From Clytia hemisphaerica (lineage: Eukaryota > Cnidaria > Hydrozoa > Leptothecata > Clytiidae): a stretch of DNA of 64,000 nucleotides. A model generated the notes under the pieces. The model was not told the DNA's origin and did no database searches. It worked only from the letters and a program-made list of their open reading frames with translations. This document shows positions 1-64,000 of this stretch, one piece after another (position 1 is the first letter of the stretch; the number at the start of each line of letters is the position of its first letter). Position numbers and translations under genes: made by a program. The stretch spans positions 173,938 to 237,937 of the forward strand of contig CACVBU010000167.1 of NCBI GenBank assembly GCA_902728285.1. Direction: 5' to 3'.

Positions 1-1219
1 CGACAGGTGGAAATTTTGGGATGACGTCATCGGTTTTTGAATGACGTCATCAATTTTTTTTCCTTCCTGGAAATTTGTGTCATGATGGAGAACATCTGTA
101 CCAAATTTCATGGTCATAACTTTCCTAGATCAATAATAACCGAGGGTGGTAGATTATACCCCTCCCTGGGGATACAAAAATCAAAAAAGCTTGGGGCTAA
201 TAGGGTTAAAAAAATTTTTCCGCAAAATTTCAAACAGTTCAATCCCTGGTTCAATTCTTTGCGGGCAATCTGAAAAAATCGAAATTAAAAGGTTAATTAC
301 TCATTAAAACTTAGAATTTTTGTAAAAGAGGGTATTATGACGTTTTAGAGTTCATAACATCATTTTTGTAATTAAATTCTTAATTACTCTTCACATAGTA
401 AATTAGCAAACAATTTGCGAAGGTAGTTTTATGTTAAAAATGTCAAGGAATTTGAAACAAAAGTTTTATCTTCAAATCATACATAACCAATTTTCTGACT
501 ATGGTCAGAGCCCTTAATCCTCTTACATTAAGGTACAATTATTTTTCGCGCAAAGTTCATAAGTTTCTAGCACCAAAGGATTTTTTGAATTCTTTTTCTC
601 AGAAATTAAAGTATATTTCAAATTAGCTGTCAGTAAAATTTGAAATGCTCATAACTTTTGATATACTTTCAGCTAGATAGCGAATTTATGCGCATTGAAA
701 AGATACTTGCGAGCACGGAATTCCGTGTTATAAAAGTGCTTCTTATTAAAACTAGATATAGCTTACACTAAGTGCCACCTAATAATAATAAATAAAATAT
801 ATTATAATATATAAAATATAAGCATAGGTTTGGTTACATGAAGAAATAATATGAAGATTTTATTTTTTAACAATGTAAAGAATATATCTAAATAAATAAA
901 AATGATGGGTTGGTTTTAAAAATGACAATATAAACAATCCATCCAAATAAAAATGATGGGCTAAGCGGTTTTTCTATATGCAATAAATCTACATAAGTAC
1001 AAATCACAACAATGACTCCTTTACAACTACTTTAAACTGCATCCATTAAACGAACCCTACCCAATTTCTTGGTTATCCCGTAAAATATATATAGGGAAAA
1101 GATTCCAGAAAAGTATCAAGAATCTTAGTGCGGAAATGGGAATCTTATACAAAACAACGGTACACTGGAGTTTTTAATGATTCAAAATGAAAATCCTGAT
1201 TAGCAAAAGGTATCAAGAT
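1..1219. other. Repeat-rich spacer without a supportable gene
   Basis: No open frame here looks coding. The first 60 bases contain two TGACGTCA palindromes (ATGACGTCAT) in a context resembling the GATGACGTCATC arms of the foldback element near 18.4-19.0 kb. The rest is AT-rich sequence with scattered homopolymers. Confidence 0.5.
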
Positions 1220-1261
1220 CGGTGAAGTTCTATATTGAAGCTTCATTTATTACCTTGTTGC

Positions 1262-1350
1262 CCATTTCCGACGGCTTATTAGCAGACGCCCACGCTAAAA
1301 AGCTTATAGAGCAGGCAAATATCTATCAACCCATCGGCCGGGCGATGTCA
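1262..1350. repeat. Dispersed ~75-bp hairpin-forming repeat, copy 1
   Basis: The core CGCCCACGCTAAA is flanked by TTCCGACGGC on the left and CCCATCGG on the right, which can pair imperfectly. A close relative lies at 59,709-59,782. It may be the conserved head of a longer dispersed element continuing to about 1,720, where TTCGAT-rich sequence recurs (GTTCGATTAC, GTTCGATGAA). Function unknown. Confidence 0.5.
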
Positions 1351-1720
1351 ATTGAACTGTTTGATTACCGAACTAAATCGAACAGTCATCGAACCAAGAA
1401 ATTGCGGTCAGGCGGTGCGGTAAGGTCAATAACTGGAACCATTTGAGCTACAAAAACATTGATTGAACTTGATCAAACTGCGATATAACTTTAATCAATA
1501 CTGAAGATTTTCTGGTAAAGTTCGATTACTCTTCGATCAGGTTCGGTAATCAAACACCTAACCGTTTGATTTCGTTCGATGAAATTTGATCTTGATGGTT
1601 CGATATGAATACGACAATCGGTTTGATAGGGTTCGGTTGACATCGCCTGGGCTGGCATCGGGGAGGAAAAGCTGGAACTTTTTCTTAAACCAAACACATT
1701 GGTTGAAAACAATCAATTCA

Positions 1721-4330
1721 TCAAAAAGTAAAAGATCATACCTGTGGCTGTGCTGTTTGTAGTTTTGGTGAAGAAGAGGGCTATGAGTTGTTGTGGAAAA
1801 TTAACTCTTTTTGTACTATTTACTGAGCATTATCAATTTATTGGTGCATTCACTAACTACACAAACATAAAATACTTAGTAGTAAACGAATAATAAACCT
1901 CTTTAAATACTCTACAAAAGACCAGAAAACATGATAAAAATTTATAAAAACAGCAGCAAGTTTCAAAAGGCGGTGAAAACTAGTTTCAAGCAGTCATTAA
2001 TGTTTACAAAGGCTTGGTTACACTTCTTACACTAGCGTATTTTAATTATTAAGAAAAGCGCTGTTTTTTATCTTTGTGAGTGAGTCCACCTTTAGAATAT
2101 TGGTCGTAGTACGCCCGCAGCCAAACACCCACGCCATAATCCCCCAATGTACGGAATACTATAAATACGGGCTAGCTGTGTACGACAAAAAAAAAAAAAG
2201 ACGGCGAAAATTTAAACCATCTGCACAACCTCGTGAAGCTATGAAGCCACCTATGCTCGCTGTGCTCGCTCGGTGGCAAAAACAATGTGTAATGAATTTA
2301 AAAAAAAATCAAAGATTGCAGTGATCCGCAAGCTAGTATTTCAAAGAACGCCCAAGATGGGATACTCGCGGTACCTGATAATATGTTCTACTTAATGGTG
2401 TAAAAAAATGAATTTCAGTGTATGTCTATTACACCCTCTTAAATATACCTATTTTCAATTCAGGCGTTCTTTCAGAGAGTCAAACAAAAGAACAAAGAAA
2501 ACAAGTAAAGATAGAGACACAACAAGATACAAGTAATGAAACAGGCTTATTTTTCGAGTGTTTTCCTTAACTTGCACGTCGACTTGCCGCTGGAGTTCGA
2601 AAACGAATCTTGTCAAATCTTTGTTTTAAAGAGAATAGCACCCAACTTGCAAAGTTTTTAATAATTTTATCAAAAAGAAGAAAAAGTCAAACGTGTGTGC
2701 ATTTTTCCAACTATTTGGGGGGAAGGTCTTCAATCGAATTCATAGTCGTTCCAGTCCTCAAAAATCAAAATTTTGCTTTTTATTTCAAATAATTCCAAAT
2801 TTACTTTTTTTAGATTCATCTGAATTGATTAAAGTTTCTTCAGATAGATTCATACCGATACCAAGACCCCGTCCCCCACATAAACGTCCAGAAACGAACA
2901 ACGGTCTCCTTCTCCCACGTTATGGTGGAGTAATGCACAAATCACGCTGATAAACACGTGCCCTCTTGATACATGGTTCAGCATTTTGATTTGTATTAAC
3001 TGCTCGACACACCCAGGATTCATCGGCAATATACCAAAGTCAAAAGAATTCCAACGACTTTGGTCGTATATTTCCGTTGGTGAATTTACTGGTGCGAAGC
3101 TCAACGTTGCCAAAGACATGAATCTACAAGCAAACCTGGGAAAGACAATATCGTTCTTTTTTAGTGAGGTGGAAAATCGTTCACCGACCATATCTGTGCG
3201 ATTACATGTCGTGTAACATGGTATCCACCTGCACTAACAGATCATGCAGAATGATTACCAATAACTACTGTAACAAACGCAAAGACATCCGCAGATTTTG
3301 CGGACCAAGTGCAAAAGTACTTTAAAGAAACATCGTCCTCCAAACGTTTACGACCACTTGCTGCTAGCGGAGGGTAATAAATTATATCTGAAAAAAAGTT
3401 ATGTATTTTTTTAGTACCCCGTTTATGAGGTATATATAAAAAGTCGGCCTCAGGAAAATCTGCAGTGGACACAAAGAAGTGCTCTAACTTTTGATAGAAG
3501 TCATTTTGTGCTTGGTGCAAAGATTTTTAAGTGCTATATTAACTAGCAGGAAAAAATCCAAGAAAAGTGGGAAGTGAAGATGAAAAATGAAGAGCAACTA
3601 CCTGTAAAGTCTGTTCCAAAATAATAGACAGTTCGCACTTTTTCTTTTTCTATACATCTTGATGTAAAAATATATCATTTAGAGTAATACCTCTTTGGAA
3701 AGATAATTTTGAGTGGATGATCTTACAGCTTGGAAATTCTTTCAAAAATTTCGAAAATGAGGGAGAAAAATTAACAATGCTTCTACTGAACCAAAAAAAC
3801 CTTCAAAGTTAACATTTTCTTAACCTTCGAACCTCGCTAATTTCACCTCTGTATGGTTAGAATTTCCATATTTTTGAGCAGGGAATAGACTTTATAACAT
3901 AGTGCAATAAAAATCATTTTAACAGTTTAAGAGAAAAATCAACTTCTTGTAGAATAGTCTTATGATAAAGGTTTTAACATCAGTGCATCTCTCTAACAGT
4001 TATAACCGTGAAAAATGAATAGGTTTTAAGCTAATAGTATCATTTCATTGAGTTTTTAAAACCCCGAAGAAAAATCTGGAGGAGAATCTTTTAAATTGCA
4101 TGTAACCACCATTTCTTTTATTCATCTGCTGACAGATCGTTATGTCTGGGAAAAAGAAAGTCACAAAAACGACAGCTGCAGAACCGATCGTATTTATTCC
4201 CGGTGTTTCTCATGACGACATCAAAGTCGCCATTTGGAGTTATTCCTCCTCGATTAAAAGTGGCAATATCTGACGAAATATTTGAGTAAATAATTTAAAA
4301 TGCATTTTTTTCGTTGGATATCCACTTTTG
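1721..4330. other. Intergenic sequence, no gene recognised
   Basis: Several frames of 60-113 codons occur, but none shows a known domain, a flanking splice-site pattern or a sensible start. I see only AT-rich unique-looking sequence and short homopolymers. Confidence 0.4.
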
Positions 4331-4340
4331 AACAAAAATC

Positions 4341-4960
4341 GTTGACCCCCGTGACACAACGGCTTTTTTATGTGCCGTGCCAAAAATACTGATGACAAGA
4401 TCTCTCGTCATAAACTTGTTTGAGGGTTTACAACTGAATGACGAAATATATCGTCAAAAAGTTTATTGGGGGTTTGCTACCATAACTGAAAAACAAAACG
4501 ACTTGTATACAAAATTATTATACACATTCAATTTGATGTTATTGATTATTTGATATTGATCTCATGTTATTATTCATTTTAAGCATGATTTAAAGTTCTT
4601 TATCTACGTCATTGTGTAAATTCTGTTTCAGCTTGAATAGGAAAACTTTTTATCTTTATAAAAAGAAAAATTTATTTCCTTCACCTCAGAACTAAAACTA
4701 ACACAAAAAAACACTTAGTTTTTAACCATGAATTTAGAAATCTAAAATTTTTAAAGCTAGCCTTAGAAAGTTTTAGACGATTATTTTTCTTTCGGTATAT
4801 CAGATGAAACTTTTTCGAAACCTGCAGTATACTTGGAACACCATGTAATTGCGACTTATCTCGTCATCATCAGTAATTTGGCACGGAACGCGATGACGAT
4901 ATATTTCGAAATCGGTATTTTTGGCACGGAACACGATGGCGAGATATCTCGTCGGTCTCG
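4341..4960. repeat. Imperfect inverted-repeat element (GGCACGG / CTCGTC family)
   Basis: GTGCCGTGCCAAAAATAC near 4,373 is matched in inverted orientation by GGTATTTTTGGCACGG near 4,913. Both sides also carry GATCTCTCGTCAT-like and GATATCTCGTC motifs, and related GATATATTTCG words recur between them. This fits an old foldback or terminal-inverted-repeat element. Ends and target duplication are not resolved. Confidence 0.4.
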
Positions 4961-5152
4961 GTCTAATTTATATAATAAATACATGATATTGAGCAGACTT
5001 TAGTGTCAAGTTTTTTGCAACGATTAGTGATGCTTTTGATAATTTTTAATCTCGTTATAGTTTTACCAGCTATTTTTTTATTGCAAAACAACTCAGTTAG
5101 TTCGAATAAAGTGCGTGTTTTTAATGATAAATGACTAAAACGTCGAAAGCAT

Positions 5153-5216
5153 CCACCGTGAACTATTTTCTGGCTAAATAGCACAGCTAATTTATGTTTT
5201 TGACTCGGTGGATGCT
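5153..5216. repeat. Short inverted repeat (hairpin)
   Basis: GCATCCACCG is followed about 40 bases later by CGGTGGATGC, a perfect 10-bp stem with an AT-rich loop. It may be a MITE remnant. No poly-T tract or coding context suggests a terminator. Confidence 0.4.
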
Positions 5217-5419
5217 TCTGAAACACCTAAGACATGTAACAAAACATTTTTTCGACCTTATAGATTTTCACTACAAGCTATCACAATGCACAGAAATAAT
5301 CATTGGCAAATCTTGAACCTTAGACGGCAAATATAAAAGCTTTTATCGAAAACATTCAATTATTTCAATTGCTTCATTTTTAAATACTGATGATCAAATC
5401 TTCTATGCATTTTCTCCAG

Positions 5420-7096
5420 TTTTCGAAAACGTGCTTCAAGATAAAACAAGCAAGGGTAGCAAAGGTAAGGTTGTTTTTCACATTCCATTATATTACAAAT
5501 TGCAATCATATGTACTTAAGGTGCAGCCTATAACTCCTATATCATTTGACATCGATGGATAAGCAACTTTTTAAAATTTTGATTTAGGTTTTATTCCACA
5601 AAACGATTCAACAAAACGTAAAGCAACAGACTCGCCAACCAGAAAAAATGAAAAACGTAAGTATTTCAATAACTTAAATCTATTCCTACTGAGCGATTCG
5701 TCAAAATTTAGCACTGGTCATAAAATTACTTTTACATGTAACCTTGAGTGGCTTTTAAATTGTAGGTACGAAAAATGACAAACATTCAGATGTTGTAAAG
5801 TTGCTTGATGTTACAAGTAGGTGGATTTATTGAACATACTAGATTAGAGACGGATTTCACGTAGATCGTTTAATAAAAACAAATTAGACTTCGGACATCT
5901 AACTATACTAATGCCATTTCACGGTCGAAAGGAACCATGGGTAAACAAGATCACCACGTTTCGACTTTCTGTTGACCTGAAATTTGGATGTTTTTGTGTC
6001 CAACCATACTAAGTAAAATATAATTTTTTCTTTCTTTCGCCATCAGAAACCATAATTCCTGGAGCAGGTCAATTATCTTGACTAATATTGGACGAGGTCA
6101 ACCTTACAAAATCAACAACTTTACCAGATCATGTAGGACTGATTTCCCGTCTTTATGCTAAATTTTCTAACCTTTGTAGGCAGGGGGGGTCGTCTGAAAT
6201 TAATACTTTAATTTCAGTGAATTAATACCTTAATTTCAGTAAATTAACACTTTAATTTCAGTAAATTAACACTTTAATTTCAGTAAAAAATATGTTTTAT
6301 ACTCAGATTTCCAATCAATGATGCGTGACAATGGGATAGCTCAGCAGGAGAAGGACAAAGGTTAGTACAAAGGGACTTGAAAATGGAGGAAAGGGGACAA
6401 TCTTCGACCACTTAGTAAAATAGTGCACAAAAGTTAAGCTAGGCAAGAATCTCTTCTTTTTTAGCTAAGAGACGGATCAATATCTAAATACGTGATCAGT
6501 CAGTAATCGTTAAAATCTGATACAAAAAAAAGTCACAATCAATGCGAATGGAGTCTTTGGCTATTTAAAAAATTCAAAACACTATAATTATAACAAACAT
6601 CGTCCGAATTTTTGGGGTTTTAGTTTTGACCTTTAGGTTAAATTGTAAGTTGAATTTGAAAAGCGTGTGTACAAACTGTTCGACCAGATTCCAGTTCATT
6701 TTTTAGCTTACAGCTCGACAAAAACTAATAGACCATATGAAACAGATGCACGCTAATGGGAGATTGAAGGAAGTTGTTGAAAGATCTGGGTCACCGACCT
6801 TCAACCCATTAATCGGGAATACATCACTTGGGTCATTAGGTTTCTCAAAGACCCTTATCCCTAAGTTCACCGACACCAATGACTTGAATAGGATCGTCAA
6901 TAGGAGAGACTATGAGGTGATTCACATCGTATTGAGTGTGTTTGGTAAGAAACAATTACATTATTTAAGGGTTATACAATATTTACTATTTACTAAGATC
7001 CGTTTAAACGGCTAACCAACGATTTACCTCACTTTTAGACAAGCTGATCAATGAGAAAGTGGCTGAAACCAAGAAAAAAGAATATGAAGCTTGGTT
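5420..7096 (+). CDS. Eight-exon run of an unrecognised gene (partial)
   Basis: Candidate exons are 5420-5464, 5588-5656, 5766-5816, 6047-6067, 6307-6360, 6714-6944 and 7039-7096, with a likely further 5' exon not resolved. Each is bounded by a pyrimidine-AG acceptor and a GT donor (gtaagg, gtaagt, gttagt, gtaaga). All but the last keep phase 1 to phase 1, so a single frame stays open throughout. The longest exon begins ARQKLIDHMKQMHANG and includes FTDTNDLNRIVNRRDYE. The last contains DKLINEKVAETKKKEY and ends in phase 2. I do not recognise a domain; the composition is charged. The final exon with its acceptor is nearly identical to duplicated exons at 42.6 and 43.15 kb in the decayed MULE locus, so this is probably the N-terminal part of the same gene type. 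No start codon was assigned. Confidence 0.5.
6196..6290. repeat. Short tandem repeat, ~24-bp unit
   Basis: About four copies of an AATTTCAGTAAATTAACACTTT-like unit lie in tandem in the intron just before the 6307-6360 exon. Each copy carries a TTTCAG that resembles a splice acceptor, so the array multiplies potential acceptor sites. Confidence 0.6.
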
Positions 7097-7159
7097 GTAT
7101 GTATTTACGACAAATATATCATTATTGTATACCAGTGTTGGTCTTTAAAACTTGCAGGT

Positions 7160-7262
7160 TTTTTTATCTGAAATATGTGACTTCCCAAGCGATTTAAAGT
7201 ACCTGAAAATCAGACCGGTCTTGGTCCGGTATTACTAGCGGTCTAGTAGCGGTCAAATTTTT
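7160..7262 (+). repeat. Left member of a widely spaced inverted repeat
   Basis: ATATGTGACTTCCCAAGC, then ATTTAAAGTACCTGAA, then GACCGGTCTT recur in inverted orientation at about 14,510-14,582. The two members flank about 7.3 kb that includes a KDZ-like transposase. They may be terminal repeats of one transposon or two insertions of one repeat family. Confidence 0.45.
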
Positions 7263-7336
7263 GTTTTAGATTGGCCTCCAGACTTTCTAGAAATGTGCAC
7301 TTGGGCGTAGAAATCGAGAGGATTTCCGGAGGTATT

Positions 7337-7560
7337 TTTTCGCAAATATAGCATTCATTATAAATAGAATCGAAATCTTCACCGCCGCCGCCGGCAATCG
7401 CGGATATCCTCCGGAACTTCGCAAATACTGCATTCATTATAAATAGAATCGAAATCTTCACCGCCGCCGCGGGCAATTGCGGAAATCCTCCGGAACTTCG
7501 CAAATACCGCATTCATTATAAATAGAATCGAAATCTTCGCTGCTACCGGTAGCACTCGCG
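7337..7560. repeat. Tandem repeat, three ~80-bp copies
   Basis: CATTCATTATAAATAGAATC followed by GAAATCTTC occurs three times about 80 bases apart, with GGCAATCGCGGATATCCTCC or its variants between. Both strands stay open through it by repetition, which is not evidence for a protein. Confidence 0.7.
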
Positions 7561-8410
7561 GATATTCAGCGGAACTTAGTAAACTTTTGAACATCGATTT
7601 ATTCAAAGGATTTTTTTTAGTTTATTTAGTCCCGCTGCTGAGGTCGATAAATGTTTCATTTCGTGACACACATGCTCTATCATGTGATATAGGTCTTTTT
7701 TTTAATTAGAAGACCCCCGAAAAATCATGAATTTCCAGGCCTTGCAATTTTGCCTGGAAACGCAAAAATCGCCAATTACTCGTTACTTGCACGATAATAT
7801 CGTGGAAACTGTTTGATTTTGGAATCTACATATACTAATTCGTGAGTTTCCACCAAAAAAAGTTAGTTCTAAGATGTGTGTCTCGAAAATTGTTTTCTAT
7901 CCACTTTTTTCGATCTCAGCAGCTGGACTAATTCATGGACTTGAATATTGTTCCTTTTTGCTGAAATGTTCTTTTCTAGATGTTAAACCTAAACATTTGA
8001 AAATTAATAAAAGATTCAACTGAAAAACCTTCCATAAACATGTCTTCTTTATATGAATATTTGAGATCTTTACTCAAAATATAATTGATAACATATGAAG
8101 CAATTAGCTGACTTTAAGTTGCTTTTCAAGTCTTTTGTTTGATGCATGATCTATCAATTTTAAAAATAACAACCTTTTACCCGTAACTCATTTTTCTCGT
8201 GGCATATTATAAGGATTTAGCTTACTAAAGGACTGTTCAGCAACTTCAGTGTTCATTTTTTGATGTATGAAAATTTTTCAAGATCTGGATGATATACGCA
8301 CCGAGGATCATCTAATATGCATGCATTTTGGTTGGGTATGCTTCTCGACATAAAAAGAGTCTATATAACTATATAACTTAATGATTGATAATTATTTGCT
8401 GATTCATTAC

Positions 8411-9694
8411 CTTCATTGGCTAAACGATTTATAAAGGGGTCTAATTCGCATGCCCTGTCGTAAACGATCCCCTTTAATTGTTTAGGATTTTTACCGAACA
8501 AATCCAAGAGATATGTGAAAATACTTGACAGAGATTCTGCAGTATACATTTCGTATTTAGACAATTTTATTCCACACGAGCGGAAAATATATAATTGACC
8601 AGCTGTTCTTGAGTAAAACTTATCAACATTTCCGTCTTGTTTGCAGCCATCACCGGTACATATAACTTTAGTTAAAGACTTGGCGATAGAACGAGTAACT
8701 GGACGGATGTCTAATTGCTCTGCAGTGGATCCGGAAGCCCCATCTAAGTGCTGTTCACAATACCTTTGACACTTTTTATATTGATTACCACGGATTGGGT
8801 TGCGTATGCACAGGTCGTATCCATTTACGTCTCCAACGTTTCCAGTGGCTTTGATCTTTTCAACTGAAGAGATAAATCTGTAGAGCTTTTCATTTCCATC
8901 AATCACTATGTAGCGTTCTTTACAACCAACCTCAGAACATGTATATTTAATCCACATTTCATTGACAAGTTCCTTTGTGTCTGGAAAATTTGTTAGGCAA
9001 AGTAGCTCCAAATCCTTTAGGATTAGGCTTTACTTTTTGTATGACGTGGCCACTTGTCAAAAACAGTTCTGAACTCCGTAATTCGGTAAACAAACCACGC
9101 CTCTTCAATTCGGTCAGGATTGATTTTATCTCCGTTCCAGTTGTCTTCTAATATTTCACTTCTCTTCAAATGAAACTGCACCAATTGTTATCATATTGTC
9201 GATATATTTCATCAGTTATTTGCTGTATGCCGTAACATTAAACATAAGATAATCTCCACTGCAGCAAATTGTCCTCGCCCCTCAATAATGTAAACAAAAA
9301 ACAAATACCAATTCAATAACCATCGAATATTCTTTTTAGAGTATAAAGCCCTTCGGTCAAAAATATAAATAGTGGCCTGTATCAGCGAAATAAATATAGG
9401 CGGATATCTGATCTAATTAAAGGTGCCCAATATAAGACTACACTCTTGGTGGACAAAAATTAATTGATTCACATACCTTTGGTTTCCTCTGTAAACCCAT
9501 AAGAAAATGTCGTCTTGCATTTTTTGCATTTGGAATGATATGAATTACAAATGTTTACTTTTTTAATATCATATGCGGTGACTGTGGCAAAATATGATTG
9601 AAGATGCAACAAGCTTTGACAACAAAAATTTTGCGTTGGTAAAAAGGTGAGTAATTTCCCATCAATTTGAATGGATAGACCGGTAGGTAGTGCT
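8411..9694 (-). pseudogene. KDZ-like (Kyakuja/Dileera/Zisupton) transposase fragment
   Basis: The best exon spans 9014 to 8411 with a taaag acceptor and a gtaatg donor. It contains Cys-rich segments (KYTCSEVGCKERY, CICTGDGCKQDG-like, CQRYCEQHL) and a segment reading GIVYDRACELDPFINRL, which resembles the 'YD-AC-L-P' motif of KDZ transposases. An upstream exon, 9694-9477, encodes VNICNSYHSKCKKCKTTF, a further Cys cluster. Between them, about 9190-9025 encodes NGDKINPDRIEEAWFVYR, but its frame runs into stops and does not join 9014 cleanly. I therefore call it a decayed or partial transposase. The family name rests on motif recognition only; another Cys-rich transposase family is possible. Confidence 0.45.
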
Positions 9695-10257
9695 CTAATA
9701 GGAGAATATGTTGTACTGTGAAATTAAAGACTGAATCTTCAAAGGTTTGACAATTCTCTTTTATGGTGACACATTTATCGCTATCCTTTCATTTTATTTG
9801 AATGTTTAGACTAATTGTCGTGTGTGGTGTGTAAACAACAGTTATCTATCTATAACTAGGCATTTTAGACGTTCTATACTTCCTTTGTCATAAGGCTCAA
9901 GAATATACTTTTCCTTTTCCAATGACATCATTTTGCTTTATTTCCTTTTATATCTCCTAATATATTCATTTTCAGATGTTTGTGATGACCTTTACTTTAT
10001 CAGTTTTTCATGTTCTTTTGAATGGAACGATAATTTTTTGAGTTTAACCACTCTAATTTTTTGTTGTTATTGTAGCCAATGACATTATTTTCCATGGAAA
10101 CAGCGTTTGTAAAATTTTGTAACCCAAGATTTTCTTGACCTTTGACGGTTCAAGAGACCATAACAAAAACTATTTGCATTTAACATGTGCACACAAGAAA
10201 ACATAAGCCCTTTGTACTATCAAGGAAATCTGATGAGAACCATAAGATCACTTCTTT

Positions 10258-13020
10258 ACACGGCTAAAAAAAGTGAGTTTCTCGGGGTTTGGAGAATTCA
10301 GGATAATCGATGGAAAGCGGAGTTAAACGGCGTTTTACGGACATAGAGTTTCCTAATTTCGGTAAACTCCGTCAAAGTAATCGTAAATTTTCATCCTAAT
10401 TTTCCTCAGTTTGCATGCGTGTCTAAAAGTTGGTTTTATGCAAGCGCGTGTCGTGAAACTTCGGAAAACCAATTTTCGAATATTGGAATAAAGATGGATT
10501 TTAGTTCCCATTCTTCTGAAAACGCGGTTCATTCATTGAATATTGTTTGGCGCCAGAGTTCATTCAAGATGGTGTTTTCAAGAGGGGAAGTTGCAAAAAG
10601 TCTACCAAACCAACAACCAGGAAAATTTTCTTGTTAATTTCTAATTGTGAAATAAAGGAAATTTTCTATTCTTTTAATTGACCAATTTGCTTTTTCAATT
10701 GAAAAGTCTTTTAAGTTATAATTTTAACTAGGAAATGTTCAAGACTGACAAAGTTTTCTATATCTTAGCTCGCAGATTATTTCTTTGGACTTTCCTCGCC
10801 ACTGAGAACGTATCGACTTCCAAAGCATACACCAACAACCAAATGGACAATAAAGATAAGTATTTTCGTTAGCATATTTATTTTGATCGATAATTTCACT
10901 TTGAGTTAGTGTAATAACCAGAAAAAAGTTTTTTATTAGTACGTTTTAATCCAGGCATACATATTTAGCATCAACAAATTTATACAAGCACACTTGTTTG
11001 ATTTGACGTTTTAAGACGGGCGAAATCTTCTAAAGAACTACCCTTTTGGAGGGTCGGTTCGGTGCTAGTATTTATCTGTTAATGGCAAGTTTTAATCCAG
11101 TCATACATATTTTGTAATAAAAAATATATGTAAGCACACTTGTTTGATTTGACATTTTAAGACGGGCGAAATCTTCTAAAGAACTACCTTTTTGGAGGGT
11201 CGGTTCGGTGCTAGTATTTTTCTGTCCTTTTGAAAATGAGAGTTTTTTATTGGCAAGTTTTAATCCAGTCATACATTATTTAATATAAAAAATATATATA
11301 AGCACACTTGTTTGATTTGACGCTTTCAGACGGGCGAAATCTTAAGTATTATACTACTCTTTAGGATATGAGACTTCTTCTACATATTTGAAAGTTCTGT
11401 TGCGTAGACTGAATTTATATCTGATTTTCTTTTAGATTGACGACATCACTTTACATCAAAGCACGTAATTGATATATTTGTTTACAAATCAAAAACAATT
11501 CATCACATTTCACGCCTTCATGTCCTAAAGGTAAACAATATAAAATTAAATATAAAAACCAAGTAATTGTTTTAATTGAATCAAGTAATCGCGAAAAAAA
11601 GAATTATTTAATATCATATTATTTTAAAGTTTAATTTTCACGTCTTAGTAAGAGTCGATCATCCACGCATAAATCTGTTTGCTTAAAACAATACACAATT
11701 CCCTTAAAAATACAGGCGATTCATTTCAATTCTTTATCAACATTTTGCCACGCAAACTTTCGGGTTGTTAAAATCTAATTTATAAAAGAAACTAAACAAT
11801 CAAGTGACGTACACGGGTTCTTTTGTTTTGATGATTGGTCTGAATAACTGCAATGTTTTTGCAAGCTCTAGCATTTTTTGAAGCAGCGATTCAGACCTCA
11901 ATAACAATGAAATAATGTCAATCTGGCTTTACAAATAAAATTTCAATCCCCATTTTTACCATTGAAAATACGTAAAGTGCAAGTTAACTTTTTCAGGTCT
12001 TTACGAAAATTCGGTTTATAATTACACCCCTGTCTCAGTGACTCGTTAAGATTTTGTGACCGGTGGGGATGGAATGTAATAGCTGAATACCGATACATGG
12101 AGCAGAAAATCTCTTTGTTTTTAACGAATGGGGATTTAAAATTCTATTTCTTACAGTTGAAAAATTCCACGAAAATATTACTGTCTTTTTCAGTGAGCAT
12201 AAGAGCCTGAGAGGGTAAGAGTAGTGGGGATAGAATTTCAGGGGATATTTCCCATCAGAGACGGATTTTCGGTCAATATTCCAAATGGATTTGGGATCCC
12301 ACCCAAACTGTGAGACGGAAGTGTAAAATTGTTTTTATTGTTGTTTTAGTGTCGCGTTTCAGCTGGCTTCTGAATAATGGTTCCATCAAAATTGTTCAAC
12401 AAGTTCCTGCAATCACAATGAGATTTATATCAAATCCTCGAATTATATGCATATCTTCAGAGTCAATGTTATATATTGTATCAATAAATTTGAAAGAGAT
12501 ATAATTTCCATGAAAGTACCTTGTGTTTGATTTGAATTAAAAAAGTGACAATAGTGGACATATAGAAACAAACAAATTTCCTGTAGAAAAAACCTATAAT
12601 CAAACTTTTACTACCGATTTTGTTCTTACATAAACATTTCGAGGAAATGAAAAAAAGTTCCAAACGGAGTTTTACGAAGCTCTTTATACTAAGTAACCTC
12701 AGTTTTCAAAATTTTTTCCTACTCTGGATAACTGTAACTGATGAAAAATTTACGTGCAAATTTACGTTGCATTCCGTTGTTTACCTAATTTTGGAAAACC
12801 ACTCAAAACTTATGCGTAGAAAAACTCCGTTTGTCCTAGTTTTCCAAACTCCGGGAAACTTCTATTAACTAGTTCAAACGACGTTGCCTAACTCCGTGGT
12901 TCGCTTCCTGAAAGAGAACGACATTACGTAAAGCTAGGAAAGGCGGAGTCTGACAACTTCGTAATCTAGAACTTTTACGGAGTTGTCCTGATTCGTTAAA
13001 CCACAATTTTTAGCCGTGTT
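10258..13020. mobile_element. Candidate ~2.8-kb non-autonomous DNA transposon
   Basis: The left end reads ACACGGCTAAAAA and the right end reads TTTTTAGCCGTGT, a matching inverted terminal motif. Just inside both ends are CGGAGTT- and CCGTAAA-type words in opposite orientation. No transposase frame is visible inside. The target duplication is uncertain; TA or TTA flanks are possible. The element contains the tandem repeat at 10.9-11.35 kb. Confidence 0.45.
10935..11345. repeat. Tandem repeat, about three copies of ~145-170 bp
   Basis: Each unit contains GTTTTAATCCAG-CATACAT, then AGCACACTTGTTTGATTTGA, then AGACGGGCGAAATCTT, and the first two also GGAGGGTCGGTTCGGTGCTA. Copies start near 10,945, 11,088 and 11,258. 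The third is truncated after CGGGCGAAATCTTA. Confidence 0.7.
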
Positions 13021-14280
13021 AACATTCTGCTTGTTTTTGACGTTCTATGTATGCCGAAAGGTACATAAAACCCACTAAAAACAGATAGTTAACCTTAACC
13101 TACCATAGCCATTTGCTGTATGGGTAGATACCGTTATATCATCATAGATGGTATGGCTTTACTTTCACGGTTGACGGGGGTAGACCTCTAGATTTCTTCT
13201 TCAGCTCTGTATCTATGATGAAAAAAGTTTATAAATTTTTCAATGAAACAAAACTTGCCGACTCTTCACTCCTAAACTCCTAGTCATCCACCTAGAATGT
13301 CTGTGCAAGTTTTCGGAGCTCTATCACAATTTATAGTGTAATTATGTTTTATGTGATACCTGCCCCACTACTAAGTTTTGAGAAATGATATCCTCTTTTA
13401 CCAATTTACCCTTAGATTAGCCTGCATTTTATGTTTTATAAAATAAATAAAATAAAAAAGAAACACTGAGGCGATGATAAAAAATGTGTAATTAGCAGAC
13501 TTCAAAAATGCTTATTAAAAACTACCAATTTTATAAAGTTACACTATTCTTACCTGTTCGCCTTTTGAAAGAAAACTGCCTTAAATTTTCTGCTTCTGAA
13601 GTACACTCAAGAAGGTTGTTCTTGAAGTTAGCAGGGTAAGGATTGACGGCTTGATGAAACAACATTTTCGTTATGGCTGAGAGAAAAGGGTTAAAGTTAT
13701 ACAGGGTACTAAAAAGGGGTGGGTCACAGCGAGTTCATAAAAGGTGCTGGAAAAATTAGTACCATGTACTGAAAAAGGATGGTGGTGCTAATGGCTTATT
13801 CTAAAACACATTATACAAGATACCTCTGCAGAATATTGTTTGTTTGATGAGGGATTTCAAAATTGTCTGTATTGTAAGTTCCTGTGTTTTTAGTGGTGTT
13901 TGTTTGAGCAATTGCAAATCTGTCAACATGACTTTGTGAGCTGGTCCTTCAACAAAACCAAAACAAGCTAGATGCTGAAAGTTAAATAGCAATGCGAGAA
14001 AAATAAAAAAAATCAGTCAAAAAATATAGCGTTTAGCGAAAATGCATAACGCAATAAATTCATCATTGATTGTAGATGGGGAGAGAGGGAAGGGTTGTAG
14101 GGAAAAAATAAATATAAAGTTCTGGTCGCAAAAATCAGTTTTATTGACAATTGAATCATGCTTGATGGCGGCGACAGGACTTCAGAATAGATCCAAGCAA
14201 TGCATGATGCAAACTTCCGCAGTAATCTGCGAAAAATAATCAGAAATCTATGCTAAACTCGAAATGTGATCTCTAACAGT
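13021..14280. other. Spacer without a recognised gene
   Basis: This AT-rich sequence has a few frames under 70 codons and no recognisable domain. A GGTACTAAAAAGGGGTGG-like phrase recurs imperfectly at 13,706 and 13,762. Confidence 0.4.
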
Positions 14281-14299
14281 TGTGGCCGCTTCTTTACGC

Positions 14300-14590
14300 T
14301 TGTGACTGATCGTTAGACCGGTCCTGACCACTCGTTGGACCAGTCCGGGCCGTTCGTTGGGCCGTTCGTTAGACCGGTCCAGGCCGCTAGTTAGTGATTT
14401 TTAGTAACAATTACATAAAAAATTGCTGTAAAAGGATGTCAACCGAGCGATCAGGGCCGGTTCCCTAAACTCGTAGCGGCCTTTTGGTAAATTTTTACCG
14501 GTCATTTACCGGCCCTTAAAAGACCGTCTAAAGACTGGTCCCATCTTCAGGTACTTTAAATTGCTTGGGGAGTCACATATTGCATAGTTC
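14300..14590 (-). repeat. GACCGG-rich repeat, right member of the 7.16-kb inverted pair
   Basis: Repeated GACCGGTCC, GGGCCGTTCGTT and GACCGTCT words precede AGGTACTTTAAATTGCTTGG and GGGAGTCACATATTGC. The latter are the reverse complement of the sequence at 7,165-7,210 with a few differences. Confidence 0.5.
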
Positions 14591-14705
14591 TTAAAAATAT
14601 ATTTTCAAGCACGTATTTTCCAAAAATGAAAGAGTTAAAAAAACATAACTCGAAGATTCTTGTACCTATGTACAATCATTGTGTGTAATCCCCTAAAAAT
14701 GGCAT

Positions 14706-15120
14706 ACAGGAAAACTGGGAGCCGGGAGGCGGGAGGCTAGACCGGGAGCCGGGAGCCGGGAGGCTGAAATCGAAAGTGGGAGCCGGGAGGCTGAACCGGA
14801 GGCGGGGAGCCGGGAGGCTGAACCGGGAGCGGGAGGCTGGGAGGTGGGAGGCTGAAATCGAAAGTGGGAGGCGGGAGGCTGAACTGGGAGGTGGGAGGTG
14901 GGAGACTGAAATCGAAAGTGGGAGGTGGGAGGCTGAAATCGAAAGTGGGAGGTGGGAGGCTGAACCGGGAGGCTGAAATCGAAAGTGGGAGGTGAGAGGC
15001 TGAAATTGAAAGTGGGAGGCGGGAGGCTGAAAACAAAAGTGGGAGGTTGAACCAGGAGGTGGGAGGCTGAAAACGAAAATTGGGAGGTGGGAGGCTGAAA
15101 TTAATTGGAGGCTGAACACG
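14706..15120 (+). repeat. GGGAGGCTGAA minisatellite, copy 1
   Basis: About 400 bases consist of units built from GGGAGGCGGGAGGCTGAA and ATCGAAAGTGGGAGG in variable order. The block starts after GGCATACAGGAAAACTGGGA. The same family appears in the opposite orientation at 41,828-42,310, ending TCCCAGTTTTCCTGTATGCC, so the edge is conserved as well as the unit. Long frames through it on both strands (SASHLPLSI-type repeats) are by-products of the repeat. Confidence 0.85.
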
Positions 15121-17660
15121 AATAGACGAAAGGACGAAAGCGAGAACTAAGTTATTAAGATAAACAAAGATTTTAAAAAGCACTCTCACGAGTTCCGTCG
15201 TATTGTTTATCAGTACACTTTTTAATTATAAGGAACCTTAACTTGGTTCCTTATTTTTCCAGAGAATTTTACCCTCAAAGTTGTTTAGTGATGATATTTA
15301 TACTTTATGTTAACTTTGTATATATTACTATATTTTTTGTTTTTTTTGTTTTTTTAGTTAAAACATTTTATTGATTCAAAATTTGAAAACTTTACTCATG
15401 TTCCTTATCGAGTTCTTTATTTACTTAGCTGCTAAAGGGGGTGGGGGTCACATTGAAAAATGCTCACTTAAAGGCGCAATTCGCAATCGCGCGGTTTGTT
15501 TTGTTTTCATTTGCCTTAGTTATTCAAACAAAAATCGCACGGATTTGCCTTGGTGTTACGTGCATGTTTTTGACTAATCTAGACATGAACAGTCGAGTAA
15601 TTGATCTTCAGAACAAAATACAAGATGGACGACAATTCACTCTTGGTGTTTTCAAATCTATCACTCTTTTCTGATAAACAAAAAGTATGGATTTTTCATC
15701 TAATTACCGACCAATAATTACATGAAATGTGAGGTTAAAACTTCAACTGTAATCATCATTAATTTCATAAGATTTACATCATTGATTACAAAGATATCCA
15801 TGGATTACCTCCTCACCCACAAACCTAACCTACCTAACCAACCAACTTTTAAAGATTTTAGAGACATTTGCATGACATGAAGAAAATGTTTCATACCAAT
15901 AACTTTAGAATGTTATAGGCATTAAATGATTGGTAAAATGGTATTAACATTCTAATGAAATGTGAAACTGGTTCAAGTTGAAAGAATTAATGAGAAATGT
16001 GGACAGTACAGTACAAGATAAACGACAATAAATAACACCTCTGGAACAAGTTATATGGAATTGTTTACGCACTGACCCTATAAACCTTTACAGTCTTTAA
16101 TGCATGGTTCGTGCATGCATGCGATCAGAGATTTTGTGGATTCTCTAGTGGTTTTTTTAAACTTGTGTGATTGTTTTCGACTTAACTTAAGACACTTTGC
16201 TTTGAATTTGTGATTGATTTCTCCTGATTAAAGATACTTTGAATTTGCATCTGATAAACATATTGCAAATTGGCTTGGAGTATGTTTTGAATGTTTTAAC
16301 GACGACAGCCATTGATTGCTCAGATTATTTTTGTGGCGTCATCTCAGAGCTCAAATGGTCTCTTCCAGAAAAAATAGGGGGTGGAATAGAATATAAGATA
16401 AAAAAAATCATTCGGAAATCCAGTCAATTTGTCAAAGTGATTTCAGATTCTGCTCAATTTTTTATTTGAACCCTTGGAAATTCCACAAAATTTCTCAAAA
16501 TTTTGAAAGAAGTATCAGATTTTTCTGCCACAAAATTTGATTTTGTATTGGAAATCCAGGAATTCCAAAAAAAATTTTGCCTTGGAATTCTGCCGTCATC
16601 CACCACCCTGCAACAGACTTTTAAAAACTGGAAGAGAAATTATTACTAACCGTATTAATCAAACTCCTATTTCTTCAAAAATTGCAAGTATTGCTGTTGG
16701 ATTTTAGGTTTGATTAATAATTCCATTATGTTCAATTGGTTCAACAATTTGATTGATCCAGTCTAGTTTTTATTTTCAATTATGAAAAACCATGTACTCT
16801 CGCAAAAATTGTCAGAAATTCAACTTTTTTTGCTCTTTTTTCGCTCTTTTTTCATTTCATTTTAATTCATACATTTTCTTCTCTGGCCTTGGAAATTCAG
16901 AATTTTGGTGAAAGCTTTTGCCCTCAGAAATTCTATGTCACCCCCCCCCCACTGTTATGGACAAATTCTAGAATGGCTCAAAGAACAAAGACAAGAGACT
17001 TTGTTCTACAAGATTTTTTGGATTAAAAATTGTAAGTTTATAATCCAACACTTTCAAAAATTTTTTTGGAATATCTTAGACACTTGTATACTTCAATAAC
17101 AAAAATAATATCTTATATCTACTTATAAAAATTGTCCTCTGTTCTTTGTTTTTCAACCCATTTCTTTTGCCCATAAAATGAAATCATATTGTCAAGGGAA
17201 ATTTAGATAGTTTGAGATAATTAGGAGTAATTATATAAATCTTATATGAAGCCTTCAGCCGAAAAAAAAATGATTGCTTTTTTTCTGATAAAAGGAAGTC
17301 AAGATGATTTTTGTCCAAACATTCTTTTGTGCCTTTATTTTCTCATAAACTCTCATAAAGTTTTTGTTATTATTTTTTTCCGTCAAAGGTCACGTGATAT
17401 TCTTTATCTCGATTACTCCGTCTCGATTGGAAATTCCCGCGTGCACACCAATAGTAATCGAGTTTTAGAACAAACCGGGAGAATTGGCCCTTTAAATATT
17501 GGGGTTTCCTCGGAGGTGAAAAAATTAAAGCAGAAGAAAAGTTTTCCATCCGTTACGTCAATTTCGACCAATGTAATTGCTTCATTTTTCAACCGACCAA
17601 CGCCAAAAAGTTTTCGCTCATGTCGCGCGAATGTTTCTATGACAACGAAATAAATCATGC
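15121..17660. other. Spacer, no supportable gene
   Basis: Frames up to 77 codons lack recognisable features. The region holds poly-T and poly-C runs (ten C near 16,929 and again at 17,681) and repeated GGAAATTCCA words around 16,480-16,580. Confidence 0.4.
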
Positions 17661-17719
17661 TTTAATTTTTCAGCGTGACACCCCCCCCCCAGAGTTTGGA
17701 CTGATGCTATGCTTTGTTA

Positions 17720-18120
17720 AACGGAACATTTTCACCCTCAAGTTATAAACGTATTCCTTATAAAAAAGACGTGTACCTTATCGGGGAAAAAATGTCAAGA
17801 GTTTTATTTAGTCGATGTTTTTTTCGTCGGGAAAAAATTTCGTCACGGCCAAAATTTCTAATTCGTCACTTTTCCCCGACGAATTTTACAATTTAGTCAC
17901 TTTCACCCAACTAAATTGTCCAAATGAAATGGTTTCCTTCACTAGCTTGAAAAAAGATCTGGTAATTCGACGTTGAAAGCACTACTCTCGGGTACCTAAT
18001 AGCCAGAGGGTTGGTTTGGTTTAAAAATCAGGTAAAAGTTTTGGTCGGGGATAAAAAAATCGGGTAAAAGTTTTGGTCTAGTGATAAAATATCAGGGAAA
18101 AAATTCGCCATAAAAAAGAT
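17720..18120. repeat. Degenerate repeat rich in TCGTC / GGTAAAAGTTTTGGTC
   Basis: TTCGTCGGGAAAAAATTTCG and ATTCGTCACTTTTCCCCGAC on one side face GGTAAAAGTTTTGGTCGGGG and GGTAAAAGTTTTGGTCTAG on the other. This suggests an old foldback element. Ends are not defined. Confidence 0.35.
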
Positions 18121-18404
18121 GAAAACTATTAGAGAGTCAATAGTTGATACGAATTATTTAATCTTTCGCAAGTATTTATTTATCAAAAACTACTTCTAAT
18201 TAAAGGAGGGGGAATGGAATGAAATAAATTTTCTAGGTATAACTTGTTTTGTAACTGCATTCGGCAGGTTCTTTTAAACTAAAGAGAGAAAGATAAAGAT
18301 GTTTTCCTATGTACAATGCAAAAAGTGATAAAATATTTTTACTAGATTAAACACAAGACTCCGGTCGTTTTTGAATAATTTTTGATGAAGTCTGGTAGCA
18401 CATA

Positions 18405-18960
18405 AAAACGTAAAAATACTTCAGATGATGATGAAAGCATGAAATTTGACACAGACGATCCTTAGAGTCTAAAACTTAATTTTAAACAGTAACACCAAAT
18501 TTTGCCACCTGGCCACCTGTCAAATGCGACATCGTCAGGTGGCTGGGCAAAAAAAATATTTTTTTGAACCCAAGCATTAGAAGGAACTTCGAACTTTGAT
18601 ATGGATTCATGTATAAAACACCAAATTTGGTCAACTAGTTCCGTTGTTACGGGATTTTGCCTGGAAAGGCTTGTGATGACGTGATCACAAAACTTTCAAC
18701 CTCCATTACTTTTGATAGCAAGATTTTCAAGGCATGATTTATCCCTCGATTTTCATCAGCATTTCATGCTCTTTCCACTGGAACATTTAGATTTTGAATA
18801 TTTAAAAAAGAAATTTTCCCGGCCACCTGATGACGTCATCTGGCAGGTGGCCAGGTGGTAAGATTTGGTGTTACTGTTTGAAATTAACTTTTAGACCCTC
18901 TTAGGTTCATATGTGCCAAATTTCATGCTTTCATCACCATCTGAAGTATCTTTGTGCTAA
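18405..18960. mobile_element. Foldback element with long inverted arms (~135 bp)
   Basis: The left arm (about 18,405-18,540) contains CTTCAGATGATGATGAAAGC, then AAACAGTAACACCAAATTTT, then GCCACCTGGCCACCTG. The right arm (about 18,825-18,960) carries the reverse complement: CAGGTGGCCAGGTGG, AAGATTTGGTGTTACTGTTT and CATCACCATCTGAAG. The right arm also holds GATGACGTCATC. The central 280 bases are not coding. This structure fits a MITE or foldback transposon. Confidence 0.75.
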
Positions 18961-19031
18961 CAGACCTCAGTAATATTGACCTACTACTGAAGAAAAACAA
19001 TGAATAAAAAGAAACAAAAGCTAAAAGAGTA

Positions 19032-19463
19032 CTTCAGGCGTAGAAACTTTCGCGAGCAGAAACTTTCGCGATTTTCGCGAATTTTGGCCCTTTTCGCGAA
19101 AGTAAATGTCTTTAAAAATTCTAAGAAGGGCCATTCGCGAAAGTTTATGCTCGCGAAAAATTCTTGACAAAATAGAAAATCTGTAAAACTTCAAACTTTG
19201 AATAAAATGTAACTTTTATGGCCCTTTTTAGCCTGCTAAAATACTAATAAGTCAAAAGACAAATATTTCAAGCCAATCCAAAAAGTATTTGCCCCTCTAA
19301 GCCATTTTTTCATGTGAAAATTCTCAATTTTACGTCTGGATTCGCGAAAGTTAATGCTCGCGAAAAATATTTTTCCGTTAAATTCGCGAAAGTAAATGTC
19401 GTGAATTTCGCGATTTTTCGTCCTCGCGAAAGTTTCTGCTCGCGAAAGTTTGTACGCCTAAAG
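19032..19463. mobile_element. MITE family A, complete copy with TA target duplication
   Basis: Inverted ends read CTTCAGGCGTAGAAACTTTC and, on the right, GAAAGTTTGTACGCCTAAAG. The ends are followed inward by CGCGAGCAGAAACTTTCGCG-type sequence. TA lies directly outside each end (19,030-19,031 and 19,464-19,465), the signature of Tc1/mariner-type insertion. A second full copy is at 44,182-44,602 and a single-ended remnant is at 22,510-22,548. Confidence 0.8.
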
Positions 19464-19679
19464 TATTCGCTAAAACGTAGGCAGACTAGATTCTACTTCT
19501 GACTGAACTTTGCTTTTTGATGATTTGATCCAGTGAAGTAGACTAGAGGATATCGCTATCTTGAATTTTTTTCACTTTTCGTTTTCAAAAATCATAAGAA
19601 AACGCAACAAACAATAAAATATGCGAAAACCCCATCAAAGTTTACTAAACAATAAAAACACATGAAAATTAACACCGGG

Positions 19680-20180
19680 CCAGCGCCATCAGTGCTGCAG
19701 ACTTTTTTCCGTCAGCGGACGCAGACCTGATTTAGTGGACGAAGACCTGAATTAAAAACCGAAGACTTGAAGCAGCGCTCCAAAACGGCCGAAGACCTGG
19801 AGAAAATGAATTGTGGAAATTTGTTATAAATCTTTTTTATAAATCCAATCAAGACTTTTATATGATGTTTCAATGGGAAATAGTATTGAAAACAAATTAA
19901 GTTAAAAGATTTTAAACTAAAAAGAATGAAAATTAATGCCAATAACTCGTCTTGAAATACCCATCTTTCGTCTTCAAAACCACTGCACTAACCACTAGAC
20001 TATCGCAACTGATGTCTTGCCGAATGGTTCAAGCTATTTTAACTGACCCTAACTTATCTATCAGGTATTTGGCAGGTGACTTGCTAAATCAGGTAGTCAG
20101 CCGTTTATTCAGGGTCTTCGGCCGCTAAATCAGGTCTGCATCCGCTGACTAAAAAAAAAAAAATTTGCATCAGCGCCATC
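19680..20180. mobile_element. Inverted-repeat element (AGCGGA-GCAGACCTGATTTA)
   Basis: The left side reads GTCAGCGGACGCAGACCTGA, then TTTAGTGGACGAAGACCTGA. The right side carries the inverted match, CTTCGGCCGCTAAATCAGG and TCTGCATCCGCTGAC. GCGCCATC lies just outside both arms. The interior contains a tRNA-like stretch. Confidence 0.6.
19950..20012 (-). repeat. tRNA-like sequence, possible SINE head
   Basis: On the minus strand, GCGATAGTCTAGTGGTTAGT is followed by GCAGTGGTTTTGAAGACG. TAGTCTAGTGGTTAGTGCAG matches the usual internal A-box form of tRNA genes. About 35 bases on, GGGTATTTCAAGACG is a weak B-box-like sequence. An acceptor stem is not evident, so I read it as a decayed tRNA-derived element rather than a tRNA gene. 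Confidence 0.35.
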
Positions 20181-20182
20181 CA

Positions 20183-20857
20183 ATCTATTAAAAAGCTATT
20201 ATAAGTGATTTTTTTGCCAAAACGCAAAATTTTAATAACCTGACTGGTGAAAGATTTTCCATCGCGTAAAAGAATATTTTTTCTCTCAAAAAATTTGCTG
20301 TCAGTCATAAAGTTTTCTAAATATCATTTTTGGACGCATTTGATGGGTTCAATGAAGAAAGTGACGACAGGGCAAATGAAGACACGTCGCTCCACAGAAA
20401 TCAACGGAAATCAAGATGATAAAAAAGGAAAAGTCAAGCGAAGTCGCGAAAGTTTTTCTCGCGAAAACTTTAAAAACTCGATTCGGGAATAAAATCAAAT
20501 CAACTTTATTTGCCTTTGTTTATGAATCGATCAGAATAACATCAAAAAGTTCAGTTAGCTTTGAATGTCTCAAGAGAATGATTCCATGTAATGCATAACG
20601 CATCCGGGTAAATATCTGAAAAATGTTATCTTGATATAAATGACAGAAGCGAATATTTTCAAATGATCAAATTAGAACAATCCAAATTGAGTCAAGAAAA
20701 TTACCTGCTGCTCATCAAGATGAGGTTTAAGTACCTCGGGAAGCTTCAACATACTCGCTACGAAGAGACTATTTCTCTTTACAATACAAGAACTGTTGAA
20801 GTGATAAAAAACTCTGTTGAGAGTAGGTGATTTAACTTCTTGTCCTTCTTTGCTGCT
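20183..20857. other. 3' flank of the kinase-MULE gene
   Basis: No separate gene is visible. Reading on the minus strand beyond the stop at 20,858, an AATAAA lies at 20,510-20,505, a possible polyadenylation signal about 350 bases downstream. Confidence 0.4.
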
Positions 20858-22040
20858 TCAATAACACCTGTGGGTTTTCGAAACAACAATCATTTGGTTG
20901 TATTCATTGGTCCTGAGTGGTTTCATGCAGCCATAGCACGTTTTTGTGTTTGGATGGCAGAAACGAATAAGACCAATGGCGTATGTCTCTGGCTCTGGGT
21001 CTAGAGATACAGGGCCAGACATATTGCCTTGAAAATATTGCTGTATTGGCTGCTGTATTGGTTGCTGTGAACTTGACTGCGGCATAGCTTGCTGGTCGCT
21101 TGGTCGTGGTTGCTGGGATGACTGTTGCATAGCTTGCTGGTGGAAGTTTGGTCGCTGCATTGGTTGCTGGGATGACTGTTGCATAGCTTGCTGGTGGAAG
21201 TTTGGTGGTCGCTGCATTGGTTGCTGGGATGACTGTTGCATAGCTTGCTGGTCGCTTGGTCGCTGCATTGGTTGCTGGGATGATTGTTGCATAGCTTGCT
21301 GGTGGAAGTTTGGTCGCGGCATTTGTTGCTGGGATGACTGTTGCATAGCTTGCTGGTCGCTTGGTCGCTGCATTGGTTGCTGGGATGACTGTTGCATAGC
21401 TTGCTGGTGGAAGTTTGGTCGCTGCATTGGTTGCTGGGATGACTGTTGCATAGCTTGCTGGTGGAAGTTTGGTCGCTGCATTGGTTGCTGGCATCTTAAC
21501 TGCGGTAATTCTTCAACGGCATCGACAAGCTCTACAACGTTTGGTTTTTTTGTATTAGCCGGTCCTTTTCTTCTTTGCGTGCTTTGAGTCTTTTTCTTTC
21601 CAGCATTCTTTTCTTTTTGCCCAAAAACCACATTCGATGCTTTTTCAGCGCACGATTTCGTATTGAGGAGTTTGATGTAGCTTTCAAATTTTCCTGCTTT
21701 GAAAGCAACAGCAATGGTGTGATGACATACTTCATGTAATTTGTATGTCATACATACCTTTTTCTCACAAACAAACTTGTTTCCGGAACATCTTACGATC
21801 ATTGGTTGCTTCTCATTTTTCGGATTGAAGCAAAGCCACAACAAGCTACCCTGTGGGCCAGCACTGATCCAGTTTTTATTACCAGCATAACGCTCGGCAT
21901 CTTCTGACAATTTAGCAGCTAATGACATTGGGATAGACATGATGGTAAAAGCTGGGATCTTACAACTCTCTAGATATCCGTCCACATCTCCCTGATCATT
22001 TGGATTGATTTTAAAACTTTTAGTAAGTTTGAAGGGTAAT
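20858..22040 (-). CDS. Kinase-MULE gene, last exon: SWIM-like finger and Gln-rich tail
   Basis: The exon starts after a long T-tract acceptor (tttcag) and encodes residues 1430-1823. LLWLCFNPKN then CSGNKFVCEKKVCMTYKL and HEVCHHTIAVAF form a SWIM-type region that follows the transposase domain in this family. C1526, C1535 and H1537 fit C-x(n)-C-x-H, but the second Cys of the usual C-x-C is Thr, and an extra Cys at 1521 may substitute. A Lys-rich patch follows, then about nine units of the QQPMQRPNFHQQAMQQSS type (54-60 bp DNA repeats at about 21,060-21,490). The end includes KTCYGCMKPLRTNE and THRCY, a possible small zinc site. Confidence 0.75.
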
Positions 22041-25000
22041 CTGAAAAAAAAAAAAATCGTAAATTTGTAATGGTTGCAATTATATGGATGATTAAATTTA
22101 GCTAAGAAATGCAAGGGAAGAGCGGGTTGATTAATCCGTAGGTACTTTAATCGTAGAAATTTTAGCGAGAGTAATTTTAGCGTTTTAGCGAGTTTTCCCT
22201 ATTTTTCCCTATTTTCGCTATAAATCTCGCTAAAACACGCCGAAACGACAGATCGCTAAAATTCATCCACGCCAAATTTCTGGTTATATTGCCTTAATGC
22301 ATTTTCATCAATAGAAAGGTTTAATGCAAAGAAATGCTAGAAAACGAATTCAGTCAATAATTTAATACAAGTATTCGCTAAAATTTATCCACGCGAAATT
22401 TTTTGAAATCGTGATTCGCTAAGATAAATCCAAAAAAAATCAAGATTTTCCTGACTCGCTAATATACGCTAAAATTAGTCTCGCTAAAATTTCTACGATT
22501 AAAGTAAAACTTTAGGCGTACAAACTTTCGCGAGCAGAAACTTTCTGTCTTTGTGCAAAAAACTAACGATGAAATCTCAAGAAAATGCCAAAAAAAATTT
22601 GGTATATTTCCAGCATTTTCGGTCGGAATTTTTTTTCTTTCCTAAATCGGGCTCCGTCACATGTTAGGTATTGCCAATTTGCATCAGAATATAAAGTACA
22701 GCTCGAGAAATAAAAAAAAAACCGTTTTTCCGAGAAAACGTTACAAAGCAAAACAAATCGAAATGGTTTCTTATATAGCCCTTCGTGCTTTAAGTCATCG
22801 CACGCAAAACAGTGAATATCGGAAAGGATACTATTGCTATTGTTTTCGAAAACTTGCAAAGCTTCTGTTTGGTCAAGCGCTGAAATTATATTGTAATGTC
22901 ACGTGACTTAGGTAGGGTTTCCTGCAACTGCTCCGTTTTCCTGCTCCGAAACACTCAGAAAGCACTCTAAAGAATTTTATATATCCAGAGTTCAAATCTC
23001 TAGTGCTTGGTACGAAATACAGGTTGAAAATTTAAACAAAATGAGGTTCAAGCTTTAATTTTACGCAACAAAAGGGTTAATACATACTTATTCTTTTGTT
23101 CATCTTTCATTCGGGAATAATCGAAATTTGAGATTGCCAAATGCTCATATTCAGGTGCCAGTGCCCAATCACCTCTACCAACAAAAGCATGTTTTATCCT
23201 CTCCTCTTGTAACTTTACTTCTCCCTTGACAGCTTCGATAGTCTCATTTACTGTTAGTAATCCACGTCGTTTCGCTTTCTTCACCATCGAATTGGCGGAT
23301 TCATTACAATTTTGGTCATATGTCTGAAGACCAAGGCCGCATTTTGCTCGAATGGATAAAATCATCTTGGTCTTTATTTCGTCTTTCTTGTATGTGATCA
23401 TATACTTTGTGAAAGCTCGCCCATTCTTTCTCTCGTTCCATTTTCCAGCCAGTCGATAAAATTCTCTTTCAAATTCAACTGCATTGTCGGAATCGATCAG
23501 CCCTTTGATTTTAACATCACCGATTTGCTGGCCAAATATTTCATTTAGAAACAGTGTTGGATTCTCAATATTAAGTTCCGTCAACTTTCTTTCGATACTG
23601 TCCCTCACATGTATTGTACAGAGTAAATGTTTTCCTTGTGGAAAACATGTTTGCAGAGCACGATGAACATTGATCTCTTCATCGGTTCCAAAAGATCTAA
23701 CATTCCTGATTTCTGGACAGAGTCGAACCATGTTGCTTGGAAGATCGTAACATGAACTGAAAGTTTTTGCTGAGTGGATCAAAACTGGCCCAAGAAGGGT
23801 AGGATGGTTTCCATCTTTTCTAATAATCAACATTGGATGTTTGTAGGTACATATCGTGGCATTGTACGGACAAAGGTTAAACGTGGGATCAACACCAAGT
23901 ATTGAAGAGTTTGACTCGGCGCAAAATTTCAAAATATCTTCAAGTTGGCGGTCTGTTGTTAGTACGGCACTGAACTCCGGAGATGTTCTTACTTCCCTCA
24001 AAAACGCATCTCCCCTGTCCTTTTCCATCTGACATCTGTCAGACAATTCAATGATGTCATCTGATTTTGACTTTTGTGATCTTGTAATATCGTATATTTT
24101 GGTCAAGGAAGGAGGAATTTCAGGCACTATTCTTGCATTGTCAAAAGAAGTTTTCTCACAAAGTTTTTTCAGGATGGACTTTCCTCTAAGACCATCTGCA
24201 GCCATCTCTTGAATTTCCTGCCTCATAGAGTGAGTTATTGCACGGCTAGATTTCTTGTTACCGAATTGTATCTCATGCTCTTCTTTCTCAAAATAATATT
24301 GGATGTACGCTAAATGTTCTGGACGGTCTTTCCCATCAGCAGTTATGGTGATTATGACTTTATGAAAGTCTTTGTGCTTTGGGTGTGCGAATGTGTATCG
24401 ATTGACCATAACATCACCATCTTTGAGGGTGTTACTGAGACGTTCAGTGACTGAATTGAAATAAAAAGTACTTGTCCGCGTTCTTTTCAGCCCACACATA
24501 TCAATTTGGACATCTCGCCAGTGTCGAAGGCCTGATAAATCAACAAGGAATTCCACATTCTTATCGACATAGATTGGTACTCGCTTGCATATCTTTTCAC
24601 TTTCAATTGAGAGGTATTTTAGTAAAAGTTTGGCAGAATCTAATGTTGGCTTTGAAGTATTCTTCCCGATACAGAAAATTGGTTGATTTTCATCGCCATT
24701 GAAGTAGCGAACTAAAAAAGTAAAGAATGCATATCATAAATTAGTGCAAAGGCTAGTCCATCCAAGAAGATAAAGGCAAACAATTGAAGCTCCCTGATTG
24801 GTTGCGCAAGAGAAGACCCAAACCCAATCCGAGAACACGAGGTAATATCCAACTATATTGCAGGAGAAGAAAAGGATTTGCTCGAGACTCGAATTACTTT
24901 GGACGCTTACCCTTTAAGTACCAATAACATATACTCGTCATGTGCTATGGAGGGCAAAGTCCTTCCTGAAACGCCCCCTGTTAACTAAATTAAATTTTCA

Positions 25001-28000
25001 GTCTAATATGCAACAAGGGAATTTTGTTTCTTGTCCCAACATATTTTTTCACAATTAGTCTTTCCTTTCCAAATATGTCAAAGTATTGCATAGTGTCCTC
25101 CCCCCCTTTATAAAGGGGGGGGGGACCAATTTTCCAATTTTGAATGGGTGAGGGGGGAAATGAAAATTTGAATAGTAAAGGGGGGGGGAACAAGGGGGGA
25201 AAACATCGATAGATGGCAAATTTGGTGGGGGAGTGTGAAATCACTTCAATTTTATCTCAGCAACCAAGGTCAGTCCACATGATATCATGTGATTAGATCA
25301 TGATTGAAAAATTAACCAATTTTCGTTCTATTTTGTCTAGTATTCCTTTTGCAGCTAAATTTTACGTTGTGTCAGGTTGAAATTTGAGAAATTTATACGG
25401 GTATATGGGGGGAAAATGATATTTTCAGAATTTTCTGGGGGGATAACAAAAAAGAGGGGGGAAACTAAAAAACTGAAAAGTCATAGGGGGAAAAAAAGAG
25501 GGGAACAAACCCTGGAGGACACTATGTATTGCCAAAATTCGACAACAATGACTTTTTTGCGGATCTGACTGCTTTTAACATACCTTAAGGGAATAAATTT
25601 TCGCGGGAACAAAAATTTCGCGGTTTTCGCGGATTTTGCCTAAAACCGCGAAATTAAGTTACCGCGAAATATTTCAAAATCATTACCAAAATGCTTCATA
25701 TTACTTCGAACAAACGCCCTTGGTGTTTATTAGGTTTTTTGGTTTTTAGGACGGGCGTTTATTCGAGGCAGGCGTTTATTGAAAATTTTTCCTCAAAGGA
25801 GGGGCATTTATCCTCTGAGTTTGTTCCAAAAGTAAAATTCGTGAAAATTCGCGATTTTGCAACCTCGTGAAAGTTTCTGCCCTTGAAAGTTCTACTCTTA
25901 AAATAGTCTGTACACAGACCCGTCATATACGGCTAATTTCAAAATTCATTGCCGTAGAGGTACTTCGAAACGATAAACGTGAGATACACACTGGTACAGA
26001 GTACTAAGAAGGGGTGTCTTTTATGGATCGCTGCCTAGAGGCTTCTATAATATTCGATTTCAGTCGTAAACTTTCGAATGATAAATATTACCTGGAAATG
26101 TTGGTTTCTTTAGTTGTTTTTCGAATTCAGTGTCTGAGTCAGACGACGAAGCTATCACATTTATTTCAGGGTCGCTATGGATAAAAAAATTATACTGTTA
26201 ATTATACTATATCTATAAAGAGGCCCCCCAGCGGTTGGCGTGATGGAGGGTTTGTCGTGGCGTGATGGCATGAAATTTCGAAAAAACGGCGTGATGGCGT
26301 GAAAATGAATTCCTGGCGTGATCGTGAAATCGAGTTTTTTTAGACGTGATGGCGTGAAATTTGCAGTTCAGCGTGATCGTGAAAATTATATTTATGACTT
26401 GAATCGTAACTCTATGTCCATTTTAGCCAATTTTGAGAGTTTAAATTTCAAAAATTTCTTGATCGGCCCCAACCATGGTGGAGCCTCCTATAGATCTCAT
26501 TTTAAAACATAAAAGAAACGGTGCAAACAGCATTATTCATCTGCCATTTATCCTTGTAACTTCCAATTGTCTTTAGCAGTTGCTAGCTAGTCTTCAAAAT
26601 AAAGTCAAATGCTATTATGAGAGTGTCGAAAATTGAAAATTTCTCCAGTTGGCGCAAACCATGGTTGCGCCTCCTCGTTCCCTTTTGAAAACTGTCCACG
26701 CTAATTCAAAATTGATGCCCATGGGTCCCATCAACAGGGGATACCAGGGGGCATATGGCCCTTCATGTTTTTACCAAGAAAAGCTACTTGTACTTTTAAA
26801 TGATTTCCATTATTTTTATTTTGTAATTATTTTTCCAATTGAAATTGGTCCTAAAAAAGCACTTTGAACCCTTCAAAATTCAATAATTTTCTCCGTTGCC
26901 CAACCATGGTGGGCAACGGAAGAAAGGAAGAAATTTTGGCGAGAATTTAATTTGGCGGATGGCCGTAAAAGTTTTTTCAGAGGAAATTTAATTTGGCGGT
27001 TGCAGGATATTTTTTGCCAAAAGCGTTATTAAATAAGCAAAAAAACCTGTTTTAAGGCTTGAAATAGCACAAATTTGGGGAATGCGTGAAATAAATTTGG
27101 CGGGAATTTAATTTGGCGGATGGAGGAAAAAATAAATTTTGGCAGGAACTTAATTTGGCGGATTTTGGCGAAATCCGCCAAATCCGCCAAATTTTCTTTC
27201 CGCCAAAATTTCTTCCTTTAAGGTAGTAATATTCCACTCGTAACTTTTAGCAACCAGCAGAAATCTGATATATCACAAATTTTGTTTCCAATACAAATCA
27301 TTTTTAGACAACCTTATAATTGTTGTCCTTGTAGTTATTTAGGTATTGTTATAAACAGGAAAAATAAAGAATCTTACCTGTCTGCTACGTTGGTTAGATC
27401 AATGTTGACTTGGATATCTGGATCAGAATGGGTGCTGGAGTTTCCTCGGCATCTTTAAAGAAGAAAAATAAACTGTTAAGCTGGGAATTCACAAAATTGT
27501 GAAGTCTTTCGTCAAACAGATCAGCGTGGAACTAATATTTTGCTTTTTGAAATCTATAGAGTCAGAACAGAAGTATTCTTAGTCGAGCTCCTAATGGGCT
27601 AAAACACAGAAAATTAACTACCCTTTTTGCAACAACAGTCCCGGCGGAACAAACATAAAAGTTGGGAGGATGAGGGCTAATTGAGATAAAATTCGCAATG
27701 AATTTGAGAAAGAAATCTCACTTGCTCAAAAGGTTGAAGCGGTTCCGCCAGGCCTGAACAATCTTCAAAGAAGACAAAAATGGGATATATCTTGGTTATA
27801 TAATATTGTATCATGTGCTTACACTATTGTATCAAAGGTTGTCCTGTTATGGTCGACTGTGCCACTTTGTGCATTTGATTTTGACCTGTGAGATATGGAC
27901 AAGTTTTTTCTTAAAGTACCTCGATAAAATAAAATGTTCACCTACAGCCTTACTTTACACAAAACATGGTTGGCGGAGGAACAAATTCAGCCCCTTTTTC

Positions 28001-31000
28001 GGACAGAGTGGCGGAATTTGAAGAAAATTTAGACAAAATTTCGGAAATTGGGTTGTCTGACGGTGACGGTGACGGTGAAATTTGGACAATGATGGTGCAG
28101 AAAAAACAAAATCTAGCAAAAAGTTTCGTGGAATTTCTGAATTGGCTAGAAATATTCGAAGATAGCGGAATTTTTAACAACGGAATTTTCGATGCCGTTA
28201 TTTTGGTCCATTTGTAAAGGTTTGAACGAAATTGGAGCTGATTAATAGACTTACCTTCTCGTATCAGGAGACAAAGGATCGTGTTCGGCTGAGTGATTTT
28301 GTACGCTCGATTTTGACCTGTAGAGATGCAAGACAAATTTTACTTAAAGAAACTCGACATAAAAAATGTTCGCCCTTTCTTCTCAAAAAACATTGTAGAA
28401 AATTGGATCAAGACTCTAAATTTATAGACTTACCTTCTTGTATCAGGAGACAAAGGATCGTGTTTGGCTGAGTGATTGTGTACGCTCGATTTTGACCTGT
28501 AGAGATGCAAGACAAATTTTACTTAAAGAAACTCGACATAAAAAATGTTCGCCCTTACTTCTCATAAAACATTGTAGAAAATTGGACCAAGGCTTTAATT
28601 TATAGACTTACCTTCTCGTATCAGGAGACAAAGGATCGTGTTCGGCTGAGTGATTTTGTACGCTCGATTTTGACCTGTAGAGATGCAAGACAAATTTTAC
28701 TTAAAGAAACTCGACATAAAAAATGTTCGCCCTTACTTCTCATAAAAACATTGTAGAAAATTGGACCAAGGCTTTAATTTATAGACTTACCTTCTTGTAT
28801 CAGGAGACAGAGGATCGTGTTCGGCTGAGTGATTTTGTACGCTCGATTTTGACCTGTAGAGATGCAAGACAAATTTTACGTAAAGAAACTCGATATAACA
28901 AAATGTTCGCCCTTACTTCTCACAAAACATGGTAGAAAATTGGATCAAGGCTCTAATTTATAGCCTTACCTTCTCGTATCAGGAGACAAAGGATCGTGTT
29001 CGGCTGAGTGATTTTGTACGCTCGATTTTGACCTGTAGAGATGCAAGACAAATTTTACTTAAAGAAACTCGATATAACAAAATGTTCGCCCTTACTTCTC
29101 AAAAAACATTGTAGAAAATTTGACCAAGGTTCTAATTTATAGACTTACCTTTTTGCATCAGGAGACAAAGGATCGAGTTCGGCTGAGTGATTTTGTACGC
29201 TCGATTTTGACCTGTAGAGATGCAAGACAAATTTTACGTAAAGAAACTCGATATAACAAAATGTTCGCCCTTACTTCTCACAAAACATGGTAGAAAATTG
29301 GATCAAGGCTCTAATTTATAGCCTTACCTTCTCGTATCAGGAGACAAAGGATCGTGTTCGGCTGAGTGATTTTGTACGCTCGATTTTGACCTGTAGAGAT
29401 GCAAGACAAATTTTACGTAAAGAAACTCGATATAACAAAATGTTCGCCCTTACTTCTCACAAAACATGGTAGAAAATTGGATCAAGGCTCTAATTTATAG
29501 CATTACCTTCTCGTATCAGGAGACAAAGGATCGTGTTCGGCTGAGTGATTTTGTACGCTCGATTTTGACCTGTAGAGATGCAAGACAAATTTTACTTAAA
29601 GAAACTCGACATAAAAAAATGTTCGCCCTTACTTCTCAAAAAACATTGTAGAAAATTTGACCAAGGTTCTAGTTTATAGACTTACCTTTTCGCATCAGGA
29701 GACAAAGGATCGAGTTCGGCTGAGTGATTTTGTACGCTCGATTTTGACCTGTAGAGATACAAGATAAATTTTACTTAAAGAAACTCGACATAACAAAATG
29801 CTCGCCCTTACTTCTCACAAAACATGGTAGAAAATTATATCAAGGCTCTAACTGATACTTTAATCGGATTAACTTTCGCGAAATTAAATCCACCACAAAA
29901 CTTTTAAAATCGTATTTTCGGCGGAGAAACGAGTTCCAAGTCTCCATTTATGGCAAAAAATTGCTATTTTTTAGCTGTTTTCTGGCTTATTCGCGAAATT
30001 AAATCCACGCGAAATTTTTCAAAACTCTGACTTGCGAGATTAAATCCAGAAAATTTCGCGATTTTTTTAGCTCGCGAAATTTAATCTCGCGAAATTTAAT
30101 CCGGTTAAATTAGACTTACCTTTTCGCATCAGGAGACAAAAGATCGTGTTCGGCTGAGTGGTTTTGTACACTCGATTTTGACCTGTAGAAGAGATAAGAG
30201 GAGGACTATCTTCATTCTAGACCAGATGATTATAATTAACACAAGGAAATACCTTAGTTCTCCAAATCAAATGGTTATCAAAGACAGAAGTTTTTGGAAC
30301 ACACAACTTACTTATGTATATAAATTTTATCAAAAGTTAGTTGGTCTTTTGATGAAGCCATTATAGTAAAAATTTAGGCTAGATAGAAAGCTTTATGCAC
30401 TGACTGACTTTATTATCAATACCTGTTATTGGACATGGATTCTGATTCATACGGCTGCAACAAAAGAAATGAAGGAAGTTCGTTTTCTTCGATTTTTGCG
30501 TTTTGCATTCTTCTTGTGCACCATTGCCAGATTTCTCCTGGTGATTTCGAGACGACCACAATGCCGTTTCCATTGCCTTTATCTGCTTCATTGATAGGAT
30601 GTGTATCAATTAAAACAATTTCTTCACCAGGAAAGACAACGATAGACCAAACCAATTGCTGAATGTGAAATATTATGGATTGGGTCATATGACCAGAGCT
30701 TGCCAAAGTTTGTACGTCCCTCAACGCTCCCACGATTATATCACGGCATCGAAAAGAGTACAAAGTTAGATTCACAGGTTCATCGTTCACCAATTTTTCG
30801 ATCATTTCAAATCGATACGTTATCAGATTGTGTTTACAGAGCATATTATATGCTTCAAGAACTTCTGGTAGTTCTGAAATCTTTCGAAATTTGTTCAATT
30901 CTTTTGGAAAATCTAGGATCACAGATGTGACCAAACTTTTGATATTCTCGATTAGAAAGTAATTGTTTTCATCGGATACAGCCAATCTATCAATGATACC

Positions 31001-34000
31001 AAGAGTTAGGAAAGCACAAGCATTCGTACCGTCGTTGTCATAGCATGTTTTCTTATGTTGTAGATCGCTCGATTTGATGGTATTTTTCATTGGTGAAGCC
31101 ATCATATGTGCGGTTATTGCATCATTTTGTTCCACTACGGTGACCTGTGACACTTCAAGTGGGTAAAAACTAATTTCAATTTGGTTGTCAATGGTCTCTA
31201 ACATCTCTTCAGCAGTCGATCGTTTGCTTGGCTCATACTTAAGGCCCAGATGGTATACGACTCTTATATGCTCATGGGAACATATTTGTTCTCTTTCATA
31301 TTGCTTGGAAGAGCTTGGCATTGCTTGTTTGGTCATAAGTTTTTCGAGTTTGGCCTTAGCAGGAAGCATTAAAAACTTTCCTTTTCCTACTTTCTCATCC
31401 ATTTCCTCGACATCTTTTTCAAATGGAAAATTTTGATCAGGATTTATTACTAAGAATAAAGTCATTGCCATTGCCCATACATCAACTTTCTTCAAGTCAT
31501 CAAGGGAAGCTACCTTGAGAAGAAACTGATCGACTAAAAGCTCTGGAGCCATAAACCAGACAGTTCCACGCTCAACGTGTTTTGTTTTCGTTACCAAATG
31601 ATTCATTTCAGTTTGGGCAGACATTGATCTAGCCTCACCCAAATCAGCAAGTTTACATACAATGGGTATTAAACTATACATCTTCCCGGCATCTTTTGAA
31701 TTCAATCCCCAATAATGTTGATTACTCACCAATATATTTTTAGGTTTAATGTCTCTATGGACAATGTTGTTGGTATGTAAGTACGCAACAGCTGCGATGA
31801 TATCTTGAGCGATTTTCATCTGGATGTTGGGTAGCGATGTTGTCAAGTTTTGTTCACTTAAAATGTTCAAGAACGATGAAAGACAATTGGCCTTAAGGTC
31901 ATTACGTCCTAACGGTCCAAAAGAAAATTCGAGGTATGGCAGCATGATTGCTTTCGGTTTGTCACAAACAGCAATTACATCAATGATATTTGGATGATTT
32001 GTCTGATATAGCACCATCGCTTCCTTTGCAAAAACTTTACCAAGCCTCTGTGAGGATTGTTCTAAAGGCTTTTTGATCACAACTTTATCACTTTCATATC
32101 TTACCAGTTCAACAGACGCAAACGATCCACGACCTATAGGAAATAATTCAAAAATTTAGTTAGCTTTACAAGGTGTCCGGAAAAAAAGTATCGATTCGTA
32201 CCACTTCTATAGCAAGAAAGAAAAACAAAATCACAATGTTTAAAAGTTTCTCCCTGCGTCATATTAATTGTCAACAAAACATCTTTTATGAATACCCAAT
32301 TCTACGTAAGCTTGTTAGTGCTATCAAGCGGGAAATAAAATCTATCTCGAGATGATAATTTTTCTCAGAGTTATCTCAGGATAATTTATCTCGAGATAAT
32401 TCATCTCTGGATAATTTATCTTGAGATAATTCATCTCCGGAAAATTTATCTCGAGATAAGTTTATCTCAAGGTAAGTTTATCTCGAGGTCGACATGTATT
32501 ATTGGAACTAATTTTCGCGGGAACTAATTTTCGCGGTCGAAAAAAAATATCCGAAAAATTGCATTTCACGGGTTCTAATTTTCGCGGTTTTTTCCATTCT
32601 GGAATTTTCGCGGGTTTTAATTTTCGCGGTTTTGCCCTTTTTTGTACAAATTTCTTTCATTTTCCTAGGGATTTTTCAATTTTTTCGATAAAATTGGAAA
32701 AAATTGTATTTCGCGGGAATTAATTTTCGCGGTTTTCAACTCTCAAAATTTTTCGCGGGAACAAATTTTCGCGATTTTAACGAAAAACCGTGAAAAACGC
32801 TAAAATTAAAACCCGCGAAAATTAGTTCCAATAAGGTAACTACAAGCCTACTAGCCTTATACATTTTCAACCGTAGTCGCGTGGTCAGGCGCGTGCCACT
32901 TAATTATTTAATTATCCCCCTTAACTCGATCCAATCCTTTCTTGACACTTTTTTTCTTTTGTCTATAGGTGCAAAAAAAGGACTGGGACGGTTTTAGTGG
33001 GATAAATCGTAACCTCAAAGCAGCTCTTAGTGCCCTACAATGGTTCCACAAGAAGACCTGCGAAGGTTCTTGGGTTTTCTTTGATGACCTCCGAAATTTC
33101 AGAGTACTTTTCACGATTCAATTGCGGGCATTCGCATGAAATTAAATCGATTTGCTTGGCCCGTCATAGGATGCGTGGAGTAAAGAAAATCGATTCTACT
33201 CCGACCGTGGCTTTCTTGCTCCGAACAAAATCCAAGATGGCGCCTGAAATTCACGTTTTGGCTGTTAGTCAATATTTTGATTTTTTTATGGATTTTGAGA
33301 CTTTTAAAGGAAAGTTCAAAAGTTCAATGTTTCAAATGTTGTTTAATTAGTTAAGTGTAGCTCCGACTTACACCAACAGAAGTGGCTGTTCATCATACTT
33401 ATTGACTTCAAAGCTTTGAAAGACTGTTTTGAAAGTTGTATTTTTTCACACAGATTTTGCTTGAATGTTTTCTCAATTTTGTTCAAGATGAAGGCTCAAA
33501 CACCAAACAAATTTTTACAGATGTTATGTAATGTGTACTTCTTTCCTGCTATCTCCTTGACGATTAACTAGAATCAAGCATTTTCTCAGAATAATTATAA
33601 CTTAACGTGTGTGAAATGTGTGTCAGGTGAACAATCGACAAAATAATTGATTCAAACCCCAAGAAATTGACTAGTTTAGGCTCTATTTGTACTGTTGGAT
33701 ATTTGGAAAAAATTATGGTGAAATTTCATATTTGTTGAGCTTTTTTAAGCGGTTTCGATGCTCAGTTTTTTGGGTCGCATACCTTTTTGGCTTTTTGCAA
33801 TCAGACTTCAAAAACCTTTCATGAGAACTTTTTAATAGATTTGAAAGATTTCAATTTAAATGATACTGTTTACGATTTTGTAGCCATGATATTTTCAGAT
33901 GCTCAAACGGTATTTCAGCAGTAAAAAAGTTAGTATTTTTGGCAGGTGAACATTCAGATTGTTCCATGTGCAATTTCCTGTTAACATCTGAAAAATCTTT

Positions 34001-37000
34001 TGGAAAATATTTAATATTTCAAAAGATATAGAGGTTTTTGGACCTACCCCAGTGGAGGTCCTATAAATTAACCTCTGTCCGTCCGTTCGTCCGTTCGTTC
34101 GTTCGTTTGTTCGTTACCAACTTTTCTCGAGATTGGCTCATTAGTGATTTTTTGCACAAAGATGTGTAGTTATAAACCCTCGAATGTGACGAAGCCCGAT
34201 CGGAAAAAATTTTTTTGGGCAAATTTGGGCCAAAAAACGGCTAAAAAATAGGTTTTTTGGACTTTGTGAAAAATTGGATCATTAATTTTTTCTGATTTTT
34301 TTTGCATGAAAGTAGGGTACCATCATAGGTAAAAGATGGCTCAAGCAGATTTTCGCAAAAAAATTTTGTTGGCTCAAAAAAAACGCATGTTTGTCTATAA
34401 GAATCACTATTAATAAGCATACATCAATGTTCTTAGTCAAATTACTCAATTATTTTTATGAGGTAGATGTTTTTTTTGCTCATGAGGGCTTACTTTTGAA
34501 GAATATGTGTGTTTAGACAGGAAATTTTTTTTGCTTGGCGTGTTTTTATGGAAAACTGGCCAAATTCGATATTTTTTATAAGCACATTATCAATTACTTA
34601 GGTATTAGCTGTTCTCGAGATGGGCTCTTTGATTGTTTATGATTTTTGCACAAAGATGCATAACTATAAACCCTCGAATGTGACGGAGACTGAATTTCGA
34701 AAAAAAATGTTTTTGAGCAAATTTGGGCTAAAAAACGGCTAAAAAACGGGTTTTTTTTTGACTTTGTAAAAAATTGCATCATTAATTTTTTCTGATTTTT
34801 TGTATGAAAGTAGGGTACCATCATAGATAAAAGATGGCTCAAGCAGATTTTTTCAAAAAAGGTTTGTTGGCTCAAAAAGCGCATGTTTATCTTAAAGAAT
34901 CACTATTAATAAGCATACATCAATGTTCTTAGTCAAATTACTTTTTTTTATGAGATAGATCTGCTACTTTTCGCAGATGATACAAAGATCTTCAAAGAAG
35001 TAGTTTCAGTCCATGACTCCCTTGCCATACAAAGTGATATAGACACACTCGAAAAATGGTCCATTGATTGGCTATTACAGTTCCATCCGGATAAATGTCA
35101 CATTCTTACAATCGGCAAATTCGTAAAAATAAAACACGCTCATCCGTATCGTCTTGGTGATATTCAGCTTGAGCACGTATTTGAACAAAAAGACCTGGGT
35201 ATATTGGTTGATGCTGAATTGACATTTGAAGACCATATAGCCAATCAAGTAAAAAAAGCCAACTCAATGCTTGGTGTCATCAAACGAGGTTTAACTCCAG
35301 AGATACACTATACTCAACATTTGTCCGACCACACCTTGAGTACGCACAATCAGTTTGGTCACCAAGATTACGTAAACACGTCAAATTTGGGCCAAATACG
35401 GCTGAAAAAAGGGCTTTTTGGACTTTGTGAAATATTGGATCATTGATTTTTTGCATGAAATTAGGTAAAAGATGGTTCAAGCAGATTTTTCTAAAAAAAG
35501 AATTCTTCAGCTCAAAAAACGCATCTTTATCTATAAGAATCACTATTAATGAGCATAAATTAATGTTCTTAGCCAAATTGGTCAATTTTTTGACGAGATG
35601 GATGTTTTTTTGCTCACGAAGTCTTGAATATGAAAGAATATTTCAAGAGCATGAAATTTTAGTTTCTAAATGTTTTTTATAAGAAACAAATGACTAATTT
35701 TAATAGATCGTCAATATTTGTGTTCTGAATGATTGTTTAATGGTCACGTCAAGTAGATATCAATTATAAATATGTTAAATGCATCGCGGCGTACATCACC
35801 ATGGGTTGATGAATCTCAATAACCAACTTTTACCTATTGAATATCTGCTTAATAGTCGATATCGTAAGGTAATCGATATTCAATCGATATTTAATCAATA
35901 ACTCTTCGATATCTCTTCGATATATTTTATGTCGATTAGCTATCGATTATAGATTTTAATCAATAGCTGTTGATCGATTAATATCGATTATCTATCTATT
36001 TGAATCGACGATCGAGTTTATCAACAACGAACGTCTAGAAAGGATATGTGAAAAAACAAAAAATAAATTTTTGTTATTATGCTAGGGTGAAGAAAAAACA
36101 AAAAAGATTGCCCTTCGAATCTCCTGCAGTTTTCGAGTGAATCGATTTTTAGTGAATCGATAGAACTTATCAAGACCCTCTTTTAATTAACGGTTTTTCT
36201 TTAGGTATAAAAATCAAATATCTGGTGCTACCAACGGATTCAGTGTGAAAAGTAGATAAAAAAAAATGGGGTTATTTGCTAAGTTTCGACAATCTGGTGC
36301 CAAGAAATGGCATTTAAGGCGAAAAATCGACTTGGGTGTTTTGTGATGACGTCGGCATTTTCCTAGGAGAATTTTCAGAAAAAATCATTCCCACTGCTGG
36401 ATAGCCTTGAGTTTGTAGTATCAAAAAATGGTATGGTTTCTTATGTTTTAGTGTTTAGATCTCGAGATAATTCATTTTTAAGGTGGTAAAATATGCTGAA
36501 AAACTGTTGACTCAGCAAAAAATATAATTTTTTTTGCCGGAAGCCTAAAGCTCCCGAGGATGGCATTCATAGCTTCACGCATAAGGAAGTTGGGCAAACA
36601 TCTTATAATTTTGCGTTTATTTTTGCGCGCGTTTTTCAGTACTTTAGTTCCGCTTAACGGTAGCATTCTTATCTTACGGTCTCTCTATTGTTTTATCATC
36701 ATCAAAATGACTTTTCCGGAGTTCTTTTGATCTGATTACTCATTTTGAAATCTCAGTTTGTCTTTTTCTTATCCCTGGAGAGTTAATGAATCTAAGGAAA
36801 ATCCCTTTTCTGGGAAATTCCCATATTCAACCACAAGTAGTTATTAAGTGCTCTTCATAGGTTAAAAATATTACTATACTAAAAGTATTCGAACGTGTTG
36901 TTGCTAAACGTGTACATTAGTATAAAATAACATATGAAGACTAGTGTCTTCAGATATACGCTTTTCATAGGAAAAACCAGTAAGTCGTATGATTCTGGCT

Positions 37001-40000
37001 TAGCTGCTCTTAATTTTATATGAGTTTTTCAGGCTTAAATGTCAATATTAATGAAAATGGAAACCTGTACTTCTCAGTAATTTCTGAAATCTGAGGCTCA
37101 GATTCTTCTTAATTTGTTCTTAGGTTTTGGCTAAATATCAGCCTCGTATTCTTATGAAATTGCCCTTATAAAAACGTGTAAGACAAGGCACGGATGTCAC
37201 TGTAAACCACTCCCTTGACACATTTGTTAGCATTTGAAAGAATTCTGTCTCAGATGAGAGGTCCATTGGGTTTAAAGCCCGAAGGGCTAGAGTTCAATCT
37301 CTAACCTTTCTCAGGCAAGAAAAATTGAAGCCTTAAAAAATGCGCCGCATTTTTGACGACATATTGAATCTAGCAATTCCTTTGTTTACGATTAATATTT
37401 TTTTCGAAATTTAGCGGTAAATTTTAGTTTCAATCTGTCATTTGTGTAAAAACAAGGCGAGCCGCTCAAGGCCGCGCACCTTTGGTAGGACTTGTTGGCT
37501 TCAAATCCTACCAAGGAGATTGACTTCCAGTCCTTCGGGCTTATACTTCATTGAAGAGGTCACTCTTAACAAAAATTACTGTAGGGCTAAGATCATTCCT
37601 TTTGAACGCAAATTCAATTCTATGTGTTCGTTTTGTTGGCACCTTAATGAAAGTTATGGCTAGTAATATTTAAAACCAAAGTCATCCGTGTATGAAAACA
37701 ATCCGTGTAGCGAAAGTTTAATTGAATTTTCTTTTTAAAAATGAAATGAAAATTGAAAAAAATTCAATTTCCTTTTTTGATATGTGAAAGGTAATTGAAA
37801 AATAGGTCACATTTCTATTTTCTATTTGAGATAGGAAATTGAACTAAAATGAAATATTTTAGGAAATTTTTGGACGAGTTAGGGCGCTCTGGGCGCTCCT
37901 CACCTTTGGTAGTCCAGCTCTTTTGCATGGGAGTCACCACGTTACCCAAATTCTCACACCGCCAGGTCATTGCATCGTCTGGTCCGTAATTTCTTTTTAA
38001 AATGGAATTCTAAATTTGAAATTCTTTTTTCTTTTTTCTTTTCCAGAAGCAAAATTGAAATATGAGCCAATTTTCTTTTTCCTATACTAAATAGAAAAAT
38101 AAAGTTGAATCGCTATTTCGTGGGTGTACCCGGGCGTTTTTTTTCTCCACAGGGGCCTCCTCTCTTGTTCATTTTCTGTCTGTTTGTTTGTTCTGCTCTT
38201 TCTTGTCACGAATGACATCGCAGCACCAGTGTCTTTCTCGTTTGTCTTTAGTTGTAATGTGTTGGCATTGGCAGGAGTTCAGAAAGAGCAGGAGAAACAG
38301 ACAATGGACAAGGGTGGAGGAGGAGAAAAAACGCCCGGGTACACCCACGAAATCGCGATTCAACTTTACTTTTCTATTTAGTATAGGAAAAAGAAAATTG
38401 GTTCATATTTCAATTTTGCTTCTGGAAAAGAAAAAAGAAAAAAAGATTTCAAATTTAAAATTCCATTTTAAAAAGAAAAACTTTCGATTCGAAACACGGA
38501 TAAAAATTACGGACCGGACGATGCAATGACCTGGCAGTGTGAGGATTTGGGTAACGTGGTGGCTCTCATGCAAAAGAGCTGGACTACCAAAGGTGAGGAG
38601 CGCCTTGAGCGCCCTAACTTGTCCAAAAATTTCCTTAAATATATCATTTTAGTTCAATTTCCTATTTCAAATAGAAAATAGAAATTTGACTTATTTTTCA
38701 ATTTTCTTTCACATATCAAAGAAAGGAAATTGAATTTTTTTCAATTTTCATTTCATTTTTAAAAAAAAAATTCAATTATACTTTCGCTACACGGATTGAA
38801 AACGTCCATTCGATTGTTGGTCAATTTTCAATTGAAAATTGATTTTTTACAGCAATTTTCAATATTTCAAAAAGTTCAAAAATTGAATTTCAAATTTTTA
38901 TCTAATTTTAATTTGTTTTAACCCTAACCCTAAATTTATTGAAATTCCAATAGGGGTCAAAAGAGAATGGCACTAGTGGTAGTGAGGAGGCCTGTGAACT
39001 AAATCCACAACACAACCTTTTGTCTTTGGGGATCTGGGAGCAAGAAAACATGTGTGTAGTTATGATACGATACAGAATATATTAATTGTTATAAGAATCC
39101 AACTGTTGAGTCGTAGATTTATTTATTTGAAAACACTTATTTATAACACCCCTAAATCAGCGTCCCTGTCGGGTCCGCCCCGGTGAATAACCTGGTGAAA
39201 AAATAGCCTAAATTTAAGCTCCAGTGAAGAAATGACTCACTCCAGGCAATTGAAGCTGAGTGATCACAAACCCAGTGAGAAATTGAAATAAAAGCTGTCC
39301 ACTCCCGGTGAAATTTTATATAACCCAGGCTACCCGGTCAAAAAGCACACTTTCACTTGGCAAAAAAACAGGTAGAAAAGTGTATATATCAACTAGAAAA
39401 TCTCCAAAAAAAACTAGTGTCACAAAAAAGTGTACGTTTAGTAGATCTGGAGATTTAGAACGCCATATGAGTAATCCCCAAGAACCTAATCGAAATTCAC
39501 ACAAATCAAAAAAGACTCAAATTTCCACCCCAGTGGAAAGTTTCTTTAAAAATCTTCCCGCAGCCGATTTTAATCTTTTATCAGACTCACTCCGGTGAAG
39601 TTTTATCTTCCACCAGGTCATGGGTGGGAACAGGGGTGTTTTATACGAAATAATAAATAGATATCCATCTGACCTGTGTTAATTTGTCGTGTTTGTGATT
39701 TAGTTCCCAGGTCTCCTCACTAGTGCCATTCCCTTTTGACCCCTATTGGGATTTCAATAAATTTTAAAGGTCAACATATTTTCTGACATTAAAAATATTA
39801 GACCGAAATTACATTTTCAATCTTTTTTGAGACTGAAAAATAGTGAAAACTGGATGAATATTCAATTCTTAATTTTTTTGGGCGTATAAAAAAATTAAAA
39901 TTGGATCAAAATTTAAAATTCAATTTTCAATTTTCAAAATATTGAAAATTGACCAAAAATCGAATGGACGTTTTCATACACGGATGCAAAGTATCTCGAG

Positions 40001-41095
40001 ATCTAGAGATCGAAAGTCAACAAACAATACCAAAAAAAATCAAGCAATTGAGTAATCCGTATCCGTGCACCGATCGTATCATTCGAATTTTTAATTGAAA
40101 TCAAACTTGAAAATAAAAAAAAGACAGCAATTTTTTAATTCTCAAAAAATTAATAAATACACTATGTCAAATTTTTTATTTCTAAATCAGTTTGAAAATT
40201 AAAAAATTGGAAAACAAAATTTGAAAATTTAAAGTAATATTTGCGATTGGATGATCAGTGTGGGACTTTTATGCCCGTCCCATTGGGAGGGATAGTTATT
40301 CATAGTTCCACCGAGGCAGTGAGACAGGGACGTCAGTAAACTAAGTGCTTTTTACTTACAACAAATATCACAAAATAGAATCAAAACTTCAAAATAACTT
40401 TAAATATTAAATTTTTGTTTTCTCTGATTTGAAAATCAAAAAGTTGACATAATTTTTCTATTTGTAATTTTTGAAAATTGAAAAATTAACGATTTTTTGA
40501 ATTTTCAATTTTGATTTCAATTAAAAAATCGAATGATACGATCGGTGTACAGAGTCATTTCAGAGACTAAACAGTTCTAGGAGAAAATCAAAAGGATTGC
40601 AAGAAAAAAAAATAAAAAAAAATAAAAACATCAAGAAAATCAGAAAAAAATTAAAAAAATCAACAAAAAAAAAAATCATAAACAAAAAAAAAATCAAGAT
40701 TAAAAAAAACCTAGTACACTTTTTTGGAGCGCTTTTTAACCCCTCATAGAATTTGACCAACTCGGACTAATTTCGACCAACACGGACTAGATCTTACTAG
40801 CAAAGTTTGCTTACAACCTGCCTAGTATAAACAAACAGGAATAAAATTTGGGCCCACAAAAGTAAAATAGAAATATTTTTATGCGGGGATCCGACATGGT
40901 CTCTGCCTACTTTTTTAGTCCTCAAAATTGCTTATTTAGATAACATAACTAAGCAGATTATATTTATAAAATGATAAATTAAAAACACTCACCAACTTCT
41001 TTGATGATATCGATCTCATTGAAATCAAATCTATCAATAGTTTCATTGAAAACTTTCGGTACTGTGGTCTGTGGTAATGATAGTGTAGGTAACAT
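20858..41095 (-). CDS. Kinase - 21-aa exon array - MULE transposase - SWIM fusion gene
   Basis: Seventeen candidate coding exons on the minus strand join into 5,472 nt (1,823 codons plus TGA). They are 41095-40993, 32133-30423, ten 63-nt exons from 30182-30120 down to 28317-28255, 27885-27823, 27452-27378, 26174-26092, 24711-23088 and 22040-20858. Every junction has an AG acceptor and a GT donor and keeps the frame, which is very unlikely by chance across so many joins. Domain order is: kinase (about residues 24-350), peptidase-like region (about 395-600), eleven 21-residue repeats (605-835), acidic linker (836-888), MULE transposase (889-1429), variant SWIM finger (1521-1537), Gln-rich repeats, and a C-terminal Cys cluster. 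The start at 41,095 is the first Met compatible with the kinase frame and is tentative. Whether one transcript spans all exons is inference. The gene could be domesticated or a gene-capturing element. Confidence 0.7.
21060..21490 (-). repeat. Coding minisatellite in the Gln-rich tail
   Basis: Units of about 51-60 bp (GGTTGCTGGGATGACTGTTG on the plus strand, then CATAGCTTGCTGGT) are repeated nine times in multiples of three, so length changes do not break the frame. A second frame is also open throughout (PATNAATKLPPASYAT units), a repeat by-product. Confidence 0.8.
22145..22504. mobile_element. MITE family C with TA flanks
   Basis: The ends read CTTTAATCGTAGAAATTTTA and TAAAATTTCTACGATTAAAG, perfect inverted repeats of at least 20 bp continuing into GCGAG/CTCGC. 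TA flanks both sides. The interior repeats GCTAAAAT and TCGCTAA motifs. The element lies in the intron between the MULE and SWIM exons. Confidence 0.8.
22510..22548. mobile_element. MITE family A, single-end remnant
   Basis: CTTTAGGCGTACAAACTTTC followed by GCGAGCAGAAACTTTC matches one end of the full copies at 19.0 and 44.2 kb and then stops abruptly. Confidence 0.7.
22549..22730. repeat. Dispersed repeat (CGGCATTTTCGG / GGGCTCCGTCACAT family)
   Basis: AAATCTCAAGAAAATGCC, then CCAGCATTTTCGGTCGG, then AAATCGGGCTCCGTCACAT, then ATTGCCAATTTGCATCAG. The same order occurs three times at 61.6-62.2 kb and once at 63.5-63.7 kb. Confidence 0.6.
23088..24711 (-). CDS. Kinase-MULE gene, MULE DDE transposase exon
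   Basis: Residues 889-1429. The exon is bounded by a ttttttag acceptor and an AATAA|gtatgt donor. The stretch matches metazoan MULE transposases. A first Asp lies in SSILGVDPTFNL (residue 1163), a second in FGTDEEINVHRAL (1232), a C-x-x-H in LLCTIHVRD (1253-1256), and a Glu in NCNESANSMVKK (1359), where the third acidic residue of the DDE triad is expected. No internal stop or frameshift occurs over 541 codons. If the donor were not used, the frame would end 13 codons later at 23,048. Terminal inverted repeats or a 9-bp duplication around the gene were not found. MULE transposases cut and move DNA in the nucleus; here the domain may instead serve DNA binding. Confidence 0.8.
25089..25526. mobile_element. 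Inverted-repeat element with G/C homopolymer ends and 5-bp target duplication
   Basis: Inverted ends CATAGTGTCCTCC and GGAGGACACTATG are each flanked by TATTG (25,084-25,088 and 25,527-25,531). The interior is rich in GGGGGG runs and AAAATGA-type words. Size is about 438 bp. The element lies in an intron of the kinase-MULE gene. Confidence 0.75.
25583..25890. mobile_element. MITE family B, degenerate copy
   Basis: The left end TACCTTAAGGGAATAAATTT with TCGCGGGAAC matches the copy at 54.66 kb. The right end is GAAAGTTTCTGCCCTTGAAAG. The middle carries an ACGGGCGTTTATTCGAGGCA segment not seen in the other copy. Confidence 0.55.
26092..26174 (-). CDS. Kinase-MULE gene, acidic linker exon (83 nt)
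   Basis: The exon is bounded by atccatag and gtaata. It encodes DPEINVIASSSDSDTEFEKQ then LKKPTFP, a Ser/Asp-rich stretch resembling a casein-kinase-II-type phosphorylation target and a flexible linker. The phase matches the array on one side and the MULE exon on the other. Confidence 0.65.
26229..26380. repeat. GGCGTGATGG-GTGAAA repeat
   Basis: GGCGTGAT or GCGTGATGGCGTGAAA-like phrases recur at least six times in about 150 bases, each followed by GTGAAAT. This is simple degenerate repetition within an intron. Confidence 0.5.
26924..27225. mobile_element. MITE family F (TTTGGCGG)
   Basis: The left AAAGGAAGAAATTTTGGCG is matched by the right CGCCAAAATTTCTTCCTTT. The interior repeats AATTTAATTTGGCGG and its complement. 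The ends resemble family B (AAGGGAAGAAA) with TTTGGCGG in place of TTTCGCGG. Confidence 0.75.
27378..27452 (-). CDS. Kinase-MULE gene, linker exon (75 nt)
   Basis: The exon is bounded by tttaaag and gtaaga. It encodes CRGNSSTHSDPDIQVNIDL then TNVAD in the same phase as the 63-nt exons. Its HSDPD recalls the HSAEHDP core of the array, so it may be a distant relative of those exons. It splices on to 26,174, completing a Ser codon. Confidence 0.65.
27823..30182 (-). repeat. Array of eleven 63-nt coding exons on a ~179-bp tandem unit
   Basis: Ten near-identical exons lie at 30182-30120, 29748-29686, 29569-29507, 29390-29328, 29211-29149, 29032-28970, 28853-28791, 28674-28612, 28496-28434 and 28317-28255, spaced 178-179 bp apart. 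A diverged eleventh, still exactly 63 nt, is at 27885-27823. Each is preceded by ctacag (cacag in the eleventh) and, apart from 29507 (gtaatg), followed by gtaag. Each begins with one base completing a codon and ends with two, so any number can be spliced in frame. Each adds 21 residues, SKSSVQNHSAEHDPLSPDT plus a two-residue junction. Variants include AELD for AEHD and PDAK for PDTR. A 253-bp MITE sits in one intron, and about 250 bp of other sequence separates the diverged copy. Confidence 0.85.
29858..30110. mobile_element. MITE family D inserted in the exon array
   Basis: The 253-bp insert plus its duplicated TA exactly accounts for the extra 255 bp between two array exons (434 instead of 179). 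Ends are CTTTAATCGGATTAA and TTAATCCGGTTAAAT, with TTCGCGAAATTAAATCC inside. It lies in an intron, so coding is unaffected. Confidence 0.85.
30423..32133 (-). CDS. Kinase-MULE gene, exon 2: Ser/Thr kinase plus peptidase-like region
   Basis: Residues 35-604 of the fusion. Kinase motifs seen are GRGSFASV (nucleotide loop), VVIKKP (the usual ATP-binding Lys, about residue 55), IVHRDIKPKNIL (catalytic Asp 162), LADLGEA (metal-binding Asp 198, with DLG in place of DFG) and WFMAPELL. The set looks catalytically intact and is of the tyrosine-kinase-like/Ser-Thr type. After the kinase lies NDGTNACAFLTL (Cys 407), and 137 residues later VLIDTHPINEAD (Asp 544, His 546). Cys in a TN-C-FL setting followed by a D-T-H resembles papain-fold or deubiquitinase-type active sites, but I cannot assign a family. 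The exon ends AACAG|gtattg in the phase needed for the repeat exons. Confidence 0.75.
32340..32490. repeat. ATCTCGAGATAATT tandem repeat
   Basis: Seven or more degenerate copies of TATCTCGAGATAATT (16-18 bp) are present. Each holds the palindrome ATCTCGAGAT, so the tract can fold back on itself. It directly abuts the next MITE. Confidence 0.65.
32499..32834. mobile_element. MITE family E (TTCGCGGGAACTAA)
   Basis: Inverted ends read TTATTGGAACTAATTTTCGC and GCGAAAATTAGTTCCAATAA. Internal TTTCGCGGG motifs are repeated. The target duplication is unclear. The element lies in the first intron of the kinase-MULE gene. Confidence 0.75.
32880..34040. other. Intron sequence without recognised features
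   Basis: Short frames only (up to 106 codons at 33,030-33,350, no domain). The region lies within the 8.9-kb first intron of the kinase-MULE gene. Confidence 0.4.
34044..34123 (+). repeat. GGTCCTATAAATTAACC-(CGTT)n repeat head
   Basis: GTGGAGGTCCTATAAATTAA is followed by CCTCTGTCCGTCCGTTCGTC and more CGTT units. An inverted counterpart is at 62,200-62,310. This is a dispersed repeat with a microsatellite. Confidence 0.7.
34124..35640. repeat. Three copies of a ~340-bp repeat around a LINE fragment
   Basis: Copies at about 34,124-34,475, 34,608-34,960 and 35,383-35,640 share AAACCCTCGAATGTGACG (first two), GGGCAAATTTGGGC, CATGAAAGTAGGGTACCATC and AAGAATCACTATTAATAAGC in the same order. The third is 5'-truncated. 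LINE sequence occupies the space between copies 2 and 3. Confidence 0.7.
34969..35382 (+). pseudogene. Reverse-transcriptase fragment of a LINE
   Basis: The frame reads LLLFADDTKIFKEV, then DTLEKWSIDWLLQFHPDKCH and DLGILVDAELTFEDHI, then VKKANSMLGVIKRG. FADD is the catalytic motif of non-LTR reverse transcriptases, and WSIDWLLQFHPDKCH corresponds to the downstream W-----L-FN--K segment. Only about 130 codons remain; both ends are lost. Confidence 0.75.
35700..37680. other. Intron sequence; ATCGAT-rich patch
   Basis: At about 35,850-36,010, ATCGATAT- and TCGATTA-type words are densely repeated. The rest has no domain or repeat I can name. At 37,487-37,519, GGTAGGA and TCCTACC enclose CTTGTTGGCTTCAAA, a small hairpin. 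Confidence 0.4.
37702..38798. mobile_element. Large foldback element 1 (near-palindrome, ~1.1 kb)
   Basis: The two halves are near reverse complements about a centre near 38,235. Left markers are TGTAGCGAAAGTTTAATTG, GGGCGCTCCTCACCTTTGG, AAATTCTCACACCGCCAGG and GGGTGTACCCGGGCGTTTTT. Right markers are their complements at about 38,340, 38,535, 38,590 and 38,785. The short central spacer is not coding. This structure fits a foldback transposon or a large inverted duplication. Confidence 0.8.
38793..39986. mobile_element. Foldback element 2 with unique core (~1.2 kb)
   Basis: Outer arms AAAACGTCCATTCGATT (left) and AATCGAATGGACGTTTT (right) and inner arms CAATAGGGGTCAAAAG then GAATGGCACTAGTG (left, 38,948) with complements near 39,715-39,750 are nested. 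The core (39,010-39,700) holds a 96-codon frame at 39,308-39,598, basic, with CTFSRSGDLERHMSN resembling part of a C2H2 finger. That frame has no supported start or splice context. Confidence 0.7.
40055..40560. mobile_element. Foldback element 3 (~500 bp)
   Basis: GCACCGATCGTATCATTCGA followed by TTTTTAATTGAAATCAAA on the left is mirrored by TTTGATTTCAATTAAAAAAT and TCGAATGATACGATCGGTG on the right. The centre contains GGGACTTTTATGCCCGTCCC. Confidence 0.75.
40993..41095 (-). CDS. Kinase-MULE gene, exon 1 (start and glycine loop beginning)
   Basis: The exon encodes MLPTLSLPQTTVPKVFNETI, then DRFDFNEIDIIKEV and the first base of a Gly codon. It ends at a strong gtgagt donor. Joined to 32,133 it gives KEVGRGSFASVEL, a proper kinase glycine-rich loop, which is why the two are paired across an 8.9-kb intron. 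The Met at 41,095 is followed by an open frame. The frame also stays open upstream to about 41,197, so an earlier start or an upstream exon cannot be excluded. Confidence 0.65.
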
Positions 41096-41827
41096 ATCGC
41101 AAATAACAACGAAACAATCAAAAACGGTAAATGTAATAGAAATATAAAAAAACTTCCTGCAACCTTTTAAGTTTTTAACCACGTTAACTTCGTTCAAAAA
41201 CAGGCATGCCTAAAAACACACGTTGTTGAAAAGGCGATTTGAACCAACGTGTTGAATGGGGTTTCCAATTTTGACGTTCGAATGTCTGACGTAGCAAAAG
41301 ACCGGGGTAAACGTTCGAAAATGCGTCAAAAAAGCCGCTAGGAATGTTTTTCGTGTTTTTATAGTTACAAGTTATAGTCTTTTATTATCGGGAATATGAA
41401 TTGAAAAGGAATATACAATGTGTCATCTTTCATTTGTCTTTTTTTCTACGCCTAATGTCGATTTTCAGGAGAGAACTCAAGGATTGTTTATATCAGAGGA
41501 AACCCCGTTCTATTTGATTGTTAAAAGAATTCCATGGCACATCATTCGAAAAGTATAATAATTGGGCTTTCTCTCAAAAGCTGAAATGACTTATTTTTTT
41601 GTAAAACCTTGCATCAGTAACGTTTCAAAATGTTTTTTATGCAAAATTCTTTTTATAAAGAGAAGCGTTTCCTCTGATAAAAATAGGGATAAAGAGAAAC
41701 ACTGCTTTCAAAGCATACTATTTGAAGTATATTTTTATTTTTATTTAAAAATAAATGATCCGATTTTTCTTAACATTTTGTTCCCTTAATCCCTTGACCA
41801 AAAAAGTTTGTGCCTTGCCTTATTATT

Positions 41828-42310
41828 TCAGCCTCCCGACTCCCGGTTCAGTCTCCTGCCTCCCACTTTCGATTTTAGCCTCCCGCTTCCCACTTTCAGC
41901 CTCCCGCCTCCCACTTCCGATTTCAGCCTCCCGCCTCCCACTTTCAATTTCAGCCTCCCACCTCCCACTTTCGATTTCAGCCTCCCACCTCCCACTTTCA
42001 ATTTCAGCCTCCCACCTCCCACTTTCGATTTCAGCCTCCCGCCTCCCACTTTCAATTTCAGCCTCCCGCCTCCCACTTTCAATTTCAGCCTCCCACCTCC
42101 CACTTTCGATTTCAGCCTCCCACCTCCCACTTTCGATTTCAGCCTCCCGCCTCCCACTTTCGATTTCAGCCTCCCGCCTCCCGCCTCCCGGTTCAGCCTC
42201 CCGCCTCCCACTTTCGATTTCAGCCTCCCGCCTCCCGCCTCCCGGTTCAGCCTCCCGGCTCCCACTTTCGATTTCAGCCTCCCGGCTCCCGGCTCCCAGT
42301 TTTCCTGTAT
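41828..42310 (-). repeat. GGGAGGCTGAA minisatellite, copy 2 (inverted relative to copy 1)
   Basis: Units of CCTCCCACTTTCGATTTCAG with CCCG/CCCA variation run for about 480 bases. They end with CCCAGTTTTCCTGTATGCC, the inverted edge of copy 1 at 14.7 kb. All three frames on both strands stay largely open, which is compositional. Confidence 0.85.
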
Positions 42311-42383
42311 GCCCTAAAAATATGTTACGTTATTCACAACACATTTTATCTGTATTTGACAATTGATGTTTTTTAACTTTCAG

Positions 42384-43500
42384 AAAGGACTCAAGAATCC
42401 AAAGAGTCCAATTTAAGAGATGAAAGTTTACCCGGTAAATATTTAACAATCTTGTAGTTCAGACCCAAAGAGGGACTATCTAGAGTTTTAGATTGCTAAA
42501 ATTGAGAAAAGCCTTTTCTTAAAACTATGCCATTATACTGTAAAATTACAAATGAGTCAATTTAAAACTTATATATTTACAATACTCTATAGTTCAAAAG
42601 ATCATTTACCTCACTTTTAGACAAGCTGATCAATAAGAAAGTGGCTGAAACCAATAGACAAGAAGAAGACCACCAAGAATCCAACGAGCTTGAAAATGTA
42701 CAGACTACCGGAAAAACCCGTTTGCGCTTAATTCTTTCATATTCCTAGAATCCCGAATACTCTCCAGTAAGATATTCTGGCCCGGGCACTGGTCAAAACG
42801 GTTTCGAAATTTCAGATAAAAGCCACTTTTTTGGACAGACTGCTTAATCCTTTTCATTACAAAATATAAAGTTTTGCGGAGACTATTATTTAAATTGTAA
42901 GTGTGTCACATTTCTTTACAGACAATCAAGGAAGTGGAGTCAAATTTAAGAGATGAAAGTTCACCCGGTAAATGTTTAACAATTTGGAGTTCAAACCCAA
43001 AGAGGGAATATCTAGAGTTTTAGATTGCTAAATTCATAAAAAGCCTTTTCTTAAAACTATGCCATTATACTGTAAAATTTCAAATGAGTCAATTAAAACT
43101 TATAGATTTACAGTACTCTATAGTTCAAAAGATCATTTACCTCACTTTTAGACAAGCTGATCAATGAAAAAGTGGCTGAAACCAATAGACAAGAAGAAGA
43201 CCACCAAGAATCCAACGAGCTTGAAAATGTACAGACTACCGGAAAAATCCGTTTGCGCCTAATTCTTTCACATTCCTAGAATCCCAAATACTCTCCGGTG
43301 AGATATTCTGGCCCAGGCACTGATCAAAACGTCTTCGAAATTTCAGATAAAAGCCATTTTTTTGGACATACTGCTTAATCCTTTTCATTACAAAATCTAA
43401 AGTTTTGCGGAGACTAATATTTAAATTGTGTTTCACATTTCTTTACAGACAATCAAGGAAGTGGAGTCAAATTTAAGAGATGAAAGTTCACCCGGTAAAT
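42384..43500 (+). repeat. ~530-bp tandem duplication carrying two exons
   Basis: The DKLIN-EKVAETNRQEED exon (42,621 and 43,152) and the VESNLRDESSP exon (42,922 and 43,449), with their introns, occur twice in tandem at a period of 527-531 bp. A third, shorter relative of the second exon is at 42,384. All retain AG acceptors, and the second exon retains its gtaaat donor. Confidence 0.8.
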
Positions 43501-44181
43501 ATTTAACAATTTGGAGTTTAGACCCAAAGAGGGAATATCTAGAGTTTTAGATTGCTAAAAATAAAATGTAAAAATAAATGTAAACATTCCTATTTATTTC
43601 CAAATTTAGGTATTGTTGAAAACTTGCAAATTGAAGAACCAGATTCAATTATACAGTTTCGAAAGTTTAATGCCAGTGAAGTTGACGCCTTTATTCTGGT
43701 TATCATCACAAGTCTTATGCTTAGAGTTCACAAAACGGTAATTTCATTGTATGTTTTTCTTTAGAATAAAGTGCATTATTGCTATCTATTATTCTATTTG
43801 TTTCTTATAATTTATATATAATCTATATTAATTGTTCTTTCTTTTTATGGATTCCCCTCTATCATTTTAAATGACAGTGGTTTGTACCCATGTACCTATC
43901 ACATATTTTGTAATCAACTACAGTGCGATGTTTAATTTATGATTTTAACAGGGAATCTAGATCAAAATCAAATACTTCAGTTAAAAAAATTGGGAGGTTT
44001 TTTACCAGGGCCATAGAAGGTATCTGTAAGGCTAGACATAAAAAAAACTGATTATCCCTTTAACAATTACTTTGTTCCTCAAGATTGTTAATATTCTATA
44101 TCTGTTTTGTAGATTCAGAATTCTGGAGAACTCGGTTTCATTGAATCAAGCAGTGGAATGGAAGAGTTCGATTTGAGAGTA

Positions 44182-44602
44182 CTTTAGGCGTACAAACTTT
44201 CGCGAGCAGAAACTTTCGCGATTTTCGCGAATTTTAGCCCTTTTCGCGAAAGTAAATGTCTTTGAAAATTCTGAAGAGGGCAATTCGCGAGAGTTTATGC
44301 TCGCGAAAAAAAATCTGGAAAGAAAATTTACTCAAACTTTCCTCTTTGATGATAACAATGATAAAATTTAGTGTAAAAATATGCCAAAATCCATCAATTG
44401 AGGTTTGAGTACATTTAAACGATCAAAACACTGGTTCTATGCACTGAAAACTTGAATTTTCTACTTAAAATATACCTAATTCGCGAAAGTTTATGCTCGC
44501 GAAATAATTTTTTTTGTCAAATTCGCGAAAGTAAATGTCGTAGATTTCGCGATTTTTCGACCTCGCGAAAGTTTCTGCTCGCGAAAGTTTGTACGCCTAA
44601 AG
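44182..44602. mobile_element. MITE family A inserted in the MULE exon
   Basis: The ends CTTTAGGCGTACAAACTTTC and GAAAGTTTGTACGCCTAAAG are perfect inverted repeats flanked by TA. Removing the element and one TA leaves the surrounding transposase frame continuous across the join. The insertion therefore directly interrupts a coding exon. Confidence 0.9.
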
Positions 44603-46193
44603 TATTTGTGATTGTCACTCATTCATTTGTTGGTGCACTGCCACTTGGGATTATTGTCACTAGTGATGAAACAACAGAAACACTAATAAAAAGTATTAAC
44701 CATATTTTTATGCTTCAGAGCATTTCAGAGTATCATTTAATACTGGTAATTATTCAAACTCATATTAAATCAGTGCAAAGAATAATTTAGAAAATGAATC
44801 AGAAGAAAGTAAATCACAACAAAATTAGAGCTTAATCAGAAAGAAATATAATAGTAATTTTTTTCTCTAAGGAGAGTCCAAGGATAAGAAGACCGCGATC
44901 GGGTTTAAATTACCACCTGTTGCTGAGTTAGAGATAGTGGAACAAAAAATTGTCACCCGGGCCGATGATCTGTACGTAGTGCCAAGTTTCACGAATCCAG
45001 ATCTATCCTACTTGGTTGATATGAATATTGTTTGTGTGCGTGTGAAGTTGGCCAAAATGGGACACCGTGCAAGCATCAATATATCATATGGACTCGTATT
45101 GGAAAGAGCCAAAATTTTATTCCATATTTAGACACAGAAAATAGGAAACAATACTCATACATTGCTATTGGCAAAGTACTAGAAGACGAACTTTACCAAA
45201 GCATTCACCAGCCAAATCAAAGTAGATTTGAAGAATCTTTTTAATGGATTCTCAACTAAAAACTTTTTTATTTTGTGTTTTCAAAAAGAGACAGGCTTCA
45301 TGGGTCTCGACATAATTCATTTATATTTTAGCAAAATTGCAAGCTTTGATTGAGACATGAAATAGTGTGGAAGAGAAAACATTTCACTACAAAAACAGAT
45401 CGAATATTGTATTTAAATTTTTTCAGAGCTGGTGACATTTCCCTAGACAATTCGCTCGGCCTCGATGCAAAAGCAAACCTTGAAACAGAGAGAAACGCAG
45501 ATAAGCAAGGTATATACTAGATTGGAGTCATTTTTTTCAGATCAGGCTCGGGACGATTCTCTTCCTCTGAGATGTCATTTGCATTTAATTTTCTCAACCC
45601 TTACGCTTGTGTTACAAATCGTGATAACATTTATACTTTTTCTTATTTTAGTCGATGCTAGAAGATCCGTAGAACACACTTCATTTATGGATGGAGAGCA
45701 AGCCTTCAATGACATATATCGATTATTTTCAGAATTTTTGGAAGATATTAAAACGAACACCCAATTAATTGAGGGGATCTTGAAATTCCGCAATCGCTTG
45801 GAAAAATACAAGAAACAAACATCGAAGTTAACCTCTTCACTTCATTCATTTGGTGGTGTTACTCATTACAGAATGGTGGCATCTCAGTTGAATACTAAAC
45901 TGACAATAATCCCTTTAATAAGGATGTAGCCCCTTCAAGAAAGAGAAAACATAAGTTATCTCAGAATGTGGAAAACAATGAACCAGTTTCAAAGAAAGCG
46001 GGGCACACTATGGGATCGAAAACTAAATTTTAATCAAAGAAAAATAAACCAGCCGAGGCTGGAAGGTCAGCCAATAGAGCTTAGCTAGATAGCTTTAATA
46101 AGTGGGTTAACAGATGTAAAAGAGATGTACTGAAACAGAGTAGACTAAAAATGTTGAATAATGTACAAAATGTGAAATATTTGATAACTTGAT

Positions 46194-47930
46194 TTGAAAT
46201 TATTTAAAACAACTCAACTATGTGATATAGACCTCACAGAAGCTAATTTTATCAACGAAATCAACACCCTATCTTCAAACTCTGCCCCTGGACCTGATGG
46301 TTTCCCTGCCATCCTGCTCAAAAAAGCCAGAAAACAACTTGCAACTCCTCTTTGTCTTATCTGGAGAAATATTATAGACAAAAGTCAAACTCCCCACCTA
46401 CTGAAATCAAGCAACATCACACCAATCTTCAAAAAAGGCAATTAAGGTTTACCAGAAAACTATAGACCAGTCGCTTTAACTTCGAATGTCTCAAAAATTT
46501 TCAAAAAAATTGTCAGAAGTAAGATACAAAAACATCTTGAAGACAACAATCTTTTTAATTGCAACCAACATGGTTTCAGATCTGGTAGATCCTGCCTGAG
46601 CCAACTTCTCTCTCACACAGAACGACTTATCCACCATATAGAAAACGGCAATAATGTGGACGTGATCTACCTTGACTTTAGCAAGGCTTTCGACAGAGTC
46701 GACCATACCATTCTTCTGAACAAAATCAAAACCAATGGCATCAAAGGCAAACTGCTTGCTTGGATCAAATCCTTCCTAACAGGTAGAACGCAGCAAGTCT
46801 CTGTTGACTACACACTATCAGAAAGGTCAGAAGTCATCTCTGGTGTTCCCCAAGGATCTGTGCTTGGACCACTACTGTTTCTGATAATGATACAAGACAT
46901 TGACAAAAAAATATTACACTTTTTCTTATCATCATTTGCTGATGATACACGTCTAATGAAAGAAATCAAAAACCATGCTGACATCATTCAGCTCCAAGAT
47001 GACATGAACGCAGTCTATGAGTGGACTGGATTGAATAACATGAAATTGAATAGACTTAAATTTGAACATCTCAATTATGGTAGAAATAAAGAACTTAAAG
47101 AATTCTCCAAATACTTATCTGATACCCAAAAGGTGATAGAGACCAAGACTACAGTCAAAGACCTTGGGATCACTTTAGATGTGGGTATGACATATGACAA
47201 TCATATAGAAACTGTAATCGACAAAGTCAACGGCATCAGTTCGTGGATATATCGAACTTTCAAAACAAGGGACCCCACTGTAATGCTGACCCTATGGAAG
47301 ACATTGGCAGTCCCTCACACTGATTACTGTTCACAGCTATGGTCACCATCCAAGAGACACCAAATGCAACGACTAGAACAGCTTCAAAAATCATTCTTAA
47401 ATGGAATATTCTCTTTACAAAAACTGAACTATTGGGAAAAACTTAAAACTCTAAAACTATACAGTCTGGAAAGACGTAGAGAAAGATATCAAATCATCTA
47501 TACTTGGTATATCTTAGAAAAATTTTCTCCAAATTTCAACCACTCTGAGAACAAAGGGGGTATCACCTGCTACGAAAACCAGAGGCTCGGACGAAAATGC
47601 CACCTTAAAGAAGTAAATTCTAAACACAAAAACATTTGGAGAGGCTCACTATCTGAAGAAGGACCTAAGCTTTTCAATTCTCTCCCATTCTACATTCGTA
47701 ATATCACAAACTGCACAAAAATTAAATTCAAAAGACAACTTGGCCTTTTTCTTTCCACACTGCCGGACGAACCACTGCTCCCGAATTATTATCCCTACAG
47801 GAGAGCGGATTCAAACAGTGTGAGAGAAATGGTGAATCATCGGATTTCCAAATTGGATGATTGAGAGACTCAAAGAACCCATCAAAAGTATCAAAAGTAA
47901 AATAAGTATCAAGCCTGAGAGCTCCTCCAA
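46194..47930 (+). mobile_element. 5'-truncated CR1/L2/jockey-like LINE with reverse transcriptase
   Basis: A single frame from about 46,194 to 47,864 encodes the non-LTR reverse transcriptase: SSNSAPGPDGFPAILLKKA, NYRPVALTSNVSKIFKKIV, YLDFSKAFDRVDH (catalytic Asp), GVPQGSVLGPLLFL, SSFADDTRL (catalytic Asp pair), then the C-terminal NCTKIKFKRQL region. It is interrupted once by TAA at 46,443-46,445, just before LPENYRPVAL. The endonuclease part is missing, so the copy is 5'-truncated. The 3' end has TCAAAAGTATCAAAAGTAAA repeats, a plausible simple-repeat tail. Confidence 0.85.
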
Positions 47931-48169
47931 CCCCCCCCCCAACGAGAAGCTCAAAGTATACTTCTCTTTAGCATTGTAGCACTGTTTCTATGACATCAAA
48001 CAATTAAGCTATAGTTCATTACTACAAAATAAAAGAGAAACATAGTGTAATTAAACTTTTTGTTAATTTCATTCCAGTCAGTTATGATACATTTTTTCTG
48101 TTGGATGTAGACAATATCCATATCTGACCAAAGTGTTATACTAGAAATAAATAAGAAAATTGCCAAAAC

Positions 48170-48615
48170 GACAGCAGTCTGCGTAAATAAATTTTGTAGT
48201 TTAGTACCGTCAAGTTACACGACATGCACACAACCATCTTGAAGACTTTGCTGGTCGCAAATGATAATCGAAAGCAAAACTTAAAATTCATAACTAGCTC
48301 ATTTTTCCCCCGTTTTGCTTTAAACTCGCTTTTGATTGGTCTATGAATTTGGGCGATTGATTTACCGCCTTGGCGGAATAAACACACGACCATAATAAAT
48401 AAATTCAACAGGGCAGCGGTGTAGCAATTAATTTCAACTGGGAGTCCTCTCTTCTGTACCAAGCACTGGCAGTGTTTTTTAAACTTTAAAACAATGTTAA
48501 ATGAAGACCAGCTTGATCTGTTTGTTATGGCTGTGCAAGTTGTGACGAGAGTGTGCATGTTGTGTAACTTGACGGCAGCCCGCTTTCTGCAAGTCTGGAA
48601 AGAGATATCTATAAA
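48170..48615. repeat. Inverted-repeat element (CCGTCAAGTTACAC)
   Basis: ACCGTCAAGTTACACGACAT then GCACAC (48,208-48,233) is mirrored by GTGTGCATGTTGTGTAACTT then GACGG (48,551-48,575). GCAGTCTGC- and GCAGAC-type words lie outside. The interior has frames on both strands but no known domain. Confidence 0.55.
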
Positions 48616-48826
48616 CTGTTATCGCCATTCATTCCATTCCATCAGTCAGTCAAAACGTGCGCCAAGGTTAGAAAATGTTAGAAAAACACAATCTGCTTCC
48701 GGAACTGCGTGAAAAATAGTTTGATCAATTTCAACAAGAACTGTATATATTAATATTAATATAAATGATCAAAGACCATTTGTCATGATTTTGCAAGTCT
48801 AATAATAGGAGATATGATGTCATCAT

Positions 48827-49137
48827 TTGGTTCCCGTCATCTGACCGACCCTGATTTACGGTCAGCAGGTAGAGTTGGAGGGTCGGAAAGCTTTTCCGCT
48901 GCTTTGCTGGATTTCCACTCTGTGTTTATAAGTTTTCAAATCGAAGTAGAGAGCCACATGCTTATGGATAGTAAACCGAAAACACCAGTTTATCCACGGT
49001 TTCTCAATTTTAAAATTCGGATCAGTCCACACGGATTCCCTATCAACAAGATGTAGCTGCTTCTTAACAGAAAAATATTTTCGACCGACCGACCGAACGA
49101 CTCCCACTTTTTAATGTGGAAATGACGGGAACCCAAA
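48827..49137. repeat. Short inverted-repeat element (TTTGGTTCCCGTCAT)
   Basis: TTTGGTTCCCGTCAT at the left matches ATGACGGGAACCCAAA at the right. GACCGACC- and GGTCGG-type words follow inside both ends. Size is about 311 bp, MITE-like. Confidence 0.55.
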
Positions 49138-49139
49138 CA

Positions 49140-50696
49140 TTTTTTTGCGATTCGCCTTTATATCATTTATCACAAACACGTCCAAGTCCAAAACGATTGC
49201 ATCCAGTCTTTATCAAATTTATACAGTAGCTGTACTTTTGTAAACTTTATCAAATTCCAATAACATCATAACACCATCAATCCCCCTAGAGGCAAACAAG
49301 AAAAATATGTTTTTATTGCAAAAACTATCAAAAAGCAGCAATAGAAAGTATCAGAAAATTCAACATAAACAAAAAATCAGCCTTTTCTTCTTAAATAGGC
49401 TGGTGATCTTTTGGTATGAAAATGCTTTGCATTAGAAAGGGTAGTGTCTGGTAGTGTTGTTAATTTATCTATGTCATATAATTACATTGTAACTATTATT
49501 ATGCTTCTTTCTTATCAAATAAAAACTTTTTTTGCCTGCATATCATCATTAAAAAATGTACATAATTAAGTATAAATTAGACGTATTGATCTAATATGGA
49601 ATAGCTCCTGACACAGTTTTATTGCCAGATGGGCTTTGCTTCAGTAGGGCTTATTGCCAGAAATAATCATGCGTTGATGTCTCTTCCGTTCTGAGCGGGC
49701 TCGCGGTAAAAAATGTTCCGCGTACATTGTTTTACTATTTTGTTTGACTTTATTGATTTTGGTTTTACAAAGTAAAACAAACAGCGCATAATATGAGCTT
49801 ACTTATTTTTCTTATAAGCATCTACTTTATAAGCATCAAATCAATATCTCTTGACAAACAGCCATATACAGTACCTTTTGGTAATTAGTTCTTATAAAGT
49901 AAACAAGGGACAGCACACATTATGAGCATGTTTATTTAATTGTTTTTTTCTTGTGTAAAAATATTTTCGATATTGTACTGCGCATAATGTAATGGTTTCA
50001 AAGGAACGAGACAAGCTCTCCGCGAATAGAAATCTCTAGCTGTGCGCTTTTTGGATGGCGTTCCAATAAAACGATCCGGTGGAATGCGGCATTCAAACGT
50101 TCTTTCTCGATTATGAATGCGTTGGCGGGGCATTCATAGCGACAACTACTTGCTAGTATATAATTAGGGTAACGATATTTCAATTAAAAAAGTAAAATAG
50201 AGATCTTGAACTAATAAACAAAAGAATATAATATAAAATTAAATTATTTTGTTTTGATAAAAATGTAATTAGACCAGATTACAGTATTTCTATATCTACA
50301 TAGACTTTAATTTTTCTGAATTTTTTTTCACTGACAAATTTTTTCACTAACAAATTCTTCACTAATAATGTAAACATGATGTAAAAAAATAAGATTGACA
50401 TACTTTATAATTATTGCAATTTGGGTTAATAAATTTGCAATCACCGGGAATTCCTTGACTTTAAAAGCAGCAGAATCAAGCCTTGTCTAAACAAATCTAC
50501 AACATGGTTTTTATTTTCTCTCTCTTGTAGTGTTCGAGAATCAACAAAGGATCTTTGCACTTATCATTTTAGAAGTGTTCTTATCTTTGAGCAAATAAAA
50601 TTGTTGTTAAAGAAATTGCTGTTTGAGGTTGTCAGATTTTTTCTGTTAGATAATTGATTTTTTTCTAATTTTAGGATTTTACTAAACATGTAAATA
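49140..50696. other. Upstream region of UTP20
   Basis: No gene is evident. An acceptor-like TTTTTCTAATTTTAG ends at 50,672, about 25 bases before the UTP20 start, suggesting a non-coding first exon further upstream. Two related CTTATAA-GTAAAACAAAC segments lie at 49,760 and 49,890. Confidence 0.4.
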
Positions 50697-53600
50697 ATGC
50701 CAAAGAAAGGTAAGAAAGGTGACAATACCTTTCGATTTCAAAGTTTCTCTGAACAGATCAATGTTAGTATAGATGTCCACCGTAATGCACGTTTAACCTC
50801 CAAGGAGATCCCAGAAAATGACAAAGATACATTCTTCAGAGAATCACTCGAAAAATGGGCAGAGTTGAACTGTTCTATAGATTACACAAAACTTTATCGG
50901 AAACTAAAACCTTTGTCAAGAAGCTTCAACCAATTGGTTTATCATAAAGATCAAGTCGTAGAAATTTTAAAAGAGTATTTGAGTAAAGATGAATCATTGG
51001 CTCACGAGGCTTGCGTGGAATTATTGGCACACATGTCCAAAGACTTACTGGATGAATTTTATCCATTCTTTGATCAATTTTTCCCATTACTTGTGAAGTT
51101 TCTTGGGAACAATCAAAATACAAAGCTGATTGAAAGTACTTTCATTTGTTTTGCATACATCTTCAAATTCTTGTGGAAATGGATGCTTAAAGATTTGAAA
51201 AACTTTTTCAAGTAAGTTTTACTTTGTTGGGATCTTATAACACAGACACAGTTAAAATGAATTTATTCACCATTTGGAATAAAAAGATTAAGTAAGACTT
51301 TCAGGTCACTTGTAGATTCTTTTTGTATTACTTGATTACTATCAGTAAACCCTTTTATCCTAAGGTAAGGGCAATCAATAGCCATTTGAAATTATTTGGT
51401 GGAGTTTTTCTGTCTGGGTCTAACATATTTTCTGTTAGCTTCTTGGCCTTTTAATTTTTCCTTTAGCTTTTTGCCAATTTGTTTAATTTTTTAATTACTT
51501 TTTATTTAGGACTTTTTCATTGCTCGTATCCGCATCTCAAAAGCATCATATCCAAGTGTTTGCATCTGAAGCATTTGCATTCCTCATTCGCAAATCCAAA
51601 GATAAACCAAAAGTGATAAAATTTTTATTGGAACAAATCGATTGTACGTTGAACGAAGGTGTCGGTCATTTGTTGTTTCAATCAGTCAAAGGCATCAAGT
51701 CACAACTGAATCTTGCAGGTGAAGAAGTACTTATGGTCATTTTGGATACACTCTACTTGGTCAACAATGAGAAAGAAGAGGTGAGTTATTGGTGATACTC
51801 AAAGTATACAACAACACTTACCAGGCAATAATAAAAAGTCCATGAGAAAATAAAAACAGAAAATCCAACATATTGTTGGTTTTCAAATAAAATGCTCCCA
51901 CAGGCTTCAAAATTATTTTCTGTTCTTATTTTTCCTGTTCCATTCAAAACACATTTACAAGTTAGTCATGAAGAGACGTTGATTAGGGTATCACTTGTAA
52001 CTGTACTGTACTGAAATGTTTTTTTCTTGTTGTATAAACTTTTAAAGCTTTCATATATGAAGCTGTTGGCTGATCGGGCAAAATCAGTAAAATAATTACT
52101 TGACCCATCAAAATGTAGACCATTTTGTTTCGATATTCTTAATCAACATTTTCAATGTCAAAGCGTTGTAAAATTGACAATGTAATTGATAATGTAATTT
52201 TAGGACTTCTCACAAAAACTGACGCCTTTGTTTTTTGGCAAAATATGTCAAACACTAATATAAAAACTGAAGAAAGTTAGGTTATGTAAAGTGAAGTTTT
52301 TCCTACTAACACTAACACTATACATTTTAAACACAGTTTTCCCTTTCTTTATTTAGGTCATGAAAGCCCTCAGAGTTCTATGGATTTCGATATTACGACA
52401 TTGTAGCAAAGAAAATGCAAACATTTTATCCAAAATCCTGTACAACTCAATAGAAAACTATTTCAAAAGCAATAAAGATGATTTGGAAACAATGCAATGC
52501 TTTTTGTTACTGCTAACTGAGATTGTCGATTTTAAAAATGGTGACTATATTGACACCCAACATTGTCTTCAGGTAAGCAATTAATTGTTATTGTTGTAAC
52601 ACTCCTCTGCACTCCTTGGTCTGTCTTTTGGCAATTCAATGTGCAAAGTAAATCAAACTGTTCTATTCAAAATTACAGACATCCTTATTGATATTATTTT
52701 AAGACTTATAAAAATTGAAGATTCAAACTTGATATTGTGCTTATTATATTCTTTCTGTAGGTAATCACTTATCATTTAAAGAAACTCAATGATGATGATA
52801 TACAAGAATTGATACAAAGCCTCTCTGCTAAGCTCATCAAAACTATCAATGGGAATCTAACAGATGATGATATTGTGAATTTCATAAATGACTATGCAAA
52901 TCTGTTTTCAAAAGACACCAGAAAACCTTTACAATTATATCGTCAATTGTTAAATTGGTATAAAATTGACTTGATTAAGCCATCCATGTTATCCTTTATA
53001 TCAAAACATTTCAAAAATGTTGATAAAGGTGGAGACTTTTTGGAATTTCTTGTTGAATTTGTATACAATGTTGATCCAAGGGGCAAACTATGTCGACCTA
53101 TTGAACAGCAGACAATCAATGAATCTATTTTGGATTTTGAAAGGAGGAAAAGAGAAAAACATTTTCATAGTAGAGTAATTGAAGGGTTGAATATTGAGTT
53201 ATGGAGTGACAATCCTGGTTTCTTTTGGTGTTCATCGGTTGTTCTGATGCATACAAGGTAACATTCAATATTGATAACTAAAACACTAGGCATGCCCAAT
53301 ATAATCAAGTTCATTCATGTGATACATAGGTGATAGTCAAACTTTGTCATTAGTTGACCTCATTTTTTACAGGTTTGAACCAACTAAGAAGGATCTATGT
53401 GATATTTCAGAGTTAGCCAAAGAAATCTTGGATAAGCTAGACGAGAGTCTATCGACACATCACCTTTTGGCATTGTGCTATCTTGTTGCTTGTTTTCAAT
53501 TGATGAAAGCAAAATCAGAAGCTGTCTGTGAGGATTTACCCCTCAAAAAGATGACGGAGCTTGTCAGGTCGGTATACAATGAAAGTTTTCCTGTAAGAGG

Positions 53601-55842
53601 AAAATTCCGGTTCCATTAGATCCTGCATGAACTGGGCTAGTGAACCAATTTTGAACAAATTATTTTGGTTTTATTTTAACTTTCATAGATGCCAAATGCA
53701 TCATTCAGGCAATGGTGTATTCATCAAATACCCAAATACCCTAAACATTTGATAGTGATTGAAACTTCAAAAAAGTTGTATAGGCTGGGAGCTGGGGAAA
53801 TCAACTATGACAGTCAGCGAGACATGTGTAAATATATATCATCTTTAAAGCACATTGTCTAAATTTTCCGAATTAACTTGCTGACTGTTCGAAATTCTCT
53901 TAAAAAAGTGCGTATTTTGTGGATCAGAATACTAAAATAACGTCAATCGTCATTACTGCCCACTTTTCGTCCTGCCCTATTCTAATTGTGAATTAATGTG
54001 GGCTTAAAGTGGACTGTCTAAAGTCAGTGCATTGTCCTCTTTTGACGTTAATGCAATGTCTTCTTTCAAAGAATTTACAGTAACTACCGACTTTGTGCCC
54101 GCTTTGTGTCTACTCTTACAATTAGAATAAATAGGGCAAAAGGTGAGCCGTTTAAACTGAAACTAAATCTGTCATAATTTGTATATAACTTTTGTTTTGT
54201 TTTAGACTACATCCTTCTAGTGAACACTGTTTGCAGGCATTTGACGTTTATGTTTCAACATCAAGTGAATGCTCTTCAGAGGAATCGTCAACCATCATGA
54301 ATATCTTGAAAGAAAATTTAAATTCACCGTTCAAATTAAATCGAATATTGACCCTGAGGATATTTGATTCCCTCCAGGCAAAATCTACCATAGAATCAGT
54401 AAGTCAGGTTGGAGTAACGTTAAACCCAAAAACAATTAAATATGACACTTTTCTTACAAAGTTGAATATGCTGAATTGGAAGGAATTTTGTTCTGAAAAT
54501 AGTATTATGTTCTCTCAAATCTGGTATCACAAAAAAAATGGCAATGATTTACTGTTTCTCTATTAAAACATTTTTAATACTTGATCCTCCTAAATAAGTG
54601 ACAATAGAATACATTATTTTGTAAGATAAACCAAAAGAATCAAGTTGCAAAATAACGAACTACCTTAAGGGAAGAAATTTTCACGGGAAGAATTTTTCGC
54701 GAAACAAATTTACGCGGAATTTAATTTCGCAGTTTTTTGACAAATACGCGAAATTAAATTCTGCGAAACAAGAATATTCTCATGATTTAAAAAATCACCT
54801 ATAGAATTGGTGTTTTTAGGGCAAAATAAGCCACATTTTAAACAAAAATTCCTATCAACTGCGAAATTAAATTCTGAGAAACTTCCGAATTTTGAGCTGT
54901 GAACCGCGAAATTAAATTCCGCGAAAGTTTCTTCCCTTAAGTTAAAAAGTAAAATCTACAGTTTTTTACGATATTTCGTCCTCCTTTCAGAACTGCATCA
55001 GGTACATTTTGTATCATACATTTTGTAATATTTCATTTTCAAATTTTTCAGGATGTGTTTAAGAATTGTCTGGTAGCTGAAGAAATCGAAGTCACGTTAA
55101 ACACTTACAGAGATCGAATGATGCATCTCCAGAAACTGACCTTCCGCCAAGACACCACATTACCACCTGACCAAATCATGGAATGTGTATTGAGATATTT
55201 GATCGGGAATTTTTATCTCAACTTCAGCCTTGTGTGGGAACCAACCACTAAAGTGATTTTGTCCTACATGGGTGAAGAGCATGATAAGACAAACTACCTA
55301 TGGACTGTCTGGATGGAAATCTTGAATAACATTACCGGGTTCTGTGGTATGAATGTCTTATTTTTTTGCTGGTTATTTTCTTGCTTTGTCTCAGTACTTT
55401 TTAAGATCGAGTAATAGTAAGCAATAAGAATAATAATTTTAATACTTAAATTGAGCACAACTTTATATTCAAAATTGTCTATTGAATGCTTTTTCACAAA
55501 ATGTTTGGCTCAATAATGATATGTGAAGATGACCTAATATTATTGATAGGTGTTTTGACTTGGACAATCACCAAATATTCAAAAATTACCATTTGAGAAT
55601 AACAGTTCTATTTACTTTCTTCTGTTAGAAAATCCGAAACCCCCTTTCACCAAAGATGACGAGGAAAGAAATCTTTCAGAAACCTATCTTACCTTCTATA
55701 ACGTGTTTCGAATTGAGAAGACAGAATATCGACCTGACTACCAAAACTTTCGTTATCTTATGTGGAAAGCCATGTCAGATTTCGCAAGTGTTGTTGAGCG
55801 AAGAAGTCGTTTTGTGATGCCGTTGTTCTTTCAATTTGTAGA
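50697..55842 (+). CDS. UTP20: UTP20 (small-subunit processome component), N-terminal part
   Basis: Eight exons join in frame: 50697-51211, 51510-51780, 52357-52572, 52761-53257, 53373-53567, 54206-54398, 55052-55346 and 55629-55842 (2,396 nt, about 798 codons). Phases agree at every junction, and donors are mostly gtaag/gtgag. UTP20 is a very large HEAT-repeat protein of the nucleolar small-subunit processome, needed for 18S rRNA processing. Family resemblance is clear at the N-terminus (NTFRFQSFSEQIN, SRSFNQLVYHKDQVV), in LRYLIGNFYLNFSLVWEP, and in NFRYLMWKAMSDFASVVERR followed by FVMPLFFQFVE. The start Met is where the family begins. The last donor (gtgagt at 55,843) would continue into the usual acidic 'N-E-Y/F-Y' segment, but no such exon appears in the window. 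Usual length is about 2,500-2,800 residues, so two-thirds is missing: long intron, broken copy or misassembly. Confidence 0.85.
54663..54942. mobile_element. MITE family B in a UTP20 intron
   Basis: The ends CCTTAAGGGAAGAAATTTT and AAAGTTTCTTCCCTTAAG are inverted repeats with TA on the left. Internal CGCGAAATTAAATTC and GAATTTAATTTCGC are mirrored. It lies between the seventh and eighth coding exons and does not disturb splicing signals. Confidence 0.8.
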
Positions 55843-58620
55843 GTGAGTGCAATCGAATACTATATCGTTTTTCCGCTTTTTTTTTGTCCTACACAGCAAA
55901 TCACTTGCAATCTATTAACTGTCGTAAAAGTGACTTAATGTTAGACGGCATTGCAGTGGTGTGGTGAGAACAGAGTTCAAACGCGAGAAAAAGCAGAATA
56001 AAAAATCAACCTGAAAAAATGGAATCCGAGACCAAACCCAAACAACATACATTACATCATTACATAAGTTACATTACAAGAGACTACGCTACCACGAAGA
56101 GTTTTTTGGAAGGTATACATTTATTGTCGCTTCTTTTAAAGATTGGCCGGTTGGAAAGTATGAATTTCTTTGTACATATTTTACCTACACCAAATATTTA
56201 GGAGGCTGAGTTTTAAACGAATCGTCAAGTTGAAACGAACGATAAATGTATCAAGGTCTGTTTTTATTTACCCCCTGGTGACTTAACAAAAAGACTTAAC
56301 TCGATGTTACAATCCAATTATTGTTTTATTGTTAATAAGTTTGTCTCGGCCTTTTTATAATGAGCGAGACATACGTTCTCTGATTACGCAATTTTCATAT
56401 TGACATTTTCGAGGCATTTTGATGTAACTGTCTAGGATTAATACTTTCAGAGTGATGCCCAAATAAGTCAAAATCGTCCCGTAATTACCCTATACATCTT
56501 GAATTTTCTGACTTTGACATTTGACGCCCCCACCCTAGCCCAATTAACAATGTTCAAGCTAAAAGAGTTTTTTGCTATTTTTGGCCCAAACATGATCCAA
56601 ATTTTTTTTGGGTATGCTCTATTTCTATTTTGGGTTGAGTTGCGGCAGGAGGCTTTAAAGGCCTATTCTCGCAACTATAGACGCTTACTCACAAGTGTTT
56701 CAACCGGTATTCCAACAAATCCATGCAAAAGCCACGCAAAAGATATTTTGAGGATCAAGAAGGTTACACCCAATTGAGGACATTCTCACACCGAATATAT
56801 TCGGTGTATGTACTGTGCATGAATTCCAGACTGTGTCAAATGGATTTTCCCCCATCCCAAACTTTTATTGAAAAAAAGTCGACTTTAAATTTGAACAGTC
56901 AAGATTGCTAACCTAACTAATGGCTCTATATATAGTAAAATACTAACTGTAACTAGATTTACTCCTCCAAAACACCTCCTTTACATGCCTTTTGTCTTTG
57001 CACTTTGGTCAATCTTGCTGCTTTGCTGCTGTCTGAAATAAAGATCCCGATTTCTTCCCCGTTTTCGAGACTTTCCCGCGCAAATTCAAGGGGCCTGGAA
57101 TTCCCGAGTTATTTTTACCCGACTTATTTTTTTCCGAGTTATTTTGCAAATGATATTTTTTAACTCGGTTTTTTTCGTGCATTTAACTTTTTCGAGTTAT
57201 TTGATAAATTTTAACTCGGCTTTTTTTCGTACCTTTAACTTTTCGAGATAACTTCCGAGGATTGAAGTCGAGTTATATTTTTGAGTTCAGTTATGAAAAA
57301 CCGAGTTCATGCGTCCTTTTTCGCAATTTTTGGCTTGATTATATCCTCATCAACAATTTGGTAGTCGGTTCCTTTATTCTTTAAGCCTTAATTTTAAAGA
57401 ATAAGAACTGAGTTATGAAATAGGAATAACTCGAGTTTGAGGAACTTTACCTTGGGTACCAGCAGAGGCCAAGTTTTCATCAGCGAAAATATTATACCGG
57501 GTGTGCCAGAAATAAGTTACCCTCTTTAACAGAAGTTCTTGAGATCTTCGAATTTCTAAAGAATCCAACTATTTCTATAATGAAGAGGAAAAGCAAACTT
57601 AAACTTTGATGGGTCTTTTATCAAAATTTTGGTTCGTTAGATCAAAAGGTATGATTAAATGAAAAATAAAAGAAGGATATGTCAGGCCTAAGGCCTGAAA
57701 ATCTCCTTAAATACCTTTCTGATGGAAATGGTTTGAGTTCTAAAGAAGTCCCTTAATGGGACTAATTTGACCAAATTTCGATCTTTCTTGGAGCAAAATT
57801 TCCGATTTTTCCAACCCTTAAAGAGACTTCCAGGTTCCAGAGAAAGCACCCTTTAGGGCGGCACATGCCCGTACCCTTCACTTGCCGCCCGGAATACTAT
57901 TAGATACACGGTCTTCTGGAAGGTGGGATACGGGATATACAGGTAAATTAAACCCGTATTGGTGGCGAGCTTAAATGTGCAACTGATTTATTCCGTTGAA
58001 GTCCCTTTGCTTGTATTCCAAAAGCACGAAAAACTTTCAGAGCTCTCCAAGTACATTCTTATATTGAAGAGAGCAAACTGTAAAAGTGGGATCTGTGAAA
58101 GTGACATTTTACAGAATCGCAATTGAGAGTCTTTCGATTCACACATACACTAATATAAACTATTCAAGTTATTAACACGAAATTACCCTTGATTCAGTGC
58201 TATAAAGTAGTTTGGAGCTAGGTTTTGTATATATTTATCAAGTGGAATTTTTTAGTTTGGTGATATTGATCCAGAGAAATGTACAGCTTTTTTTCTTTAT
58301 ACATTATACAACGATAGTTTGGTATTTCACAGTCAATTTTTACAGCACCTATATATAACTACAACGTAAATAACAACAAAAATATATAACAAAACAAAAT
58401 GGGATTAGAATAAATACAGTAAAATATATCAACAACCTAATGCCGTTATTTATGTACAGAAAATCTATTTACATTATTCAGTACATACGTTACAGAGTTT
58501 TGAGTACAGTTTGTATTTTCGGAATGAGCTGAGAGCTAAATAACGCGAGAATTTTTAAGCTACTTAAAATTAAAAAGGGTATTCAAAATTTACACCTCAA
58601 GAAAAATAAACAGATCAGAC
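55843..58620. other. Gap between UTP20 and the phosphodiesterase gene
   Basis: No continuation of UTP20 is visible on the plus strand. At 57,110-57,430, CCGAGTTATTTT- and AACTCGG-type words are densely repeated in both orientations, a degenerate foldback repeat. From 57,480 to 57,900 there is a stretch without strong features. Confidence 0.45.
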
Positions 58621-58630
58621 CTGTAAATGT

Positions 58631-58636
58631 ATTTAT
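58631..58636 (-). promoter_or_regulatory. Possible polyadenylation signal of the phosphodiesterase gene
   Basis: AATAAA on the minus strand lies about 115 bases downstream of the phosphodiesterase stop codon, a typical distance for an animal transcript end. Confidence 0.5.
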
Positions 58637-58751
58637 TTGTGTCAAAATATCCTGATTGTAAAATTGAACAGGTTTCCGAAATCATGGCCTTTAGGTTCTT
58701 TTTAAGGTTTAATCGGTAGCCCAAACCAGGGTCAAAACGACGAGATTAATT

Positions 58752-61700
58752 TCACGGGATTTCTTCCTGTCGGACCGGATGAAGTACTGGCTCAATATCC
58801 GGATGAACATGTCCTTTCTCGATTTCCGCATTCATTTCAAACCATGTCTCCTTGTTGGACTTTGCCCCTTCTAAAAATGGACTCAATAATGAGTTGTAGT
58901 CAGAGAGCACCTGCAAGAGAAGGAACAGAAATACATTTATATCTTATTATTTAAATTGACAGAAGAATGGTCATATCCCTTGAAAGTCGGATAACTACAT
59001 ACAAATACCGGAATACGGTATAGAGGTTTTACAGACTTGGTGAAATTATGTTAGATTCTACCGTTATGGAAGAAATCATTTGGCTTTCCAAATGCCTTCT
59101 TCCATTATTGGTTGGTTGACAGAACAGAACAGACCAATGGGTTAAGTACCTTACTAAAGCCACTAGACACACTTTCTAACATAATTTTGGAAGATGGTCA
59201 AAAATAGGAAGAAACCAAACGAACCTTATAAACAGGTATTCCCATAAACTGGAAAAAGTTGACTTGTAGCTTTGGTAATTGTAAAATGTAGTTACGATCC
59301 ATCATTTGCTAAAAAAAGATTAGAGTAAAGATTAAAGTATTTCAATGAAACGCTGACACTTTCATTTCGACACGAGAATAAAAGAATTTCAAGGTTAATA
59401 GTGTCGGCTTCGTTAGAATTAAAAAATAAAAAGAATCAGAACACGAGACTCAACTCCTTTACATCTACTCCTTTTCATCCCTAGCAAGCACCTCGCCAAA
59501 AACCGAGATTTCTCATTCCATTTCTTAATGAGTTCCACTTTGACGATTTTCGAAAGATAGAAGCCTTTCATATGCTCTGACGCAAATTCGATTTTTTTGC
59601 TACTGCAGGAGCTTTGAAAGTTAAAAGTGACGTCAAAAAATCGAATGTTTAGAGCGACGTTAATTGCGTAGAAAAACGCTAGTGACGTCTAGTATAGTTA
59701 TCTGATATTCCGATGGCGTATTGGCGGCCGCCCACGCTAAAGCTCTAAAGGAGCGGGCCAATATACCATCGGAGAGAAATAGTAGTCATCCATTGATGTG
59801 CCGACATAAGTTTAGCCCTCATTTTCGGGGCCGTGCTGAACGCTCAAAAATTGTTTTTTTGAGATCTGGCGCCTCGAAAAGACCGTCAAATCACTGTCGT
59901 TAGTTACCACGTCATGAGTATGTCGGCAAAAATTACAAACAACATGGCTGATGTAATTTTCAAAAAATGTGTGCTGTTATGGTTGTTTTTTTGGTTTCTT
60001 TTGATGGATTTTTTGTAGTTTAACTGTACTTATCACTCCCTGAATATTACTTTTAGTATCCAGTGTAATTTCTGTATGTGCACCAACCCAAAAAATGTGT
60101 TTCTACCACAGAAAAGTTGATAATCATAACTTTGGTTTTTGTTTGTTTTGATGGCATGGCTGATTTTTTCTGCACTTTCTCAAATTTTATACCATTCAAA
60201 GACCAAAGAAACTAAAGCAGGTATGTTCCTATGGGCTTAGGCTTTTATCAGTAACTTTCATGTTGTTATCTATCTTAGACCGTCCTCCAAATATAACTGT
60301 TGTCCACCGGCCGACAACCGACAAACCGACTTCAGTGTTCCAGAACTGAAGTTTTTTGGATAAAATCTTTATTAAACTTCACAAAAGTGTTCATTGAGGG
60401 TTAGTATTCATTTTCTATAGCTTTAGTTTTTCTTTTAGTGTTATTTATAAATGCCGATTATGACTTTTCTCTTCTTTCTTTCAGGCTTTTTTGTGTACAA
60501 TGTTATTTCTATTTTGTTTTTGCTTCTGTGATCAGTTTAAAGAAGGAAAAATACTTATTTGAGTATTTCTACATGCCCTCCTTGTTAAAAGAATGATAAT
60601 ATTTTGCATGATTCCTTCTCCAAAAAGTTTTGTATTTGAATTTATTTCGTGAAACCTTTTGAAGTTTTTTCTGACCCAAATTTTGTCGGCCATGACACCT
60701 TCCCTGTCCAAATTGCACTCGGGCCCATTTTTCTAAAAAATTACGCGGTCAGGCGAAATTCCGTAATGTATTTCTTCCAGATGTTGAAAATTTTCCCGAC
60801 CTTCAGAGCTTTAGCGTGTCGGAAGAAAATTTCTACATCGGGTGCCAGATAACTAGTATAGGCTACTTCATTCCCTCCTGCTGAACATTTTCCAGAGGTT
60901 CAGTGAGAGAAGCCAAATCTTAATAAACAAGGAGTTTTTCTATACCTTTGGCTGAACGTGTAACTGGTCTCGTTCGATATCACCTTGATGGAAAAATTCA
61001 CTAGTCACCAGATGGACCACCTGTAAGAAAGATTGTTTATTTTAATGACGCAGTATGACAGTAACCTCGTTCCCTGAGTGTGTCGGCTTTTTTATGCTTA
61101 CTAAAAGAGAAAAAACCCCAACGTCCATCAGTCACGTAAATTAAGCTTTGGAATAAGGTTGGTATTACATTAGGAATCATAATTGGAAAATGGCGACAAT
61201 AGAAGGCTCAAACAGCATCTATATGAGCAAACTAGACATTACTACTTATATTTTACTGTAAAAGGGTTCTTTTTCAAGAAGGGAACATTTGGAAAAGGAT
61301 GAAGGTGAGAAAAATACCCTTTTCTGGATATCCCATGGTTTTGTGATTCCACTGAGATCTGAAGCTGTCATCAACATGCTGCGAAGCATTGCGCGATTCT
61401 CCGAAAGACTGGTATCTAATGATTTTGTTTCCACAGCATTTGAAAACTTGTCTCGCTGCCTAGAGAAGTAAAAGATTTCTTGATAGTCAAGTTGTACCTC
61501 TCTAATTCCATCATGAAAGGACCAAGAATTATCTTCAAATAGAGTTACCGAATTAAGAACAGTCTTAAGAATTTCCGATCTCAGGGTACCCAGGCACGAC
61601 GCAACAGGTACGGCAGGTACGGCGAACGCCCGAAATTTTCCTCTTCGTCGGTAAAATCACATTGTCTTATTATGGCGTGGCACATTTTAGGTATTGTCAT

Positions 61701-63945
61701 TTTGCATCAGTGTGCAAAATTTCATAAAAATATATAAAGTACAGCTCAAAAAATTCAAGAAATACTGTCTTTCCGGCGAAAATAGGTTGTTCCGGCGGTT
61801 TTTAAATAGTTCCGGCTTCAAAAATCAATTTTTTTTGAAAATTGAAACATGCTTGATGGTGGGCATCGCTATTAATAATGTTTTTGAATGAAAAAAACAG
61901 CCAATTATAAGAAAAAAGTCCAATGAAAATCCAGAAAAACGGCGATTTCCGGCATATTTCCGGCATTTTCGGCCGGTAAAAAAATTTCTCAAAAATCGGA
62001 CTCGGCCATGTTTTGGGCATTGTTAATACGCATCTTTGAGCAAAAAATCAGAAAAAACTAATGATAAAATCTCGAGAAAATGCCAAAAAAAACAGTTTTT
62101 CCGGCATAAAAATCGGGCTCCGTCACATTTTGGGCATTGCCATTTTGCATCTTTGTGCCAAAAGTCAGAAAAAACTAAGGAGCCAATCTCGAGAAAAGCT
62201 GGTAACAGACGGACGGACGGACGGACGAACGGACAGACGAACGAACGAACGAACGAACGAACGGACAAAGGTTAATTTATAGGACCTCCACCGGGGTACC
62301 CGGATGTAGGTCCAAAAAGCTTCCGTCGTGCCTGTACCATTGCTTGAATGGAAGAAGGAAAACAAAGATTAGAATGAAGGAGAGTTTAATGTACTGAATA
62401 GGAGATATACCAGGAAGCAATCTTCTTCGAATTGCAAACTGATGAAGCAAGCAATATTTTACCTGATATAGTTAGACAAGTCAGTAGCAAGGATGGCGTG
62501 CTTCAGAAGTTTCATCACTTTCCGATATTCCTGAGACTGCAGGTGAGCGAAAATGTTGTTTCCCTAAAGTAAGGTAAAAAATGCAGTGGTATCAAATAAC
62601 AGGAGATTGTTAACCCAATGAAAACCTTTTGGTAACTACTTACGCAGAAAAATCTGTCCTTTAGATAACCACAAAAATAAGGTAAAATTGACTCTCTTGT
62701 TCTTGGAGATAGCAGTTATAGGAAAATAACAAGTTTGCAAGTGTTTCAATGGGATAATAGAAATTGCCGTTAAAACTCAATATTCGAAACAAAATATAAC
62801 AATTCTTCGGATGAATTTAACTGAGAGCTGAGAATAACAACCAGTAGTAGAGTAAAGATAAACAAGCACTCACCTCACTATTGAGAATGGTAACCGCACA
62901 GTTGAAATGATGTTGTTCCATTGTCGACGTGCCGTACAATTTCTGAAGTGGCGAGTCCGTTCTGTAAAATAACAATAAGGATGTAAAAAGTCTTTTTCAT
63001 AATTCAAACCTCTATAACTCGAACAACTCTCCATAACTCGAACGGCTTCAAAGTAAGGAGAGTCGACTTTAGAACTAATGGTAGGTTTGTTGATTCGAGA
63101 TTAATTAATGTAAAAAAAGTGTGTAGATTTAAAGAAAGTTTATTTATTTCTCATTTTTTGAAGATAAAAAATGACCACTATTGAATTGACAGGTGGACTT
63201 ACTTCATTTGAAATTCATTGTTGGTGCCTCGATGATCCAAATCGTGACAAAGACATCCGACTAACAGAGCCAAACATTCGGAAGAACTCAGTTGCTCACT
63301 CATTTTACCAGTCTATGGGAAAGAGACAATGATTATTAATTCTTAAAAAACATATGCTTTTTTATTAGATAAAGCCGATTGGACGCTGAATGGCCCTACC
63401 TGATGATTAAAGTTAGAGCAAGGTCGAAGGTGACAGGTCGCAGGTCAACAAAATACAGACCAGAAGAACATTATGAGATCATAAAGTTACATGAATACAT
63501 AACACCGTAACACAAACCAGAAAAAACTTGAAATCTTGAGAAAAATTGTAAAAAACTGGTTTTTCCGGCATATTTCTAGCATTTTCGGCCGGGCGGCCGG
63601 GAAGACAATTTTTCGAAAATTGGGTTCCCTTACATTCTAGGTATTACCATTTTGCACCAGTGTGCAAAATTTCATGACAAATAGACAATTACAACTCGAG
63701 AAATTCATGAAAACCCGTAAAATTCCAGAGCCAAAACCATCTTGCTCAGAATTGAGATCAGTTTGAAGATTCATTTAGTTCAGTATGTGACAATGGAGAG
63801 TCATTCCTGGAAAAAGTTTGTTAACGTATTTCCTTACCGTCAGCATGGCGAACATTGATTGAGTGACGTTGAAGGCGTGTCTCCAATTATGATAAATCAC
63901 TCTTCGATAATTATTCTTCACTGTGATCAAAAACCTACACAAAAC
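58752..63945 (-). CDS. Cyclic-nucleotide phosphodiesterase, PDE5/6/11-type, catalytic domain
   Basis: Eight minus-strand exons join in frame to 288 residues plus TGA: 63945-63838, 63312-63203, 62961-62874, 62563-62463, 61459-61318, 61020-60946, 59308-59225 and 58910-58752. The enzyme hydrolyses cGMP and/or cAMP. Metal-site motifs are present: [23 protein letters not shown] and [14 protein letters not shown]. The conserved purine-binding Gln is in [54 protein letters not shown] and [17 protein letters not shown] follow family order. The wording is closest to PDE11 and PDE5 ([19 protein letters not shown]). The upstream regulatory GAF domains would lie beyond the right edge of the window. The gene faces UTP20, tail to tail, with a 2.9-kb gap. 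Intron positions are short and conventional, and nothing indicates decay. Confidence 0.9.
59709..59782. repeat. Dispersed hairpin-forming repeat, copy 2
   Basis: TTCCGATGGCGTATTGGC and GGGCCAATATACCATCGGA can pair across a GGCCGCCCACGCTAAAGCTC core. The copy at 1,262-1,350 shares the core and the arms imperfectly. It sits in the intron between the last two phosphodiesterase exons. Confidence 0.6.
61600..62320. repeat. Dispersed repeat block ending in (CGAA)n and TATAAATTAACC
   Basis: Three related segments hold CCGGCATTTTCGGCCGG, CTCCGTCACATTTTGGGC and ATTGCCATTTTGCATC motifs. They are followed by a (GGAC/GAAC) tetranucleotide run at about 62,208-62,266, then AAAGGTTAATTTATAGGACC and TCCACCGGGGTACCCGG. 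The tail is the inverse of 34,044-34,123. The block lies in a phosphodiesterase intron. Confidence 0.65.
63525..63740. repeat. Further copy of the CGGCATTTTCGGCCGG repeat
   Basis: GGCATATTTCTAGCATTTTC, then GGCCGGGCGGCCGG, then GGTATTACCATTTTGCACC, then CAACTCGAGAAATTCATG, in the same order as at 61.6 and 22.6 kb. It lies in a phosphodiesterase intron. Confidence 0.6.
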
Positions 63946-64000
63946 CTGAAAAATCAATAGAACAACCCTGTCTCATCATTCCATTACTTCAAAAACATCC

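Follow-up and report, generated by a model that had tools for sequence, protein, structure and literature searches.

Several Mutator-type (MULE) DNA transposons resemble the element described here in one feature or another. In Aedes aegypti, Muta1 and other MULEs likewise make 8-9-bp target duplications and combine an end motif with subterminal tandem repeats, and they too comprise an autonomous copy and hundreds of non-autonomous relatives with shared ends, a DDE MULE transposase and, in some of them, introns (PMC5225508). Muta1 is 3.2 kb long, however, against 27.6 kb for the present element, and the part of that account used here describes neither an exon array nor a peptidase. A short non-autonomous relative, Muta1NA3, has captured a 276-bp Ser/Thr kinase gene fragment; this piece is recent, being 97.5% identical to its host source, whereas the kinase reported below is an old, constrained domain of a transposase gene (PMC5225508). 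Tm1, a Mutator/Foldback family of root-knot nematodes, has variable-length composite inverted termini of tandem repeats, a 9-bp duplication and both short and transposase-bearing members, as in the present family, but its end motifs differ and the word ‘kinase' is absent from the main text (PMC3169594). Rehavkus also ties a minisatellite to a terminus and makes a 9-bp target duplication, yet it has a PHD finger and a minisatellite only before the 3′ terminus (PMC6446971), whereas the present element has arrays at both ends and its protein gave no Pfam match to a PHD finger. Pack-MULEs, too, hold non-transposase coding sequence between MULE termini, but what they carry are host gene fragments (PMC6431247) and not, as here, an old and constrained part of the transposase gene. 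The word ‘kinase' is missing from the main texts of a MULE survey (PMC6446971) and of a giant-transposon review (PMC6431247), and a literature search, covering parts of its sources, found no kinase fused to a MULE transposase.

The locus compared with these systems lies in a 64,000-nt stretch of the Clytia hemisphaerica genome (hereafter the window; C120:173938-237937 in a searched genome of 417 Mb in 951 contigs). With a probability of roughly 0.85, the window contains a Mutator-type DNA transposon of 27.6 kb that has minisatellites as terminal repeats and one large spliced gene running from a kinase to a SWIM-like motif (Table 1). The most fitting classification is a MULE with Foldback-like ends, set apart as a new form by the kinase, the peptidase-like domain and the exon array in its transposase gene.

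Table 1. Features of the element and of its main gene, in window coordinates.
Feature	Position	Strand	Remarks
Whole transposon, 27,613 bp	14701..42313	- (strand of main gene)	inverted termini, 8-bp duplication, empty site
Left target duplication copy CTAAAAAT, 8 bp	14693..14700	.	
Right target duplication copy CTAAAAAT, 8 bp	42314..42321	.	
Left terminal inverted repeat: GGCATACAGGAAAACTGGGAG, then minisatellite of about 27 bp	14701..15102	+	
Right terminal inverted repeat: same motif and minisatellite, inverted	41825..42313	-	
Subterminal sequence upstream of exon 1, common to short relative L059 on C142	41365..42101	-	two blocks, 77-79% identity
Exon 1: start codon, 34 codons	40993..41095	-	homologous exon in C308 at 405068, E 6e-6
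Exon 2: protein kinase domain, then cysteine-peptidase-like domain	30423..32133	-	constrained
Exons 3-13: eleven 63-nt exons, 21 codons each, phase 2 to 2	27823..30182	-	
Exon 14: 75-nt linker exon	27378..27452	-	homologues in C308 and, weakly, C417
Exon 15: 83-nt linker exon	26092..26174	-	homologues in C308 and C417
Exon 16: MULE transposase core, D, D, E and C-x2-H positions	23088..24711	-	first Met at residue 71
Exon 17: SWIM-like zinc motif, Gln-rich repeats, start of C-terminal Cys-rich motif	20858..22040	-	premature stop
Conserved 61-codon frame continuation past the premature stop	20672..20857	-	window-C308 ungapped similarity 20706 to 20977

Structure and domains of the kinase-MULE gene

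The gene was rebuilt base-exact on the minus strand from 41095 to 20858 as 17 exons with 5,472 nt and 1,823 residues, all 16 introns being GT-AG, the phases compatible and a single stop standing at the end. This confirms the observation from which the analysis started: a sequence-only reading had joined seventeen exons with consensus splice sites and compatible phases, and the kinase HRD and the MULE D, D and E positions that it named are present in the kinase and MULE exons. Its length and its one stop were also right, but the stop is not a proper terminal one, as a sense codon is found at 20858-20860 in all four relatives that cover the position (C308, C558, C417 and C677, among which C558 is a recent copy of C308). 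By this comparison the stop is premature and not the ancestral end, and the window copy, truncated by it, may be inactive. The same reading had seen the exon array of the window while missing the arrays at the same place in three other kinase copies, and its list of domains had passed over the peptidase-like domain at the end of the kinase exon.

The first half of exon 2 matches the Pfam protein kinase profile (E 9.3e-34), and the kinase Lys, HRD Asp and DFG-type Asp are present in six of six aligned copies (window, C308, C417, C817, C504 and C594); by these features the domain is a eukaryotic protein kinase, with activity predicted. The second half of the exon forms a separate conserved domain with the motifs NDGTNACAFL ... 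LIDTHP. It looks like a cysteine peptidase with the order Cys...Asp-x-His, presumably of a kind with peptidases C54, C76 and C78. Neither Pfam (no match) nor the PDB sequences (best phmmer E 0.4, not meaningful) named the domain, so the label is a motif-based one. In the copies whose aligned letters were examined, its Cys is kept in 6/6 and DTHP in 4/4, the C817 alignment stopping before the latter motif. A single-sequence AlphaFold2 fold of the kinase exon alone was unusable (mean pLDDT 31.9). Ovarian-tumour (OTU) enzymes are proteases. An accessory OTU gene accompanies MuDR-6_HM, a MULE of Cnidaria (PMC6446971). The putative peptidase of the window element would be comparable in kind, although it has the unassigned Cys...Asp-x-His domain in place of OTU.

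For the MULE exon, Pfam gave an E of 0.0033, below the cut-off, and it gave no match for the corresponding exon of C417. A profile comparison of the window's MULE clade with the genome's own MULE domains (seven that passed the Pfam cut-off, of 8 loci, one with a stop being left out) yielded a probability of 87.7 and an E of 3.4e-6, with D, D and C-x2-H aligned. The third acidic residue is present in four of the five aligned sequences that reach its position, and the catalytic positions are kept in the aligned copies except for C558, where that residue is lost. On these grounds exon 16 is assigned to the DDE transposase cores of MULE type. The zinc motif of exon 17 we take to be SWIM-like, the exon having no convincing Pfam match. 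Nine pattern matches to the MULE exon were obtained among viral contigs, none of which was confirmed. Genome-wide, at least 91 Pfam MULE matches with E up to 0.001 were found (150 of 157 candidates scored), many of them in long open frames; judged by this count, MULEs are abundant in the Clytia hemisphaerica genome.

Directly after the kinase-peptidase part, four kinase copies each have a short-exon array of their own: 11 exons of 63 nt in the window (mostly within a 179-bp tandem repeat), four of 72 nt plus one of 66 nt in C308, five of 75 nt in C417, and nine of 66 nt, one of 69 nt and one of 64 nt in C504. The array sequences differ among the copies and are all rich in Ser and Thr, as would follow if local homogenisation had recurred at one fixed position; separately homogenised arrays at one place in four copies represent an unusual case of tandem exon duplication. 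Within the window array, units diverge about equally in their exon (0.041) and intron (0.051) parts, with no clear difference, so that selection on the array sequence is not shown. A repeat finder detected no such array on C594. The C504 copy (C504:2056960-2059000) is a kinase copy of 32-34% identity with at least 11 tandem short exons after the peptidase-like part.

Between the window and C308, pN ranges from 0.11 to 0.25 and pS from 0.68 to 0.76 over eight pieces from the kinase, peptidase-like, MULE and SWIM regions; because synonymous change is saturated or nearly so (formally in two of these eight pieces, and also between the window and C417 or C817), the ratios are rough. The low pN relative to pS indicates that the kinase is held under constraint like the transposase. 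None of the window, C308 and C417 copies is a wholly intact kinase-MULE copy: C308 has small frame-breaking indels, and the peptidase-like region of C417 is interrupted by roughly 690 bp of inserted sequence with the inverted ends CTCAAGTGAGTTACGGCATG (C417:1180489-1181174). In C558, a deletion breaks the frame, a stop is present, one catalytic residue is lost and the end is truncated.

Other copies and continuity of the gene

The kinase exon found matches on C308 (64%), C817 (52%), C417 (53%) and C504 (34%), and at 31% on C594, C944 (two places) and C513, with 77 of 82 candidates scored. For the MULE exon, with 80 of 198 candidates scored, matches of 64-78% were found on C417, C308 and C558, short fragments of 47-52% on C464 and C866, and many others mostly at 24-40%. 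The SWIM exon matched C558, C308, C417 and C677, and more weakly C472, C261 and others. C817 and C504 have the kinase without a MULE detected among the 80 of 198 MULE candidates scored, while C558 has a MULE without a kinase. C558 was considered as a separate MULE-SWIM transposon and rejected, being a recent partial copy of C308 (98.8%) that ends inside an exon and in which no termini were found.

On C308 and C417 the kinase, tandem short exons, linker exons, MULE and SWIM-like exon stand on one strand, in the window's order and with matching splice points. DNA similarity between the window and C308 extends over exons 2, 15, 16 and 17 plus 152 bp past the stop, and elsewhere over one 52-bp repeat in intron 1 and nothing else; exons 1 and 14 and the array show none at the DNA level. 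A homologue of exon 1 was looked for in C417 and not found.

Comparison of these three copies supports well that kinase and MULE belong to one gene. The earlier claim of a single gene stands to this extent, with splice sites and phases matching in three copies and no start codon for a MULE-only product, and from this we infer one continuous mRNA across the kinase and MULE exons. Alternatively, the transposon may hold two genes: an upstream kinase/peptidase gene that stops shortly after the kinase exon or within the array, and a downstream MULE gene with a promoter and a first exon of its own. If the intron behind the kinase exon were retained, translation would meet a stop two residues on, and behind each array exon one residue on, which makes a kinase-only isoform possible; kinase-free MULE-SWIM relatives with open frames of about 1,060 residues also exist on C628 and C825. 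Yet in 3/3 copies (window, C308 and C417) the kinase exon ends in a GT donor, and the linker exons keep the phases. Exon 15 is present in all three copies, and exon 14 is clear in two and weak in one, its homologue being 75 or 78 nt in C308 and 51 nt in C417 (a match right at the score threshold used) and lying in both between the array and exon 15. Moreover, a conserved N-terminus precedes the first Met of exon 16, and neither exons 14 and 15 nor the open frames immediately preceding exons 14, 15 and 16 contain an in-frame Met. Finally, 31 of the 32 array exons across the four copies are multiples of three, as expected if the arrays are translated between two coding parts. A two-gene transposon is held to be unlikely, although it is the most probable of the alternatives.

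Further kinase and MULE sequences lie in other arrangements. On C594 (2683702-2693526) and C944 (153264-163831), a distant kinase plus peptidase-like piece is followed on the same strand, about 9 kb downstream, by a distant MULE, and C944 has an additional inverted kinase copy; this may be either the same architecture or a coincidence. The MULE of these two loci is far from the closest to that of the window. Since kinase-free MULE-SWIM elements (C628 and C825, 34%) are closer, the kinase is the mark of a single clade. The last exon of the window recurs in part at C677:575999-577291 with about 86-88% identity; this copy has two stops, before and at the SWIM-like motif, but lacks the premature stop seen in the window. 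In C308 (396725-397033) and C558 (402026-402334), a GT-AG intron of about 309 bp interrupts the MULE exon; neither the window nor C417 has it. A segment of this intron (C308:396768-396878) recurs at two further places on C558, and the intron looks like one gained from an inserted repeat.

Termini, empty site and short relatives

The two inverted minisatellite arrays both start outermost with an identical 28 nt, and CTAAAAAT abuts both. The whole window contains 610 exact inverted 20-mer pairs separated by more than 2 kb; the transposon ends are the only pair abutted by an 8-bp direct repeat. As in foldback-type termini, the ends consist of tandem repeats of varying copy number. A search for terminal inverted repeats restricted to 18-44 kb did not show them, as the left terminus lies outside that range. 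The joined flanks have matches at 93% on C730, C292 and C901 that span the junction, starting 124 bp to its left and reaching the end of the query 400 bp to its right; farther out, the left flank is a dispersed repeat. The empty site on C730, the one match read letter by letter, has one copy of the 8-mer and no gap within 60 bp of the junction, with 25 gap letters elsewhere; this shows past insertion of the unit at 14701-42313. The range of 20858..41095 first assigned to the locus contains the gene, whereas the functional unit is larger.

A second element of 17.8 kb (17,771 bp) was found at C308 388244-406014, with termini GGCATACTGGAGAAGTGGGACGTGG that are different from but related to those of the window and with a 9-bp duplication; beside it lies a 1.1-kb member with the same ends and its own 9-bp duplication. 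As the duplications of these two are A/T-rich, each is singly weaker evidence. For C417, termini were not found within the 19.5 kb examined.

The window end motif has 118 matches in the genome (65 + 53) with up to 2 mismatches, and the C308 motif has 150 with up to 1 mismatch, the reversed pattern having none in either case. Facing pairs less than 40 kb apart number 40 among 94 exact matches of the window terminus, and at least 42 among the 100 matches listed for the C308 terminus. For each type the longest pair among the matches listed, at 27,613 and 17,771 bp respectively, is the gene-bearing copy, and these two are the only ones of the 82 facing pairs that enclose a kinase or MULE match among the matches scored. 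Of the short relatives one, L059, was read completely. It carries an 8-bp duplication, and on either side it has subterminal sequence in common with the window element, also in the stretch 270-480 bp upstream of exon 1; outside its arrays no open frame of more than 110 residues was found. Target duplications are thus 8 bp in the window element and L059 and 9 bp in the C308 element and its short neighbour, all four within the 8-10 bp of MULEs, and the inverted termini are, as in MULEs, common to non-autonomous relatives.

That most listed members with window or C308 ends are short is what would be seen if a host kinase-MULE gene had been captured, as by a Pack-MULE, between the ends of an unrelated transposon whose real transposase is encoded elsewhere. 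Among the matches scored there is no second gene-bearing copy with exact window termini, elements of 10-14 kb exist that are known by their ends alone (C261:775158, C419:2201043, C526:140846, C666:229120, C771:2171953 and C902:459778), and a MULE that took up host kinase sequence has been described, Muta1NA3 of Aedes with its 276-bp Ser/Thr kinase gene fragment (PMC5225508). We nevertheless consider such a capture improbable: the C308 element carries the same gene between different but related ends, so that the capture would need to occur twice, and the core of the gene is itself a DDE transposase, with a duplication size that fits MULEs (PMC5225508). The ‘gene-capturing transposon' of the sequence-only reading came close, but the kinase is not recent passenger cargo: it is common to separate elements at or near synonymous saturation and is constrained like the transposase.

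The other proposal of that reading, a ‘domesticated regulator', is contradicted by the inverted termini, the target duplication, the empty site, the second complete element and the short relatives. Many introns, deep divergence and strong constraint would be in keeping with a domesticated host gene formed by fusion of a kinase with a transposase. A gene of that kind should be immobile and without termini or target duplication, whereas these and an empty site were found here and a broken paralogue sits inside its own termini; this reading was rejected as very improbable. Judged by these features, the window gene is the main gene of a Mutator-type transposon, not a domesticated gene of the host. 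A chance joining of unrelated exons found no supporting evidence and was rejected with near certainty, as C308 and C417 share the exon order and window-C308 DNA similarity is nearly confined to exons.

Possible self-control of transposition, and neighbouring sequences

The mechanism we propose is as follows. The element would be an autonomous Mutator-like transposon. Its encoded protein would consist, in order, of a protein kinase, a cysteine-peptidase-like domain, an array of Ser/Thr-rich 21-residue segments, a MULE DDE core and a SWIM-like motif, the variable segment array arising from copied exons. The MULE/SWIM half would bind the repeat-rich ends, catalyse cut-and-paste transposition with an 8-9-bp target duplication, and also move the many short elements that share the ends. 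The kinase and peptidase-like half would regulate transposition, the kinase most likely acting on its own linker array or on the transposase, or else on host repair and cell-cycle proteins. These enzymatic activities, the kinase targets and transposition by the encoded enzyme are predicted from the domains, with self-control of transposition as the leading interpretation of the role of the kinase.

Phosphorylation control of a transposase is usually regarded as the host's doing. Here, a ‘selfish' DNA element seems to unite in a single protein a kinase of its own, a possible protease and a row of copied mini-exons. Tentatively, and at somewhat less than even odds, the element might represent a class of eukaryotic DNA transposons with a regulator inside the transposase, in which a kinase, a deubiquitinase- or protease-like domain and a fast-changing phospho-acceptor array made by tandem exon duplication are joined to the MULE in one polypeptide; through phosphorylation that it encodes itself, the element would adjust its own transposition or else the damage and cell-cycle response of the host, with array length as an evolvable setting. 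If the kinase truly lies within the transposase gene, self-control of transposition becomes directly testable. The kinase-MULE element is also a natural case in which to study how enzymes are gained and retained by transposons, and its minisatellite termini show how repeats can form part of transposon ends.

Several sequences near or apart from the element were also recorded. A fragment with an FADDT motif, which we take to be reverse transcriptase-like, is nested in intron 1 of the kinase-MULE gene (window 34913-35446, plus strand), and a reverse transcriptase frame lies outside the element at window 46446-47864 on the plus strand (Pfam RVT_1, E 6.5e-31). Open frames at window 50694-55414 (plus strand) presumably resemble the ribosome-assembly protein UTP20, Pfam giving no confirmation for the two that were scanned. 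Elsewhere in the genome, a mitochondrial COI fragment reads with code 4, having Arg at AGR and Ile at ATA, as is indicative of a cnidarian or sponge and perhaps of a medusozoan cnidarian; it occupies C900:5-967, at the end of a 14.6-kb contig.
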